From NCBI RefSeq assembly GCF_010728725.1, contig NZ_AP022606.1, positions 3,844,001 through 3,908,000 of the forward strand: a DNA stretch of 64,000 nt. Reading direction: 5' to 3'. The notes beneath the pieces are model-generated. The model had not been told where the DNA came from. It saw only the letters and a program-made list of their open reading frames with translations, and searched no databases. Position 1 is the first letter of the stretch, and each line of letters opens with the position of its first letter. Below, piece after piece: positions 1-64,000 of this stretch. The DNA is from Mycobacterium branderi. Its GTDB lineage: Bacteria > Actinomycetota > Actinomycetes > Mycobacteriales > Mycobacteriaceae. Made by a program: the position numbers and the translations under genes.

Positions 1-1533
1 ATGGCGGTCCGCGACGGCGTGGTCGCGTGGCTGGGCAGCGACGACGTCGGCCGCAGCCAGTTTCCCGACGCCCAGGTGGTCGACCTCGACGGCGGCTTCG
101 TCGCGCCCGCGTTCGTCGACAGCCACATCCACGTCACCGCCACCGGCCTGACGCTGACCGGCCTGGATCTGCGCGCCGCCGGCTCCAAGCACCATTGCCT
201 GCAGCTGATCGCCGACCACGCCGCCGCCCACCCCGACGAGCTGGTGTGGGGCCACGGCTGGGACGAATCGGCGTGGCCCGACGGCGCACCGCCGTCCACG
301 GCCGAGCTGGATGCGCTGCTCGGCGACCGGCCGGCCTACCTGAGCCGCATCGACGTGCACTCGGCGCTGGCCTCGAGCGCTCTGCGGCGGCAGGTTCCGG
401 GGTTGGCCGCAGCCGACGGCTTTGCCGACGAGCGTCCGCTGGCCGGCGACGCGCATCACCTGGTCCGGGCCGTGGCTCGCGACCTGCTGAGCAGCGCGCA
501 ACTGGCCCAAGCCCGCATCGCCGCGCTGGACGCCGCCGCGGCGGTCGGCATCGTCTGTGTGCACGAGTGCGCCGGTCCCGAGATCGGCGGCCCGGACGAC
601 TGGCAGGCCCTGCGCGCCGTCGAGCACGGCGTCGACGTGATCGGCTACTGGGGTGAGGCGGTGAGCAGCCCGGCGCGCGCCCGCGAGCTGATGGCCGAGA
701 CCGGCGCGCACGGGCTGGGCGGTGACCTGTTCGTCGACGGCGCGGTGGGCTCCCGCACCGCCTGGCTGCGCGAGCCCTACGCCGACGCCCCGGAGACCGC
801 CGGCAACTGCTACCTCGAGCCGGGGGCGCTTACGGCCCATCTGCGGGCCTGCACCGAGGCGGGCGTGACGGCGGGTTTCCACGTCATCGGTGATGCCGCG
901 GTGTCGGCGGCGGTCGCCGCTTTGGAGCGGGTGGTCGACGAGTTCGGGACCATCGCGGTGGCCCGCTGCGGCCACCGGTTGGAGCATCTGGAGATGGTGA
1001 CCGGCGAGCAGGCGGCCAAGCTGGGCGCGTGGGGCGTCATCGCCAGCATGCAGCCGAACTTCGATGCGTTGTGGGGTGGCGGCGACGGCATGTACGCCCG
1101 CCGGCTGGGCAGCGATCGAGGTAGCCAGCTGAACCCGTTTGCGCTGTTAGCATCCCAAGGCGTGCCTCTCGCGTTCGGATCCGACGCCCCGGTGACGGGC
1201 CTTGACCCGTGGGCGAGCGTGCGGGCCGCGGCTCACCACCACACCCCGGACAGCGCGCTGTCCGTACGGGCGGCGTTTGCCGCCGCCACCCGCGGAGGGT
1301 GGCGCGCCGCCGGGGTTCGCGACGGGCTGACCGGCTCCCTGGCGCCGGGCGCACCCGCGTCCTACGCGGTTTGGGACGTCGGCGAACTCGACGTGGTGGC
1401 CCCCGACAACGCCGTCCAGCGCTGGTCGACCGACCCGCGCTCGAGAGTGCCTTTATTGCCGCGCCTGGCGCCCGGCGAAGCGCTTCCGCGCTGCCGGCAA
1501 ACCGTGCACCGGGGTGCGGTCATCTATGGCTAA
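1..1533 (+). CDS. Amidohydrolase family protein, 5' end outside the window
   Basis: Metal-dependent amidohydrolase of the YtcJ-like (amidohydrolase_3) type, expected to hydrolyse an unknown amide or cyclic substrate in the cytosol. Visible metal-site motifs are HIHVT near residue 43, HVIGDAA near 295, HRLEHLE near 328 and FGSDAP near 393, in the order expected for the TIM-barrel fold. The frame is open at base 1. The first residues ([12 protein letters not shown]) correspond to the usual start of the family only after about 20 missing residues of the N-terminal beta-sandwich, so the true start probably lies upstream of the window. The stop overlaps the start of lnt by 8 bases, so the two are likely co-transcribed. 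Confidence 0.85.
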
Positions 1534-3430
1534 AGAAAGGCGGCGCTTCGACGACGCCACCGAGATCCTGCCGCTGGTCAGCGACGACGACACCGGCGAG
1601 ATCCCCGTGCCGGACGAGGACGAGGACTACGAGGACGTCGATACCGACGACAGCCCCGAATCGCCGAACGGGCTGGGTGACGCGCTACGGGCCCGGCTTT
1701 CCGCGCTCGGTCCCGCCCTGCTGGCGCGGCTGCCGAGGATCGGCAACGCGCTGAAGCCACGGCTGCTGCGGCTGGGCGCAACGCTCGCCGCGGCGCTACT
1801 GCTCTACGCCAGCTTCCCGGCGACAAACTGGTGGTGGGCCGCCGTCGTCGCGTTCGCGCTGCTGGCCTGGGTGCTGACCCGTCCCGCGACCACACCGGCG
1901 GGCGGACTGGGGTACGGCTTTCTGTTCGGGCTGACCTTCTATCTGCCGCTGCTGCCCTGGATCGGCAGCCTGGTCGGCGCGATGCCCTGGATTGCGCTGG
2001 CGACGGTGTCGGCCGTATTTCCCGCCATCTTCGGGCTGTCGGCCGTCACGGTGCGCCGGTTGCCCGGCTGGCCGGTGTGGTTCGCGCTGGTGTGGGTGGC
2101 CCAGGAGTGGTTGAAGTCGACCGGCCCATTCGGTGGGTTCCCGTGGGGCATCGTCGCATTCGGTCAAACCGATGGCCCCTTCCTGCCGTTGGTCCGGCTC
2201 GGTGGCCCCCCGCTGCTGTCGCTGGGAATCGTGCTGATGGGTTGCGCCGCAACCGCAATCGCCGTCGAAATCGTGTCGTGGTGGCAGAGCCCGCATCGGG
2301 AGGACCGTGCTCCGGCGGTCATGCTGCCGACGGTCTGCGTATGCGTGGTGTTGTTCGCCGCGATCGCCGTGTGGCCGCCGGTCCGGCATTCCGGGACGGG
2401 TTCGGGTAACGAGCCCGCCGTCACCGTCGCCGCGGTGCAGGGCAACGTGCCGCGACTCGGGTTGGACTTCAACTCCCAGCGCCGGGCGGTGCTCGACAAC
2501 CATGTCCGGGAGACGCGGCGACTGGCCGACGACGTGCATGCCGGTCGGGCCCCGCAGCCCCAATTCGTCGTCTGGCCCGAGGACGCGTCGGACATCGATC
2601 CGTTGGCCAATCCCGACGCGGGTCAGCTGATCACCGCGGCAGCGGCGGCGATCGGCGCGCCGATCCTGGTCGGAACCGTGCTCGACATGCCCAACCGGCC
2701 GCCGGATCAGCCGGCCTACACCAACACGGTGATCGTCTGGAATCCCGGCAGCGGTCCGGCCGAACGCCACAACAAGCAGATCGTCCAGCCGTTCGGGGAG
2801 TATCTGCCGTGGCCGTGGCTCTTCAAGCACCTGTCCGGCTTTGCCGCCTGGGCCGGGCACATGGTGCCGGGCCAGAGCAGCGGCGTGGTGCACGCCGCCG
2901 GCATCCCGGTCGGGGTGGCCACCTGCTGGGAAGTGATCTTCGACCGCGCCCCGCGCGAATCGGTGCGCAACGGCGCCCAGGTGCTGGCCATGCCCAGCAA
3001 CAACGCCACCTTCGACCAGACCATGAGCGAGCAGCAGCTGGCGTTCGACAAGGTGCGCGCCGTCGAGCACGACCGCTACGTCGTCGTCGCCGGCACGGTC
3101 GGCATCAGCGCGGTCATCGCGCCGGACGGCCGGGAACTGGACCGGACCGGCTTCTTCGAGCCGGCTTACCTGGACAACCAGGTGCGGCTGAAGACGACGC
3201 TGACGCCGGCCACCCGCTGGGGGCCGGTCGTGCAGTGGATCCTGGTCCTGGCGGGCGTCGGCGCCATTCTGGCCGGAATACTGCACAATGGGTGGTTCCC
3301 GCGTCCGAATCGCCGCTGGCTTCGGCCAGCGCGACGGGACGCTGCGACCGATGACGAGCCGCCTGACGAGGACCTGATCGACGAGGACGACGAACCGCTC
3401 GACGAGGGCGGCCGACATTCCGCCCGGTGA
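1526..3430 (+). CDS. lnt: Apolipoprotein N-acyltransferase (Lnt)
   Basis: Membrane enzyme that N-acylates the lipid-modified cysteine of lipoproteins, the last step of lipoprotein maturation. After an acidic cytosolic N-terminus (about 55 residues rich in Asp/Glu), several membrane segments run to about residue 290. A carbon-nitrogen hydrolase domain follows, with the Glu-Lys-Cys triad visible in [22 protein letters not shown] and VGVATCWEV, and a final membrane segment near residue 580. The C-terminal tail is again acidic. I chose ATG 1526 over an in-frame GTG at 1514 because it follows a GGGGTG box. In M. tuberculosis the equivalent domain is fused to the mannosyltransferase; here they are separate genes 21 bp apart. 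Confidence 0.92.
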
Positions 3431-3451
3431 GGGCCAGACACAAGGAGCCAT

Positions 3452-4228
3452 ATGACGGGCGACCGTCCCACCCAGCGCACCCTGGTGATCATCCCGACCT
3501 ACAACGAGCGGGAGAATCTGCCGCTGATTCTGCGTCGGCTGCACGATGCCCGCCCCGACGTGCACGTGCTCGTGGTCGACGACAGCAGCCCCGACGGCAC
3601 CGGGCAGCTAGCCGACGAGCTGGCCCAGGCCGATCCCGAGCGCATCCACGTCATGCACCGCACGGTCAAGAACGGCCTCGGGGCGGCCTACCTGGAAGGA
3701 TTCGCCTGGGGCCTGAGCAGGCAGTACACGACGCTGGTCGAGATGGACGCCGACGGCAGCCACGCGCCCGAGCAGCTGCACCGCCTGCTGGAGGCCGTGG
3801 ACGCCGGCGCCGACCTGGCGATCGGTTCGCGCTACGTCGACGGCGGGACGGTCCGCAACTGGCCGTGGCGGCGCATCGTGCTGTCCAAGGTGGCCAATAC
3901 CTATTCACGCCTGCTGTTGGGCATCGGTGTCCACGACATCACCGCCGGCTACCGCGCCTACCGGCGCGCGGTGCTGGAGAAGCTCGACCTCGACGCCGTC
4001 GACTCCAAGGGCTACTGCTTCCAGATCGACCTGACCTATCGCACGGTCAGCAACGGGTTCACCGTCGTCGAAGTCCCGATCACGTTCACCGAGCGAGAAC
4101 TCGGGGTGTCCAAGATGAGCGGGTCCAACGTCCGCGAAGCGCTGGTCAAAGTCGCCCAGTGGGGGATCAGCGGACGGCTCCACCGCCAACCGCGGGAGTG
4201 CGTGTCGCCGGTCGACACGCCGGACTAA
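3452..4228 (+). CDS. ppm1: Polyprenol-monophosphomannose synthase (Ppm1)
   Basis: GT2 glycosyltransferase that transfers mannose from GDP-mannose to polyprenyl phosphate, giving the mannose donor for lipomannan, lipoarabinomannan and protein O-mannosylation. The 258-residue protein has the nucleotide-binding strand [11 protein letters not shown] near residue 40 and the metal-binding EMDADGSH (DxD) near residue 98, the length expected for the catalytic domain alone. An AAGGAG ribosome site lies 6 bp before ATG 3452. It directly follows lnt; in M. smegmatis the two are likewise separate and the proteins are known to interact, while in M. tuberculosis they form one polypeptide. It converges on rbpA. 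Confidence 0.95.
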
Positions 4229-4256
4229 TTCCCGGGTTTGCGCACCTTCGCCGAAG

Positions 4257-4595
4257 TCAGCTACCGCGGCGGCGCGACCTGATCAGCTCGAGGCGCTCCT
4301 TGAGCAGCTCCTCGAGCTCCTCGATCGAGCGGCGCTCCAGCAGCATGTCCCAGTGCGTGCGCGGCGGCTTGACCTTCTTCGGCTCGGGCAGGTCACCCTC
4401 GATCAGGGTGCCTTCCATCCCGTTACGGCACAGCCAAGTGCCGGGGATCTCGGCGTCGTCGGCGAACGGAACGTCGAACTCCTCGCCGTTTTCCGTGCGA
4501 TACCGCGCAATCTGACGCGGCGCCAGATCGTGATTGCGGTCGGTCTCGTAGCTCACGGCTCCGAGGCGGCTGCCTCTCAGCACACGATCAGCCAT
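4257..4595 (-). CDS. rbpA: RNA polymerase-binding protein RbpA
   Basis: Actinobacterial transcription factor that binds the principal sigma factor and RNA polymerase and stabilises open promoter complexes; essential in M. tuberculosis. The 112-residue length matches the family. Visible parts are the N-terminal tail (MADRVLRGSRLGAVSYE), the core domain with GTWLCRNG, the basic linker KKVKPPRTHWDM that contacts promoter DNA, and the C-terminal sigma-interaction helix rich in Glu/Leu/Arg. ATG 4595 is preferred over the upstream in-frame codon because an AGAGGAG box precedes it at the right distance. It is divergent from the small gene at 4728 across a 132-bp promoter region. Confidence 0.97.
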   Translation of the reverse strand: MADRVLRGSRLGAVSYETDRNHDLAPRQIARYRTENGEEFDVPFADDAEIPGTWLCRNGMEGTLIEGDLPEPKKVKPPRTHWDMLLERRSIEELEELLKERLELIRSRRRGS

Positions 4596-4727
4596 CGTCA
4601 ACACTCCTCTAAGTGCAATTCTCTCCGGGCTGGACAACGCTGTGGCGGTCTGCGCAGTTCCCGGCTATTGCGACGCGACCTCCCATGATACCGGGACCGC
4701 CATGCCGAGGGCGTTAAAGTCGGGGCC

Positions 4728-5066
4728 GTGAGCCGCCGTGCCCGACCGCAGCCCTGCCGTTGGTGTGGCCGCGACGTGACCGACACCGGGATGGGCCGCC
4801 GCCGGCAGTACTGCCGCCAGTCCTGTCGACAGCGCGCCTACGAGCAGCGGGCCTCGATGAACGGGGCGAACGGGCCCACGTTGCCGCCCGATGCCGTCGT
4901 GCTGTCCGCCGACGAGGCCGCCGACCTGTCCGACCGGGTTTATCAGGTGCGATGTGCCGCCGAAGACGTCGCCACCGCGCTCGAGGAGGGAGCCGGCGCC
5001 ACCGAACTGCGCGAGCTGTGCGACGCGCTGATGCGGGCGGCCAAAGCGGCCGACGGCTGGCGCTGA
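4728..5066 (+). CDS. Small cysteine-containing protein, Rv2049c type
   Basis: 112-residue conserved mycobacterial hypothetical. The N-terminal 40 residues are basic and hold CRWCGRD and YCRQSC, a C-x2-C plus C-x3-C spacing that could bind one zinc ion, reminiscent of small ribbon proteins. The C-terminal half is acidic and helical. It sits between rbpA and pks12 as Rv2049c does in M. tuberculosis. The start is GTG 4728; no other good start is visible. Function unknown; a nucleic-acid or protein-binding role is only a guess from the ribbon-like cysteines. Confidence 0.8.
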   Translation: MSRRARPQPCRWCGRDVTDTGMGRRRQYCRQSCRQRAYEQRASMNGANGPTLPPDAVVLSADEAADLSDRVYQVRCAAEDVATALEEGAGATELRELCDALMRAAKAADGWR

Positions 5067-5217
5067 CCGCGACTGACCGTCTCCAAGCTGTGACCTGTAC
5101 AGTCGCGCCATGGATCGCTGGGCAAGGCCGGTATTGGCCGCGGACCCGGCTCACCGACTTTCGTGACTCGGCCGCATTCCGGGTTTGGCGACCGACGTTA
5201 GGCGAGGGGTAACAAAT

Positions 5218-8200
5218 ATGGCTGACCAACTCCAGCATGCGACCGAAGCGCTGCGTAAAGCGCTGGTCCAGGTGGAGCGGCTGAAGCGCAAGAACCGCGC
5301 TCTGCTGGAACGGTCCGGTGAACCGATCGCGATCGTCGGGATGTCCTGCCGGTTCCCCGGCGGAGTTCAAAGCCCTGACGACTTGTGGGACATGGTCGCC
5401 CAGGGCCGAGACGTGATGTCGGAGTTCCCCACCGATCGCGGCTGGGACCTGGCCGGGTTGTTCGACCCCGACCCCGACGCGCCGCACAAGTCCTACACCC
5501 GGCACGGCGGATTCGTCGACGACGTCGCGGGTTTCGACGCCGGGTTCTTCGGGGTGTCCCCGAGCGAGGCGCTGGCCACCGACCCGCAGCACCGGATGCT
5601 GCTGGAGCTGTCGTGGGAGGCGTTGGAGCGCGCCGGAATTGACCCGACCGGGCTGCGCGGCAGCGCCACCGGCGTGTTCGCCGGGATCATCGTCCAGGGC
5701 TACGGCATGCTCGCCGAAGAGATCGAGGGCTACCGGCTGACCGGCATGACCTCCAGCGTCGCGACCGGCCGGGTGGCCTACGTGCTGGGACTGGAAGGCC
5801 CGGCCGTATCGGTGGACACCGCGTGCTCGTCGTCGCTGGTGGCGCTGCACATGGCGGTGCAGTCGCTGCGCTCGGGGGAGTGCGACCTGGCCCTGGCCGG
5901 GGGAGCGACGGTCAACGCGACGCCGACGGTGTTCGTGGAGTTCAGCCGGCATCGGGGGCTCGCGCCCGACGGCCGGTGCAAACCGTACGCGGGCGCGGCC
6001 GACGGCGTCGGCTGGTCCGAGGGCGGCGGCATGCTGGTCGTCGAGCGGCTTTCGGACGCCCGGCGATTGGGCCATCCGGTGTTGGCTGTGGTGCGCGGGT
6101 CGGCGGTCAACCAGGACGGTGCCTCCAACGGGTTGACGGCGCCGAACGGTCCGTCGCAGCAACGAGTGGTGCGCGCCGCGCTGGCCAACGCCGGACTCAG
6201 CCCGGCCGAAGTCGATGCGGTGGAGGGCCACGGCACCGGCACCACACTGGGCGATCCCATTGAGGCCCAAGCACTTTTGGCGACCTACGGACAAGACCGG
6301 TCCGAGCCGCTCTGGCTGGGGTCGATCAAGTCCAACATGGGGCACACCCAGGCCGCCGCAGGTGTCGCCGGTGTGATCAAGATGGTGCAGGCCATGCGCC
6401 ACGAGACACTGCCGGCGACATTGCATGTGGATTCGCCTAGCCCGCATGTGGATTGGTCGGCGGGACGGGTGTCGCTGCTGACCGAACCCCACCCGTGGCC
6501 GGCCGACGGCAAAGCGCGCCGCGCCGGAGTGTCGTCGTTCGGGATCAGCGGCACCAACGCGCATGTGATCATCGAATCCGTCCCGCCCGCGGATCCGCCC
6601 GCCAAGGCCGTCAAGCCCGTGGCGCTGCCGTGGGTGGTGTCGGCGAAAAGCGCTGCGGCACTGAGCAAGCAGGCCGCCCGGTTGTCGAAGTTTGTGGCCG
6701 CCCGCACCGACCTGGACCCGGTCGACGTCGGCTGGACCTTGGCGGGCCGGTCGACCTTCGAGCATCGCGCGGTCGTCGTCGGCTCAGACCGTGACCAGCT
6801 GCTGGCCGGGTTAAGCGAACTGGCAGACGGTCTGCCCGGCGCACACGTGATCCAGGGCAGCGCCACGCCAGCCGGCAAAACCGTGTTCGTCTTCCCCGGC
6901 CAGGGCTCCCAATGGCTCGGCATGGGCGTCGAATTACTAGACCATGCACCGGTTTTCGCCGAGCACATGCAGGCCTGGGCGGACGCCTTCGCGGAGTTCG
7001 TCGACTGGTCGCTGATCGACGTGCTGCGCGGCACGCCGGGTGCGCCCGGCCTCGACCGGGTCGATGTCGTACAGCCCGCGCTGTTCGCGGTGATGGTGTC
7101 GCTCGCCGAACTGTGGCGATCCATCGGTGTGCGGCCGGACGCCGTGATCGGCCATTCGCAGGGTGAGATCGCCGCCGCCTACGTGGCGGGTGCGTTGTCG
7201 TTGCGCGACGCCGCACGGGTCGTCACGCTGCGCAGCAAGATGCTGCGAGAGTTGGCCGGCCGCGGCGGCATGGTGTCGCTGGCCTGCGACATCGAACAAG
7301 CTCGAGAATTGTTGGCGCCCTTCGGGGATCGGATCAGCATCGCCGCGATCAACGGCCGCTCCGCGGTGGTGGTATCCGGCGAAGTGCCGGCGCTGGACGA
7401 GTTGATCCGGCACTGCACGGAACGCGAGCTGCGCGCCCGCCGCATCGACGTGGACTACGCGTCGCATTCCGCCGACGTCGAGGCAATCCGCGACCAGCTG
7501 GCCGAGGCGCTGGTCGGCATCGAGCCCCAATCGTCGCGCACCGCATTCTTTTCCACGGTCACCGGCAGCCTCTTCGACACCGCCGGATTGGACGCCGACT
7601 ACTGGTATCGCAACATCCGGCAGACCGTCGAATTCGACCAGGCGGTCCGCAGCGCCTGTCAGCAGGGCTACCGAACCTTCGTCGAATCCAGCCCGCATCC
7701 GGCGTTGATCGCCGGCATCGAGGACACCGTCACCGACCACGGCGCGAACCCCATCGTCATTCCCACCCTCGGCCGCGACGACGGCGGGTTCGACCGGTTC
7801 CTGACCGCCGCCGCGCAGGCCTTCGTGTCGGGCGTCGCCGTAGACTGGCGCGCGGCGCTGCCCGGCGGGCAGTTTGTCGAATTGCCGACGTATGCCTTTG
7901 AACGGCGGCGGTTTTGGCTCGCCGGCGACGGCGCCGCACTCGACGCTGCCGGTCTGGGCTTGGCGTCCAGCGAGCATCCGCTGCTGGGAGCGGTCGTGGA
8001 GCGACCGGACTCCGGCGGCGTGGTGTTGACCGGCCGCCTGTCGCCGTCGTCGCACGGCTGGCTGAACGACCACGCCGTCTCGGGGATGACCGTGTTTCCC
8101 GGCACGGGATTCGTCGAGTTGGCCATCCGCGCCGGCGACGAGGTCGGCTGTTCGGTAGTCGACGAACTGACGCTGCAGGCACCGCTGATGCTGCCCGCCT

Positions 8201-11200
8201 CCGGTTCGGTGGCGCTGCAGGTCGTCGTCGGCGCGGCCGACGAGACCGGCAAGCGCACCGTATCCGTGTTCTCCCGGGAGAACGCAGATGCGGCGTGGAC
8301 CTGCCACGCCGAGGGCGTGTTGAGCTCGGAATCTGTTGAGGCGGCAGCGGATTTGTCGGCGTGGCCGCCGTCCGGCGCCAGCGCTGTCGACGTGGCCGAC
8401 GGCTACGAGCGGTTGGCGGCCCACGGCTACGGATACGGCCCGGCATTTCGCGGGCTGACCGCGATGTGGCGCCGCGGCGACGAAGTGTTCGCCGAAGTGA
8501 CCCTGCCCGAGGCTGCCGGCGGGGTCAGCGGGTTCGGCGTGCACCCGGCGCTGCTGGACGCGGCGCTGCACGCGTTGGTCGTCGGCCACGATGCGGCCGA
8601 ACTGGCTTTGCCGTTCTCCTGGCAGGGCGTAACGCTGCATGCCGCGGGCGCGTCGGCGGTCCGGGCGCGAATCTCGCCGGCTGGCCCGTCGGCGGTGTCG
8701 GTCGAGCTGGCGGACGGTTTGGGGCTGCCGGTGTTGTCGGTGTCGGCGATGGTGGCGCGTCCGGTATCGCAACAGCAGTTGATGGCAGCGGTATCCGGTT
8801 CGGGTGCCGACCGGTTGTTCGAGCTGGCCTGGTCACCCGCTTCGGCGGGTAACGCGCCTACGCCGTCGTACGAGATCTTTGAATCGCTGCCCACAACAGA
8901 GGATGCCGTCACCGCCGCTTACGAGCGCGTACACACGGCGTTGACAGCGGTGCAGACCTGGCTCTCCGAACGCGACTCGGGCGTTCTCGTCGTCGTCACC
9001 CGCGGCGCCATGGCGCTGCCCGGAGAAGATGTCACCGACCTCGCCGGCGCCGCGGTGTGGGGGCTGGTGCGCTCGGCGCAGACCGAGCATCCCGGGCGGC
9101 TGGTTCTCGCCGATGTCGACGGAAACATCGATGCGGCAACGATTTTGGCGGTCGGTGAGCCGCAGGTGCTGCTGCGCGACGGCGTGGCGTACACGCCGCG
9201 GGTGCGCGGCAGCCGCGCGGTCGACGGTCTGCTGGTGCCCCCGGATGGCGAGAAGCCGTGGCGGTTGGGTCTTTCGGCCGCAGGCACATTCGAAAACCTG
9301 CAACTCGAACCGGTGCCCAACGCCGACGCGCCGCTGGGACCGGGCCAGGTCCGCGTGGCGGTCCGGGCCATCGCCGCCAACTTCCGCGACGTGATGATCA
9401 CGCTGGGCATGTTCACCCACGACGCGCTGCTGGGCGGCGAGGCCGCCGGCGTGGTGGTCGAAGTCGGGCCCGGCGTCACCGAATTCGCGGTCGGGGACGC
9501 GGTGATGGGATTCTTCCCCGACACCAGCGGCACCCTGGTGGCCGGCGACACCCGGCTGTTGCTTCCGATGCCGGCCGACTGGTCGTTCGCCGAGGCCGCC
9601 GGCGTCTCAGCTGTCTTCACCACCGCCTACTACGCGTTCCTGCACCTGGCCGATGTGCGGCCGGGGCAGCGGGTGTTGATCCACGCCGCCACCGGCGGTG
9701 TCGGCATGGCGGCCGTGCAACTGGCCCGCCATTTGGGGCTGGAGATCTACGCCACCGCCAGCCGCGGCAAGTGGGACACGCTGCGGGCCATGGGCTTTGA
9801 CGACGAGCACATCGCCGACTCGCGCACCCTGGACTTCGAGGAGAAATTCCACGCGGCCACCGGCGGTCGCGGAATGGATGTGGTGCTCGACTCGCTGGCC
9901 GGAGATTTCGTCGACGCCTCGCTGCGACTGGTCGCCCCAGGCGGCGTCTTCCTGGAGATGGGCAAGACCGACATCCGCGATCCCGGCGTGGTGGCCGAAA
10001 ACTACCCGGGCGTACGCTACCGCGCCTTCGACCTTTTCGAACCCGGCCGGGCGCGCATGCACCAATACCTGCTCGAGCTCGCAAAGCTGTTCGACGACGG
10101 CGTATTACGGCCGTTGCCGGTGACCACATTCGACATCCGGCGCGCCCCGGCGGCATTGCGGTATCTGAGCCAGGCGCGCCACACCGGCAAGGTCGTGATG
10201 ACGATGCCGGACGCGTGGGCGGCGGGCACGGTGTTGATCACCGGCGGTACCGGGATGGCCGGCTCGGCGCTGGCGCGGCACGTGGTGGCCGAGCACGGGG
10301 TGCGCCACCTGCTGCTGCTGAGCCGCCGCGGCGCGGACGCCCCCGGCGCGGCCGAGCTGGCGGCCGAGCTGCGGGACGCCGGCGCGCAGGTGCAGGTGGT
10401 GGCCTGCGACGCGGCCGACCGCGAAGCCTTGGCCAAGGTGATCTCCGATATTCCGGTGCAGCATCCGCTGTCGGCGGTGATTCACGCCGCCGGGGTGCTC
10501 GATGACGCGGTGGTGACTTCGCTGACCCCGGAGCGGGTGGACGCGGTGCTGCGGGCCAAAGTCGACGCGGCGTGGAATCTGCATGAGCTGACCCGGGATC
10601 TGCATGTGTCGGCGTTCGTGATGTTCTCGTCGATGGCCGGCCTGGTGGGCTCCTCTGGCCAGGCCAACTACGCGGCGGCCAACTCGTTCCTCGACGCACT
10701 GGCTGCGCACCGGCGCGCCCACCGGCTGCCCGCGACCTCGCTGGGCTGGGGACTGTGGGAGCAGGCCAGCGAAATGACCGGCGGACTCGACGCCGCCGAC
10801 CGGGCCCGGCTGAGCCGCAGCGGCGTCAAGGCGCTGTCCTCCGCCGAAGCGCTGCAGCTGTTCGACACGGCGATGATCGTCGACGAGCCGTTCCTGCTGC
10901 CGGCACACATTGACACCGCAGCGCTGCGCAGCCACGCCGCGGCGGTGCCGCCGATGTTCAGCGAGCTGATCACCGCGCCGGCCCGCCGCCGCGTCGACGA
11001 GTCGCTGGCCGCCACCAAGTCCAAATCTGCTCTGGCGCAACGGCTGCACGGGCTATCAGAGGACGAGCAGCATGCCATGCTGCTGACTTTGGTGCGCTCC
11101 CACATCGCGACCGTGCTCGGCAACACCACCCCGGAGGCCGTCGACCCCGACAAGGCCTTCCAGGATCTCGGGTTCGACTCGCTAACCGCGGTCGAAATGC

Positions 11201-14200
11201 GCAACCGACTCAAAGCCGCCACCGGGCTGGCACTTTCGCCCACGCTCATCTTCGACTACCCGACACCAAGCAGGCTCGCCAGCTACATGCGCACCGAACT
11301 GGCCGGTGTCCCGCAGGAAATCAAGCAGGTTCCCGCGGTCCGCGCCACGGGCGACGACCCGATCGCGATCGTCGGGATGGCGTGCCGCTTCCCAGGAGGA
11401 GTCAACAGCCCCGACGATTTGTGGGACATGGTGGTTCAGGGTCGCGACGTGCTCACCGAGTTTCCGTCCGACCGTGGCTGGGACCTGGCCGGGCTGTTCA
11501 ACCCCGACCCCGACGTGCCCGGCGCCTGCTACACCCGCACCGGCGGCTTCGTCGACGGCGTCGCCGACTTCGACCCCGGCTTCTTCGGCGTCGCCCCGAG
11601 CGAGGCGCTGGCGATGGACCCCCAGCAGCGCATGTTCCTCGAACTGTCCTGGGAGGCGTTGGAGCGGGCAGGAATTGACCCGACCAGCCTTCGGGGCAGC
11701 GCCACCGGTGTGTTCGCCGGCGTCATGACGCAGGGCTACGGCATGTTCGCCGCCGAACCGGTCGAAGGCTTCCGGCTGACCGGCCAGCTGTCGAGCGTGG
11801 CCTCGGGTCGGGTAGCGTACGTGCTCGGCCTGGAAGGACCCGCGCTGTCGGTGGACACCGCATGCTCGTCGTCTCTGGTCACGCTGCACATGGCGGTGCA
11901 GTCGCTGCGTTCGGGCGAGTGTGACCTGGCGCTGGCCGGCGGCGTCACGATCAACGCCACCCCCGATATCTTCGTGGAATTCAGCCGCTGGCGCGGACTT
12001 TCGCCGGACGGGCGCTGCAAAGCGTTCGCCGGGGCAGCCGACGGCACAGGATTCTCCGAGGGCGGCGGCATGCTGGTCGTCGAGCGGCTCTCGGATGCGC
12101 AGCGGCTGGGCCACCCGGTGCTGGCGGTGGTGCGGGGTTCGGCGGTCAATCAGGACGGCGCCTCCAACGGGCTGACCGCGCCCAACGGCCCGTCGCAGCA
12201 GCGGGTCGTGCGCGCCGCGCTGGCCAGCGCAGGCCTCAGCCCCGCCGACGTGGACGCAGTGGAAGGCCACGGCACGGGCACCACGTTGGGCGATCCCATT
12301 GAGGCGCAGGCACTTTTGGCGACCTACGGGCAGGACCGCAACGAGCCGCTGTGGCTGGGCTCGATCAAGTCGAACATGGGCCACACCCAGGCCGCCGCGG
12401 GCGTGGCGGGCGTGATCAAGATGGTGCAAGCGATGCGCCATCAGATGCTGCCGGCGACATTGCACGTGGACGAACCCAGCCCACACGTGGATTGGTCGGC
12501 GGGACGGATCGCATTGCTCACCGAACCGCAGCCATGGCCGGCCGACGGCAAAGTGCGTCGCGCCGGGATCTCGTCGTTCGGGATCAGCGGCACCAACGCG
12601 CATGTGATCATCGAGGCCGCCCCGCCGGTGGACGAGCCGGACGACGAGCCGGTGAAGCCGCCGGCGGCGCCGTGGGTCGTGTCGGCGAAAACCGGTACCG
12701 CGCTGAGCAAGCAAGCGGCCCAACTGGCCGGCTATATCGACGACCACCCTGAGTTGGAACCTGTCGACGTGGGCTGGTCGCTGGCGGGCCGGTCTACGTT
12801 CGAGCATCGGGCGGTGGTCGTCGGCTGCGACCGGGAGCAACTGCTTGCGGGGCTGGCCGAACTGGCCGACGGCACCCCCGGCGGCACGGTCATTCAGGGC
12901 TGCGCAACGCCGGCCGGCAAGACCGTGTACGTCTTCCCTGGGCAAGGCTCCCAATGGCTGGGCATGGGCATGGGCCTGCACGCCACCTACCCGGTCTTCG
13001 CCGAAGCGTTCAACACCGTCGTCGGCGAACTGGACCGCCATCTGCTGCGACCGCTGCGAGAAGTGATGTGGGGCCATGACGAAACCCTGCTCAACACAAC
13101 GGAGTTCGCGCAGCCCGCGCTGTTCGCACTCGAAGTGGCATTGTTCCGGCTGCTGGAATCCTGGGGCATGCGTCCCGACTACGTGATGGGCCACTCGGTC
13201 GGCGAACTGACCGCCGCCCACGTCGCCGGCGTCCTGTCGCTGGAGAACGCGGCGGTCCTGGTGGCCGCGCGGGGACGTTTCATGCAGGCGTTGCCCGCCG
13301 GCGGCGCCATGATCGCGCTGCAGGCCACCGAAGAGGAAGTGCGGCCGCTGCTCACCGACGACGTCGGCATCGCGGCGATCAACGGACCGACGTCGGTGGT
13401 TGTGTCGGGCGCCCAAGAAGCTGTGGCCGCGGTGGCCGAAAGGCTACGTGGAATGGGCCGCCGCACCCACCGGCTGGCCGTCTCGCATGCCTTCCACTCG
13501 CCGTTGATGGAACCGATGATCGACGAGTTCGCCACGGTTGCAAGCGGACTCGCTCTCGGTCAGCCCGGTATCCCGATCATCTCGAACGTGACCGGGCAGC
13601 TGGCGGGCGACGACTTCGCATCCGCGCAGTATTGGACGACGCACATCCGCCAAGCGGTGCGGTTCGCCGACAGCATCCGCTTCGCGCATTCCGCCGGGGC
13701 CGCCCGCTTCCTCGAGGTGGGCCCCGGCGGCGGGCTGACGGCCTCCATCGACGAATCGCTGTCCGACGCCGACATCGTCTCGGTGCCGATGCTGCGCAAA
13801 GACCGCCCCGAGCCCACCAGCCTGACCACCGCTGCCGCACAGGCTTTCGTGTCCGGCGTCACGGTCAATTGGCGGAAGGTGCTGGGCGGCGGCCGGTTTG
13901 TCGAATTGCCGACGTATGCCTTTGAGCGACGGCGATTCTGGCTTTCCGGCGACGGCGCCGCGGTCGACGCCGCCGGACTGGGATTGGGATCCAGTGAGCA
14001 TCCGCTGCTGGGTGCCGTGGTGGAACTGCCGGCTTCCGGGGGAGTGGTGCTCACCGGTCGGCTCGCACCTGCATCGCAGGCCTGGTTGAACGATCACGCG
14101 ATCGGCGGTGTGGTCCTGTTCCCCGGCGCCGGATTCGTCGAAATGGTGATCCGCGCCGGCGACGAAGTGGGTTGCGGTGTCGTCGAGGAGTTGATGCTGG

Positions 14201-17200
14201 CGGCGCCGCTGGTGTTGCCGGCCACCGGCTCGGTGGCGGTGCAGGTGGTCGTCGGTGGAGCCGACGAGACGGGATCGCGTGCGGTATCAGTGTTCTCCCG
14301 CGCCGACGCCGGTTCTGTCTGGGTATTGCATGCCGAAGGCCAGGTCAGTTCGGGAAGTGTCGAACCGGGCGCGGAGCTGTCGGCCTGGCCGCCGGTGGGT
14401 GCCGCACCGGTCGACGTGACCGGCGTCTACGAGCAGTTGGCCGCCCGCGGCTACGGGTACGGTCCGGCGTTCCAGGGCCTGACCGCGATGTGGCGCCGCG
14501 GCGACGAGTTGTTCGCCGAGGTGTCGTTGCCGGCCAACGCGGGTGTGTCGCCGGCGGGATTCGGTGTGCATCCGGCTGTCTTGGATGCTGCGCTGCACGC
14601 GGTGATCGTGGCCACCAACGGCGCCGATGCGGACGGCGGTGTGCTGGTGCCGTTCTCGTGGCAGCGGGTGTGCCTGCATGCCGCCGGGGCATCGGCCGTG
14701 CGGGCCCGGATCGCGCCGACCGGTCCGTCGTCGGTGTCGGTCGAGCTGGCCGACGGGTTGGGGCTGCCGGTGTTGTCGGTGGCGGCGATGGTGGCCCGGC
14801 CGGTGTCTCAGCAGCAGCTGATGGCGGCGGTGTCGGGCTCGGGCCCGGACCGGTTGTTCGAGGTGAACTGGTCGCCCGCGCCCCTTGGAGCGGATGCCAC
14901 GCCGTCGTACGAAATCTTCGAATCCGCGCCGACGGCAGGGGATCCGCTGACGGCCACCTTCGAACGCGCGCATGCCGCGTTGGCTGCGGTGCAGTCGTGG
15001 GTGTCCCAGCCGGACTCGGGCGTGCTTGTTGTCGTCACTCGCGGCGCGGTGGCGGCGTTGCCGGGCGAAGTCCTCACCGACTTGCCAGGGGCCGCGGTGT
15101 GGGGGCTGGTGCGCTCGGCGCAGACCGAGCACCCCGGCCGCTTGGTGCTCGCCGATGTCGACGGTGACGTCGACGCCGAGGCGATTTTGGCGGCCGGCGA
15201 ACCGCAGGTCGCGGTGCGGGGCGGCGTCACCCATATCGCGCGGGTGCATGGCAGCCGCGCAGTGGACGGGCTGCTGGTGCCGCCGGGCGGTGACCAGCCG
15301 TGGCGGTTAGGGCTTTCCAGCCCAGGCACATTCGAGAACCTGGTGATGGAGCCACTGCCCGACGCCGACGCGCCCTTGGCGTCCGGGCATGTCCGGGTTG
15401 CGGTCGAGGCGATGGCCGCCAACTTCCGCGACGTCATGATCACCCTGGGGCTCTATCCCGACGAGGACGCCGCGATGGGCGTCGAGGCGTCCGGTGTCGT
15501 CGTCGAAATCGGGCCTGGCGTCACCGAATTCGCGGTGGGCGACCGAGTCGCCGGCTTGTTCCCGGAAGGCACCGGAACCGTCGCCACCACCGACCAGCGG
15601 CTGCTGCTGGGAATCCCCACCGGCTGGTCGTCCACCGACGCCGCCACCGTGCCGGTCGTGTTTGCGACGGCGTACTACGCGCTGTCGACGTTGGCCGAGG
15701 TGAGGCCTGGCCAGCGGGTGCTGATTCACGCCGCCGCCGGCGGTGTTGGCATGGCGGCCGTCCAATTGGCTCGGCACTGGGGGTTGGAGGTATTCGCCAC
15801 CGCCAGCCGCGGCAAGTGGGACACCTTGCGCGCCATGGGTTTCGACGACGACCACATCGCCGACTCACGCAGCCTGGACTTCGAGGACAAGTTCCGGTCG
15901 GTGACCGGCGGCCGCGGGATGGACGTGGTGCTCGACTCGCTGGCCGGCGATTTCGTCGACGCCTCGCTGCGGCTGGTCGCCCCGGGCGGCGTGTTCCTGG
16001 AGATGGGCAAGACCGACATCCGCGACCCTCGTGTAATCGCCGAGCACCACGCGCAGGTTCGCTACCGCGCCTTCGACCTGTTCGAAGCCGGGGCGGACCA
16101 CATCCGGCGGATCCTGAGCGAGCTTGCCGCGATGTTCGCGAACAAGTCGCTGAAGCCATTGCCGGTCACCAGGTTTGACATTCGTCGCGCGCCGGCGGCG
16201 TTGCGGTATCTGAGCCAGGCCCGCCACGTCGGCAAGGTCGTGATGACGATGCCTGACGTCTGGGCCGCCGGCACGGTGTTGATCACCGGCGGTACCGGAA
16301 TGGCCGGTTCGGCGCTGGCGCGCCACGTGGTGACACAGCATGGAGTGCGCCACCTGCTGTTGCTCAGCCGCCGCGGCACGGACGCACCGGGTGCAGCCGA
16401 GTTGGCCACGGAGCTTCGCGAAGCCGGCGCACAGGTGCAGGTGGTAGCGTGCGATGCGGCCGACCGCGACGCGCTGGCCACAGTCATCGGCCAACTCGAG
16501 CACCCGCTGTCGGCGGTGTTCCACACGGCCGGGGTGCTCGACGATGCGGTGGTCACGACGCTGACGCCGGAACGGATGGATGCGGTGTTGCGCGCCAAGG
16601 TGACAGCGGCGTGGAATCTGCATGAGCTGACCCGCGACCTGCATGTGTCGGCGTTCGTGATGTTCTCGTCGATGGCCGGCCTGGTGGGCTCCTCCGGACA
16701 GGCCAACTACGCGGCAGCCAACTCGTTCCTCGACGCACTGGCCGCGCACCGGCGCGCTCAGGGCCTGCCCGCCATCTCGCTGGGCTGGGGACTGTGGGAG
16801 CAGGCCAGCGGCATGACCGGCGACCTCGGGACCGTCGACTTCGCCCGGTTCGCGCGCGACGGCATTGTGGCCATGTCTGCCGGCGAAGCTCTTTCGCTGC
16901 TCGACACCGCAATGATTGTCGACGAGCCGTTCCTGCTGCCCGCCCGCATCGACTTCACTGCACTGCGCGCCAAGCACGACTCCGGCACCCTGCCGCCGAT
17001 GTTCGTCGACCTGATCAACGCACCGGCGCGTCGTCAGGTCGACGACTCGCTGGCAGCAGCCAAGTCGAAATCGGCGCTGCTGCAACGCCTGGAAGGGTTG
17101 GCGGAAGACGAGCAGCATGCCGTGCTGCTGGATCTGGTGCGCTCGCACATTGCCACCGTGCTGGGCAACACCACGCCCGAGGCCATCGATCCCGACAAGG

Positions 17201-17580
17201 CGTTCCAGGAACTCGGGTTCGACTCGCTGACCGCGGTCGAGATGCGCAACCGGCTCAAAGCCGCTACCGGGCTGGCACTTTCGCCCACGCTCATCTTCGA
17301 CTACCCGAATTCCGCAGCGCTGGCAGGATACTTCCGCCAGGAGCTGCTCGGCGCTGAGAGCCAGGTGCCGGAAAAGGTCGCGCCCGGGGAAGCGGAAATC
17401 CAGCGCGTCGTCGCGTCGATTCCGGTCAAACGCCTCCGGCAGGCCGGGGTACTGGACCTGCTGCTGAGTTTGGCCAACGAAACCGACGGCACCGCCGCGT
17501 CCGAGGTCAGCGAAAAAGACCTCGCGGACATGGATCTCGACGACCTGGTCAATGCGGCGCTGCTCGACGACGACGAGTAG
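5218..17580 (+). CDS. pks12: Bimodular mycoketide polyketide synthase Pks12
   Basis: Cytosolic type I PKS of 4120 residues (M. tuberculosis Pks12 is about 4150) that makes the methyl-branched chain of mannosyl-phosphomycoketide. Module 1: N-terminal docking helix 1-33, KS 35-455 (Cys 203 in DTACSSS), AT 557-850, DH 917-1190 ([10 protein letters not shown]), ER 1357-1655 ([10 protein letters not shown]), KR 1665-1850 (TGGTGMAG, catalytic Tyr in QANYAAAN), ACP with Ser 1988. Module 2: KS 2047-2465 (Cys 2216), AT 2567-2865, DH about 2920-3205 ([10 protein letters not shown]), ER, KR, ACP Ser 4003, C-terminal docking tail. AT1 has YASHS (methylmalonyl type) and AT2 HAFHS (malonyl type), fitting alternating extension. 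There is no thioesterase. ATG 5218 follows a GAGGGG box. Confidence 0.97.
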
Positions 17581-17595
17581 ACCCGGGGCCGGCCA

Positions 17596-20199
17596 GTGAG
17601 AATTGCCGTCACCGGTGCGAGCGGCGTCCTTGGTCGCGGCATCGCGGCCCGGCTGCTCACCCTGGGCCACGATGTCGTCGGACTGTCTCGGCGTTGCCCC
17701 GAAAGCTGGCCCACTGCAGCAGAATTCGTGCAAGCTGACATCCGCGATGCACGCGCTGTACGGCGCGCGATCTCCGGTGCGGACGTCGTCGCGCACTGCG
17801 CCTGGGCAACCAGCGACGAGGTCAACGTCGGCGGCACCGCCAATGTCCTCGACGCGACGGCCGAAACCGGCGCCCGGCGGGTCGTATTCGCCTCCTCGGC
17901 GCACGTTTACGGCCAGCGTCGCCCGAACGCGTCGCCGCTGACCGAGCACGACGCGCTGAATCCGGCGTCCGCGCAAGGCCGCCAGCAAGCCCGCGTCGAG
18001 GAGATGCTGGCCAACGGCGGCGCGGAGTGGGTGGCGATCCGCTCTGCGGTGATCCTCGGCCGAAACGTGGACAACTGGGTGCTGCAGCTGTTCGCGGCGC
18101 CGCTGCTCCCGGGCCTCAACCCATCCGAGCGCCTGCAGGTCGTGCACGCCGACGACGCCTATCGGCTTTTCGTGCGGGCAATTCTCGACCCCGGTGTCGA
18201 CAGCGGGGCGGTCAACCTGGCCGCGCCGGGGGAGCCGACGTTCGCCGAAATCGCTGCCGCGCTGGGCCGCCGGATCGTGGGCATCCCGCCCGCGTTGCGC
18301 CGCTGGGCGGGCAGCTCGTTCGCGGAACTGCTCGACACCCCGACGATGGACACGTCGAGGCTGCGCGACAAATGGGAATTCACCCCGACGTGGACTGCCC
18401 GGGAATGCGTCGAGGACTTCGCGCTGGCTGTGCGCGGCCGGGTGAGTATCGGTCGGCGGGTGGTGTCGCTGCCCTGGCAGCTGACCACTGTGCAGGACAT
18501 TCCCTCCGTCGACGCGCCGGCCGCGGACGGGACCGTTCCCGTGCTGGCCGGTCCCGAGGGCAGCAACGGGGAATTCGACACGCCGATCGATCCGCGCTTC
18601 CCGATGTTTTTGGCCACCAACTTATCCGAGGCGCTGCCCGGACCGTTCTCGCCGTCGTCGGCGTCGGTGGCCGTGCGCGGTCTGCGGGCGGGCGGTGTGG
18701 GCATCGCGGAGCGGCTGCGCCCGGGCGGCCTGGTGCAACGCGAAATCGCCACGCGCACAGTCGGAGTGTTCGCCCACCGCCTCTACGGCGCCATCACCAC
18801 CGCGCACTTCATGGCTGAAACGGTGCCGTTCGTCAAACCCGAGTCGGTGGTCGCCAACAGCCAGTTCTTCGGCCCCAGCCTGGCCACATTGCCGATCTTC
18901 GGCGAGCAGCGGCTACCGCCTGAACCCCGCAGCGTGCCAAAACCGTTGCGCACCTTGCGCAATCTTGGGATCTTCGGTCTCAACCTGGTCGGGCTGAGCG
19001 CCGGCACCGCACGTGACACCCGCGACTACATCGCCGACATCGACCGCCTGGAACAGCTGACCGGCGGGGATCTCACGCAACTCGACGAACGTCGCCTCCA
19101 GAGCCTGATCTTGCTGGCGCGCGATCTCGTCGTGCACGGCTGGGTGTTGGCATCGGGGTCGTTCATGACGTTCGCCGCGTTCAGCGTGTTGCTGCGCGGC
19201 CTGGGCGGCCGCAATATCGCGCCGTCGGCGGGTCAGGATCTGGTCAGCGCGCGCCTGCTCGGCGCTCTGCACCGGCTGGTGGCCGTAGCCCGGCGCGACC
19301 CGAACGTCGCCCGCATACTCGCCGAGCCGGGCAAGCACCTCGATGTGCTGGCCAGAAAGGCACCGGAATTTCATGCTGCCGTTCTCGACGAGCTGGCACT
19401 GATCGGGCACCGCGGCCCCGCGGAAGTGGAGATGTTGTCGACCACCTATGCAGACGATCCCGAGCTGCTGCTGCGGATGGTTGCGAAATCGCTGAATACG
19501 TCGACGATCCCGGAACCGCGGCACCTGCCGATCCCCGTGCAGGCGCGGCCCGTGGCGGCGCTGGCCGTGCGCCAGCTGCGCGACCGTGAAGCTCGTCGCG
19601 ACCGCATGGTGCGCGCCATTTGGGTGTTGCGCCGACTGCTGCGGGAATACGGTCGCCGCCTGGTGGATTCCGGCGTCCTCGACGCTCCCGACGACGTGTT
19701 CTATCTCTTGGTCGACGAACTCGATGCGTTGCCCGCCGACGCCGCAGACGTTGTGGCGCGACGGCGCGCCGAACGCGCCCGGCTTGCCGACGTCAGCCCG
19801 CCCCCGGTGTTCAGCGGCAGCTGGCAGCCCGGCAGCACGCTGACGACCGTGCTCGCCGCGGGGGAGACTCTGCACGGCCTCGGCGTCTGCGGCGGACGGG
19901 TGCGCGGGCGGGTCCGGATCGTGCGCCCGGAGACCATCGACGAACTGGAACCCGGCGAGGTGCTGGTGGCGGAGGTCACCGATGTCGGGTACACCGCCGC
20001 CTTCTCCTATGCAGCCGCCGTCGTGACCGAACTGGGCGGCCCGATGTCGCACGCCGCGGTGGTGGCCCGCGAGTTCGGATTCCCGTGTGTAGTCGACGTC
20101 GCCGGCGCCACGCGGCGACTGCCGCCCGGGGCGCTCGTCGAGGTCGACGGCGGCACCGGTGAGATCCGGGTACTCGAGCTCGGTGCATTACCCGAATAA
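17596..20199 (+). CDS. SDR-type epimerase / PEP-utiliser mobile-domain fusion, Rv2047c type
   Basis: 867-residue protein encoded 16 bp after pks12, as Rv2047c is in M. tuberculosis. Residues 1-290 form an NAD(P)-binding extended SDR domain (VTGASGVLGRGIA at the N-terminus, SSAHVYGQ for the catalytic region). The middle 450 residues have no motif I can name but resemble the linker of pyruvate-phosphate dikinase-like proteins. Residues about 750-860 are a PEP-utilising enzyme mobile domain with the phosphohistidine motif GGPMSHAAVVARE. No ATP-grasp domain is visible, so it cannot be a full PEP synthase. The position suggests a role linked to mycoketide production, but this is inference. Start GTG 17596. 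Confidence 0.85.
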   Translation: MRIAVTGASGVLGRGIAARLLTLGHDVVGLSRRCPESWPTAAEFVQADIRDARAVRRAISGADVVAHCAWATSDEVNVGGTANVLDATAETGARRVVFASSAHVYGQRRPNASPLTEHDALNPASAQGRQQARVEEMLANGGAEWVAIRSAVILGRNVDNWVLQLFAAPLLPGLNPSERLQVVHADDAYRLFVRAILDPGVDSGAVNLAAPGEPTFAEIAAALGRRIVGIPPALRRWAGSSFAELLDTPTMDTSRLRDKWEFTPTWTARECVEDFALAVRGRVSIGRRVVSLPWQLTTVQDIPSVDAPAADGTVPVLAGPEGSNGEFDTPIDPRFPMFLATNLSEALPGPFSPSSASVAVRGLRAGGVGIAERLRPGGLVQREIATRTVGVFAHRLYGAITTAHFMAETVPFVKPESVVANSQFFGPSLATLPIFGEQRLPPEPRSVPKPLRTLRNLGIFGLNLVGLSAGTARDTRDYIADIDRLEQLTGGDLTQLDERRLQSLILLARDLVVHGWVLASGSFMTFAAFSVLLRGLGGRNIAPSAGQDLVSARLLGALHRLVAVARRDPNVARILAEPGKHLDVLARKAPEFHAAVLDELALIGHRGPAEVEMLSTTYADDPELLLRMVAKSLNTSTIPEPRHLPIPVQARPVAALAVRQLRDREARRDRMVRAIWVLRRLLREYGRRLVDSGVLDAPDDVFYLLVDELDALPADAADVVARRRAERARLADVSPPPVFSGSWQPGSTLTTVLAAGETLHGLGVCGGRVRGRVRIVRPETIDELEPGEVLVAEVTDVGYTAAFSYAAAVVTELGGPMSHAAVVAREFGFPCVVDVAGATRRLPPGALVEVDGGTGEIRVLELGALPE

Positions 20200-20218
20200 C
20201 GATCGGTAGCAACAGGTT

Positions 20219-20887
20219 TCAGCAGCTGAACTTCTCGCCCACACCATCGGGTGGTGGCGCCGACTGCAGGCACCCGAACGGCTGCACACCGGCGGCGGCC
20301 AACCGAACCGCCGAGCGGTGCGCGTAATTCACGCACACCACCGCGTCCTGGTCGGCACGACACCGATAGTCGCTGAACGACAACGACTTTCCGGCCGGCA
20401 ACTCGGGCCCGTCGCCACGGGCGAACGGTCCGGGATCGGCACGTGCCGATCCGACCTGCAGGCTGGCGCCGTCGAAGTCCACCCAGCCGCCCTCCCAGTG
20501 GCCGTACGCCGTCGCCGGCCGCGGCGGCGGATGAACCAGGTCGACCAGACAGGCCAGCGCGCCGCCGGTGTGCTTGGTATCGGTCATGCAGGTGACTTTG
20601 CCGACGCTGAAAGCGATGTCGTCACCGAGTTCGGTGGTGACGCCATTGCGCGTCGCGCGGTGAAAACCGGCGGGGTCGGCGGGTGAACCGCCGTCGATCC
20701 AGGCTATGACGTCGGCGATCGGCGCGTCGGCCGACGGCGCAGCGGACGGGACAGCCGCCTTGCCGGGAGACGGCGTTGGCGCCGACGCATGCGACGTGGC
20801 CCCGGACGTCCGTTCCGGGTGGCCGGTGATCTCGTGCGAACATCCGGCGACCAGCAGTGACGCTGCGAGCAGCGGGGCAATTCGCAT
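20219..20887 (-). CDS. lppI: Lipoprotein LppI
   Basis: 222-residue predicted lipoprotein. It has an N-terminal signal of about 15 residues ending in the lipobox LVAGC, then a Ser/Thr/Pro/Ala-rich spacer to about residue 45, then a compact domain with Cys residues that may pair (CMTDTK, CLVDL, CRADQDAVVC, CLQS, final SC). Placement between the Rv2047c-type gene and lipT matches lppI of M. tuberculosis. It would sit on the outer face of the plasma membrane. Function is unknown. It is convergent with the upstream gene and divergent from lipT, 42 bp away. Confidence 0.85.
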   Translation of the reverse strand: MRIAPLLAASLLVAGCSHEITGHPERTSGATSHASAPTPSPGKAAVPSAAPSADAPIADVIAWIDGGSPADPAGFHRATRNGVTTELGDDIAFSVGKVTCMTDTKHTGGALACLVDLVHPPPRPATAYGHWEGGWVDFDGASLQVGSARADPGPFARGDGPELPAGKSLSFSDYRCRADQDAVVCVNYAHRSAVRLAAAGVQPFGCLQSAPPPDGVGEKFSC

Positions 20888-20929
20888 GTCGTTAGGTTAA
20901 CGGGCGGCGTCGTTCGCTACCGTCGGGAT

Positions 20930-22435
20930 ATGCACGAACACACCGTCCGCGCACGCACCGCCGCCGGCACCGTCGAGGGATTCACCCGTGACGGCGTGCA
21001 CCGGTGGCGTTCCATTCCCTACGCCCGCCCACCGGTCGGGCCGCTCCGATTCCGGGCGCCGCAACCGGTCCAGCCGTGGTCGGGTGTGCGGCATTGCCAC
21101 GCGTTCACCAAATGCGCGCCGCAAGAGCGCCGCTACACCATCCTCGGTCCCGGCAAATTTCAGCCGAGGGGCGAGGACTGCCTGACACTCAACGTCGTCA
21201 CTCCCGAGGACGCGCGCGGCCAGGCGTTGCCCGTCATGGTGTTCGTGCACGGCGGCGGATACATCCTGGGCAGTTCGGCTACTCCGCTCTACGACGGCGC
21301 GGCGCTGGCCCGCCGCGGATGCGTGTACGTGTCGGTGAACTACCGACTCGGGGCGCTCGGTTGTCTGGACTTGTCGTCGCTGTCGACGGCCGAGATCACC
21401 ATCGACAGCAACCTTTTCCTGCGCGACCTGGTGATGGCGTTGCGCTGGGTGCGCGACAACATCGCCGTGTTCGGCGGCGACCCGGACAATGTCACCTTGT
21501 TCGGCGAAAGCGCGGGCGCCCACGCCGTCGCCACCATGATGGCCGTACCGCAGGCCAAAGACCTGTTTTCCCAGGCTATTTCGGAGAGCCCCGCGTCGGG
21601 CATGGTGCGCTCCCGCGAGATGGCGGCAGACTTCGCCGCGCGTTTCGCCGCACTGCTGGGAGTTCGTCGGCAAGACGCGGCCCACACGCTGATGCAGGCG
21701 TCGCCCGCCGAACTGGTTGGGGCGCAAAACCGTTTGATCGACGAGGGTGTGCGAGACATCCTGGGCGCGTTCCCGCTGGGCCCGGCTTTCGGCGACGACT
21801 GCCTGCCACTGGATCCTCTCGACGCGATGCGCCGCGGCGAGGCGCACCGCATTCCACTCATCGTCGGCACCAACGCCGAAGAGGGCCGGCTGTTCACCCG
21901 TTTCCTGCGAATGCTGCCGACCACCGAGCCGATGATCGAAGCCCTGCTGGCCGAGGTCGATCCGGCTGCGCGGGAACGCATTACCCGCGCCTACCCGGAC
22001 TATCCGGAGCCCTCGGCCTGTATCCGGCTCGGCGGTGACTTCGCGTTCGGCTCGGCAGCCTGGGAAATCGCCGAAGCCCACGGCGCCCACGCGCCGACCT
22101 ACTTGTATCGTTACGACTACTCGCCGCGCACGTTGCGCTGGTCGGGTCTGGGCGCCACCCACGCCACCGAACTGCTCGCCGTGTTCGACGTCTACCGCAC
22201 CAGATTGGGCGGGCTGCTCACCGCGGCCGGCGACCGGCGCTCCGCGCTTCGGGTCAGCAACGAAATACAAAGGCGCTGGCGCTCATTCAGCCGCACCGGA
22301 TCGCCCGGTGACGGCTGGCCCGCCTACACCGACCCCGACCGGGCCGTCATGGTCTTCGACCGCAAATCCCATGTCGAATTCGACCCGCACCCCGAGCGGC
22401 GAATGGCATGGCAGGGCTTTTCGCTGGCGCGGTGA
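20930..22435 (+). CDS. lipT: Type B carboxylesterase LipT
   Basis: 501-residue alpha/beta hydrolase of the carboxylesterase type B family. Seen directly: oxyanion-hole strand HGGGYILGS near residue 105, nucleophile elbow FGESAGAHA near residue 190, acid residue region GTNAEEGRLF near 318, and the catalytic histidine region THATELLAVF near 408. It hydrolyses carboxylic esters; the natural substrate is unknown. There is no signal peptide, so it is probably cytosolic. The gene order lppI-lipT matches M. tuberculosis. The next gene starts within 10 bp, so they are probably co-transcribed. Confidence 0.92.
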   Translation: MHEHTVRARTAAGTVEGFTRDGVHRWRSIPYARPPVGPLRFRAPQPVQPWSGVRHCHAFTKCAPQERRYTILGPGKFQPRGEDCLTLNVVTPEDARGQALPVMVFVHGGGYILGSSATPLYDGAALARRGCVYVSVNYRLGALGCLDLSSLSTAEITIDSNLFLRDLVMALRWVRDNIAVFGGDPDNVTLFGESAGAHAVATMMAVPQAKDLFSQAISESPASGMVRSREMAADFAARFAALLGVRRQDAAHTLMQASPAELVGAQNRLIDEGVRDILGAFPLGPAFGDDCLPLDPLDAMRRGEAHRIPLIVGTNAEEGRLFTRFLRMLPTTEPMIEALLAEVDPAARERITRAYPDYPEPSACIRLGGDFAFGSAAWEIAEAHGAHAPTYLYRYDYSPRTLRWSGLGATHATELLAVFDVYRTRLGGLLTAAGDRRSALRVSNEIQRRWRSFSRTGSPGDGWPAYTDPDRAVMVFDRKSHVEFDPHPERRMAWQGFSLAR

Positions 22436-22442
22436 TGTGACG

Positions 22443-24434
22443 ATGATGCCGCCACAGGCCGACACGGTGATCGAACGCCCGGCTGACCTCACGGCCGCGT
22501 GGTTGACCGGTGTGCTGGGCACCGGGACCGTCACCGATTTCACTGTCGAACGCATCGGCACCGGCCAGATGAGTGAGTGCTACCGCATCCGACTGACCTA
22601 CGCCGACGTTGGCGCACAGCCGGATTCGGTGGTGCTCAAGGTCGCCGCCACCGACCCGGTGAGCCGTCAGACCGGGCTGAGCCTGGGCCTCTACGAGCGT
22701 GAAGTGCGGTTCTACCGCGAAGTCGCGCCGCGGCTGTCCGGGCCCGTGGCGCCCTGTTACCACGCCGCGATCGATGCCTCGTCCGGCGCTTTCGACGTGC
22801 TGCTCGGCGACGCGAGCCCGGCCGTCGTCGGCGACGAAATCCGCGGTGCCACAGCCGCTCAGGCCGAGCTTGCGGTGCGCGAGCTGGCCCGCTTACAGGG
22901 CCCACTGCTCGGCGATGCCGCGCTGGCCGACGCGCCGTGGCTTAACCGGGACACGCCGGTCGACCAGGCGCTGATCGGCCAGCTCTATGCCGGCTTCGTC
23001 GACCGCTACGGCGAGCGGATCGCACCGCAACATCGTGCGGTGTGCGAACGGCTGGTGGGCGCCTTCGACGCGTATCTGGCTCGAGAGACAGACACATTGC
23101 ACGGTCTGGTGCACGGCGACTACCGGTTGGACAACATGCTTTTCGGTGCGGTCGGGGCCGAGCGTGCGTTGACGGTGGTCGACTGGCAGACGGTCACCTG
23201 GGCTCCGGCGATGACCGACCTGGCCTACTTCCTCGGCTGCGCGCTGCCGGCGGGCGACCGGCGCGCACAGTACGACGCGCTGCTGCGGACCTACCACGAG
23301 ACGCTCGGCCAGGATGCGCCCATCAGCTTGGCCGATGTGCGCGACGGGGTGCGCCGGCAGAGCTTCTTCGGGGTGATGATGGCCATCGTCTCGTCGATGC
23401 TGGTGGAACGCACCGAGCGGGGCGACGCGATGTTCATGACGCTGCTGCAGCGTCATTGCGAGCACGTGCTCGACACCGACGCGCTCGCGACGCTGCCAGC
23501 ACCCGCGCCACTCGAGCCGCTGCGCCCGTCGGCGGACGACGAAGCCGCACACGCCGCGACCGGCGAGCCGCTGTGGAGCGAAAGCTGGTATGCCGACTTC
23601 GCCGATACCGCAAAGGGTTTCGGCGGCTGGGTCAGGATCGGATTGATCCCCAACCAGCGCCGGGCATGGCTGCACGCCCTGCTTTGCGGGCCCCACATGC
23701 CCACCATTGCCGTGGCGGCGTTCGATGCCCCGCTACCCGCCGACCCGTGGACGCTGCGCACCGACACCGTCGACTTCACCCACTCTGCCGGCACCCCCCT
23801 GCAGACGTATCACGTCGCGCTGCAAGGCCGCGGCCAGTCATACGCCGACCCGTCGGCGCTGCTGCGCGGTGAAGAAGGTGAACCGGTCGAGGTGGCAATG
23901 GATCTGGTGTGGACCACCGACGGCACGCCATATCAGTATCGGCTGACCACCCGCTACGAGATTCCCTGCACGGTGTCGGGCATCGTCACCGTCGACGGCA
24001 CGCAGTACCGCGTCGACTCGGCGCCCGGCCAGCGCGATCACTCGTGGGGAGTCCGCGACTGGTGGGGCATGGACTGGAACTGGAGCGCACTGCATCTCGA
24101 CGACGGAACGCATCTGCACGCCGTCGACATCCGGATCCCCGGCACTCCGGCGATCGGTATCGGCTATATGCAAAACAACGACGCAGTCACCGAGTTGACC
24201 GCCGTCGCCGGACGGGAAGTGTTCGGCGACAACGGGTTACCGACGGAAGCTACGCTGGCCGTCGATCCCGGCGGCATCACGGCGGCCGTCGACCTCCACG
24301 GCCATGCACCGCTGCGGCTGGTGGCCGACGACGGTCGGGTCAGCCAGTTTCCGCGAGCGTGGGGCACGGTGCGCACCGCGGACGGCCGAACCGGTGTGGG
24401 CTGGCTGGAATGGAACCGCAACACGCAGCAGTGA
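22443..24434 (+). CDS. APH-type kinase fused to a DUF7064-like domain
   Basis: About 663 residues with two parts. Residues 1-345 are an aminoglycoside-phosphotransferase-like small-molecule kinase: substrate loop GTGQMSECYRI, Brenner motif LVHGDYRLDNM near residue 222 and metal-binding VVDWQTVTW near 248. Residues about 375-663 resemble the DUF7065/DUF7064 beta-rich domains found near kinases and in lipid or steroid-like catabolic loci (WSESWYADFAD, then RDHSWGVRDWW near 538). I cannot name a substrate. ATG 22443 is chosen; GTG 22437 and ATG 22446 are also in frame. It lies 7 bp after lipT and overlaps gluconokinase by 4 bp, so the three form one operon. Confidence 0.75.
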   Translation: MMPPQADTVIERPADLTAAWLTGVLGTGTVTDFTVERIGTGQMSECYRIRLTYADVGAQPDSVVLKVAATDPVSRQTGLSLGLYEREVRFYREVAPRLSGPVAPCYHAAIDASSGAFDVLLGDASPAVVGDEIRGATAAQAELAVRELARLQGPLLGDAALADAPWLNRDTPVDQALIGQLYAGFVDRYGERIAPQHRAVCERLVGAFDAYLARETDTLHGLVHGDYRLDNMLFGAVGAERALTVVDWQTVTWAPAMTDLAYFLGCALPAGDRRAQYDALLRTYHETLGQDAPISLADVRDGVRRQSFFGVMMAIVSSMLVERTERGDAMFMTLLQRHCEHVLDTDALATLPAPAPLEPLRPSADDEAAHAATGEPLWSESWYADFADTAKGFGGWVRIGLIPNQRRAWLHALLCGPHMPTIAVAAFDAPLPADPWTLRTDTVDFTHSAGTPLQTYHVALQGRGQSYADPSALLRGEEGEPVEVAMDLVWTTDGTPYQYRLTTRYEIPCTVSGIVTVDGTQYRVDSAPGQRDHSWGVRDWWGMDWNWSALHLDDGTHLHAVDIRIPGTPAIGIGYMQNNDAVTELTAVAGREVFGDNGLPTEATLAVDPGGITAAVDLHGHAPLRLVADDGRVSQFPRAWGTVRTADGRTGVGWLEWNRNTQQ

Positions 24435-24922
24435 GTCCCACGCGGCCGCCGATCGTGGTCATGGGGGTTTCGGGGTCGGGCAAATCGACGGTGGGTGCGG
24501 CCCTGGCGCGGCGCCTCAACGTGCCTTTCGCCGACGCTGACGCCCTGCACCCGCAAACCAACATCGCCAAGATGGCCGCGGGTAACCCGCTCGACGACAA
24601 TGACCGCCACCCGTGGCTGGATGCCGTCGGGGAGTGGCTGGCCGATCACTGCGACGGCGGTGTGATGAGCTGCTCGGCGCTCAAGCGCACATACCGCGAC
24701 CAGTTGCGCCAATACTGCCCGACGGTCGAGTTCTTGCATCTGCGCGGTTCGCCGGCGCTGATCGCCGCCCGGCAAGCCGCCCGCACCGGCCACTTCATGC
24801 CCGCGTCGTTGCTGAAGTCTCAATTCGAGACTTTGGAACCCCTGGAACCCGACGAGCGCGGGAGGACGATCGATGCCGACAACTCCGTCGACATGATCAT
24901 CGGTGAGTATCTCAGGTCTTGA
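24431..24922 (+). CDS. gntK: Gluconokinase
   Basis: 163-residue cytosolic kinase that phosphorylates D-gluconate to 6-phosphogluconate. The P-loop MGVSGSGKSTVG lies at residues 9-20, followed by the family motifs FADADALHP, NIAKMAAGNPLDD, CSALKRTYRD and LxxRxxxRxxHFMP (residues about 105-125). The length is typical of the GntK/GntV family. It starts at GTG 24431, overlapping the TGA of the upstream kinase fusion (GTGA), so translation is probably coupled. The 3' end overlaps the convergent RDD gene by 11 bp. Confidence 0.93.
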   Translation: MSPTRPPIVVMGVSGSGKSTVGAALARRLNVPFADADALHPQTNIAKMAAGNPLDDNDRHPWLDAVGEWLADHCDGGVMSCSALKRTYRDQLRQYCPTVEFLHLRGSPALIAARQAARTGHFMPASLLKSQFETLEPLEPDERGRTIDADNSVDMIIGEYLRS

Positions 24923-25400
24923 CTACCTGTGTCCCGCCGGCCAACTCGTCATGCTTGCCCTGCTTGGTCGGGCTGGAGCTGATCGTCGCGGCGATCACCA
25001 CGTAGGCGATGAAGGCCAACAAGCCGCCGAAGTAGGGCACCACCGCCAGCAGGGTGAAAGCGTTGCGAATGGCCGACTGTTTCGCGTCGGGCTTGGGCGC
25101 ATTGCCGGCGCCGCGAACCGCGAGCCCGAGCAGCTTCTTGCCCGGACTGGAGCCCTGGGTGACTTCGAACAGCACGAAATAGCCGAACATCAGCACACCG
25201 GAGAACAATCCGGTCACCAGGAACCAATAGTCCTTGTCGAGCATCAGCAGCGAGAGTACGAACGCCGCGATGTTGACGATGATCCCGTCGATGAGACGCG
25301 CGAGAAAACGTTCGCCGAGTCCACCGGGTCGCCGACCCGGCGCCGACGGCGGCCGATAGCCGTACTGAGGCGGATTCGGATCAGGGTCACCTGTCGTCAT
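24912..25400 (-). CDS. RDD family membrane protein
   Basis: 162-residue inner-membrane protein. A Pro/Gly/Tyr-rich cytosolic N-terminus (residues 1-28) is followed by the RDD-type first helix with the FLARLIDGIIVN signature, a second and third helix, the loop EVTQGSSPGKKLLGLAVRG that is diagnostic of the family, and a last helix near residue 125. RDD proteins are of unknown transport or scaffold function. ATG 25400 is preferred because the Pro-rich tail begins there. It is divergent from the DUF2784 gene and overlaps gntK at its 3' end. Confidence 0.88.
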   Translation of the reverse strand: MTTGDPDPNPPQYGYRPPSAPGRRPGGLGERFLARLIDGIIVNIAAFVLSLLMLDKDYWFLVTGLFSGVLMFGYFVLFEVTQGSSPGKKLLGLAVRGAGNAPKPDAKQSAIRNAFTLLAVVPYFGGLLAFIAYVVIAATISSSPTKQGKHDELAGGTQVVKT

Positions 25401-25451
25401 GGCATTTACGATAGTGAGCGATTCGGCAGATAAGAACGAGGCATCCTCGCG

Positions 25452-25823
25452 ATGTACGAGATGTTGGTGGGGCTGGCGGTTGCCGTTCATTTCGCCTTCA
25501 TCGCCTACCTGGTTGTCGGCGGGTTCGTCGCACTGCGCTGGCCGCGGACCATCTGGCTGCATGTCCCCGCGGTGCTATGGGGCGTTGCGATCACCGTGGC
25601 GCATCTCGACTGCCCGCTGACCGGAGTCGAGCGCTGGGGCCGCGCGAAAGCCGGCATGCCCGCACTGCCGCCGCAGGGATTTATCGCTCACTACATCACC
25701 GGGGTGTGCTACCCGGCCAGCTGGGCCGGTGCGGTGCAAGTCGTAGTGTTCGGTGTGGTGGCGGCGTCGTGGGCGCTGTTGTGGTGGCACGCACGGCGCC
25801 CGTCGGCGTCAGCCCAGCGGTAG
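25452..25823 (+). CDS. DUF2784 membrane protein
   Basis: 123-residue protein with three or four hydrophobic segments (about residues 5-30, 38-55, 90-115). It carries the family pattern of DUF2784: LVVGGFVALRW in the first helix, VLWGVAITVAHLDCPLTGVE in the second, and the GFIAHY motif near residue 78. Function unknown. The start ATG 25452 is 51 bp from the divergent RDD gene. Its last 15 bp overlap the convergent DoxX-type gene. Confidence 0.85.
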   Translation: MYEMLVGLAVAVHFAFIAYLVVGGFVALRWPRTIWLHVPAVLWGVAITVAHLDCPLTGVERWGRAKAGMPALPPQGFIAHYITGVCYPASWAGAVQVVVFGVVAASWALLWWHARRPSASAQR

Positions 25824-26666
25824 CTTTTCTCGCCAGGCCGGCCGGTTAGCGCCGCGGCGCAGCGGCAGCCGCTTGCGGCGGACCCCGGCCTGCTTGCGCG
25901 CGGTCTCGGCCAGCTCGGTGCCGCGCTCGCGGGCGGTTTCGGCGAACTCGCTGCCGCGCTCGCGAGCGATCTCGGCGAGCTCTGCGCCCCGCTCGCGGGC
26001 AGTTTCGGCGAGTTCTGCGCCCCGCTCCCGGGCGGCCTCGACCAGCGGCGCGCTTCTTTCGGCCGCCACACCGGCTAATTCGCGGCCGCGTTCGGCGCCG
26101 AGCTGCAGGCTGTGACCGATTTTCTCCCCGAGGTCGCCGAGCCGCTCGCCGAGCTCGGAGTCGACCAACGCGTTGTCGGACCCACCGAACGGCAGCGCAC
26201 CAGACACCGCTTCGGAGATCCGGCCCGCGGCGCGTCGACCACGCCACCCCAGCGACGGCTTACCCTCCGTGTCGGCGGACGCGATGATCAACCCACCGAG
26301 CAGGCTCAAATCGGTGAGGAAGTCGCGGCGTTGCTGAGCTTTGCGCTGCGGGTCGGACTCGGTCCAAAACAGATGTCCGCCAAGGCTGCCCGGGATCACG
26401 GTGAACGCCAGAGCAGCCGAGGCGATCCGCGGCATTTTGCCCGTGGCAAGCAGCAGACCACCACCGACTTGCACGGCCGCGTTGATCCGTGCGGCCGTCT
26501 GGGGGTCGGCAGGGACCTTGGTGCCCACCGGGTCGGGCAGGCTCCGCAACGCCGCGAGTGTGGGCTGCGCAGCATCGGCGCTGTTCTGCGGGTTGCGCAG
26601 GGTCTCGACACCTTGGCCGATGAATACCGCTGACAACAGGGGACGAGCGATTCTACGAAGCAACAT
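25809..26666 (-). CDS. DoxX family protein with repetitive charged helical tail
   Basis: 285 residues. The N-terminal half (to about residue 140) is a DoxX-like four-helix membrane domain (LLRRIARPLLSAVFIGQG start, then GGGLLLATGKMPR and PGSLGGHLFW). The C-terminal 90 residues are a soluble, highly charged helix containing at least four near-perfect 11-residue repeats of the type ETARERGAELA, ending in a basic tail. DoxX proteins have been linked to redox or thiol-stress membrane complexes in mycobacteria. It is the last gene of a minus-strand run after the TetR gene and the DUF6328-like gene (gaps 23 and 38 bp). Confidence 0.85.
   Translation of the reverse strand: MLLRRIARPLLSAVFIGQGVETLRNPQNSADAAQPTLAALRSLPDPVGTKVPADPQTAARINAAVQVGGGLLLATGKMPRIASAALAFTVIPGSLGGHLFWTESDPQRKAQQRRDFLTDLSLLGGLIIASADTEGKPSLGWRGRRAAGRISEAVSGALPFGGSDNALVDSELGERLGDLGEKIGHSLQLGAERGRELAGVAAERSAPLVEAARERGAELAETARERGAELAEIARERGSEFAETARERGTELAETARKQAGVRRKRLPLRRGANRPAWREKLPLG
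25899..26046 (-). repeat. Tandem 33-bp coding repeats in the DoxX-type gene
   Basis: Four to five consecutive 33-bp units encode the 11-residue repeat x-ARERGxExAE in the C-terminal tail of the DoxX-type protein. Units differ mainly at third positions and at the residue after each Gly (Ala, Ser, Thr). The 11-residue period suits a long amphipathic helix or right-handed coiled coil. Confidence 0.8.
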
Positions 26667-26704
26667 GGCCGGTGTGTTCCCGGGCTGACCGATCCGCAAA
26701 CCGC

Positions 26705-27220
26705 TCAGTGGTCGTCGGTGGTGCGCATCCACAGCGGGAGCGCTACCCACAACCCGGCCAGTGCGACCAGCGCACACACGCCGGCTATCAGGCCGGCGGT
26801 GTGGCCGGCGACCGAATCGAAAATCACGACGGTGACGCCGACCAGAGCCAACCCCAGCAGCAGCAAGCCGGTGTATGCGAACCGATGCGCCGTCGACACC
26901 AGTGCTTTCAGCCGGTGCCGGCGAAACAACAACCGGTGCATCCCAACTGGAGCGACCAGCAGCACGGTCGAGCTGATCGAGCAGGCCACGGTGGCCAGAT
27001 ACACCGCACGCATCGCCGGCCCGAGCCCGTCGAACCGTTGCTGAAACGGCAGCGTCAGCAGAAAACCGGTGAGCAGTTGGACACCGGTCTGCACCACCCG
27101 CAGTTCCTGCAACAGGCTGGCCCAATTGCGGTCCAGTCGTTCGGTTTCGGTTTCCGAGCGGGCGGCCTCATCCCATGCCTGGTCGCGCTCGGGATGGTCG
27201 ACGTCCACGCCCGTGATCAT
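26705..27220 (-). CDS. DUF6328-like four-helix membrane protein
   Basis: 171 residues with four membrane segments between about residues 45 and 165. The N-terminus is soluble and charged; motifs ELRVVQTGVQLLTGFLLTLPF and HRLLFRRHRL agree with the DUF6328 family of actinobacterial membrane proteins, whose function is unknown. ATG 27220 is the natural start. It lies 23 bp after the TetR gene and 38 bp before the DoxX gene on the same strand, so it is probably part of that operon. Confidence 0.75.
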   Translation of the reverse strand: MITGVDVDHPERDQAWDEAARSETETERLDRNWASLLQELRVVQTGVQLLTGFLLTLPFQQRFDGLGPAMRAVYLATVACSISSTVLLVAPVGMHRLLFRRHRLKALVSTAHRFAYTGLLLLGLALVGVTVVIFDSVAGHTAGLIAGVCALVALAGLWVALPLWMRTTDDH

Positions 27221-27243
27221 GCCAGCCGCACCTGGTGACCGGC

Positions 27244-29586
<2,343 letters not shown>

Positions 29587-29600
<14 letters not shown>

Positions 29601-30318
29601 CGGCCGCCACCGGTTTCTCGAAGTACAGCGCGACGCTCTTGCCGACCAGCGGGTTGAGCGCCGATTCGGCCAGCCGGGTGATCCACGGCCGCTGCATCAT
29701 GTCCCACACCAGCAGCCGGTGATAGGCCGCCACGGCCGGGTGGTCTGAATTTGCCACTCCGACAGCACATTTCAGCCACCAGAATGGCGCGTGGAGGGCG
29801 TGCGCATGGTGGGCGTGTGTGAATTTCATTCCCGCGTCCACGATTTTGGAGCGCAGCCGGCTGGCCCGGTAGACTCTGATGTGGCCGCCGTCGTTGCTGT
29901 GGTAGTCGTCGGACAGCAGCCAGCAGACCTGCTCGGGCAACCAGCGCGGCACGGTGACCGCAAGGGTGCCACCGACTTTGAGCACCCGGATCAGCTCGCC
30001 GATCGCGGTGTCGTCGGCGGGCACATGCTCCAGGATTTCCGAAGCGATGACGCAGTCGAACGTGCCGTCGGGATAGGGCAGTGCCAGCGCGTCGCCGACG
30101 ACCGTCTCTGCGGTCGCCGAGGCCGGCGCCTCACCGGCTTCGGCCATGGCGCGCAACAACTTGCCGACCTGCTCCAGTTCGGCGGCGTCCTGGTCGAAGG
30201 CGACCACGTCGGCGCCGCGGCGGTATGCCTCGAAGCTGTGGCGGCCGGCGCCGCAGCCGACGTCGATGACCTTGGTTCCGGGGCCGACCCCGAGCCGATC
30301 GAAGTCGACGGTCAGCAC
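29587..30318 (-). CDS. Class I SAM methyltransferase (Methyltransf_11 type)
   Basis: 243 residues. Motif I is VIDVGCGAGRHSFEAY near residue 18; motif II VVAFDQDAAEL; motif IV region FDCVIASEILEHVPADD near 88; motif VI LKVGGTLAVTVP. Such enzymes methylate small molecules or lipids. The C-terminal 100 residues are His/Trp-rich (THAHHAHALHAPFWWLK) and probably shape the acceptor site. It overlaps the glycosyltransferase by 7 bp and the prenyltransferase-like gene by 14 bp, so the three are translated as a unit. Substrate unknown. Confidence 0.88.
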
Positions 30319-31574
30319 GGTTCGACCACCGCCGCCGGGGAGGTGCGCGTGATCGCGCGTTCGTAAACGCGGGCGGTCTGCGCGGCCACCGACTCCCAGC
30401 TGAACACCTCCAGTGCCCGCCGGCGGCCGGCCGCCCCGAGCCGGCGCCGCTGATCCGGCGATGCCAGCAGCTCACCCACCACCCGGATCAACTCGGCGGC
30501 ATCACCGGGCGGCACCAGGCGAGCGCAGTCGCCGTCGGCGCCGAGCACCTCGGGCAGCGCGCCGGCGCGGCTGGCCACAATCGGCGTACCACTGGCCATC
30601 GCCTCTACGGCGGGCAGCGAGAAGCCTTCGTAAAGCGAAGGGATACAAGCGATCTCGGCTGACGCCAACAGCCCTGCCAGCTCGCTGTCGGAGAGCCCGC
30701 TGGACGTGTGGACAATGTCGGAGATTCCGAGTTCGGCGATCAGCTTCTCGGTGGGACCGTTGGGCTCCAGCTTGGCAACCAGCTGCAGCTCCAGGTCGTG
30801 TTCGATGCGCAGCTTGGCCACCGCCTGCAGCAGATGCCCGACGCCCTTGAGCGGCCGGTCGGCGCTGGCGATCGCGATGATCCGCCCGGGCACTCGCGGC
30901 TGTGCCGACGGGGCGAACAGTGCGGTGTCCACACCCAGCGGCACCACGTGCAGCTGGTCGGGTGCCACCCCGAAGTCGGTGATGATGTCAGCGGCCGACG
31001 ACGACGAGACGGTCAGCAGATCGGGAATGCTGCGGGCCACCCGCTCCTGCATCTTCAAGAAGCCATACCAGCGGCGCACCAACGGTTTACGCCACCATCG
31101 CGCAGCCCCCAGATCCACCAACCGGTCACGGGTGATCGGGTGATGCACGGTCGCCACCACTGGAAGGCCGCTGGCCGCGATCGACAGCAGGCCGTCACCC
31201 AGGCTCTGATTGTCGTGCACGACGTCGAACTCGTCTGCCCGCTCGGCCAGCAGGCGCGCGGCCCGCAGGCTGAAGGTGCGTGGCTCGGGGAAGCCCGCCG
31301 TCCACACTGTGCCCAGCTCGAGGAAATCGATGCGATCCCGGATCTCGCGCGGATGGGGAATCCGGAACGGATCGGGTTCGCGGTACATGTCCAGGCTCGG
31401 CACCGGTGTCAGCACCACCCGCGGATCGAGCCCGTCGGGATAAGGCTGACCGGAGAACACCTCGACGTGATGTCCGAGTTCGACCAGGCCGCGGCTCAAG
31501 TGCCGCACATATACGCCCTGTCCGCCGCAGTGAGTCTTGCTGCGATAGGACAGCAAAGCAATCCGCATGCTCAT
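30312..31574 (-). CDS. GT4 family glycosyltransferase
   Basis: 420-residue GT-B fold retaining glycosyltransferase. The N-terminal acceptor domain begins RIALLSYRSKTHCGGQGVYV, with the Gly-rich loop common to GT4. The C-terminal donor domain has the E-x7-E motif in YEGFSLPAVEAMASG near residue 316 and the linker VPLGVDTALFAP near 218. It probably uses a nucleotide-sugar to glycosylate a lipid or small acceptor. It leads the operon with the methyltransferase and prenyltransferase-like genes. Its ATG is part of ATGA with the stop of a 26-codon upstream frame, and a palindromic element shared with the TetR promoter lies 70 bp upstream. Confidence 0.9.
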   Translation of the reverse strand: MSMRIALLSYRSKTHCGGQGVYVRHLSRGLVELGHHVEVFSGQPYPDGLDPRVVLTPVPSLDMYREPDPFRIPHPREIRDRIDFLELGTVWTAGFPEPRTFSLRAARLLAERADEFDVVHDNQSLGDGLLSIAASGLPVVATVHHPITRDRLVDLGAARWWRKPLVRRWYGFLKMQERVARSIPDLLTVSSSSAADIITDFGVAPDQLHVVPLGVDTALFAPSAQPRVPGRIIAIASADRPLKGVGHLLQAVAKLRIEHDLELQLVAKLEPNGPTEKLIAELGISDIVHTSSGLSDSELAGLLASAEIACIPSLYEGFSLPAVEAMASGTPIVASRAGALPEVLGADGDCARLVPPGDAAELIRVVGELLASPDQRRRLGAAGRRRALEVFSWESVAAQTARVYERAITRTSPAAVVEPC

Positions 31575-31651
31575 GCCCGCTTCGCTGCGGCGTGGCCGGC
31601 ATCAATCACGGCATCGGGATCGGTCGGGTCGTCGGCGAACTGTCTGGACAC
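31571..31651 (-). CDS. Possible 26-codon leaderless leader ORF before the GT4 gene
   Basis: A GTG at 31651 opens a 26-codon frame (begins VSRQFADDPTD) whose TGA overlaps the ATG of the glycosyltransferase as ATGA. On this strand TATAGT, which fits the mycobacterial TANNNT -10 box, ends 8 bp before the GTG. That is the spacing typical of leaderless mycobacterial transcripts that begin at the start codon. If real, the peptide would couple translation to the glycosyltransferase. Not recognised as any family; it could equally be chance. Confidence 0.35.
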   Translation of the reverse strand: MSRQFADDPTDPDAVIDAGHAAAKRA

Positions 31652-31694
31652 GTGTCTGGACTATAATTTGACAGGCTACGTGATGCAACGTAGC
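31641..31694. promoter_or_regulatory. Palindromic promoter element between GT4 and pncA
   Basis: TGTCTGGACACGTGTCTGGAC (31641-31661) repeats the GTGTCC/GGACAC half-site array found at 27811-27828; the 16-base core differs at one position. It is followed by a perfect inverted repeat GCTACGT-GATGCA-ACGTAGC (31675-31694). A perfect TATAAT lies between them on the plus strand and TATAGT on the minus strand. Probable binding region for the cassette TetR and divergent promoter for the GT4 operon and pncA. Confidence 0.55.
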
Positions 31695-31731
31695 AGTAGC
31701 CCTGGCGCCGGCCGGCGATACGGTGGGTGAT

Positions 31732-32280
31732 ATGCGGGCGTTGATCATCGTCGACGTGCAAAACGATTTCTGTGAGGGCGGCTCGCTGGCCGTGAGCGGC
31801 GGGGCTGCCGTGGCCCGCGCGATCTCCGACTATGTGAACGCCGCGGACTATCCGCATGTGGTGGCCACCCAGGACTTCCACGTCGACCCCGGTGACCATT
31901 TCTCCGATCACCCCGACTACTCGTCGACATGGCCGCCGCACTGCGTCGCCGGAACCGCCGGGGCGGAGCTGCACCCCGAACTCGACGCCAGCCGGATCGA
32001 GGCGGTTTTCCGCAAGGGCGCCTACAGCGCGGGATACAGCGGTTTCGAAGGCGTCGACGACGCCGGCACGCCGCTGGCCGACTGGCTGCGACAGCACGGT
32101 GTCGGCGAGGTCGACGTCGTCGGCCTCGCCACCGACCACTGCGTCCGCGCAACCGCCAAGGACGCCGCGCGCGCGGGCTTTGCCACTCGCGTACTGCGCG
32201 ACCTGACGGCAGGCGTAGGGGAGAGGTCCACCGCGGACGCCCTCGACGAGCTGCGCAGCGCCGGCGTCGCGGTGGCGTGA
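31732..32280 (+). CDS. pncA: Pyrazinamidase/nicotinamidase PncA
   Basis: Cytosolic amidase that converts nicotinamide to nicotinate and activates pyrazinamide. 182 residues versus 186 in M. tuberculosis. The catalytic triad is present: Asp8 in IIVDVQNDF, Lys in FRKGAYS near 95, Cys in TDHCVRA near 137. The metal ligands Asp and His appear in TQDFHVDPGDHF and the later His in WPPHC. The His lost in M. bovis (His57) is retained at the equivalent position. ATG 31732 aligns with the family start; a GTG 9 bp upstream is in frame but less likely. It overlaps the next gene by one base. Confidence 0.96.
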   Translation: MRALIIVDVQNDFCEGGSLAVSGGAAVARAISDYVNAADYPHVVATQDFHVDPGDHFSDHPDYSSTWPPHCVAGTAGAELHPELDASRIEAVFRKGAYSAGYSGFEGVDDAGTPLADWLRQHGVGEVDVVGLATDHCVRATAKDAARAGFATRVLRDLTAGVGERSTADALDELRSAGVAVA

Positions 32281-33107
32281 TGGACCAGACGCAGTCGGAT
32301 CTGCTGGCGGCGGTCGAGCAGTCGCCGCGGGCCGCGGCCGCACACGACCGCGCGGCCTGGGTGGGGCTGTTCACCGGCGACGGGCGCGTCGAGGACCCGG
32401 TCGGCTCTCGGCCGCATGTAGGTCCGGCGCAAATCGGCCGCTTCTACGACACCTTCATCGGGCCGCGCGACATCACGTTTCATCGCGACCTCGACGTCGT
32501 GCGGGACTCGGCCGTCATCCGCGATCTCGAACTCGAGGTGGCCATGGGCCCGGCCGTGACGATGCACATCCCGGCTTTCCTGCGCTACGACCTTCGCCTG
32601 GTCGACGGAGAATGGAAGATCGCCATGCTGCGGGCCTACTGGGAACTGCCGACCATGATGCTGCAGTTCTTGCGCAACGGGCTGCCGGCCCTGCCCGCTG
32701 GTGTCCAACTGTCGCAAGGCATGCTGGCCAACCAGCGACTGCGCGGAACCCTCGGCTTCGCGGCCGGCTTCCGCCGCGTGGGCGCAGGCCACAAACAGCG
32801 TGTCGGCCATTTCCTGAAGGCCGTTGCCTCCGGAGACGAATTCGCCGCTCGGCGAGCGCTCTCATCAACGGCCACAATCACTTTCGGAGACGACGAGAAC
32901 GTCGACATCACCGATTTCACCGTGCGGCTCGCCGGTGCCGGCTGGACAAAAATCGTCGGCGCGGGCCGCACTGTCGCGGCCTCGATCAGCGCACCCCAGG
33001 GCCGCGGCGTCCTGCTCGCGGATATGACTACTCGTGACAAGGCAATCCAGCGGATTCGCTACTTCGCAGCCAGCAATACCAGCGACGCCATTGCCAACAA
33101 CAGGTAG
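32280..33107 (+). CDS. SnoaL/NTF2-like domain protein, Rv2042c type
   Basis: 275 residues; the first 130 form an NTF2-like (SnoaL, ketosteroid-isomerase-like) cone: AAHDRAAWVGLFTGDGRVEDPVG is the usual entry helix and strand, followed by GPAQIGRFYDTFIGP. The second half (residues 150-260) may be another, more degraded NTF2-like copy (HFLKAVASGDEFAARRAL, ATITFGDDENVDI). Position directly after pncA with shared bases (GTGATGG) matches Rv2042c. No catalytic role can be assigned. The 3' end overlaps the convergent DoxX-like gene by 49 bp. Confidence 0.85.
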   Translation: MDQTQSDLLAAVEQSPRAAAAHDRAAWVGLFTGDGRVEDPVGSRPHVGPAQIGRFYDTFIGPRDITFHRDLDVVRDSAVIRDLELEVAMGPAVTMHIPAFLRYDLRLVDGEWKIAMLRAYWELPTMMLQFLRNGLPALPAGVQLSQGMLANQRLRGTLGFAAGFRRVGAGHKQRVGHFLKAVASGDEFAARRALSSTATITFGDDENVDITDFTVRLAGAGWTKIVGAGRTVAASISAPQGRGVLLADMTTRDKAIQRIRYFAASNTSDAIANNR

Positions 33108-33406
33108 GCGCCCGGAAACGCGATGTTGTAGAACACGCCTGCCCGAACATGCGTGACGATCGCGCCGACGAAGAACAACACCAGCCCGACCGCGGCCGCA
33201 ATGCCGATCGCAGGCACCACCAGACCTGCGAGCAGCCCGACGGCGCCAGCCAGCTTGAGTGTTCCCAGCATCGGCAACCACGAGCGCGGCACGCCCACCT
33301 CGGCCGAGTTGGCCAGTACAAACCCGGCCGGAATGTAGTCGGCCACCGCGATCCCGGCGGTGACCACCACGGTGATCGTCGTGACTACGAGGTATGCAAT
33401 GCTCAT
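33059..33406 (-). CDS. DoxX-like membrane protein
   Basis: 115 residues with four hydrophobic helices. The pattern LPMLGTLKLAGAVGLLAGLVVP followed by AAVGLVLFFVGAIVTHVRAG and FPGAYLLLAMASLVLL is that of the DoxX-like (DoxX_2) family. It is divergent from the ECF sigma gene across 68 bp. DoxX-like genes commonly accompany SigJ/ECF41-type sigma factors carrying a SnoaL domain, so it is probably a target of that sigma factor (inference). There is no active-site motif. Confidence 0.82.
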   Translation of the reverse strand: MSIAYLVVTTITVVVTAGIAVADYIPAGFVLANSAEVGVPRSWLPMLGTLKLAGAVGLLAGLVVPAIGIAAAVGLVLFFVGAIVTHVRAGVFYNIAFPGAYLLLAMASLVLLAAK

Positions 33407-33474
33407 GGCTGGTCTCCTTGGCAGCGGATAGTGATCTCACCTCGTTGACGAATGCCGCGCAGGAAAGGTGACCC

Positions 33475-34356
33475 ATGAGCACCATCGAGGACCTCGCGCA
33501 GCGGTTCGACGCGGACCGACGACACCTGCGCTCGGTGGCGTTTCACCTGCTCGGCTCCGCCGCCGACGCCGAAGACGCGGTGCAATCCGCCTGGCTCAAG
33601 GCCAGCCGCGCCGACGCGGAGCGTGTCGAAAACCTGACCGGGTGGTTCACCACGATCACGGCCCGCGAGGCCATCGACCAGTTGCGCGCCCGCAACAGGC
33701 GAGCCGAACAGCCGCTCGAGGAGCTGGACCATCCGGCGGTGGCCGCGGCCGACGAGGACGTGCTGCGGGCCGACGCGGTCAACCGGGCGCTGCTGGTGGT
33801 CCTCGACCGGCTTTCACCCCCGCAGCGGGTCGCGTTCGTGTTGCACGACGTGTTCGCGGTGCCGTTCGAAACCGTAGGCGAGCTGCTGGATCGCTCGCCG
33901 GACGCCGCCAAGAAACTGGCAAGCCGGGCCCGTGCGCGCCTGCACGCGGCACCGTCCGACGACCCCGCCCCGACGGCCGAGCACCTCCGAATCGTCGAGG
34001 CGTTCCTGGCGGCCTCGCGCGGCGGCGACATCGCCACCCTGCTTCATCTGCTGGCCCCCGACGTGGTGCGCCGGGTCGATCGCGTGTTGGTCCCCGAGGA
34101 TGTGCCCACCGAGGTCCGCGGCGCCCAGCGGGTCGCCGAGGAAACCCGGCGGTTCACCCGGCGCGCCGCGGCCGGCGCCGTGCTGCTCGTCGACGGCGCG
34201 CCCGGCATTGCGATTGCCCCGGGCGGACGGCTGCAGGCGCTGCTGGTCATCGCGATCGAGGGCGGCCGCATTCACGCCATCGACATCATCGGCGACCGCG
34301 ATCGGCTGCGCGCCGCCGCTCTCGCACTGCCACAATCGAAGCGCCATGGTCGCTAA
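33475..34356 (+). CDS. ECF sigma factor with C-terminal SnoaL-like domain (SigJ type)
   Basis: 293 residues. Sigma region 2 (residues 10-75) has the core-binding HLLGSAADAEDAVQSAWLKA and -10-reading segments; region 4 (110-160) has LSPPQRVAFVLHDVFAVPF and the HTH VGELLDRSPDAAKKLASRAR. Residues 175-290 form an NTF2/SnoaL-like extension of the SigJ/ECF41-like group, thought to modulate activity instead of an anti-sigma factor. The classic ECF41 linker motif WLPEP is not visible. The gene overlaps the solute-binding protein start by 11 bp, which could couple sigma expression to the sugar importer. Confidence 0.88.
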   Translation: MSTIEDLAQRFDADRRHLRSVAFHLLGSAADAEDAVQSAWLKASRADAERVENLTGWFTTITAREAIDQLRARNRRAEQPLEELDHPAVAAADEDVLRADAVNRALLVVLDRLSPPQRVAFVLHDVFAVPFETVGELLDRSPDAAKKLASRARARLHAAPSDDPAPTAEHLRIVEAFLAASRGGDIATLLHLLAPDVVRRVDRVLVPEDVPTEVRGAQRVAEETRRFTRRAAAGAVLLVDGAPGIAIAPGGRLQALLVIAIEGGRIHAIDIIGDRDRLRAAALALPQSKRHGR

Positions 34357-35647
34357 GCCGGTCGGACGGCGGACACTGCTGCGTGGCGCCGGTGTGCTCG
34401 GCGCGGCGGCGCTGGCCCCGTGGCCTTCAGCGTGCGCTCCCGACGACGACGCGCTCACCTTCTTCTTCGCGGCCAACCCGGAAGAGGCCGACGCCCGGAT
34501 GCGCATCGTCGAGGCCTTCGAGCGTCAGCACCCCGACATCAAAGTGCGCACCTTGTTGTCGGGACCGGATCCCATGCAGCAGATGTCGACGTTTTGCGCC
34601 GGCGGCAAATGCCCAGATGTGCTGATGGCGTGGGAATTCAGCTACGCCGGGCTGGCCGACCGGGGAGTCCTGTTGGACCTCAACATCATGCTGGCCCGCG
34701 ACCCGGCCTTCGCCGCCGAACTCAAACGCGACAGCATCGGCTCGCTGTACCAGACCTTCACGTTCGACGGCGGCCAATACGCCTTCCCGGAGCAGTGGTC
34801 GGGAAACTTCTTGTACTACAACAAGGAACACTTCGCCGAGGCCGGCGTGCCGAAGCCGCCGGGGCAGTGGGACCGGCCGTGGAGTTTTGCCGAGTTTCTG
34901 GACACGGCAAAGGCTCTCACCAGAGTGACCCGGTGGGGTTTCGTCGACACCTGGGTCGCCTCCTACTCGGCCGGGCTGTTCGGGATGAACAACGGTGTGC
35001 CGTGGTCGGATCCGCGAATGAACCCGTCGCACCTCAACTTCGACAACGACGCGTTCCTCGACGGTGTGCAGTTCTACGCCGACCTGTCCAACAAGCACAA
35101 GGTCGCGCCCACCGCATCGGAGACACAGTCGATGTCGACGATGGATCTGTTCTCCTCGGGCAAGGCCGCGATGGCACTGGGCGGCCATTGGCGCTACCAG
35201 ACGTTCGACCGGGCCGAGGGCTTGGACTTCGACGTCACCGTGTTGCCCACCGGCCCGCACGGTCACGGTGCCAAGTCCAACATCGGTACCACCGGCCTCG
35301 CCATCGCAGCGAGCAGCGATCGCAAGCAGCAGGCGTGGGAGTTCGTGAAGTTCGCCGCAGGCCCCGTCGGGCAGGCGATCATCGGCGAAACCAGCCTTTT
35401 CGTACCGGTTCTGCGCTCGGCGATCAACTCCACGGGGTTCGCCGACGCGCATCGCCGGATCGGCAATCTCGCGGTGCTGACCGGTGGGCCCGCCCACTCC
35501 GAGGGTCTGCCGGTCAGCCCGGCGTGGGAAAAGATCAACGCGTTGATGGACCGCAACTTCGGGCCGGTGCTGCGGGGCAGCCGGCCGGCCACGTCGTTGG
35601 CGGGCGGGCTGTCACATGAGGTCGACGAGGTGCTGCGCAATCCATGA
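34346..35647 (+). CDS. ABC sugar importer solute-binding lipoprotein, Rv2041c type
   Basis: 433-residue extracellular binding protein of family 1 (SBP_bac_1). The N-terminus has a twin-arginine-like RRTLLRGAGVLGAAALA stretch and a possible lipobox ending PSAC near residue 30, so export is probably followed by lipid anchoring. The family pattern of extended sugar binders is visible: TFFFAANPEEADARMRIVEAFE, PDVLMAWEFSYAGLADRG, PEQWSGNFLYYNKEHF and the Trp/Tyr-rich ligand-cleft segments. It heads a four-gene operon, overlapping the sigma gene (11 bp) and the first permease (ATGA). The substrate cannot be read from sequence. Confidence 0.92.
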   Translation: MVAKPVGRRTLLRGAGVLGAAALAPWPSACAPDDDALTFFFAANPEEADARMRIVEAFERQHPDIKVRTLLSGPDPMQQMSTFCAGGKCPDVLMAWEFSYAGLADRGVLLDLNIMLARDPAFAAELKRDSIGSLYQTFTFDGGQYAFPEQWSGNFLYYNKEHFAEAGVPKPPGQWDRPWSFAEFLDTAKALTRVTRWGFVDTWVASYSAGLFGMNNGVPWSDPRMNPSHLNFDNDAFLDGVQFYADLSNKHKVAPTASETQSMSTMDLFSSGKAAMALGGHWRYQTFDRAEGLDFDVTVLPTGPHGHGAKSNIGTTGLAIAASSDRKQQAWEFVKFAAGPVGQAIIGETSLFVPVLRSAINSTGFADAHRRIGNLAVLTGGPAHSEGLPVSPAWEKINALMDRNFGPVLRGSRPATSLAGGLSHEVDEVLRNP

Positions 35648-36534
35648 CGGCAATCGACTCACGGCGACGCGCTTGGGCAGGGCGCCTTTTCGTCGCGCCG
35701 AACCTGATAGCGGTGGCGGTGTTCATGCTGTTCCCGCTGGTTTTCTCGCTTTTCATGAGCTTCCAGAACTGGGACTTGTTCACCGCCCCGAAGTTCGTCG
35801 GGCTGGCGAACTTTCGCCACCTCTTCACTGCGGACCCGCTGTTTCTCATTGCGGTGCGTAATACGGTGATCTTCACGATCGGGACCATCGTGCCGACCGT
35901 CCTGATCAGCCTGGCCGTCGCCGGCCTGCTGAACCGGAAAATCAAGGGCATCGGCATCTTTCGGACCGTCGTCTTCTTGCCGCTGGCCATGTCGTCGGTG
36001 GTGATGGCCGTCGTCTGGCAGTTCGTGTTCAACACCGACAACGGACTGCTCAACATCATGCTCGGCTGGGTCGGCATCGGACCGGTCCCGTGGCTCATCG
36101 ACCCCCACTGGGCAATGGTGTCGCTGTGTCTGGTCAGCGTCTGGAAAAGCGTTCCCTTCGCGACGGTCATTCTGTTGGCCGCGATGCAGGGGATTCCCGA
36201 AACCGTCTACGAGGCAGCCAGAATCGACGGCGCACGGGAAATCCGGCAATTCGTCTCCATCACCGTGCCCTTGATCCGTGGCGCGCTGTCGTTTGTGGTA
36301 GTGATCTCGATCATCAACGCGTTCCAGGCCTTTGACCTTGTCTATGTGTTGACGGGCCGCAACGGCGGGCCGGAGACCGGAACCTACGTGTTGGGCATCA
36401 TGCTGTTTCAGCATGCCTTTGCTTTCCTGGAGTTCGGTTACGCGTCGGCGCTGGCGTGGGTGATGTTCGCCATCCTGCTGGTGTTGACGGTCCTGCAACT
36501 ACGGTTCGCCCGTCGGCGCGCGTGGGAAGGCTGA
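35644..36534 (+). CDS. Sugar ABC transporter permease, UgpA/MalF type (Rv2040c type)
   Basis: 296-residue inner-membrane permease with six predicted helices and the binding-protein-dependent transport (EAA) loop ETVYEAARIDGAREIRQF near residue 198 that docks on the ATPase. A cytosolic basic N-terminus (SRRRAWAGRLFVAPN) precedes helix 1. It forms the translocation channel with the second permease. Its start overlaps the stop of the binding-protein gene (ATGA) and the next gene follows after 5 bp. Confidence 0.93.
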   Translation: MTAIDSRRRAWAGRLFVAPNLIAVAVFMLFPLVFSLFMSFQNWDLFTAPKFVGLANFRHLFTADPLFLIAVRNTVIFTIGTIVPTVLISLAVAGLLNRKIKGIGIFRTVVFLPLAMSSVVMAVVWQFVFNTDNGLLNIMLGWVGIGPVPWLIDPHWAMVSLCLVSVWKSVPFATVILLAAMQGIPETVYEAARIDGAREIRQFVSITVPLIRGALSFVVVISIINAFQAFDLVYVLTGRNGGPETGTYVLGIMLFQHAFAFLEFGYASALAWVMFAILLVLTVLQLRFARRRAWEG

Positions 36535-36539
36535 CCCTC

Positions 36540-37364
36540 ATGATCAAACACAGCGTCCTGCGCGCCGCCGCGCTGTATGCCGCGCTGATCGGTGTCGCGT
36601 GGTGTGCGCTGTTCCCGATCGCCTGGGCGGTGTCGGGCTCGCTGAAGCGCGAGGGCGAGGTGAGCGAGGCGACGCTGTTCCCGTCGCACCCGCGGTGGTC
36701 GAACTACCGCGAAGTCTTTGATCTGATGCCGTTTTGGCGAATGTTTGCCAACACGGTCGTCTATGCCGGATGTGTGACGGCCGGGCAGGTGTTCTTCTGC
36801 TCGCTGGCCGGATACGCGTTCGCCCGGCTGCAATTCAACGGACGTGACACGGTGTTCGTGCTGTACCTGGGTACGTTGATGGTGCCGCTGACGGTGACCG
36901 TGATCCCGCAGTTCATCCTGATGCGGCTGGCCGGTTGGGTCGACACCCCATGGGCGATGATCGTGCCGGGTTTGTTCGGCACGGCGTTCGGCACTTATCT
37001 GATGCGGCAGTTCTTCCGCACGCTGCCAACCGATCTCGAGGAGGCCGCGATTCTCGACGGTTGCACGCCGTGGCAGATCTACTGGCGGATCCTGTTGCCG
37101 CACGCCCGTCCGGCGGTCATGGTGCTGGCGGTGCTCACCTGGGTCAATGTGTGGAACGACTTCCTGTGGCCGCTGCTGATGCTGCAGCGCAAGAGCATTG
37201 CCACCCTCACGCTCGGTCTGGTGCGGATGCAGGGCGAATACGTGGCGCGGTGGCCGGTGCTGATGGCTGCCTCGATGCTGATCCTGTTGCCGTTGATCGT
37301 CGTCTACGCCGTGGCCCAGCGCGCCTTCGTCCGCGGCATCGCGTTGACCGGATTCGGCGGCTGA
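36540..37364 (+). CDS. Sugar ABC transporter permease, UgpE/MalG type (Rv2039c type)
   Basis: 274-residue partner permease with six helices. The EAA loop is LPTDLEEAAILDGCTPWQIYW near residue 162, followed by the HARPAVMVLAVLTWVNVWNDFLWPL signature typical of MalG-like subunits. The start is ATG 36540. It lies 5 bp after the first permease and 3 bp before the ATPase, within one transcription unit. Confidence 0.93.
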   Translation: MIKHSVLRAAALYAALIGVAWCALFPIAWAVSGSLKREGEVSEATLFPSHPRWSNYREVFDLMPFWRMFANTVVYAGCVTAGQVFFCSLAGYAFARLQFNGRDTVFVLYLGTLMVPLTVTVIPQFILMRLAGWVDTPWAMIVPGLFGTAFGTYLMRQFFRTLPTDLEEAAILDGCTPWQIYWRILLPHARPAVMVLAVLTWVNVWNDFLWPLLMLQRKSIATLTLGLVRMQGEYVARWPVLMAASMLILLPLIVVYAVAQRAFVRGIALTGFGG

Positions 37365-37367
37365 CCG

Positions 37368-38417
<1,050 letters not shown>

Positions 38418-38430
38418 CGTTTGCTTCCGC

Positions 38431-38485
38431 CGAGCGTGCATCCAGGGCGGAAAAATCGGAAAATCCCGCCCTGAGTGCACGTTCG
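38431..38485. terminator. Long hairpin between convergent genes
   Basis: Arms 38431-38450 and 38466-38485 pair at 17 of 20 positions (CGAGCGTGCATCCAGGGCGG with the complement of CCGCCCTGAGTGCACGTTCG) around a 15-base A-rich loop. It lies between the stop of the ATPase gene (+) and the stop of the SDR gene (-), so it can act in both directions. There is no U-run, as is common for mycobacterial terminators. Confidence 0.7.
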
Positions 38486-38495
38486 ACGCGGTCGG

Positions 38496-39422
38496 CTAGC
38501 GCAGGCCCGCCAACTCCATGCTGGCGTCCCACAGGTCGGCCGCTTTAGCGCGGTCGTAGGAGTCGGCCGACGAGCGGGTCTCACGCCTACCCGAAAAGTA
38601 GCGGCCGGACGTGTGTTCCAGAGCCGGGTCGGTGACGAGCCGGGCCAGCGCCCGGGCCGATTGGGTCGGAGTATGCACGTTGATGCCCGGTACCACCGTC
38701 AGCGCCGGCAATAGGTAGCGCCACGCGAATGCCTGGATCCCCGAATAGTCGCGGGCCAGCCCGGTTCCCGGCATCAGGCCTGGATCGAATGCGTTGACGG
38801 TGACGGATGCCGGACCCAATTCACCGGCCGCCAACCGCCTGTCGAGCTCATAGGTTGTCAGCACATTGCACAGCTTCGACGTGGTGTATCGCCGGCGTCC
38901 GACGAGCGCCGCGTCGTCGCTGTCATCCGGCGGGGGATAGGCCAGCGATCGCGCGTCGCTGTAGTGCGGTGCGGGCATGCCGGTGTGCCGGGCTGGATCG
39001 TGAGTATCACTGGCCACCAAGACAATTCGTCCAGGCGTTGTCATGCTCGGCAGGAGCAGGTGGATCAGCAGAAACTGGGCCAGGTGGTTGACGACAAAGG
39101 TCGTCTCCATTCCGTCGCTGGTACGGCTGTCGCCGGACACGAGTTGGGTGCCGGCGTTGCAGACGAGCCCGCGCAACGTCATGCTGCGTTCCGACAGATC
39201 CGCGGCGAACCGCCGAACGTCGTCAAGCGACGTCAAATCCAGCGGCAAGCCGATCACCTCGCCGCCGGTCTCGCGTGCGAGCGTGTCGGCCGCATCGGCG
39301 GCAGCTGCCGCTTTTCTACTGGTGATGACCGCCGACCAGCCTTCCTGGGCAAGCATTTTCGCGGTGCGATAGCCAAGGCTGCCGGTGCCGCCGGTGATCA
39401 GGACAGAGTGAGCTGCGGTCAC
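38496..39422 (-). CDS. Short-chain dehydrogenase/reductase
   Basis: 308-residue NAD(P)-dependent oxidoreductase. The Rossmann motif is TGGTGSLGYRTA at residues 10-21, the structural CNAGTQ near 90 and the catalytic YTTSK near 180. It resembles WW-domain-oxidoreductase/retinol-dehydrogenase-like SDRs in having a long insertion before the active Tyr. The start GTG overlaps the stop of the TetR gene (GTGA), so the regulator and enzyme are co-transcribed. The substrate is unknown; a fatty or sterol-like alcohol is plausible for the subgroup. Confidence 0.9.
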   Translation of the reverse strand: MTAAHSVLITGGTGSLGYRTAKMLAQEGWSAVITSRKAAAAADAADTLARETGGEVIGLPLDLTSLDDVRRFAADLSERSMTLRGLVCNAGTQLVSGDSRTSDGMETTFVVNHLAQFLLIHLLLPSMTTPGRIVLVASDTHDPARHTGMPAPHYSDARSLAYPPPDDSDDAALVGRRRYTTSKLCNVLTTYELDRRLAAGELGPASVTVNAFDPGLMPGTGLARDYSGIQAFAWRYLLPALTVVPGINVHTPTQSARALARLVTDPALEHTSGRYFSGRRETRSSADSYDRAKAADLWDASMELAGLR

Positions 39423-40057
39423 GGTGTCGGCTCATTTCGGGCGGCCCGGTCGATGGCGGCAGGCGCCAGCGCGCGAATCGCGACAACGAGATCCGCATAC
39501 ATCTGGCGCAGGTCGGTGCTCTCCGGTTCGAGTTGCAGGGCAAAGAAACACCCGTCGGAGAACGCCACGGCGAATCGGGCGAGATCTTCGGCCGCGACAT
39601 GTGCCGTGCGGGCGTCGCACATCGGTGCCAACACATGCTCGATCGCCGACCGGAAGTAGGCCAAGGCGTGGCCGCGCACCCGCTGCACGGTCTCGACGGC
39701 CGCCTCGTCGTGTTGGCCCTCGATGGCCAGCGTGTAGAACAACCGCAAGAAGTCCGGGTTGGCGGCGACGGCCTCTGCTCCTTGGATTTGTAGCGCCTCG
39801 GCGTGCTGTTCGGGCGGCCCGTCGAAGTCCTCCCAGCGGGGCAGCGCGGCAAACCACCGGTCGGCGCCGCGTTCCATCACTGATGCCAGCAGTCCATCTT
39901 TGCTCCCGAAGTGCCAGTACAACGACGTCACCGGCACGGCTGCGGCCTTGCAAATCGCCGAAACAGGTGTTGCCGCATAGCCTTTCTCTGCCATCAGCCG
40001 TTCGGCGGCGTCGAGCAACTGAGCCCGGGATCCCGTATCCTGCCGAGCGCGGGTCAC
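39419..40057 (-). CDS. TetR family transcriptional regulator
   Basis: 212 residues. The N-terminal HTH shows LLDAAERLMAEKGYAATPVSAICKAA and SLYWHFGSKDGLL; the remainder is a helical ligand-binding domain with FLRLFYTLAIEGQ. The start is placed at GTG 40057. An inverted repeat 13 bp upstream is a likely operator. It is translationally coupled to the downstream SDR gene and divergent from the thioesterase gene, so both are probable targets. Confidence 0.88.
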   Translation of the reverse strand: MTRARQDTGSRAQLLDAAERLMAEKGYAATPVSAICKAAAVPVTSLYWHFGSKDGLLASVMERGADRWFAALPRWEDFDGPPEQHAEALQIQGAEAVAANPDFLRLFYTLAIEGQHDEAAVETVQRVRGHALAYFRSAIEHVLAPMCDARTAHVAAEDLARFAVAFSDGCFFALQLEPESTDLRQMYADLVVAIRALAPAAIDRAARNEPTP

Positions 40058-40069
40058 CCGGCTACTGTA

Positions 40070-40090
40070 ACGAGCGCTACATACGCTCGT
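40070..40090. promoter_or_regulatory. Inverted repeat, probable TetR operator
   Basis: ACGAGCG-CTACATA-CGCTCGT, two perfect 7-bp arms with a 7-bp spacer, lies between the divergent TetR gene and the thioesterase-like gene. Symmetry, size and position suit a TetR-family dimer site; not tested. Confidence 0.55.
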
Positions 40091-40141
40091 CAAGAGCTCA
40101 TCGATCGCCGAGCGGATTCTGTGCTGTGCGAAGATGCCCGA

Positions 40142-40954
40142 ATGGCGACGGAACCCGCGCACTTCACTCTGGCCGAAAGCGGCGAATTCATCCCCACACA
40201 ATTTGCGCAAAGTCACTGGGGCGACGACCATCTCAACGGGCCGGCCGTCGTCGGGTTGGCTACCCGAGCGCTCGAACTTTCCTGCGGGTCGCCGGATTTC
40301 ATGCCCGCGCGGCTGACGGTGGACTTGTTCAGGGCGGCGCGCGGAGTGCCGACGTCGGTCGACGTGCGACAGTTGCGTGACGGTCGACGGGTACGCAGTG
40401 GAGAATGCGAGGTTCGTCAAGAAGGACGAGCGGTAGCCCGCGCCACGCTGCTGCAGTACCGACGGTCGACTGCGCCACCGGGCCGGTTGTGGACGGCGCC
40501 GATGTCCTTCGAGGCCCCGCCTGAGCCGAATGACACGTCGCTGACGCGGATCGGAAGCGACGAAGGCGGGTGGAGCCGGTCACCGGGCGATCACCAGAAT
40601 GGTTCGCGCAAGCGTTTCTACAACCGGGCCATCGAAGTTGTTGCGGGGGAGAAGAACTCACAGTTCGTCCGAGCAGTGATGGGTGCAGAGGCGACCAGCC
40701 TGGTGACGAATCTGGGCACGGAAGGTGTGGGCTATATCAACGGCGACTTGACCGTTGCGCTGGCCCGGTTGCCGGTTGGTGAGTGGATCGGCGTGCAGGC
40801 CGACTCGCATTGGGCCTCAGACGGGATCGCCGTCGGGACCGCAACGCTTTTCGATCAATCCGGTGCATTCGGATCGGGTATGACCACCGCGGTCGCCAAT
40901 CCGGCAGCGCAGATCGATTTCACCAATGACCCGTTCCCCCAACGGAGCCCGTAG
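40142..40954 (+). CDS. Acyl-CoA thioesterase-like double hotdog protein
   Basis: 270 residues of the TesB/4HBT_3-like acyl-CoA thioesterase family. The N-terminal hotdog has SHWGDDHLNGPAVVGLATRALE, and the C-terminal hotdog has YINGDLTVALARLPVGEWIGV, the region where the family places its active Asp and Gln/Thr; here Asp is present in YINGDLTV. It probably hydrolyses or binds acyl-CoA in the cytosol. ATG 40142 begins the conserved region. It is divergent from the TetR-SDR operon. Confidence 0.82.
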   Translation: MATEPAHFTLAESGEFIPTQFAQSHWGDDHLNGPAVVGLATRALELSCGSPDFMPARLTVDLFRAARGVPTSVDVRQLRDGRRVRSGECEVRQEGRAVARATLLQYRRSTAPPGRLWTAPMSFEAPPEPNDTSLTRIGSDEGGWSRSPGDHQNGSRKRFYNRAIEVVAGEKNSQFVRAVMGAEATSLVTNLGTEGVGYINGDLTVALARLPVGEWIGVQADSHWASDGIAVGTATLFDQSGAFGSGMTTAVANPAAQIDFTNDPFPQRSP

Positions 40955-40967
40955 CAACCACGCTCCG

Positions 40968-41945
40968 CTATGTCGCAGGCGTTTGCGCAGCGTCGGTGCC
41001 GCTGCAGGTCGTTGCGGTGCCGATGAAGTCGACCGCGGCGCGAATAGCGGGGCGATGGCGCAAAAGTCGGTAATGCGCCAGCCGGCCGAGCCCCCGGGTG
41101 GTCATCAAACGTGCGCCCGGCCACGACTCGACAACCTTGCGGCTCGACTCCCAGGGACTGTCGAGATCGTCGGGGTCGTGAATGAGCAGCATCGGGGGAT
41201 AACCGGTACGGGCGGCAACGCGAACCATGTTGGTTTCTTCGAGCGGCATGTCGATACGGCGTTCGAGACGCCGATGCAGACCCGAGCGGATCCGCGGTCC
41301 GAAACCGTGGCGCGCCGCGAAAAGGTCGAGGTACAGCGGGAACTCGCCCATCGGCGCCAGGAAGACCAACCGGCCCACCGGCGTCCCCCATGCCGCCGCG
41401 AAGGTGACGGCATTGGCGCCCAGCGAGTGGGCGACGACGGCCCGGGCGGGCCCATGGGTGCGGATGATGGCCGCAACCGCCTCGGCGCATTCGATGGCGG
41501 TCGTGCGGCCGGGCGCGAGCACGCCCGGGTCGGACTCGTTATGACTGGGCAGGTCGAACGCGATAACTCGATGCCCTGCCTCGACGAGCGGGTTGATGAA
41601 TATGCCCAAGTGCGGACGACGACCACCCCACCCGTGCACCAGGTAGACCGGCGGCCCCTCACCCCATGACTCACCCACGATCCGGTGTCCGTCCCAGTAG
41701 GCCTCCAACGGCTCGCCCGCAGGGACACCAGGCGGCATACGCAGGCTTGACTCGAGCACTGGCGGGGTGCACCAGAGCTCGACGGCCCACCGCGATCCCA
41801 GGCCAGGTGCAAATCGCTCCAAGAACCAAAAGGCCCTGCGCACCCAACCGGCCACTGGCGGCTGGACACCGGAACCGTTGACGTCGAGGGCGACCTCCGC
41901 AGCCCGTGCAGGCGCGGATGCTGTGTCGCCGTTTGCTTCGGTCAT
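40968..41945 (-). CDS. Alpha/beta hydrolase
   Basis: 325 residues. After an N-terminal extension of about 95 residues, the hydrolase core shows the oxyanion strand VYLVHGWGGR, a nucleophile elbow VVAHSLGANA, the acid-loop strand MLLIHDPDD and the final His in LGRLAHYRLL. ATG 41945 is chosen over an in-frame codon 30 bp upstream. It is convergent with the thioesterase gene. The substrate is unknown; possibly a lipid ester hydrolase given the neighbouring SDR and thioesterase. Confidence 0.87.
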   Translation of the reverse strand: MTEANGDTASAPARAAEVALDVNGSGVQPPVAGWVRRAFWFLERFAPGLGSRWAVELWCTPPVLESSLRMPPGVPAGEPLEAYWDGHRIVGESWGEGPPVYLVHGWGGRRPHLGIFINPLVEAGHRVIAFDLPSHNESDPGVLAPGRTTAIECAEAVAAIIRTHGPARAVVAHSLGANAVTFAAAWGTPVGRLVFLAPMGEFPLYLDLFAARHGFGPRIRSGLHRRLERRIDMPLEETNMVRVAARTGYPPMLLIHDPDDLDSPWESSRKVVESWPGARLMTTRGLGRLAHYRLLRHRPAIRAAVDFIGTATTCSGTDAAQTPAT

Positions 41946-42154
41946 GTTGCGCGATCCTAACCTGGCATCGCTCACGATCTGCGATCTGACCGCATTGCAG
42001 CGGATTGACCTGTTGGTTTCTGAGGATCGAATCCGCGGGCCTGGTATCTCATCGGGTCGGGCGGCGCCGAGCGATGATTGCGGAGTCGGCCTTGTGGGTA
42101 GTCGTCTGCCACTGACGTCCGGCTTGGGCTGGGCGCTTGTGATGGGAGGGTTCG

Positions 42155-42472
42155 ATGAGCATGTTCATTCGCCGCGTGGCATGCGCCGTCGCGGTGGCAT
42201 TGGCACCCATGGCGTACGTGGCAGCAGTGTCGACTGGTGTGGCCTCGGCTCAACCGCCTGATTGCGGTCCGGGCAATTGGTGGAATCCGGGCGCCAATGC
42301 GTGCCAGCCGACCGCGCCCCCAGATTGCGGTGCGGGTAACTGGTGGAATCCAGGAGCCAACGCGTGTCAACCGGTGACGCCGCCGCCGCCTCCTGATTGC
42401 GGCCCGGGCAACTGGTGGAACCCAGGACCCAACGCGTGCCAGCCCGTCGTGCCTCCGCCACCGCCGCAGTAG
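42155..42472 (+). CDS. Small secreted protein with three Cys/Trp repeats
   Basis: 105 residues. A clear signal peptide (residues 1-32: RR, long hydrophobic stretch, cleavage after VASA) is followed by nothing but three tandem repeats of the form PDCGxGNWWNPGxNACQP, joined by Pro-rich spacers of increasing length and ending in a Pro run. Each repeat has two Cys 14 residues apart and a WW pair, so each could form one disulfide-closed loop. A GGGAGGG ribosome site precedes ATG 42155. I do not recognise a characterised family. It is likely exported to the cell envelope. Confidence 0.8.
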   Translation: MSMFIRRVACAVAVALAPMAYVAAVSTGVASAQPPDCGPGNWWNPGANACQPTAPPDCGAGNWWNPGANACQPVTPPPPPDCGPGNWWNPGPNACQPVVPPPPPQ

Positions 42473-42552
42473 CGAGACCGGGTCGGCGCTCGACGGATTG
42501 CGGTCACGCCGCAGGTAGAGCAGCTCGTCACAGCCAAGACCGTTCAGCTAAG

Positions 42553-42581
42553 TACATAGCCGCTGTAACGGCGGATATGTA
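42553..42581. promoter_or_regulatory. Inverted repeat before vapBC
   Basis: TACATAGCCGC-TGTAACG-GCGGATATGTA, arms pairing at 10 of 11 positions, ends 10 bp before the vapB start. Toxin-antitoxin operons of this type are autoregulated by the VapBC complex, so this is the likely operator. Confidence 0.55.
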
Positions 42582-42591
42582 TAGTGAAGAC

Positions 42592-42822
42592 GTGAAGACG
42601 ATCACGATCACGATTCCGGAGGAGCTCGATGCACTGGCTACTGCGGAGGCCCGCCGCCGTGGCATATCCAAATCCGAGCTCATTCGCGTGGGACTCGGTG
42701 CCGTGCTTTCGCCGCCACTTGAGTCCGCTGCAGATGACCTTTGGCGCTCTCTCGCCGGATTCGGTTCGGCGGGGATTTCCGCGCAACCGGGTGAGATCGA
42801 CGACGTCGTCTACGGCACGTGA
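42592..42822 (+). CDS. vapB: VapB-type antitoxin (ribbon-helix-helix)
   Basis: 76-residue antitoxin. The N-terminal ribbon-helix-helix reads KTITITIPEELDALATAEARRRGISKSELIRVGL, with the alternating Thr/Ile DNA-reading strand. The C-terminal tail (about 30 residues, ending DDVVYGT) would thread into the toxin. GTG 42592 is preferred; ATG 42577 is also in frame. Its TGA overlaps the toxin start (GTGA), as is usual for vapBC pairs. Confidence 0.88.
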   Translation: MKTITITIPEELDALATAEARRRGISKSELIRVGLGAVLSPPLESAADDLWRSLAGFGSAGISAQPGEIDDVVYGT

Positions 42823-43235
42823 AGTTCGCCGACACGAGTTGGTGGGTAGCGTGGGCGCTGCCGGGGAATGCCCGGCACGCCAGCGCACTGACCATGCTGG
42901 CCGCTCTCGGGCGCTCTGAGCAGATCCTCACGACCAACCTCATCGCTGGCGAGACGTGGACCTTCTTGCGTCGCAAGGACAGCCATCGGACCGCGCTGGC
43001 TTTTCTGGACCGGCTCGATACGCTGCAGAGCGCGGAGCGCCTTGTGGTGCACCGCGTTACCGAGGAGCAAGATGCGGCGGCGTGGGAGTGGCTCCGAAAA
43101 CATGATGAGCGGGTGTACTCCTATGTGGATGCCACGAGCTTTCGTGTCATGCGTGATCGCCGCTTGCGTGAGGCGTTAGCGTTCGACCAAGACTTCGCTG
43201 CGGCCGGCTTCGTGGAAGTCCAGGGCACGCGGTAA
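42819..43235 (+). CDS. vapC: VapC-type toxin (PIN-domain ribonuclease)
   Basis: 138-residue PIN-domain nuclease that would cleave tRNA or rRNA when freed from VapB. The acidic metal-site residues are visible: Asp5 in KFADTSWW, Glu in NLIAGETWTFL near residue 45, Asp in YSYVDATSF near 104 and Asp in AFDQDFAAAGF near 122. It begins at GTG 42819 overlapping vapB. The start context and length are normal for the family, so the module appears intact. Confidence 0.9.
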   Translation: MKFADTSWWVAWALPGNARHASALTMLAALGRSEQILTTNLIAGETWTFLRRKDSHRTALAFLDRLDTLQSAERLVVHRVTEEQDAAAWEWLRKHDERVYSYVDATSFRVMRDRRLREALAFDQDFAAAGFVEVQGTR

Positions 43236-43608
43236 GTCGGCATACGAAGAGCGCTGGGGCCCAGGTAGTTTCGTCACCGTGACGAATCACTGTGACCGGT
43301 GGGGAAGGACGGGGTTAGCCGGAACGACCTGGGCGGCACCACACAGGCGATCACGTCGGGAAGAGCCTTTGGCTTTCGCGGGCGGCGGTGGCCGATTCGA
43401 TTAGACCGCACTTTGTTTGGGAAAAGCCGCCATAGACGAGCTGGTAACGGTGCATGTTCAACAGGTGCGAGTTGCCGTCGAAAGTTGTGGGGGCACAAAA
43501 CTGACACCGGCCAACACCGCATCTCAATAACCCTGCGCTGCAACGATTTTTGTCACAGTGACGTAATGACGGCGATGAGTGGGGGGGCAGTCGCTCGGGG
43601 TCGTGCAG
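43236..43608. other. Gene-poor gap with repeated palindromes
   Basis: No convincing gene in 373 bp; the frames here lack family resemblance and good ribosome sites. It holds TTCGTCAC-C-GTGACGAA (43270-43286, perfect), TCACTGTGA immediately after, and GTCACAGTGAC (43552-43562), three variants of a GTCAC-N-GTGAC palindrome. Confidence 0.6.
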
Positions 43609-44367
43609 TTACGTGCAATCTTTGACGTGGGGCGCTGCCTGCTGGTCTGCTACGACTTCGTCTCCGAACATCGTGGCCAGCAGCGAGCCTTCCCGCACGG
43701 GCAACGGTTCGCGGTGACGCACAACCAGCGGCGCCCCACCGCCTACGAGCACCGAACAGTCGGGTGGCAGTGCGAGGAAACCGATGATGGCCGGTTTGGC
43801 GACGGCGAGCTCATAGAGGGACACATGGTGCAGCTTGGTCTCGTCGTGGTCGTGATCGTCACCGGAACAACCGATATACCAGCCGGACTCGTCTTCCTCG
43901 TGGGTGTATCGATGCATCAAGATGGGGTCGGCGCTCACGAGTCGCTCGCATGTCATCGCGTACTGGTCGTAGCGCGGAAAGTCTAGTTCAGCTACCAGTC
44001 CCACGCTGTCGGCGATCTCGCGCTGATACCACAGCTGGCTCACGGTGTTCGATGCGCCGGCGACGAGGTTCGGGGGGATGTTCGTGAAATCCGGCTCAGA
44101 CAGTCCCAACGTGCCGTCGCCGCGATCGGTGACATAGCAGTTCATCCACCCGATGGCGATGGTCTGTCCGACAGAGAAACGGGTGCCACTGCTGATGCAG
44201 TCCTGCAGCCAGGACGCGAGCCACTCGATGCCCAGCTCAGTCACGATTCCGGGCTCGTACTCGAGGGTGAATTCCGGGTGCCCGGACGCTCCCGCCGTCG
44301 TTCTACGCTGCGCCACGTCTGTTCTCCGATGCTCGCGATTACGGATCAGCCGAGTGTTGCACACCAT
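43609..44367 (-). CDS. Imm33 (DUF2185)-like immunity-type protein
   Basis: 252 residues. The C-terminal half matches the Imm33/DUF2185 pattern: VSADPILMHRYTHEEDESGW, then an acidic loop SGDDHDHDE, SLYELAVAKPAI and LPPDCSVLV. The N-terminal half (residues 30-110) is a separate domain of unknown type (GWMNCYVTDRGDGTLGLS). Imm33 domains are immunity proteins of polymorphic toxin systems or related inhibitors. No toxin gene is recognisable beside it. It is divergent from the SMI1/KNR4 gene across 56 bp. Confidence 0.7.
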   Translation of the reverse strand: MVCNTRLIRNREHRRTDVAQRRTTAGASGHPEFTLEYEPGIVTELGIEWLASWLQDCISSGTRFSVGQTIAIGWMNCYVTDRGDGTLGLSEPDFTNIPPNLVAGASNTVSQLWYQREIADSVGLVAELDFPRYDQYAMTCERLVSADPILMHRYTHEEDESGWYIGCSGDDHDHDETKLHHVSLYELAVAKPAIIGFLALPPDCSVLVGGGAPLVVRHREPLPVREGSLLATMFGDEVVADQQAAPHVKDCT

Positions 44368-44423
44368 GCAGTGCAGCCTGGTCGTGCGTCAGACACGTCG
44401 GGATGGTCGTACAGTGTCTGACC

Positions 44424-44969
44424 GTGTCGCTCGATGAACTGATCTCCCTCGTGCCTCCGCCGAAGTCCGTACCCAGCTACGACTTTGGTGCGGTCGAGGC
44501 GGCATTGGGGCATGCCCTGCCAGACGACTACAAGGAACTCGTCAGCACCTACGGCGGCGGATCATTCGGCGGATACTTGGGGCTGATGAGCCCTACCCAC
44601 GACGAATTGATCTCCGGTGGTGCGTATTGCCGACAATCCTTGACCGACTTGCGTAACACCTACACCCACCACAGTTGGATCTACCCAGACCGATCCAGGG
44701 TGCCGACGATCATCGAGGACGTCGATCCAGTGCCTTATTACGGATGGGGTGGTGCACCGGGCGGGGAGACCGGATATTGGCATATCAACGGCGATGATCC
44801 CAATGGCTGGGCGGCCGTGGTCATCGCTGACGGACTAACGAACGACTATCACCCACACGGACTGGTCGCATATCTCACCGACCTCATCTCGGGCCGGTTT
44901 TCGACCGAAGTGTTCGGTGATGACTCCTTAGCACTCATCCGTGCAAGGTTCGTAGCCAGTGGCCGGTGA
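44424..44969 (+). CDS. SMI1/KNR4 family immunity-type protein
   Basis: 181 residues. The SMI1/KNR4 (SUKH) fold is apparent: a conserved helix FGAVEAALGHALPDDYKELVSTYGGGSF, followed by the strand with GYLGL and the later GWGGAPGGETGYWH and NDYHPHGLVAYL. SUKH proteins are broad immunity proteins of bacterial toxin systems. The start is GTG 44424. Together with the divergent Imm33-like gene it may neutralise toxins made by other strains; no cognate toxin is in view. Confidence 0.85.
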   Translation: MSLDELISLVPPPKSVPSYDFGAVEAALGHALPDDYKELVSTYGGGSFGGYLGLMSPTHDELISGGAYCRQSLTDLRNTYTHHSWIYPDRSRVPTIIEDVDPVPYYGWGGAPGGETGYWHINGDDPNGWAAVVIADGLTNDYHPHGLVAYLTDLISGRFSTEVFGDDSLALIRARFVASGR

Positions 44970-45076
44970 CAGCACCCAGCTGACCAATGAGGATTCGGAC
45001 TGCATCGAAGCGGTCTGCACGCATGACGGTAGCCGCTACCTTTTTGTACCGATAAGCGACATTACGTAAGGTAGAA

Positions 45077-45102
45077 CCCGTCGTATTGCATCAGATGAAT
45101 CA
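45077..45102 (+). repeat. 26-bp direct repeat, left copy
   Basis: The 26-bp sequence starting CCCGTCGTATTGCATCAG recurs at 47249-47274 with one mismatch, in the same orientation, 2172 bp away. The pair brackets the HTH and 435-aa genes. Confidence 0.75.
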
Positions 45103-45207
45103 ACGGTCTGCTCTGTCCGTTCCAGGTTTAGTTGGCGGTTTTCCTGTTCAATGTGACCTGCTACGCCGATGACACACAGTGTCCGCGTTTACAGTAATCT
45201 TGGTTCG

Positions 45208-45456
45208 TCACTTGCCTACCCACTTCCGCACAGTCATGCGGTCCACGCCGAGTTCCTCGGCGATACGCGTCTCCGGGACGCCCTCGCTGTGAGCCGATTG
45301 AGCCATGATCTGCGCGACCCGTAGAGCTTCCGCCGTGGCGGTTCGCGCCTTGGCGAGTTTCTTACCATGGGCCTTGCGTTCTGCTTCTGTGTAGTGACTC
45401 AAGGGCATGTAGACCACATACAGTGCGGGTGTAGATATCTCTACAGTTTCATCCAT
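45208..45456 (-). CDS. Small HTH protein
   Basis: 82 residues. The middle is a charged helix (ERKAHGKKLAKARTATAEALRVAQIM) and the C-terminus is a compact helix-turn-helix, TRIAEELGVDRMTVRKWVGK, like the DNA-recognition end of resolvases or small regulators. Function unknown. It lies downstream of the 435-aa gene on the same strand, 160 bp away, within the direct-repeat-flanked segment, so it may regulate or mobilise that segment. Confidence 0.6.
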   Translation of the reverse strand: MDETVEISTPALYVVYMPLSHYTEAERKAHGKKLAKARTATAEALRVAQIMAQSAHSEGVPETRIAEELGVDRMTVRKWVGK

Positions 45457-45616
45457 TCGACCCTGGGCCTACCCCTCTACGGAAATGCCACTACGACTCG
45501 GACAGATTGGCCTGACCTGATCCGAAAATTGTTGGCATAGGCCGGGATGCGGATGACAATTAAACTCGGAACGGACACGTCAGAAGCAGCAGCTTGCTGC
45601 TGATTCTGCCCTTTTA

Positions 45617-46924
45617 TCAAGTGACCGCGATGAGTTCACCCTTTATGGCCCAGCGTGGACCACCCGGATCCGCTGGCAGCAACTCGCCGGCAACGCACCA
45701 GTGGTCCGCGGGATCCCACTTAACGCCCCCGCGGTATGGCGATACGAGTCGGGGCACAGCGCCGAGCACGGCCCAGCGCTGCTCGAGGAGGTGTTTCTCA
45801 ATTTCTGCCGGGTCTATGCGAAGCATTGTCGCGAGCCGGGATATGACCTCCGGCAAGGCTGCCGTGTCGGTGTGGGACTGGAACGCGCTGATCACCCCGT
45901 CGAAGATGCCCTTCACCAGTCCACCCCATACCGGCTGACGCCTGTCGGGCGGCCGGATTTGGACTCTGACGGCGAATGGCATATCAACCGCGCTCGCTGG
46001 CTCGGGCGGCTCGATCTGGTCGCGAGCCCGTGCCAGTGCCAGCCAAACCTGTGCCAGCTTCGTATGGTCCTTCGTATCGTCGACGGACGCGTCCAGATCG
46101 ATCCAGTCGAATGACGCCAGCATTCGGCCCTGCTGCCGGTGGGTGAAGGTGCCCGACGACGGCGCGAGCGCATACCGGTAGCCGAACCGGTACTCGGCAC
46201 CATCGGGAGCCGGCGGCACCGCGGTGCAGTGTTCGAAGCGGATCCCGTTGCGGCCAGCGGTTTTGAACGAGTCGATGTTGTAGAGCGCGAGGTTCTCGAC
46301 GTCAGCGTTGGAAAGCTTGGGGCCGCAGAACGTGGCGTGCAGCACTTGCCCAGCCGATGGTGCGAGTCGGCTGCAGCGACGCCGAACCTGGTTCCGTAGC
46401 TCCTCTTGCCAGGCAGGGCGGCGCTCGAAGCGGATGTAGTCATCGGCCCAGGCCTCGACGACAGGACTGTCCGCGGCCGGTCCGTGAATCTCGAAGCTGC
46501 CCTCGAACATCCGGGCGGCCATCGCCTGTTCAGTCGGCTTGCCGGAAGCCGGCCGTGTGGCGTGGATTTCGCGCGAGATGTACGTCCGGCCGTCGGCCGG
46601 TCGTTCTGTCTGCTTGGTTGAAGCGGACCGTACGGCGCCGCCGGCCGGGCGGCAAGTCCCGCACGGCGAGGCCGGCTGCCCCACCGTCTCGATTGCCCAC
46701 CTCTCGAGTTCGGCCAGGTGTTCCGCACAGACTTTCACGTAGGGTCCGGTCCACGTGCTCCCGACGGAGATCTGTCCAGAAATTGTCCGGCAGCGGGCAT
46801 GGTGCACGCGCGCTTGGGTCGCATTGTGGTTGCGCGCAATGTTGATCACGTAGCCCTCCGGGTGGGCGGCGAGCCAGACCAGATAGCCGGCGTCGTCGTT
46901 CCGGAACTCAATGCACCCTGTCAT
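45617..46924 (-). CDS. Uncharacterised 435-residue two-part protein with cysteine-rich N-terminus
   Basis: I do not recognise a characterised family. Residues 1-75 form a compact module (GYLVWLAAHPEGYVIN, then HHARCRTISG and WTGPYVKVCAEHLAEL) that I recall as an N-terminal domain of other actinobacterial hypotheticals. With the following SPCGTCRPAG it gives Cys at about 42, 65, 88 and 91, a possible zinc site. Residues about 125-435 are a large globular region with WADDYIRFERRPAWQEEL, RNGIRFEHC and WDPADHWCVAGE. No signal peptide or membrane segment. Upstream lie a strong inverted repeat and a 26-bp direct repeat. The composition and isolated location suggest acquired DNA. Confidence 0.6.
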   Translation of the reverse strand: MTGCIEFRNDDAGYLVWLAAHPEGYVINIARNHNATQARVHHARCRTISGQISVGSTWTGPYVKVCAEHLAELERWAIETVGQPASPCGTCRPAGGAVRSASTKQTERPADGRTYISREIHATRPASGKPTEQAMAARMFEGSFEIHGPAADSPVVEAWADDYIRFERRPAWQEELRNQVRRRCSRLAPSAGQVLHATFCGPKLSNADVENLALYNIDSFKTAGRNGIRFEHCTAVPPAPDGAEYRFGYRYALAPSSGTFTHRQQGRMLASFDWIDLDASVDDTKDHTKLAQVWLALARARDQIEPPEPASAVDMPFAVRVQIRPPDRRQPVWGGLVKGIFDGVISAFQSHTDTAALPEVISRLATMLRIDPAEIEKHLLEQRWAVLGAVPRLVSPYRGGVKWDPADHWCVAGELLPADPGGPRWAIKGELIAVT

Positions 46925-46938
46925 GGCGCACCATTTTG

Positions 46939-46977
46939 CCTTCGACGACCGACAGACAATCTGTTTGTCGTCGAAGG
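46939..46977. promoter_or_regulatory. Inverted repeat before the 435-aa gene
   Basis: CCTTCGACGAC (46939-46949) and GTCGTCGAAGG (46967-46977) are perfect 11-bp arms. A further ACA/TGT pairing inside makes a long hairpin. It sits 15 bp before the start codon of the minus-strand 435-aa gene, so it may be an operator or a 5' hairpin. Confidence 0.6.
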
Positions 46978-47221
46978 GGCCGCCGCTGTCCGCTGCAGCG
47001 CAGGCCTACTGCTCGCGCGGGCGGGTCGACAATCGAGTCGTCGGACATTCGCCTGTCGCAGGGGCGAGGATCCATAACAAAATGGCGCCGCCAGCAAACA
47101 AACGGGACAGCTGCGCCCTTCGCTCTACGAGCCCGTCCGACGACCGATGGACCGCCGTCAGGCCCTCCCCTTCGACTAGTGCATACCGTCGAGCCGTTCG
47201 ACCGCGGGAGACTACGGCGGA

Positions 47222-47246
47222 ATCGAATATGCAGGGTTACCGGTAC
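47222..47246 (+). repeat. 25-bp direct repeat, first copy
   Basis: The 25-bp sequence starting ATCGAATATGCAGGGTTACC recurs at 47869-47893 with two mismatches, same orientation; the DUF433 gene lies between. It directly abuts the second copy of the 26-bp repeat. Confidence 0.7.
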
Positions 47247-47248
47247 AG

Positions 47249-47274
47249 CCCGTCGAATTGCATCAGATGAATCA
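47249..47274 (+). repeat. 26-bp direct repeat, right copy
   Basis: Matches 45077-45102 at 25 of 26 positions. Read on the minus strand, both copies encode a similar short peptide (HLMQFDGLY and HLMQYDGFY), so they may be relics of a duplicated coding sequence rather than integration sites. Confidence 0.75.
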
Positions 47275-47565
47275 CCCTGCCACAGCCTTTCGGCTCGCCG
47301 CCGTTCGGCACGATTCGACACGCCCCAGAGGTTAAATGTGGAGACCGACAACTGCCGCAACCGAGCCGGGCCCGGCATTCCCGGACATCGTCCAAGACAG
47401 TAATGGAAACGGAACCGCCAACTATTTCGACACGACAATGCGCTTCGGGTGTGCATTATTTCTGGCGGTCTCGGACATAGCCGCCGACTAAATTGAGACC
47501 GAACAGGTGTGCCCGCTCCCGTCGTTGCCCATTTATCGCCACCACAAAGACGGTATCCTCGGGAC

Positions 47566-47790
47566 ATGTCCCTGCTCGAACGTATCGTCGTCGATCCGGA
47601 GATCGTCCACGGTCGCCCGGTCGTTCGCGGGACCCGTATGCGCGTCGCCGACGTCCTGGCGCTGCTGGCTGCCGGGTCCTCCGTAGCCGAAATTCTCGAG
47701 GACTACCCGTACCTGACCGAAGACGACATCAGGGCGTGCCTTCAATACGCTGCAGCGCAGGTAGATCACGCGATTCTGATCACGTCGTAG
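47566..47790 (+). CDS. DUF433 antitoxin-type protein
   Basis: 74 residues matching the DUF433 family, small winged-helix antitoxins of the VapB-like group: ERIVVDPEIVHGRPVVRGTRMRV, the HTH AEILEDYPYLTEDDIRACL, then YAAAQVDH. The usual toxin partner (a DUF5615 PIN-like protein) should follow immediately. Here a GTG 3 bp after the stop opens with VRFRLTTGISMPLR, similar only at the very start, and continues without family resemblance, so the toxin appears lost or decayed. Confidence 0.85.
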   Translation: MSLLERIVVDPEIVHGRPVVRGTRMRVADVLALLAAGSSVAEILEDYPYLTEDDIRACLQYAAAQVDHAILITS

Positions 47791-47868
47791 CGCGTGCGGT
47801 TCCGGCTGACCACCGGCATCAGCATGCCGCTACGCACAGCCGCCGACGACACGACTGAATGCGACGAG

Positions 47869-47893
47869 ATCGATTATGCAGCGTTACCGGTAC
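47869..47893 (+). repeat. 25-bp direct repeat, second copy
   Basis: Matches 47222-47246 at 23 of 25 positions. It lies between the DUF433 gene and the convergent DUF4304 gene. Confidence 0.7.
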
Positions 47894-47922
47894 CCTTGGT
47901 TTTGCCTTGCGGCACAAAGATT

Positions 47923-48579
47923 TCAGTTCGGGTCAAGTACCCCTCGCTCTCGCAGCACCCACGCCCAGCGCCCAACAGCCGTGGTGATGTTACGGTCAAA
48001 GATCGACCAACGGTCTTGATGGCCGAAGCAATCGTGCAACCTCGTCACGTATTCCGTCAGCGTGTCGATATCCTCGATTGCGGCCAGGTATCGGCAGGTC
48101 TTGTCGTATTCGATCAGCAAATTGTTGTTGACTGCGTACCGCACCAACTGCTCAGTAGTCGTGATCCGTTCCATCTCAGCCAGCGTCAGATCAAAGCCGT
48201 CGCAGAGCCCGGCGGCGAGCTGTCGCATGTCGGTGCGATAGTCGAACCGCACCTCGTACGGCAGATCGGGTACCAAATGTTCCCAACGACGTTGCAGTAA
48301 TGAACCTTTGAGGGGATGCCTCACTCGGTCGTATCCAGGGCACGCGGTGTCGATCTCAGCCGATCCGATGCCCACGTTAATGAAGAATCCATGCCACGAC
48401 ATGGTGCCGTTATGCCAGTCGTCCTGAAAGTTGATCATGTCATAGAGCGGTCCCCGTTCCCGCTCGAAGCTGGAGCCGGATGCGTCGAAGCCGCGCGCCC
48501 GCAGGAAGGGGCCGACATCGGCGGAAATCATCACTTCGTAAGCCCGTTGTAGTGCTCCGTCGGCTGTCCCCTCACCCAT
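47923..48579 (-). CDS. DUF4304-like protein
   Basis: 218 residues. The N-terminal 80 residues fit the DUF4304 family: ISADVGPFLRARGFDASGSSFERE, then MINFQDDWHNG and FFINVGIGS. The rest is mixed alpha/beta and ends WVLRERGVLDPN. DUF4304 proteins have no established activity but often occur singly in toxin-immunity gene lists. It has no partner on its strand and converges on the DUF433 gene. Confidence 0.75.
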   Translation of the reverse strand: MGEGTADGALQRAYEVMISADVGPFLRARGFDASGSSFERERGPLYDMINFQDDWHNGTMSWHGFFINVGIGSAEIDTACPGYDRVRHPLKGSLLQRRWEHLVPDLPYEVRFDYRTDMRQLAAGLCDGFDLTLAEMERITTTEQLVRYAVNNNLLIEYDKTCRYLAAIEDIDTLTEYVTRLHDCFGHQDRWSIFDRNITTAVGRWAWVLRERGVLDPN

Positions 48580-48915
48580 GATCCAAGGCTAAGTCGCCGA
48601 CACAGTCCTTCTGCACACCAATTTTGGGGCGACGGCAGGGTGCTAACCCAGGCCACCGCCGTTGCTATCAACCTCGGCACACAGAGCATCGTCGCGCCGA
48701 AGCCGAACCGGGGCGACACTCACGCAGCACTTGGGCGCAATTCAAGCCGTCCTGGTGGTGCCCCAACCGGCTTGACGTTCCTACCCTCGCCTCGACCGAC
48801 ACGGTGCTGTGGATCAGGAAGAATAGGGTCGCAAACGAACAGGCAACTTACCACTAAGTCTCGCCGTATCACGTTGCACTCCAATTGTTTTCGTTTCGAT
48901 GCGGCGGTGCGGCGC
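48580..48915. other. Gene-poor gap
   Basis: 336 bp upstream of the DUF4304 gene and downstream of the broken mazF. No supported gene, repeat or clear regulatory symmetry was seen. Confidence 0.55.
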
Positions 48916-49207
48916 TCACAGATCGAGGACGATGCGCAGTGCCGCCTCAACGCGGCGCATCTCGTCGAAGCTGAGGAACCCCGACGCTCTTGCCCCGCCG
49001 GCCGGGGTCGATGGCCGCGGCCGGCTCGGCAAGCACCCTGGTGTTCACGCCGCCGATTTCGACCTCGGGGCGAAAGCTGGCGGGACGAGCTGACGTAGAC
49101 GTTGGCGCAACCAGCCACATCGACAAAGGGAGTTGGTCTGACTGAACGCCGATTGCGTAGCGGGAGCCCGACTGTTCGTGACCGCGACTCCCCCGCGGGG
49201 CGTACAA
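48916..49207 (-). pseudogene. Frameshifted mazF-type toxin remnant
   Basis: The minus strand carries a MazF-like sequence: RGSRGHEQSGSRYAIGVQSD, then WLVAPTSTSARPASFRPEVE and TRVLAEPAAAIDPGRRGKSVG. There the frame changes by one base (an extra G in a GGGG run) and continues as FLSFDEMRRVEAALRIVLDL with a stop at 48916. The segment before LYAPRG lacks a normal MazF start. No antitoxin gene is found next to it. The nuclease is almost certainly inactive. Confidence 0.75.
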
Positions 49208-49289
49208 CTGAAAGCGATGAATCGATCGGTGCCGCAAAAGACGGAGTGGCGTCGCGATGACTTTTGCCCTCCGGTGCAGTCTGATCTTC

Positions 49290-49856
49290 ATGGGCAAACT
49301 CATCTATGGCTTCAACGTGTCGGTGGACGGGTACATCGCCGACGCACAAGGCAACATCGACTGGACCGATCCGAGCGATGAACTGCACCAGTACTGGAAC
49401 GACTTCGAGCGGGAGACCGCTCTGTCGTTTTACGGCCGGCGGCTCTACGAACTGATGTCCGCGTACTGGCCGACCGCCGACCAGGCCCCGGACGCCACCC
49501 CTCTGATCGTTGACTTCGCCCACATCTGGCGCGACATGCCCAAGGTCGTGTTCTCGCGCACCCTGGAATCCGTCGACTGGAACTCCCGCCTGGAACGCGG
49601 CAACCCGGTCGAGGTGGTGACGAAGCTGAAAGCCGAAACCGACGGCAGGCTGGAGGTGGCCGGCGCGACGCTGGCCGCACCGATCGTGCAGGCTGGACTG
49701 GTGGACGAATACCGGATCGTGGTCGCGCCCACTGCCGTGGGCGGCGGCACCCCCTTCTTCCCGACCCTCCCGTCATGGATCTCGCTGCGACTGTTGGAGA
49801 ACCGCACCTTCCCGGGCGGCACGGTCCTACTGCGCTACGAGGCGAAACACGACTGA
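49290..49856 (+). CDS. Dihydrofolate reductase-like (RibD C-terminal type) protein
   Basis: 188 residues of the RibD C-terminal/bifunctional deaminase-reductase family, NADPH-dependent reductases of uncertain substrate. Typical features are the start KLIYGFNVSVDGYIADAQG, FYGRRLYELM in the nucleotide-binding region, PKVVFSRTL near residue 90 and VGGGTPFFP near 152. ATG 49290 starts directly before the conserved strand. It is isolated, with no operon partner. Confidence 0.88.
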   Translation: MGKLIYGFNVSVDGYIADAQGNIDWTDPSDELHQYWNDFERETALSFYGRRLYELMSAYWPTADQAPDATPLIVDFAHIWRDMPKVVFSRTLESVDWNSRLERGNPVEVVTKLKAETDGRLEVAGATLAAPIVQAGLVDEYRIVVAPTAVGGGTPFFPTLPSWISLRLLENRTFPGGTVLLRYEAKHD

Positions 49857-50144
49857 TCGAACACACACACAGCTAGGTGACGTACGGATGCATCACGCTA
49901 TACAGCAATCGCGTCAAGACCCTTATCTGTGACAGCATGGATCATCACGGCCTCGCGGCCGAGGATGTGTTTGCCTGCACGACGCGCAGTCGAACCACTG
50001 ACGCCTGTAGCGATGTGCAAGGTCGTCACCGTCGACAGTGAAGGTCGCAAACGGCGGCAACTGAGCCAAAGACACAGTTGCCCACGGCAACCAAGGCAGC
50101 CGCCGTGCCGGTATGAACAGAAGGCGCCACACGCACACGATGAA

Positions 50145-50585
50145 TTAGCGCAGCAGCCTCTGAATCGTGCGTAGCAGACCGCGTGCCGCGTAGACGGCGG
50201 ATACGCCGGATAGCACGACCATGACGACGAACATCAGCAGCCAGTTCGCCCGGTCGTGGCTGACGTTCCACCAGACGATTGTGAATAGCACAGCGCAGAT
50301 GAAAACTGCACTGTCGCGCCAGTTCCCACGGTATGAGAATGTCGCCTCTCGCAAGGCACGGCTGCTCTCGGTCGCCGCAATCATGTCGTCGATGCGATTG
50401 TCAATACTCTGCTGCAGTCTTTGGCGTCGTTCCGCCTGTTCCTGCGGAATCCGTTCCAACAGATCAAGGTCTTGCTTGATTGCGCTGCGGTAATCCGGTC
50501 CTTTCAGGCCACCCGCGACGATCCCGAGCAACGCGCCGCCGGCGATCGGAGCCGCCCCCAAAGTGAGCTCAGCTATTCCAGGCAT
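50145..50585 (-). CDS. Small membrane protein with coiled segment
   Basis: 146 residues. There is a Gly/Ala-rich hydrophobic N-terminus (TLGAAPIAGGALLGIVAGG), a charged helical middle (RIPQEQAERRQRLQQSIDNRI), and two hydrophobic segments near residues 92-107 and 114-132. No family recognised. It is divergent from the sulfatase gene across 156 bp. Envelope location likely; function unknown. Confidence 0.6.
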   Translation of the reverse strand: MPGIAELTLGAAPIAGGALLGIVAGGLKGPDYRSAIKQDLDLLERIPQEQAERRQRLQQSIDNRIDDMIAATESSRALREATFSYRGNWRDSAVFICAVLFTIVWWNVSHDRANWLLMFVVMVVLSGVSAVYAARGLLRTIQRLLR

Positions 50586-50741
50586 CTTCCTCCTTTATGG
50601 CTACACGCCGGCCGAGTATCCGCCGAACTTAGTGAACGGGCCAGGTAGCAGGCAAAAAAAGCACTTCTTCATCGGCCGCACAATCCGCGAATAATCGCAA
50701 TCGGTGGAGATTAGTGGGCAGTTGTCGAATACTGCGTATGC

Positions 50742-53273
50742 ATGGAACCGTTGGATGAAACCCAGCCCCAATCAGTCGAATCCGAATCCGATCACGACCC
50801 TATTGGCGCGAAGGTACGGCGTCGCCATGTGCTGGGTGGCCTTGCAGCTTTGGGGCTGAGTGGCGCCGGCGCTTCTGCGCTAGTCGCAGGGTGTCACGGC
50901 CCGCAAGGCTCGAATCAAGGTGCGGAGGGGCCACCGAGCTACGGAACCGGGATCAACGACGGTTTCAATGGAAAGATCGAACTCGACGTTCGCAATTCGA
51001 AGCCGGACTGGACCCCGTTCGAGCTCAAACACGCCCCGAAGGGCGCCCCCAACATTCTGGTGGTGCTTTTCGATGACACCGGAATGGCGGCGTGGTCGCC
51101 GTATGGCGGCCGGGTCAACATGCCGGTGATGCAGCGCTTAGCAGACAATGGGCTGACATACACGCAGTGGCACACCACGGCGTTGTGCTCGCCCACTCGG
51201 TCGTGCTTGTTGACCGGCCGCAATCACCATGTAAATCGCTTCGCCTCGATCACCGAGGGATCCGACGGATTCCCCGGTGCTGCGGCCCGCTTGCCTGCTC
51301 AGTGCGCGACGGTCGGACAGGTGCTCCAGGACAACGGCTACAGCACATTCTGGGTGGGCAAAGACCACAATGTTCCCGAGGAGGACGTCTCCAGTGGGGG
51401 CAGCAAGTCGGAGTGGCCGCTGCAGAAGGGCTTCGACCGGTTCTACGGGTTCCTCGGCGGTGAAACCAATCAGTGGTACCCGGATCTGACGGACGACAAC
51501 AAGTTCATCGACCAGCCCTACAGCCCGGAGCAGGGTTACCACCTGTCGAAAGACCTTGCCGATCAAGCGCTCCGGATGCTACGTGACCAGCGGTCCAGCA
51601 ACCCGTCCAAGCCGTGGTACATGTGGTTCTGCCCGGGCGCCAACCATGCGCCGCACCACAGCCCCGCCGAGTACGCCGCCAAGTACAAAGGGCAATTCGA
51701 CGACGGCTACGAGGCATATCGCGAGTGGGTACTGGGCCGTATGATCGACAAGGGCATCATGCCGAAGGGCACCCAGCTGACGCCAATCAACCCATTGCCC
51801 AACGACGTTGCGTTGCAAACGGATTCGGTGCGGCCGTGGCATTCCCTCAACCCCGACGAGAAACGGCTGTTCTCGCGGATGGCCGAGGTCTTCGCGGGGT
51901 TCTCCGAGTACACCGACGCTCAGGTCGGACGGATTGTCGACTACCTGGAGCAGACCGGTCAGTTGGACAACACCCTCATCTTCTACTGCGCGGATAACGG
52001 CGCCTCCGGCGAGGGTTCGCCGAACGGGTCGGTGAACGAGAACAAGTTCTTCAACGGCTACCCCGACGACTTGGCCGAGAACATGCAGTATCTGGACAAA
52101 CTCGGCACGCCTGACACCTACAACCACTACCCGACGGGTTGGGCGGTCGCGTTCTCCACGCCCTTCCAGATGTTCAAGCGTTACTCGCAGTTTTCCGGAG
52201 GCACCTGTGACCCGTTGGTGATCCACTGGCCCAAGGGAATCAAGGCCAAAGGGCAGATTCGCCATCAGTATCACCACGTCACCGACATCGTGCCGACGAT
52301 CCTGGATGTGGCGGGCATCAAGATGCCGGAGGAATACCGAGGCGTAAAGCAGTATCCGCTCAACGGTGTATCGATGCGGTACAGCTTCGACGACGCCAAT
52401 GCGCCCACCACGAAAAAGCGGCAGTACTACGCCATGCTCGGTACTCGCGGGATATGGGTAAACGGCTGGAAGGCGTCCTCGCTGCACGCCCCGCTGGGTG
52501 GAAAGGGTCATTTCGACCAGGACAAATGGGAACTCTTCCACGTCGACGAGGATCGCTCCGAGTCGAAGAACGTCGCCGATCAGCATCCCGACAGGCTCAA
52601 GGAGTTGATCGACGCGTGGAACGAGGAAGCCAAGGACAACTACGTCTTACCGCTGGATGACCGCTCGGCGACCGAGATGATCACAATCCAGCGACCGCAA
52701 TTCGAACCACCGCGGAATCGATACCTGTACTACCCGGACACGTCGCCCGTGCCCGAAGGCGTGGCGGTCAATATCCGCGGCCGGTCCTACAAGATCATCG
52801 CCAACGTCGATCTCGGCGACGACGCGCAGGGGGTGATCTTCGCGCACGGTTCACGATTCGGCGGGCATGCCCTCTTCATCAAGGACGGCAAGCTGCACTA
52901 CGTCTACAACCTCCTCGGCATCAAGCCCGAACAGGATTTCGTCTCCGAGCAACTCACGCCCGGTAAACACTCGCTTGGCATGGAGTTCACCCGTGAAAGC
53001 GCCGGTAAATACGGCGAATCCATGGGCACTACAACGCTTTACGTCGACGACAAAGCTGTGGCCAAGGGACCGATGCGGGCACAGATCGGCAAGTTCAGCC
53101 TCGCCGGCGACGGCCTGTGCGTCGGATTCGACAGCGGCGACAGCGTCTCCCAGCAATACCGCACCCCAGGGACCTTCACCGGCGGAACGATTCAAGGCGT
53201 CGCGGTCGACATCAGCAAAGAAGCCTTCATCGACCTCCAGAAAGAAGCTGCGGGCGCCTTGGCCCGCGACTAA
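50742..53273 (+). CDS. Exported arylsulfatase
   Basis: 843-residue sulfatase. A twin-arginine signal (RRRHVLGGLAALG near residue 27) ends in the lipobox LVAGC, so it should be a Tat-exported lipoprotein outside the membrane. Catalytic core: metal-binding LFDDTG near residue 109, and the sulfatase signature CSPTRSCLLTGR with Cys149 as the residue converted to formylglycine (C-x-P-x-R present). Lower metal-site residues lie in YCADNGASGEGS. The last 150 residues form a C-terminal beta-rich domain as in AtsA/AtsD-type mycobacterial enzymes. It hydrolyses sulfate esters; the natural substrate is unknown. No formylglycine-generating enzyme gene is nearby. Confidence 0.92.
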   Translation: MEPLDETQPQSVESESDHDPIGAKVRRRHVLGGLAALGLSGAGASALVAGCHGPQGSNQGAEGPPSYGTGINDGFNGKIELDVRNSKPDWTPFELKHAPKGAPNILVVLFDDTGMAAWSPYGGRVNMPVMQRLADNGLTYTQWHTTALCSPTRSCLLTGRNHHVNRFASITEGSDGFPGAAARLPAQCATVGQVLQDNGYSTFWVGKDHNVPEEDVSSGGSKSEWPLQKGFDRFYGFLGGETNQWYPDLTDDNKFIDQPYSPEQGYHLSKDLADQALRMLRDQRSSNPSKPWYMWFCPGANHAPHHSPAEYAAKYKGQFDDGYEAYREWVLGRMIDKGIMPKGTQLTPINPLPNDVALQTDSVRPWHSLNPDEKRLFSRMAEVFAGFSEYTDAQVGRIVDYLEQTGQLDNTLIFYCADNGASGEGSPNGSVNENKFFNGYPDDLAENMQYLDKLGTPDTYNHYPTGWAVAFSTPFQMFKRYSQFSGGTCDPLVIHWPKGIKAKGQIRHQYHHVTDIVPTILDVAGIKMPEEYRGVKQYPLNGVSMRYSFDDANAPTTKKRQYYAMLGTRGIWVNGWKASSLHAPLGGKGHFDQDKWELFHVDEDRSESKNVADQHPDRLKELIDAWNEEAKDNYVLPLDDRSATEMITIQRPQFEPPRNRYLYYPDTSPVPEGVAVNIRGRSYKIIANVDLGDDAQGVIFAHGSRFGGHALFIKDGKLHYVYNLLGIKPEQDFVSEQLTPGKHSLGMEFTRESAGKYGESMGTTTLYVDDKAVAKGPMRAQIGKFSLAGDGLCVGFDSGDSVSQQYRTPGTFTGGTIQGVAVDISKEAFIDLQKEAAGALARD

Positions 53274-53419
53274 ACCCTGATTGCCTTCCGTAACCACATT
53301 GGATCTCACCCTGATAGGCGGGTGGACGAAACCGCGGACATCGCTCAAGTGGGTTCGGAGCGAATTGCCTTCGCCCACTTTGTATCCGCGGATACCTATT
53401 ACATAAGCCGCCTGCCTGG

Positions 53420-53728
53420 CTACTTACCATCAGCTACGTCAGCGCGGTCGATGTCAAGGACCACCTCGACGCTGACATTGTCACCGTAGGTCTTGCCCAA
53501 GGACTTCTGGATATCTTTTCGCACACCAAGGCGATGCCGACCTCCGTAGGGAGCCAATGAGCCGATGTAGTCAACGCTGTTGTCGAACCGTGCTTTGACC
53601 GGCACCCGTGTCCGCACACCAAAGACGTCAACAGTGTTGAAGGGAAATGTCACGTAGGCTCCCGGGCCGTCAGGACGTTCGATGACAGCATCGAAGACAA
53701 TCGGCCCGGGATCGCGATACTTCACCAT
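53420..53728 (-). CDS. DUF1905 protein
   Basis: 102 residues. The DUF1905 fold is apparent: FDAVIERPDGPGAYVTFPFNT, VFGVRTRVPVKARFDNSVDYIGSL, then LGVRKDIQKSLGKTYGDNVSVEV. Such proteins are small beta-barrels of unknown function. ATG 53728 is preferred over a codon seven residues upstream because it directly precedes the conserved strand. Confidence 0.85.
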   Translation of the reverse strand: MVKYRDPGPIVFDAVIERPDGPGAYVTFPFNTVDVFGVRTRVPVKARFDNSVDYIGSLAPYGGRHRLGVRKDIQKSLGKTYGDNVSVEVVLDIDRADVADGK

Positions 53729-53851
53729 GGCTTCAGGATGACAACGCATGCGTCAGTATTCAATCGACGCACGCGGTCGCCCGCTCCCGCATGACCCAAT
53801 GGACACACGCCACGCTATTAAAACCCTGCCCACGCTCTATAGAGCTCTCCC

Positions 53852-54805
53852 TCAGAGTGCTCGTAGGCCACTGAGGGTCCTTCGTATCAGTTCACGTCGT
53901 TCGTCGATTGCCATCGAGTCAGCGGGGGGTGCGTGCACCCGCAAATAACCTTGTGTCACCAGATCACCGACCAGGAACCGCGTCGCACCGAGCGGCAAGG
54001 ACAGACGAGCGGCGATCTCTGCGACCGAGGGGCTGTGCACACAACACGTCAGGATCTGGCCGCGCACATCATTTCTCCGCCAGCGCGGCGGCTTCGCTGT
54101 GGTGTCGAGCGCTTCGACCGGAGCGTCGAGTGGCAGTTCGACGTCGGAGTCGGTACGGCCTCCCGTCAGTGTGTATGGCCGGACCAGGCTCGGCTCGTCC
54201 GCGGTTTCCGGATCCGTAAACCACTCGTCGGTCGGTTCGTCCATGGCCTCGTGGACATGTGGCGAACGATGCGGCTTGTGGTTCTGCAAGAACCGCAGGG
54301 CCTGGTCGGCGTGCACCGATGCGCGCAGTTCGCTGGACACGACTTTGAGGATGGTGCGGTCGGTGTCGATGACGAATGTGGCCCGTCTGACCGGGAGCAG
54401 CCGAGCCAGCAGGCCACGGCGTCGGGTGTGTCGGCGACGCCGGGCCGCGTCACGCGCCACGAAGGATCTCCGCAGCCTGGCGAGTCTGCCCCGGCGCACC
54501 CCGAACAGCTCGGACACCACGCCGTCGGCGTCAGAGAGCAGTGGATAGTCGAACGCGCGCTGTTGGGCGAAGTGGGCCTGCTTGTCGACGGTGTCGGTGC
54601 TGATGCCCACCCGCTGGGCGCCCACCGCGGCGAATTCGCTGCTCAGGTCCCGGAAATGACAGGCCTGGGCAGTACAGATCGGTGAGGACGCAAGGGGGAA
54701 GAAGAACAGGACAACCGGCCCTTCGGAAAGGAACGCAGACAGTTTCCGAGGTCGACCGGTGTGGTCATACAGCGTGAAATCAGGCGCCTTCTCGCCCGCG
54801 ATCAT
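53852..54805 (-). CDS. BcpB-type peroxiredoxin fused to a DUF742 domain
   Basis: 317 residues in one uninterrupted frame. Residues 1-185 match the BcpB/AhpC-TSA peroxiredoxin fold: peroxidatic Cys in SSPICTAQACHFRDL, RVGISTD and RATFVIDTD. A roughly 25-residue Arg-rich insertion (ARDAARRRRHTRRRG) follows FGVRRG and is absent from M. tuberculosis BcpB as I recall it. Residues about 200-317 are a DUF742 domain (VRPYTLTGGRT, SPSVAEIAARLSLPLG, VGDLVTQGYLRVH, TLSGLRAL), normally a separate protein of conservon systems beside a roadblock protein and a small GTPase. None of those partners is present here. Start ATG 54805. Confidence 0.85.
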   Translation of the reverse strand: MIAGEKAPDFTLYDHTGRPRKLSAFLSEGPVVLFFFPLASSPICTAQACHFRDLSSEFAAVGAQRVGISTDTVDKQAHFAQQRAFDYPLLSDADGVVSELFGVRRGRLARLRRSFVARDAARRRRHTRRRGLLARLLPVRRATFVIDTDRTILKVVSSELRASVHADQALRFLQNHKPHRSPHVHEAMDEPTDEWFTDPETADEPSLVRPYTLTGGRTDSDVELPLDAPVEALDTTAKPPRWRRNDVRGQILTCCVHSPSVAEIAARLSLPLGATRFLVGDLVTQGYLRVHAPPADSMAIDERRELIRRTLSGLRAL

Positions 54806-55059
54806 CGGCAAAGACTAACGCCGGGAAGCTCAGCGCGACGCCCGACTCGGATAATTCGGTCATCGCCGAGCAGTTACCAGGTGGGAACCGTGATCGGCTC
54901 GGCCACGCCGAGGATGCCGGGAACGATCCGCGGGTCGTTGTTCATTGCGTCGCGCTTCTCAGCAATCCCACGGGCCTGCCGACCGGCGACTCGGTCGTAG
55001 TCTCCTCGGCGGCGACGAAGGGGTGGCGAAGCCGAACACTCGTCTTGCCTAGCGAGCGA

Positions 55060-55488
55060 TTAGCTGCACGGATATTGCCCGTTGAGCCGACAATTCGACG
55101 GTGGCGAGTAGGAACCGCTCAGCACGCCTCTGAAACCACCTGTGGCTGAACCACCCGGTGCAATGACACGATTCCAATTCGCGGGGGTAACCACAAAGTG
55201 CGTGCCATATTGGGTAACGGTGCTATTCCATGCGTGCGAGACGGATTGTCCCGCCGGCATGTCGAATTCAAGCTTCCAATCGCTTAGCGGCACCGTGCTC
55301 GCGTTGGTGATGCTGAAGCGGGCGATGAAACCGGTCTGCCACGTATGTTCCACCGACAACGTCGCCGTGGCTGCAGCCGCATGAGCCACGGGCGTGACGG
55401 CTAGTCCCAGGATGGCAACCATCAATGCCGATGCCGTTATGTGAAGCGCTGTGCGGCAGCGCTTCACATAGTTCTTCAGTCCGGCCAT
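55060..55488 (-). CDS. Secreted family 2 carbohydrate-binding protein, Rv1987 type
   Basis: 142 residues. A signal peptide (residues 1-36, cleavage after VAHA) is followed by a single CBM2 module: ATLSVEHTWQTGFIARFSITN, DWKLEFDMPAGQSVSHAWNST, TPANWNRVIAPGGSATGGFRG, final NCRLNGQYPC. Surface Trp residues at the usual binding-face positions and a Cys near the end fit cellulose or chitin binding. There is no catalytic domain, as in the similar M. tuberculosis Rv1987. A 27-bp hairpin (55441-55467) lies within the signal-peptide codons. It is secreted. Confidence 0.9.
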   Translation of the reverse strand: MAGLKNYVKRCRTALHITASALMVAILGLAVTPVAHAAAATATLSVEHTWQTGFIARFSITNASTVPLSDWKLEFDMPAGQSVSHAWNSTVTQYGTHFVVTPANWNRVIAPGGSATGGFRGVLSGSYSPPSNCRLNGQYPCS

Positions 55489-55556
55489 AGCAGGCAACCC
55501 TAAAACCAGACAGGCGATATCGGCCTTCGCATCGCGGTACGCTGCAGTACCTTTGC

Positions 55557-56396
55557 TCAACTGAGACCGAGATGAAATCTCGGCCCCGGTGATCCCTTGG
55601 GCTGGTATGCGGGACAAAGTGTTTCGAGCCAAGCGTGAATTCGTTCGGCGACAACAGCCCACCCAGGCTCCAGCATCATGTCGTGTCCCATGTTCGGGAA
55701 GATCTCTGCCGGGGCGCCGTATATCGCAGCGGTGCGACGAATTTGGCGCTGAGACACGATGTAGTCGTCGGCAGCTCCCAGTACCAGCATCGGGACACGC
55801 TTGACTCGTTTGGTCTTGACCAAATCGAGAGCGAGCATGTCGAGGAAGCCTCGGTAGCCCTCGTCTTGGAGTCGCTGCTGATACATCTCGACTTGCTCGT
55901 CTGGCGTGGACGCGGAAAACAACAGGACTCGCGCCAGTTCTGGGGTGGCAACCAGCGGGGCCAGCCTCAAAGAGGCGTTGACTTTGGCGAATGGCAGAGG
56001 GTAATCGCGCGCAATGCGCAGGGTCACCCGCAGTACGCCGGTGGGTGGAACGGACGCCAGCAGAACGGCTCCGGCAGCCGTGTGGGCTTCCAGGTATTTC
56101 TGGATGACGAAGCCGCCCATTGAATGCCCGACCAAGATGGGCTGAGTCTGTAATTGCGCCGCTGTCTCGGCGACATCGTCTACGTATTCCCGAAGCCTGG
56201 TCCAGCGCAGCCGCTCCTTGCCGGGGCTTGTGCCGTGCCCGCGAAGGCCCAGGGCGACAGCGCGATAGCCCTTGTCAGCGAAATAGTCCAAGAAGTGCTC
56301 ATTCCAGCACCATGCTCCATGCCAGGAGCCATGAACAAACAGAAGCGGCGACGGGTGCGCTGCACTGCAGGAGCCCTTGTCAATCACCTCACGCAT
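55557..56396 (-). CDS. Alpha/beta hydrolase
   Basis: 279 residues. Oxyanion strand LLFVHGSWHGAWCW near residue 20, nucleophile elbow VGHSMGGFVIQ near 90, acid strand MLVLGAADDYIV near 209 and catalytic His in NMGHDMML near 236. It resembles lysophospholipase/monoacylglycerol-lipase-like hydrolases. It overlaps the PaaK-type ligase by 13 bp and is third in the TetR-led operon, so it may release or process the acyl product of the ligase. The substrate is unknown. Confidence 0.88.
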   Translation of the reverse strand: MREVIDKGSCSAAHPSPLLFVHGSWHGAWCWNEHFLDYFADKGYRAVALGLRGHGTSPGKERLRWTRLREYVDDVAETAAQLQTQPILVGHSMGGFVIQKYLEAHTAAGAVLLASVPPTGVLRVTLRIARDYPLPFAKVNASLRLAPLVATPELARVLLFSASTPDEQVEMYQQRLQDEGYRGFLDMLALDLVKTKRVKRVPMLVLGAADDYIVSQRQIRRTAAIYGAPAEIFPNMGHDMMLEPGWAVVAERIHAWLETLCPAYQPKGSPGPRFHLGLS

Positions 56397-57766
56397 GACG
56401 GCGACTCCCTGACAACCAGCTGGAGCTTGCCACTGGCCTGTCGCTCCAGCCTCGGGCGTCGCGTCACCTCGACGACGGTGTCACTGACGCCAAGTTCGTC
56501 GAGGCGGTCGGCAATTGCCGCGTGAATTCGTTTTTCGAGGTCTGGTGCGGTTCCGCGGGCAACTACGAGCACTTGCAGGCGCGGGCCGCGCTGGATGACC
56601 TGGAACTCGACCACCTCGTGATCGCAGGCGATGACCCCAAACTGCATCGGGTGAACTAGGACAGTCGAGCCGCTCCGCCCCGGCAGACGGAGGACATCGT
56701 CGGTCCTTCCCTCCACGGTGCGAAACCGGCGCAGGGTGCGGCCGCAGCCGCAGGGCTCGCTGTCGATTGTGACCGCATCGAGCAACTCGTACCGGATAAG
56801 CGGCTGCGCCCGATTGGCGAGGTTGGTGATCAACAGTTTCGCGCCTGACTCACCATCGGGGACCGGCCGGCCGTGCTCGTCTACGTTTTCGACGATTGTC
56901 AGGTCCTCAAAAAGGTGTAGACCGCTGTGCATTTCGCAGTCGACGGCGATCAGCCCCTCGGTTGTGGCATATGCATTGAACGGTCGCGCGCCGAACGCCT
57001 GCTCGATGCGGTCGGCCATCTGTGGCGTGAGCATCTCGCTCGAGGTCGACATCGCCGTGGGCGAAATCCGCAGTCGACCGGCCAGCTGCTCCTCCGCGAG
57101 CAGCACCGCAACGGACGGATAGGCGTTGATGAATTGGGGCTGGAACTGGTTGAGTTCCTCGACCAGCCGCGGGACCGGGAGGGTCACCGGCAGCGACAGC
57201 AGCCGGTGCACACCGAAGTCGATCGTCGCGGCCAGCCGTCGGCTCGCGCTGGACGGCGATCCGCCGCCAAGCCACGCGAGGCGCAGCCTGGGAAGCCGGG
57301 GACGGATGCCCACGAACGAGCTGTACCGGAGAAACTGCGCAACATAGGCAGCCCAGTCCGGACGATCAAACACGAAAAGCCCTTTGCGACCTGACGATCC
57401 GCTGGTCGCCAGCACTCGGTAGCGGCCCAAGTACAGCGGATCGCCGGTCAATCCCTCGACGTGGCGAGCCAAATCGTCGCGACGCAGCCGACGGTCGATG
57501 ACGACATCGTCGAAGCGCTCCATCATCGTCGCCTTGTCGAGCATCGGCAGCTGGCCCAATTCGACTGGGCCATCGACACTTCCGATGCGTTCGCGGTAAT
57601 AAGGCGAGTGCATCACCGCGAACCGTACCAGCTCGTCGAGCCGTTTCTGTTGAAAGCTAAGCAGCTGCTCCCGCGGCCACCGCTCTTGATCACTGAGGCG
57701 GCGGGAAAGCTTTGTGGCTGACCAGAAGTCCGCGATGCGCTTGCGCTGATGACTAACGTTCATCAT
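56384..57766 (-). CDS. PaaK/CapK-type adenylate-forming ligase
   Basis: 460 residues of the phenylacetate-CoA ligase-like branch of the ANL superfamily, which activates a carboxylate as an adenylate. Seen: the N-terminal PYYRERIG region, the P-loop-like VLATSGSSGRKGLFVF near residue 117, YATTEGLIAVDC near 268, and the C-terminal EGRTDDVLRLPGRSG hinge near 354. Similar proteins in polysaccharide or lipid clusters may be CoA ligases or acyltransferases. It overlaps the TetR gene by 14 bp and the hydrolase by 13 bp, one operon. The substrate is not predictable. Confidence 0.85.
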   Translation of the reverse strand: MMNVSHQRKRIADFWSATKLSRRLSDQERWPREQLLSFQQKRLDELVRFAVMHSPYYRERIGSVDGPVELGQLPMLDKATMMERFDDVVIDRRLRRDDLARHVEGLTGDPLYLGRYRVLATSGSSGRKGLFVFDRPDWAAYVAQFLRYSSFVGIRPRLPRLRLAWLGGGSPSSASRRLAATIDFGVHRLLSLPVTLPVPRLVEELNQFQPQFINAYPSVAVLLAEEQLAGRLRISPTAMSTSSEMLTPQMADRIEQAFGARPFNAYATTEGLIAVDCEMHSGLHLFEDLTIVENVDEHGRPVPDGESGAKLLITNLANRAQPLIRYELLDAVTIDSEPCGCGRTLRRFRTVEGRTDDVLRLPGRSGSTVLVHPMQFGVIACDHEVVEFQVIQRGPRLQVLVVARGTAPDLEKRIHAAIADRLDELGVSDTVVEVTRRPRLERQASGKLQLVVRESPSCVR

Positions 57767-58382
57767 GTCCCCCGCTCCGCGCCAGGTCGTCCAGAAACAG
57801 GCGATTCATTCGCACCCCGAATTCCGGGTCGACGAGATCCGGCAGAGTCAGCCGCTCGAGCTGCAAACCCAGTTGCATTGCGTACGTCGCGACCGCGAGC
57901 TTTTGCGACTCATCGGGCAATTCGTACCCGTGTTCGCATGCGTGAGCTTCGATCGCTCGTACGAAAGGCTTTTGCGCACGCAGGTGGATCTCGCCGAAGC
58001 GGGCGCGCAGCGCCGGCCGACGGACAGCGTGCGCCCAGAACTCAAAGAACACGGCGAGCCAGCCGTCGTCTCGCCCGCGCCGCCGCAGTACGCGGTCGAT
58101 AACGGCATCCATTCCTTGAGATGCGCCGCCCGCAGCGGCGAGTTGAGCCTCGACCTCGGCGATGCCGCGCGTCGCCCGCCGCTCGTATACGGCGAAGAAC
58201 AGGTCTTCTTTCGACGCGAAATTCGAGTAGACGGCGCCTTTGGTGTAGCCGGCTTCACCGGCGACCCGATCTACCGAAACCGCATGGAAGCCCTCGTCGA
58301 CGAACAGGCGCTCGGCTGCGTCGATGATCCGCTCCCGCGTTTGCTGCTGTTGCTCAACGCGGGAAAGCCGCTTCACTGACAT
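57753..58382 (-). CDS. TetR family regulator of the ligase-hydrolase operon
   Basis: 209 residues. The HTH is ERLFVDEGFHAVSVDRVAGEAGYTKGAVYSNFASKEDLFFAV, split over residues 23-65, followed by a helical ligand domain. It heads a tight operon with the PaaK-type ligase and hydrolase, so it probably represses its own operon and responds to the substrate or product. Two tandem palindromes overlap its start codon (58381-58410). Confidence 0.92.
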   Translation of the reverse strand: MSVKRLSRVEQQQQTRERIIDAAERLFVDEGFHAVSVDRVAGEAGYTKGAVYSNFASKEDLFFAVYERRATRGIAEVEAQLAAAGGASQGMDAVIDRVLRRRGRDDGWLAVFFEFWAHAVRRPALRARFGEIHLRAQKPFVRAIEAHACEHGYELPDESQKLAVATYAMQLGLQLERLTLPDLVDPEFGVRMNRLFLDDLARSGGHDER

Positions 58383-58410
58383 ACCATCGGTATTTTAATA
58401 CCAACGGTAT
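58381..58410. promoter_or_regulatory. Twin palindromic operators before the TetR operon
   Basis: ATACC-ATC-GGTAT (58381-58393) and ATACC-AAC-GGTAT (58398-58410) are two perfect 5-bp-arm palindromes, 17 bp centre to centre, the first overlapping the TetR start codon. The arrangement strongly suggests autoregulation by two TetR dimers. Confidence 0.75.
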
Positions 58411-58506
58411 TTCGACGTCAATGGGTTACCAGGGCAAATGTGCGGCCAACGCACCCTGGCGGCAGAGTCAGCGCCAGGATGAGTGGTTGTGTGGCATAGT
58501 TATGCC

Positions 58507-58743
58507 ATGCGTCGCATACGGTTGAGCACCACCGTTGATGCCAAATTGTTGACCGCTGCGCGCGGTCTGCGGTCGGGAAGCACGGACGCCGCCCTCATCG
58601 ATGAGGCTCTCGACGCCCTGCTAGCTCGTCATCGATCGGCTGAAGTAGATGCGAGTTATGCCGCTTATGACGAGCACCCGGCTGATGAGCCCGACGAGTG
58701 GGGCGACCTGGCCTCGTGGCGGCGAGCCGCTGGCGCGTCGTGA
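58507..58743 (+). CDS. mazE: MazE-type antitoxin
   Basis: 78-residue antitoxin with an N-terminal ribbon-helix-helix-like DNA-binding part ([38 protein letters not shown]) and a C-terminal toxin-binding tail of the mycobacterial MazE type ([21 protein letters not shown]). ATG 58507 is chosen. Its TGA overlaps the GTG of the toxin, so the two are translationally coupled. Confidence 0.85.
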
Positions 58744-59069
58744 CTGCACTGCCGGCACGCGGAGAGGTGTGGTGGTGCGAGATGGCGGAGATCGGCCGAC
58801 GCCCGGTTGTGGTGTTGTCGCGCGACGCGGCGATCCCTCGGCTTCGGCGCACACTCGTCGCTCCGTGCACCACGACCATCCGGGGGCTGGCAAGCGAGGT
58901 CGTCCTTGAACCTGGCCTCGACCCGATCCCCCGGCGTTCGGCGGTGAACCTGGATTCGGTCGAAAGTGTCTCGGTCGCAGTGTTGGTCAGTCGGCTTGGC
59001 CGCCTCGCCGATACCCGGATGCGCGCGATTTGTGCGGCCCTTGAAGTCGCAGTTGATTGTTCAGGTTGA
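58740..59069 (+). CDS. mazF: MazF-type toxin (endoribonuclease)
   Basis: 109 residues. MazF pattern: [24 protein letters not shown] at the start, [17 protein letters not shown] in the middle (RNA-binding loop and catalytic Arg/Thr region), and [20 protein letters not shown] at the end. It cleaves RNA at short sequences when free from antitoxin. The start is GTG 58740, overlapping mazE (GTGA). The pair appears intact, unlike the broken mazF at 48.9 kb. Confidence 0.88.
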
Positions 59070-59139
59070 TACCGGCGCAAGGCGACAAGTTCGGCAGTCA
59101 GTTCGTATCGGCCGCAACGGTTTTGCTCGCACCCGGGTA

Positions 59140-59574
59140 CTAAAGGTCGCCCGTGAAATCAGCGCTGAGCCACCGGTCGGGTCGGATCGTGAACAACACG
59201 TTGTCGGAAGTTTCGAATTCGCGAACGAATGCTCGGCCACCTTCCTCGCCGAGGTAACGGATGGCGATGGCTTCCCGCACGTCCTTCGGGGCCGGTGCCG
59301 CGGTCTCCACCACGGTCCCCTCGACGACCACATACTGGTACGGCGGCTCTTCGCGTTGGACGACCAGCGTGACCGCACCCGCCCGCTCGATGAGCCGAGC
59401 CTTGCGCGACGACGGCGAGGTGCCGATCCGGATGTTCCCTCCCGGCGTGTAGTCGTACCAGATCGGGACACTGGCCGGCGGTCGTCCATCGGCGGCTGCG
59501 ACAGATAGCACCGCCACGTGCTTGTCTGCGAGGAATTCTTGACGTTCGGTTTCGCTGAAACTTTTCACGGCCAC
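59140..59574 (-). CDS. Pyridoxamine 5'-phosphate oxidase-like (PPOX) flavoprotein
   Basis: 144 residues of the split-barrel PPOX/F420-dependent family. Seen: FLADKHVAVLSVAAADGRPPASVPIWYDY at the start (flavin or F420 phosphate-binding strand), TSPSSRKARLIERAGAVTL and the barrel strand YVVVEGTVVET. Mycobacterial members often use F420 or bind heme/biliverdin; this one cannot be assigned. GTG 59574 is the likely start. Divergent from the LCP gene. Confidence 0.85.
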   Translation of the reverse strand: MAVKSFSETERQEFLADKHVAVLSVAAADGRPPASVPIWYDYTPGGNIRIGTSPSSRKARLIERAGAVTLVVQREEPPYQYVVVEGTVVETAAPAPKDVREAIAIRYLGEEGGRAFVREFETSDNVLFTIRPDRWLSADFTGDL

Positions 59575-59651
59575 TGAGAACGCAGTTCCCGGAGTTCTAT
59601 TCCCGCCGCACTGGTTAGAAGCGCCGCGACCTGGCTATTCTCGCTTCTGTC

Positions 59652-61172
59652 ATGACGCATCGAGCGGACGCTCTCAGCGGCCACCGCCGGATAGTGGCCC
59701 TCGCCAAGGCGCTCGCCTTGCTGGGATCGGCCGCGGTGGTCGTCGCGACCGGCATGGGATGGATCACCTACCACGCTGCGTCGACTGGCATCACCACATC
59801 CGAGGCGCTCGCCGCTGAACCCGTTCGCACCGCACCTGACCAGAACATCCTGATCATGGGCCTCGATGGCCGTCGCGACCAACGGGGCCGGCCCTTGCCG
59901 CCAGACATCTATGACGCGCTGCACGCAGGTGGTGAAGATTCCGGCGAAGGCGACGCCGACGCGCTCATCGTGTTGCACCTGCCCGCCGGGGACGCGCCGG
60001 CCACGGCGATCTCGATTCCCCGCGACGACTACGTCGATCTGGCCGGGTGCCCGACCTCAGACTGCCGCGGCAAGATCAAAGAGGCCTACCGGTTCGCTTA
60101 CCAAGAGGTCATGAACGACGGGTCCGACGACGCCGAACCTTCCGCGGCAAAAGAACAGAAGGCGCGTGAGGCTGGCCGCAAAGCCGAAATCCGCACAGTG
60201 AGAAAGTTTTTGGGAATCCCGATCGACCACTTCGTAGAGGTCACTTTGGTCGGGTTCTTTCAAGTCGCCCGCGTGGTCCAACCGATCACGGTGTGCCTGA
60301 ACGAGGACACTTCGGACCGCTACTACTCTGGTGCGGATTTTCATCGAGGGCCCCAACAGATCAGCGCGGACCAAGCAATGGCGTTCGTGCGGCAACGCCG
60401 CGACGCCGCCAACGAGTTGTTCACCGACCTCGACCGAACTCGCCGCCAGCAGGCATTCCTCGTCTCGCTGGTCAACGCCCTGCGCCACAACGGCACATTG
60501 TCGAGCCCTGCGCGGCTGCGCGCCCTGCTCGATGTCGCCAAGCAAAACGTCGCCGTTGACACCGGTTTCGACCTCGACGGTTTCCTGCGCGACGCGTCTG
60601 CGCTCCCAAACCGGCCTGTCACGCTGTACACGTTGCCGGTTACCGACTTCGGTCAAATCTCTGACGGCGAAGACGTCAACTTCATCGACGTAACTACCAT
60701 CCGCTCTATCGTGCACAAATTGGTGTCGCCCGATTCACCCGCGGTGACGCAGACGGCCAGCGCCGCGCAGCCAACCACAGGCAACGTCGTGCTCGACGTC
60801 GTCAACGCTTCGGGCAAGGAAGGCGAGGCCGCCCGACTCGAGAAATCATTGGCGACAAAGCCTTTCACTGAAGGAGCGGCCAGCACCGCCGGCTCCATCA
60901 GCCAGACAAGCACCATCGTCTACGGACCGGGCGCAAAAGCAGCCGCCAACCAGCTCGCCGACAAATTAGGTATCAGCACCACTGCGTCCGACAGCATCGC
61001 CGCCAACACGGTGCAACTAACCGTTGGGACCGATATCGACTACCTCAACGACACATCAGAGTCGCCGGCAACGAGCGTCACCACCGTGTCGGCCACTGGC
61101 ACCGGCACCCAGGAACCGTCACCGACCAACCTCACACGCATGGCCGCCGACAACATCCCCTGCGTGAAATAA
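59652..61172 (+). CDS. LytR-CpsA-Psr family cell-wall ligase
   Basis: 506-residue membrane-anchored protein. A cytosolic basic start and one membrane helix (residues 15-37) precede the LCP domain (70-350), with the catalytic Arg/Asp/Lys motifs ISIPRDDYVDL, GKIKEAYRFAY and QAMAFVRQRRD. The C-terminal region (about 370-460) is a LytR_C domain (VVLDVVNASGKEGEAARL), followed by a Ser/Thr-rich tail. LCP enzymes attach arabinogalactan to peptidoglycan in mycobacteria. It is followed by a convergent lytic transglycosylase gene, a cell-wall context. Confidence 0.92.
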   Translation: MTHRADALSGHRRIVALAKALALLGSAAVVVATGMGWITYHAASTGITTSEALAAEPVRTAPDQNILIMGLDGRRDQRGRPLPPDIYDALHAGGEDSGEGDADALIVLHLPAGDAPATAISIPRDDYVDLAGCPTSDCRGKIKEAYRFAYQEVMNDGSDDAEPSAAKEQKAREAGRKAEIRTVRKFLGIPIDHFVEVTLVGFFQVARVVQPITVCLNEDTSDRYYSGADFHRGPQQISADQAMAFVRQRRDAANELFTDLDRTRRQQAFLVSLVNALRHNGTLSSPARLRALLDVAKQNVAVDTGFDLDGFLRDASALPNRPVTLYTLPVTDFGQISDGEDVNFIDVTTIRSIVHKLVSPDSPAVTQTASAAQPTTGNVVLDVVNASGKEGEAARLEKSLATKPFTEGAASTAGSISQTSTIVYGPGAKAAANQLADKLGISTTASDSIAANTVQLTVGTDIDYLNDTSESPATSVTTVSATGTGTQEPSPTNLTRMAADNIPCVK

Positions 61173-61191
61173 CAAGGCCGCCAACGTCAGT

Positions 61192-62130
61192 TCACTGCGG
61201 ATGGTTAGCCAGATAGTCGGCGACCGGGATCGGCGAGGTTGCGACATAACCGACGGGCAGCAGGACATCGCCGGCGGTCGTGTGGTAGTAGACATCCCAC
61301 CGGTAGTAGTCGGCGAACCTCGCGGGCTCGGCTTCGAGCACCGCGGCGTAGTCGTCGATCGCGCGGACGTACTGGTCCGAGTGGTTGTACCGGAAGAGGG
61401 CATGATCGTGGTCGGCGGCGAAACCGTTGGCGGCGAGGTAGCGACCGGCGGCCATGATGCTGTCGTGCGGTGAGTGGATGTCGCCGCCATCGCCGTATGC
61501 CGCGAACGTCGCAGGCAGAAATTGCATAGGCCCTTGCGCGCCGGCGTCGCTCGTGCCGGCGATGCGGCCGAAACCGGTTTCGACCAGGTTGACGGCCGCA
61601 AGGTAGTTCCAGCCGACGCCGGTCGCCGCTTCGGCTTCGCGGTAGGAACCGAGCAGCTCGTCCGCCGGCGCGGGAGCATCAATCCGCCACGCGGGCAGGG
61701 TGTCCTTCAGTTGGCTCGCGACCATCGCGCTGAGCTGCCGTCGAGCATCGACGTTGCGGTCGTAGACCTCAACCAGCGACGGCGGGATCCGCGGGCGCAC
61801 GACCGCGTCCCACTCAGGATGCCAACCGACCGCGCGGTAGGCCTTTTGCTGCCCGCGCGCGGCCGTCAGCAGCGCGCTCTCCGAGGATGCCGGGTCGCGC
61901 AGCGCTCGCTCGTCGGCAACCAGGTCGTCGGCAAGTTGCACGGGATCCGATGCCAGCCGCCGCTGCGGCGACGGGACCGTCGATGCCGCTGCCTGCTGTG
62001 TCGCGGTCGGCGTCGACGCGCTCGACGACCTGGTCACCCCCGAACACGCGACCACCGCAAACATCACCACGACGGCCGTCAGCGCCCTGCAAACCACCCC
62101 GCCATTGTCGACGACCGAGCTGCTTACCAC
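61192..62130 (-). CDS. Lytic transglycosylase-type lipoprotein
   Basis: 312 residues. The N-terminal signal ends in VVACS (lipobox), then a Ser/Thr-rich spacer. The SLT-like catalytic domain (residues about 165-260) has the catalytic Glu in NLVETGFGRIAG and the supporting AGAQGPMQFLPATFAAYG and HSPHDSIMAAGRYLAANG. It would cleave peptidoglycan glycan strands outside the membrane. GTG 62130 is used as the start, overlapping the stop of the upstream GH172 gene by 7 bp, so the two are co-transcribed. Confidence 0.88.
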   Translation of the reverse strand: MVSSSVVDNGGVVCRALTAVVVMFAVVACSGVTRSSSASTPTATQQAAASTVPSPQRRLASDPVQLADDLVADERALRDPASSESALLTAARGQQKAYRAVGWHPEWDAVVRPRIPPSLVEVYDRNVDARRQLSAMVASQLKDTLPAWRIDAPAPADELLGSYREAEAATGVGWNYLAAVNLVETGFGRIAGTSDAGAQGPMQFLPATFAAYGDGGDIHSPHDSIMAAGRYLAANGFAADHDHALFRYNHSDQYVRAIDDYAAVLEAEPARFADYYRWDVYYHTTAGDVLLPVGYVATSPIPVADYLANHPQ

Positions 62131-64000
62131 CAGGGGGTTTCACTACTTTGCGCGCCCGTCAGCGTGTCCACGTGGTAGCGGCTGGCGGTCCATGGCGGTG
62201 CATCGGCAGTAGGTGCCAGTGTGACAGTGACGCGCTCCTTGCCCGTTGTGAGAAAGGCAGGTACCAGGTACATGTCATCGAGCCAACGGTGTATGCCGTT
62301 GCTGCGGGGCTGTAACCATGTACCGGCGGGAATGCCGTCTATGGCTACGTCGGCCGACTGAAATCCCGCTGCTTGGTCCGACGTGCGGCGCAGCAGGATG
62401 CCGTGGTTGTCCGGGGCGAGTGCGACGTCGAAGGTGGTCGCAGTTTGGGTGGCGTGGACTACCCCCACGACTGGGCGGGTGTCTTCACTGCCCTCGTATT
62501 GGCTGACCAGCAGTTGGTCACTGGCGTCAGCATCGTCGTAGCCGTGCAGGATTCGGCTGACGGGGTCGGTGGGGTTGACGTCGTCGCTCGGTGTGGCGGC
62601 GTCGTCGGGTAGTGCGTAGAGGAAAGCCGTTGAGCTGTAGTCGGGTTGGACCATGTTGCGTTTGCCGTGCTCGATGCCGAATCGGATCGCCGAGTGGTAG
62701 TCGATAGCCTCGGCGAGCATGAGCCGGTAGGCAGCCACGCAGTAGTCTGCGCATCCGCCGGTGGCCGTACGTTGATCCGGCTGTCCGGTGAGCGGATCGC
62801 TGAAGTGCTTGCCGTTCTTGAAATACCAGCCGCCCTCGTAGAAGTCCTCGGTGCCGGTGCCGTACCACTGGGGCGATTCGGCACCGTCGGTGTATACGCG
62901 TTCGGCTCCTTCCAGAAAGTAGGGAGCGTCATCGCTGAACGACGTCCTGATCCGACTACCGTGGATGGTGTGGCTGACGCCAACAAACTTGCCGTGGCCG
63001 TGTTCGTCGGCGAACAACCAGTCCTGACCCACTGTCGTTGGTCCGGCGTGCGAGCGCGCGGTGAAGTAGCCGGCGCGACCACTCGCCAATGCGGGTCCCC
63101 ACTGGGGGTCGGGTGTGATCACGACATCGCTGTCGATACCCGCTACGGGATCGCCCGTCGTATTGACGATGGCGACTTGCGCTGAGCGGGCGAACGGCAT
63201 CGGCCACCACGCCGACAACGACAGCGGCCCCCCGGGCTGCGGGATCGCGGCGAACAGCAGCGATCGCACGTCATTGACGCCCAGGCCTGCACCGAAGAAT
63301 TCGCCAAGGGGCGAGTCGACCCTGGTTTCGCCGTCGAACTCGATCTGCAGCCGCAACCCGGACAGGAGTTGATCCGTCGGCAACCATAGGTGCAGCGCCG
63401 AAACACTCCCTGGCCCAGTCGATTCCGCGATCGTCACGCCATGTCCGGCGGGGAGATCGACGACGCGACTGGTATGCACCGCCGCGGGTGCGGCGGGCTT
63501 GGGGTCGGCGGTGCCCGCGGCGCGGAGCATGGCAACTACGTCGAGCGCGGTATCGGAGCGCGAGAAAGTGGTCACGCCGTCGGCTGTCGAGAAGTGTCGA
63601 TAATCGACGTGGTAGTACTCCAAATTGGACGCGACGCTGATCCGCATCGACTCCCGATACGGCATCGGCACCTTGACGTAAACTCCGCCCGGCGATTGGG
63701 CAGCGTTGGCTACCAGAGGCCATACGAACGGCGCACCCAGCGCTCCATCGACCAACGATTGCAATGGTGCGTCGATCGCCGTCTGTCCATCCAGCTCGAT
63801 GCGGATCGTTCCCAGCGCGGTCACATTGCCGCCATCGCGGGTGAACCAGATCGAATCAATCTCTCCCGCACCGCGATCCTCCGCGATGACACAGCCGGCA
63901 CCCCCGAAAGCCAGACATCCCCCGCTGCCGTTCTTGTTGCCGGTGGAGATGTCGAAATCGCCGCCGCTGCGATCAAAGCTCGAGACCTGCAGGCTTTGCG
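62124..64000 (-). CDS. GH172 (DUF2961) family glycoside hydrolase, 5' end outside the window
   Basis: At least 625 residues, open to the right edge. The codons beyond the GTG at 63824 stay open to base 64000 and encode the usual N-terminal family segment (SSFDRSGGDFDIS, then AGEIDSIWFTRDGG), so that GTG is internal. Two DUF2961 jelly-roll units follow, with WYGTGTEDFYEGGWYF near the catalytic Glu region. GH172 includes difructose-anhydride enzymes and exo-D-arabinofuranosidases active on mycobacterial-type D-arabinan. Together with the downstream transglycosylase and LCP gene, a role in arabinogalactan or lipoarabinomannan turnover is a reasonable inference. No signal peptide can be judged because the start is missing. 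Confidence 0.88.
   Translation of the reverse strand, partial: QSLQVSSFDRSGGDFDISTGNKNGSGGCLAFGGAGCVIAEDRGAGEIDSIWFTRDGGNVTALGTIRIELDGQTAIDAPLQSLVDGALGAPFVWPLVANAAQSPGGVYVKVPMPYRESMRISVASNLEYYHVDYRHFSTADGVTTFSRSDTALDVVAMLRAAGTADPKPAAPAAVHTSRVVDLPAGHGVTIAESTGPGSVSALHLWLPTDQLLSGLRLQIEFDGETRVDSPLGEFFGAGLGVNDVRSLLFAAIPQPGGPLSLSAWWPMPFARSAQVAIVNTTGDPVAGIDSDVVITPDPQWGPALASGRAGYFTARSHAGPTTVGQDWLFADEHGHGKFVGVSHTIHGSRIRTSFSDDAPYFLEGAERVYTDGAESPQWYGTGTEDFYEGGWYFKNGKHFSDPLTGQPDQRTATGGCADYCVAAYRLMLAEAIDYHSAIRFGIEHGKRNMVQPDYSSTAFLYALPDDAATPSDDVNPTDPVSRILHGYDDADASDQLLVSQYEGSEDTRPVVGVVHATQTATTFDVALAPDNHGILLRRTSDQAAGFQSADVAIDGIPAGTWLQPRSNGIHRWLDDMYLVPAFLTTGKERVTVTLAPTADAPPWTASRYHVDTLTGAQSSETPWW

Follow-up and report, generated by a model that had tools for sequence, protein, structure and literature searches.

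A long-loop peroxiredoxin joined in one reading frame to a DUF742 domain of probable conservon origin in Mycobacterium

Introduction

What might a peroxiredoxin have to do with DUF742, the domain of the CvnC proteins of actinobacterial conservons, when both are encoded in a single gene? The question is raised by a reading frame in a 64,000-nucleotide stretch of the Mycobacterium branderi genome (hereafter the window), which a preliminary description, made from the sequence alone, had read as a BcpB-type peroxiredoxin fused in frame to DUF742 and had suggested could link peroxide sensing to a signalling or a DNA/RNA-binding output. PMC13343842 describes what actinobacterial G-protein systems sense as a largely unexplored matter. 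For the mfp conservon, passages of PMC13343842 and PMC13015309 present the roadblock protein MfpD as the GAP and the DUF742 protein MfpC as the GEF (“likely” in one wording) of the GTPase MfpB, and one figure legend of PMC13015309 has the labels reversed with respect to the text (MfpC as GAP, MfpD as GEF). Excerpts of PMC8510531 report matching expression patterns for cvnC8 and cvnD8 mutants, cite the binding of CvnC9 to CvnD9, and place DUF742 in the HTH superfamily with DNA binding proposed as a hypothesis. In 2022 the function of DUF742 was called unclear (PMC9769811, in excerpt).

That a peroxide-reactive enzyme occurs naturally fused to a proposed GEF component points to one concrete conservon input, testable in vitro; if true, a bacterial peroxiredoxin would be hard-wired to a small-GTPase switch, giving peroxide a direct route into G-protein signalling. 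In the open-access literature, a scope that leaves subscription papers and most preprints outside, no report of a peroxiredoxin-DUF742 fusion was found, nor were open-access papers pairing a peroxiredoxin with a conservon or with CvnC; two papers, concerning Leuconostoc and Vibrio, do combine peroxiredoxin with a word mfpC. Within the reach of these searches, a peroxiredoxin-DUF742 architecture with a traceable origin is undescribed.

One reading frame with two domains

The frame begins with an ATG at 54805 on the minus strand and runs without an internal stop to the stop codon at 53854-53852 (Table 1). Pfam places AhpC-TSA (PF00578) at residues 4-152 with 102.2 bits against a cut-off of 26, and DUF742 (PF05331) at residues 203-317 with 100.7 bits against a cut-off of 27, covering positions 2-114 of the 114 in the model. 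The coordinates and both domain calls of the preliminary description were thus right. A conserved internal start that could yield a separate DUF742 product was considered and rejected, since M188 of the window protein falls in a mostly gapped alignment column, where a gap is the commonest state (13 of 35 sequences).

Table 1. Features of the fusion gene and its surroundings in the window
Feature	Position	Strand	Basis
Fusion ORF, long-loop peroxiredoxin + DUF742 (CvnC-type), 317 aa	53852..54805	-	Translation, Pfam, homologs, loci
Peroxiredoxin (BcpB/PrxQ-type) domain, residues 1-175	54281..54805	-	PF00578; best PDB match 5epf by sequence and fold
C44, putative peroxidatic Cys in P37-x-x-x-S41-x-x-C44	54674..54676	-	Invariant in 77/77 aligned sequences and 35/35 fusions
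C49, putative resolving Cys (C_P + 5, PrxQ type)	54659..54661	-	Invariant in 77/77 aligned sequences
Arg-rich insertion of 25 residues, about residues 107-131	54413..54487	-	Length difference to 5epf
Linker, residues 176-202, fast evolving, mostly of low model confidence	54200..54280	-	Codon comparison, model
DUF742 domain, residues 203-317: low-confidence N-terminal arm and winged-helix-like part	53855..54199	-	PF05331, model
Third DUF742 helix (272-284), fusion-specific changes at 274, 275, 277 and 279	53954..53992	-	Alignment of fusion with conservon proteins
Candidate out-of-frame remnant of a conservon GTPase start (VAYEHSEG...), overlapping the DUF742 end	53818..53871	-	By eye, compared with conservon GTPase starts
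TANNNT, -10-like hexamer, -12..-7 from ATG, inside block -20..-1	54812..54817	-	38/38 sequences
Weaker conserved upstream block, CCGAATTaTCCGAG-like, about -53..-40	54845..54858	-	Upstream alignment

In peroxiredoxins the peroxidatic cysteine lies in a P-x3-(T/S)-x2-C motif, and in PrxQ enzymes the resolving cysteine follows it by five residues. On this pattern we take C44 to be the peroxidatic and C49 the resolving cysteine of a PrxQ-type C_P/C_R pair. P37 and S41 are invariant in all 35 fusions, as is C44, so that the peroxidatic cysteine about which the preliminary description had asked is present and conserved; the 77 aligned sequences behind the counts in Table 1 take in unfused peroxiredoxins.

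The closest PDB relative by sequence (1.2e-50) is 5epf, BcpB of M. tuberculosis, which also comes first when the predicted model is compared by fold, with 53% identity and a TM of 0.88 on the target. Fusion and BcpB share fold, core and C_P/C_R spacing, and the fusion differs in its 25-residue Arg-rich insertion and its DUF742 tail. The match to the NCBIfam equivalog PRK09437 scores 89.2 bits, below the cut-off of 140, and ends at residue 103. A BCP-type peroxiredoxin is likewise joined to a partner domain in the peroxiredoxin-nitroreductase fusion enzyme of PDB 4eo3; there the partner is an enzyme, whereas here it is a domain of GTPase-regulator type. In the ten fusion genomes compared, short-loop BcpB-like genes stand apart from the fusion and keep a syntenic place; the one of the window genome, at C1:4290840-4291166, lies at this place and coexists with the fusion.

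In the AlphaFold2 model of the fusion protein (pTM 0.54) the peroxiredoxin core is confident and DUF742 mostly so from about residue 221 (62 for block 291-300), with low confidence in the Arg-rich loop (about 101-140) and in the linker plus DUF742 arm (183-219), where pLDDT is below 50 over most of the stretch. The model has no confident contact between the two domains. The predicted DUF742 helices (247-257, 261-268, 272-284 and 300-316) form a pattern resembling a winged helix, and HTH matches at 260-296 are sub-threshold. A PDB sequence search with the conservon DUF742 of the same genome found no solved DUF742 structure.

Distribution of the fusion

A homolog database search gave 1233 matches, and all of the 120 listed carry both domains, at 80-100% identity. 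Among 40 fusion-type mycobacterial loci taken from species genomes (L004-L042 and L044), 36 are open through both domains, with 64-85% best-segment identity to the query; these include L016, which lacks its 5' end at a contig edge, and L038, which has a short run of unknown bases. Of the other four, L041 runs off the end of its contig, the frame of L039 breaks inside the peroxiredoxin and that of L042 in the linker, and L044 is a fusion pseudogene in Candidatus Mycobacterium methanotrophicum. Across 198 Mycobacterium genomes, 26 have the fusion or remains of it: 23 in one frame, two with a broken frame (G005 and G128, the latter seemingly the same assembly as L042) and one partial (G147). A further genome (G013) has a fusion fragment at a contig edge. 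The preliminary description had proposed looking for the same domain pair in other mycobacteria, with the possibility that homologs would always encode two separate proteins; instead the pair occurs in one frame at those 36 loci. The fusion is a real architecture, neither a chance event nor an assembly error.

In a sample of 401 genomes from 31 genera of the family, four full fusions were seen among the matches listed at E<=1e-40, all in Mycobacterium and none in other genera. By these searches the two-domain protein is conserved, and Mycobacterium is the one genus in which it has been seen so far. Carriage by plasmids or phages was considered and rejected: only three of 72,556 plasmid records and six of 50,697 phage records match the fusion, none over 80% of the query, and therefore no full fusion is found there. 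In some copies the frame is broken in the linker or in DUF742 with the peroxiredoxin intact (L042/G128, P0155, P0179, P0203 and P0216), by real decay or by sequencing error.

Origin of the peroxiredoxin half

The preliminary description had singled out a 25-residue Arg-rich insertion within the peroxiredoxin core as unusual. The insertion is real and of that size, with the 5epf sequence alignment breaking at query residues 111/129 and a segment length difference of 25 residues, and 17 of 38 residues around the loop are Arg (the model predicts a helix at 108-119); it is, however, common to unfused relatives and so not peculiar to this protein. Stand-alone long-loop peroxiredoxins occur in Antrihabitans, in Rhodococcus KRD197 and KRD162, and in MAGs labelled Sciscionella and Pseudonocardiales. 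Two further genera of the family sample (g6 and g16) apparently have them too, to judge solely by alignments that run through the loop without a break. In a tree of 34 peroxiredoxin domains, all long-loop proteins form one group (support 99/96) apart from the short-loop BcpB-type proteins, and the fusions fall inside it, near the stand-alone proteins P0124, P0140 and P0147, which differ from the fusion in lacking DUF742. The fusions themselves are not resolved as a single clade (two changes; bootstrap trees unite them in 10% of cases). On this tree the Arg-rich insertion predates the fusion and marks a long-loop peroxiredoxin clade. The stand-alone proteins, including L043, L045, L054 and those of g6 and g16, look like an Arg-rich subfamily distinct from BcpB.

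The C-terminal tails of P0140 (SPPPREKHRK) and P0124 (SPPVRDKHRK) resemble the first half of the fusion linker (SPHVREKHTD in L005), and in P0147 the residues RRYSLS immediately precede MIVGE, as RYSLP precedes the start of the fusion. These likenesses suggest, without proving it, that the linker tail and the promoter were inherited from an unfused peroxiredoxin ancestor.

Conservon ancestry of the DUF742 half

That no roadblock protein or GTPase accompanies the fusion had been noted in the preliminary description and holds for the window, where conservon roadblock, GTPase and kinase queries from the same genome give no tblastn match at E 1e-4; cvnA-B-C-D synteny is accordingly absent there. 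DUF742 is encoded twice in the genome, in the fusion and in a complete HK-roadblock-DUF742-GTPase conservon near C1:417-420 kb, about 3.5 Mb away; there is exactly one conservon-type GTPase. The two DUF742 domains are 60% identical. An identification of this conservon with mfp was rejected, as the genome has no pentapeptide (PF00805) match.

Twenty unfused DUF742 genes (19 from the better matches across the genus sample, plus that of the window genome) all adjoin kinase, roadblock and GTPase genes. A tree of 39 fusion and 20 conservon rows is split into fusion and conservon DUF742 by one branch (support 99/97), so the DUF742 half probably comes from a mycobacterial conservon and has a single origin. 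Like CvnC and MfpC, the fusion matches PF05331 over its full length; unlike them, it is joined to a peroxiredoxin, lies outside a four-gene operon and has a changed helix 3.

The GTPase gene begins within the end of the DUF742 gene in several of these conservons, among them that of the window genome. The same arrangement is seen in L039, the sole locus with an intact GTPase beside the fusion: a 193-residue protein whose gene overlaps the fusion stop and which is 75% identical to the conservon GTPase of the window genome. Relics of such a gene were sought at the DNA level with 200 shuffles per locus; seven of 37 sequences reached p<=0.01, and six are left when L006, whose stop context differs, is discounted. 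The relic is longer in L005 and short in L016, L010, L012, L018 and L022; since L005, L016 and L039 are metagenome bins, their details call for caution. The window copy retains only the putative overlapping start; beyond its stop no GTPase homology was found, the score there being not above that of shuffles. Taken together with the overlaps, these relics indicate that a CvnD GTPase gene originally lay 3' of the fusion and has since been lost in most copies.

A conservon-type GTPase, called by sequence match, is present in 26 of 26 genomes with the fusion or its remains and in 174 of 198 overall (hypergeometric P 0.027). Among the better genomes (at least 90% complete, at most 5% contaminated) the figures are 23 of 23 and 167 of 185 (P 0.081). 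The co-occurrence is consistent with action on a GTPase encoded elsewhere, but the statistic is weak, and it loses significance when only the better genomes are counted.

Selection and changes since the fusion

A codon comparison of 35 fusion copies gave omega values of 0.14 (residues 1-104) and 0.19 (138-174) for the peroxiredoxin core, 0.38 for the loop (105-137), 0.69 for the linker, and 0.52 and 0.26 for the arm (203-240) and winged-helix part (241-317) of DUF742, in which many positions are invariant in all 35. By these ratios both halves are under purifying selection, with the linker least held and DUF742 less strictly held than the peroxiredoxin.

Four positions of helix 3 distinguish the fusions from the conservon proteins: V274 has become A (35/35 fusions, V in 20/20 conservon proteins), A275 has become T (35/35, A in 19/20), V277 has become F (32/35, V in 20/20) and I279 has become V (34/35, I in 16/20). 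The LVRPYxLTxGR arm is strict in 20/20 conservon DUF742 proteins and in 15/35 fusions, among them the window copy (LVRPYTLTGGR); 27/35 match it loosely and eight not even loosely, so that the arm is often degenerate in the fusion family, the window copy excepted, unlike in conservon CvnC. The changes in helix 3 and the arm argue for a re-tuned partner surface; loss of the conservon GTPase as partner would explain them equally well. C254 is not conserved, and C255, found in 33/35 fusions, is also common in conservon DUF742 (16/20); therefore no fusion-specific Cys that would point to a disulphide relay into DUF742 was found between the 35 fusions and the 20 conservon proteins.

A near-invariant putative promoter at changing locations

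The upstream sequences of the window and of 37 loci, 38 in all, are near-invariant over the 20 bp adjoining the ATG (54806-54825 in the window). The mean top-base frequency is 0.92 there, 0.80 at the third positions of codons 1-30 and 0.49 over -60..-21. The consensus of this block is CCCCGCGTTA(G/C)TCTTTGCCG, directly followed by the ATG; many copies have an in-frame TAG, and the block is therefore not coding. No Shine-Dalgarno-like word (GGAG, GAGG or AGGA) occurs in -20..-4 of the 38 sequences, which, together with the TANNNT hexamer, suggests a leaderless mRNA. A promoter shared with other genes of the window genome was rejected: the exact pattern matches the fusion only, and the ten matches with two mismatches equal the ten of a reversed-pattern control.

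On the upstream side, DNA homology with the window extends no further than 16-183 bp from the gene (median 56; within 80 bp in 34/38); on the downstream side most copies lose it near the stop codon. The neighbourhoods of 42 loci (39 fusion-type, 3 unfused) fall into 28 groups, a number inflated by short loci. In a control with ten genomes, at least two neighbours are shared by 44 of 45 pairs at the place of the BcpB-like gene and by 5 of 45 at that of the fusion, three of the ten fusion stretches being shorter (10-11.6 kb). From these alignments, the near-invariant putative promoter travels with the fusion gene through different neighbourhoods, and a single-gene unit that keeps its promoter while changing place is unusual in itself. 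No empty insertion site was identified among the matches listed for a 3.7 kb query of window DNA in 61 genomes, the flanking genes matching at separate places.

In Mycobacterium sp. MFM001 (L022), positions 9018-14996 share the window block 55060-63998, and the fusion lies beside it in the opposite orientation, an arrangement that suggests either separate insertions or a local inversion.

Possible function

The fusion, its intact catalytic cysteines, the selection on it, the one origin of its DUF742 half and its conservon ancestry are well supported by the comparisons above. Of the output suggested in the preliminary description, what stands is that the fusion is conserved and selected in both halves; for the rest, the best inference is a link from peroxide to signalling, given the reports that DUF742 proteins bind the conservon GTPase and that one of them is its GEF. 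On the strength of these MfpC and CvnC reports and of the conservon ancestry of the DUF742 half, we infer that the fusion may be a peroxide-responsive regulator that acts on a conservon GTPase in trans.

The history would be that a long-loop BcpB/PrxQ-type peroxiredoxin became joined, probably once, through its own C-terminal tail to a conservon CvnC whose CvnD GTPase gene followed, and that most copies then lost the GTPase gene, leaving a solitary gene of about 1 kb with its own, probably leaderless promoter. Peroxide would oxidise C44, and as C44 paired with C49 the protein would unfold locally, as PrxQ enzymes typically do; the tethered DUF742 would then interact differently with the small GTPase of a conservon located elsewhere in the genome, the most likely effect being a shift in GDP/GTP exchange by that GTPase. 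In this way the peroxiredoxin would stand in for the kinase and roadblock protein that provide the input of a normal conservon. This account presumes redox coupling and GTPase binding as well as peroxidase and GEF activity. As a whole, from the origin in a conservon to a redox-controlled DUF742 acting on a GTPase, we hold it tentatively, with the balance tipped slightly against it. Its bolder form, a peroxide-gated GEF that replaces the HK/roadblock input and is passed around the mycobacteria as a mobile plug-in sensor, one gene in size, for the resident conservon GTPase, is doubtful.

Several observations count against the regulatory account. With its arm relaxed and helix 3 changed, the domain may no longer have a conservon GTPase as partner; the DUF742 frame is lost in some copies that keep the peroxiredoxin, and DUF742 evolves faster than the peroxiredoxin; there is no fusion-specific DUF742 Cys and no confident domain contact in the model, the co-occurrence is weak, and the fusions are not one clade in the peroxiredoxin tree. 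The long, fast-evolving and low-confidence linker, the lack of a confident contact and a conserved DUF742 core with a relaxed arm would also suit a targeted peroxidase, in which DUF742 only docks the peroxiredoxin at a conservon complex or at the membrane and peroxide is removed there with no signal passed on. We regard this as unlikely, and the fixed or nearly fixed changes in helix 3 (274 and 275 in 35/35, 277 in 32, 279 in 34) suggest a re-tuned interface over a plain anchor.

A plainer possibility is that the gene encodes an ordinary peroxidase with a decaying DUF742 passenger, as the higher omega of DUF742 (0.26 in the core and 0.52 in the arm, against 0.14-0.19) and the broken DUF742 ends of L042/G128, P0155, P0179, P0203 and P0216 might indicate. 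Yet 36 of 40 loci keep the full frame at 64-85% best-segment identity to the query, omega stays well below 1, and many DUF742 positions are invariant in 35/35, which makes such decay improbable. Little probability is likewise given to redox-controlled binding of nucleic acid, in which the winged-helix-like DUF742 and the Arg-rich loop would bind DNA or RNA and the peroxiredoxin would switch the binding. The winged-helix-like predicted secondary structure, the sub-threshold HTH matches at 260-296, the 17 Arg in 38 residues and the HTH placement with its DNA-binding hypothesis (PMC8510531, in excerpt) fit it; against it, the loop is also found in peroxiredoxins that lack DUF742, and MfpC is reported as a GEF in the passages concerned of PMC13015309.

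Other loci

Locus L081 of Streptomyces sp. DI166 was considered as a case of peroxiredoxin and DUF742 side by side and was rejected, there being no DUF742 match in the locus; from its sequence, a downstream ORF of 792 aa resembles a PAS/phosphatase-type regulator. In the window, positions 55063-55488 on the minus strand encode a small protein with a CBM2 cellulose-binding domain (PF00553), which looks secreted from a reading of its N-terminus.
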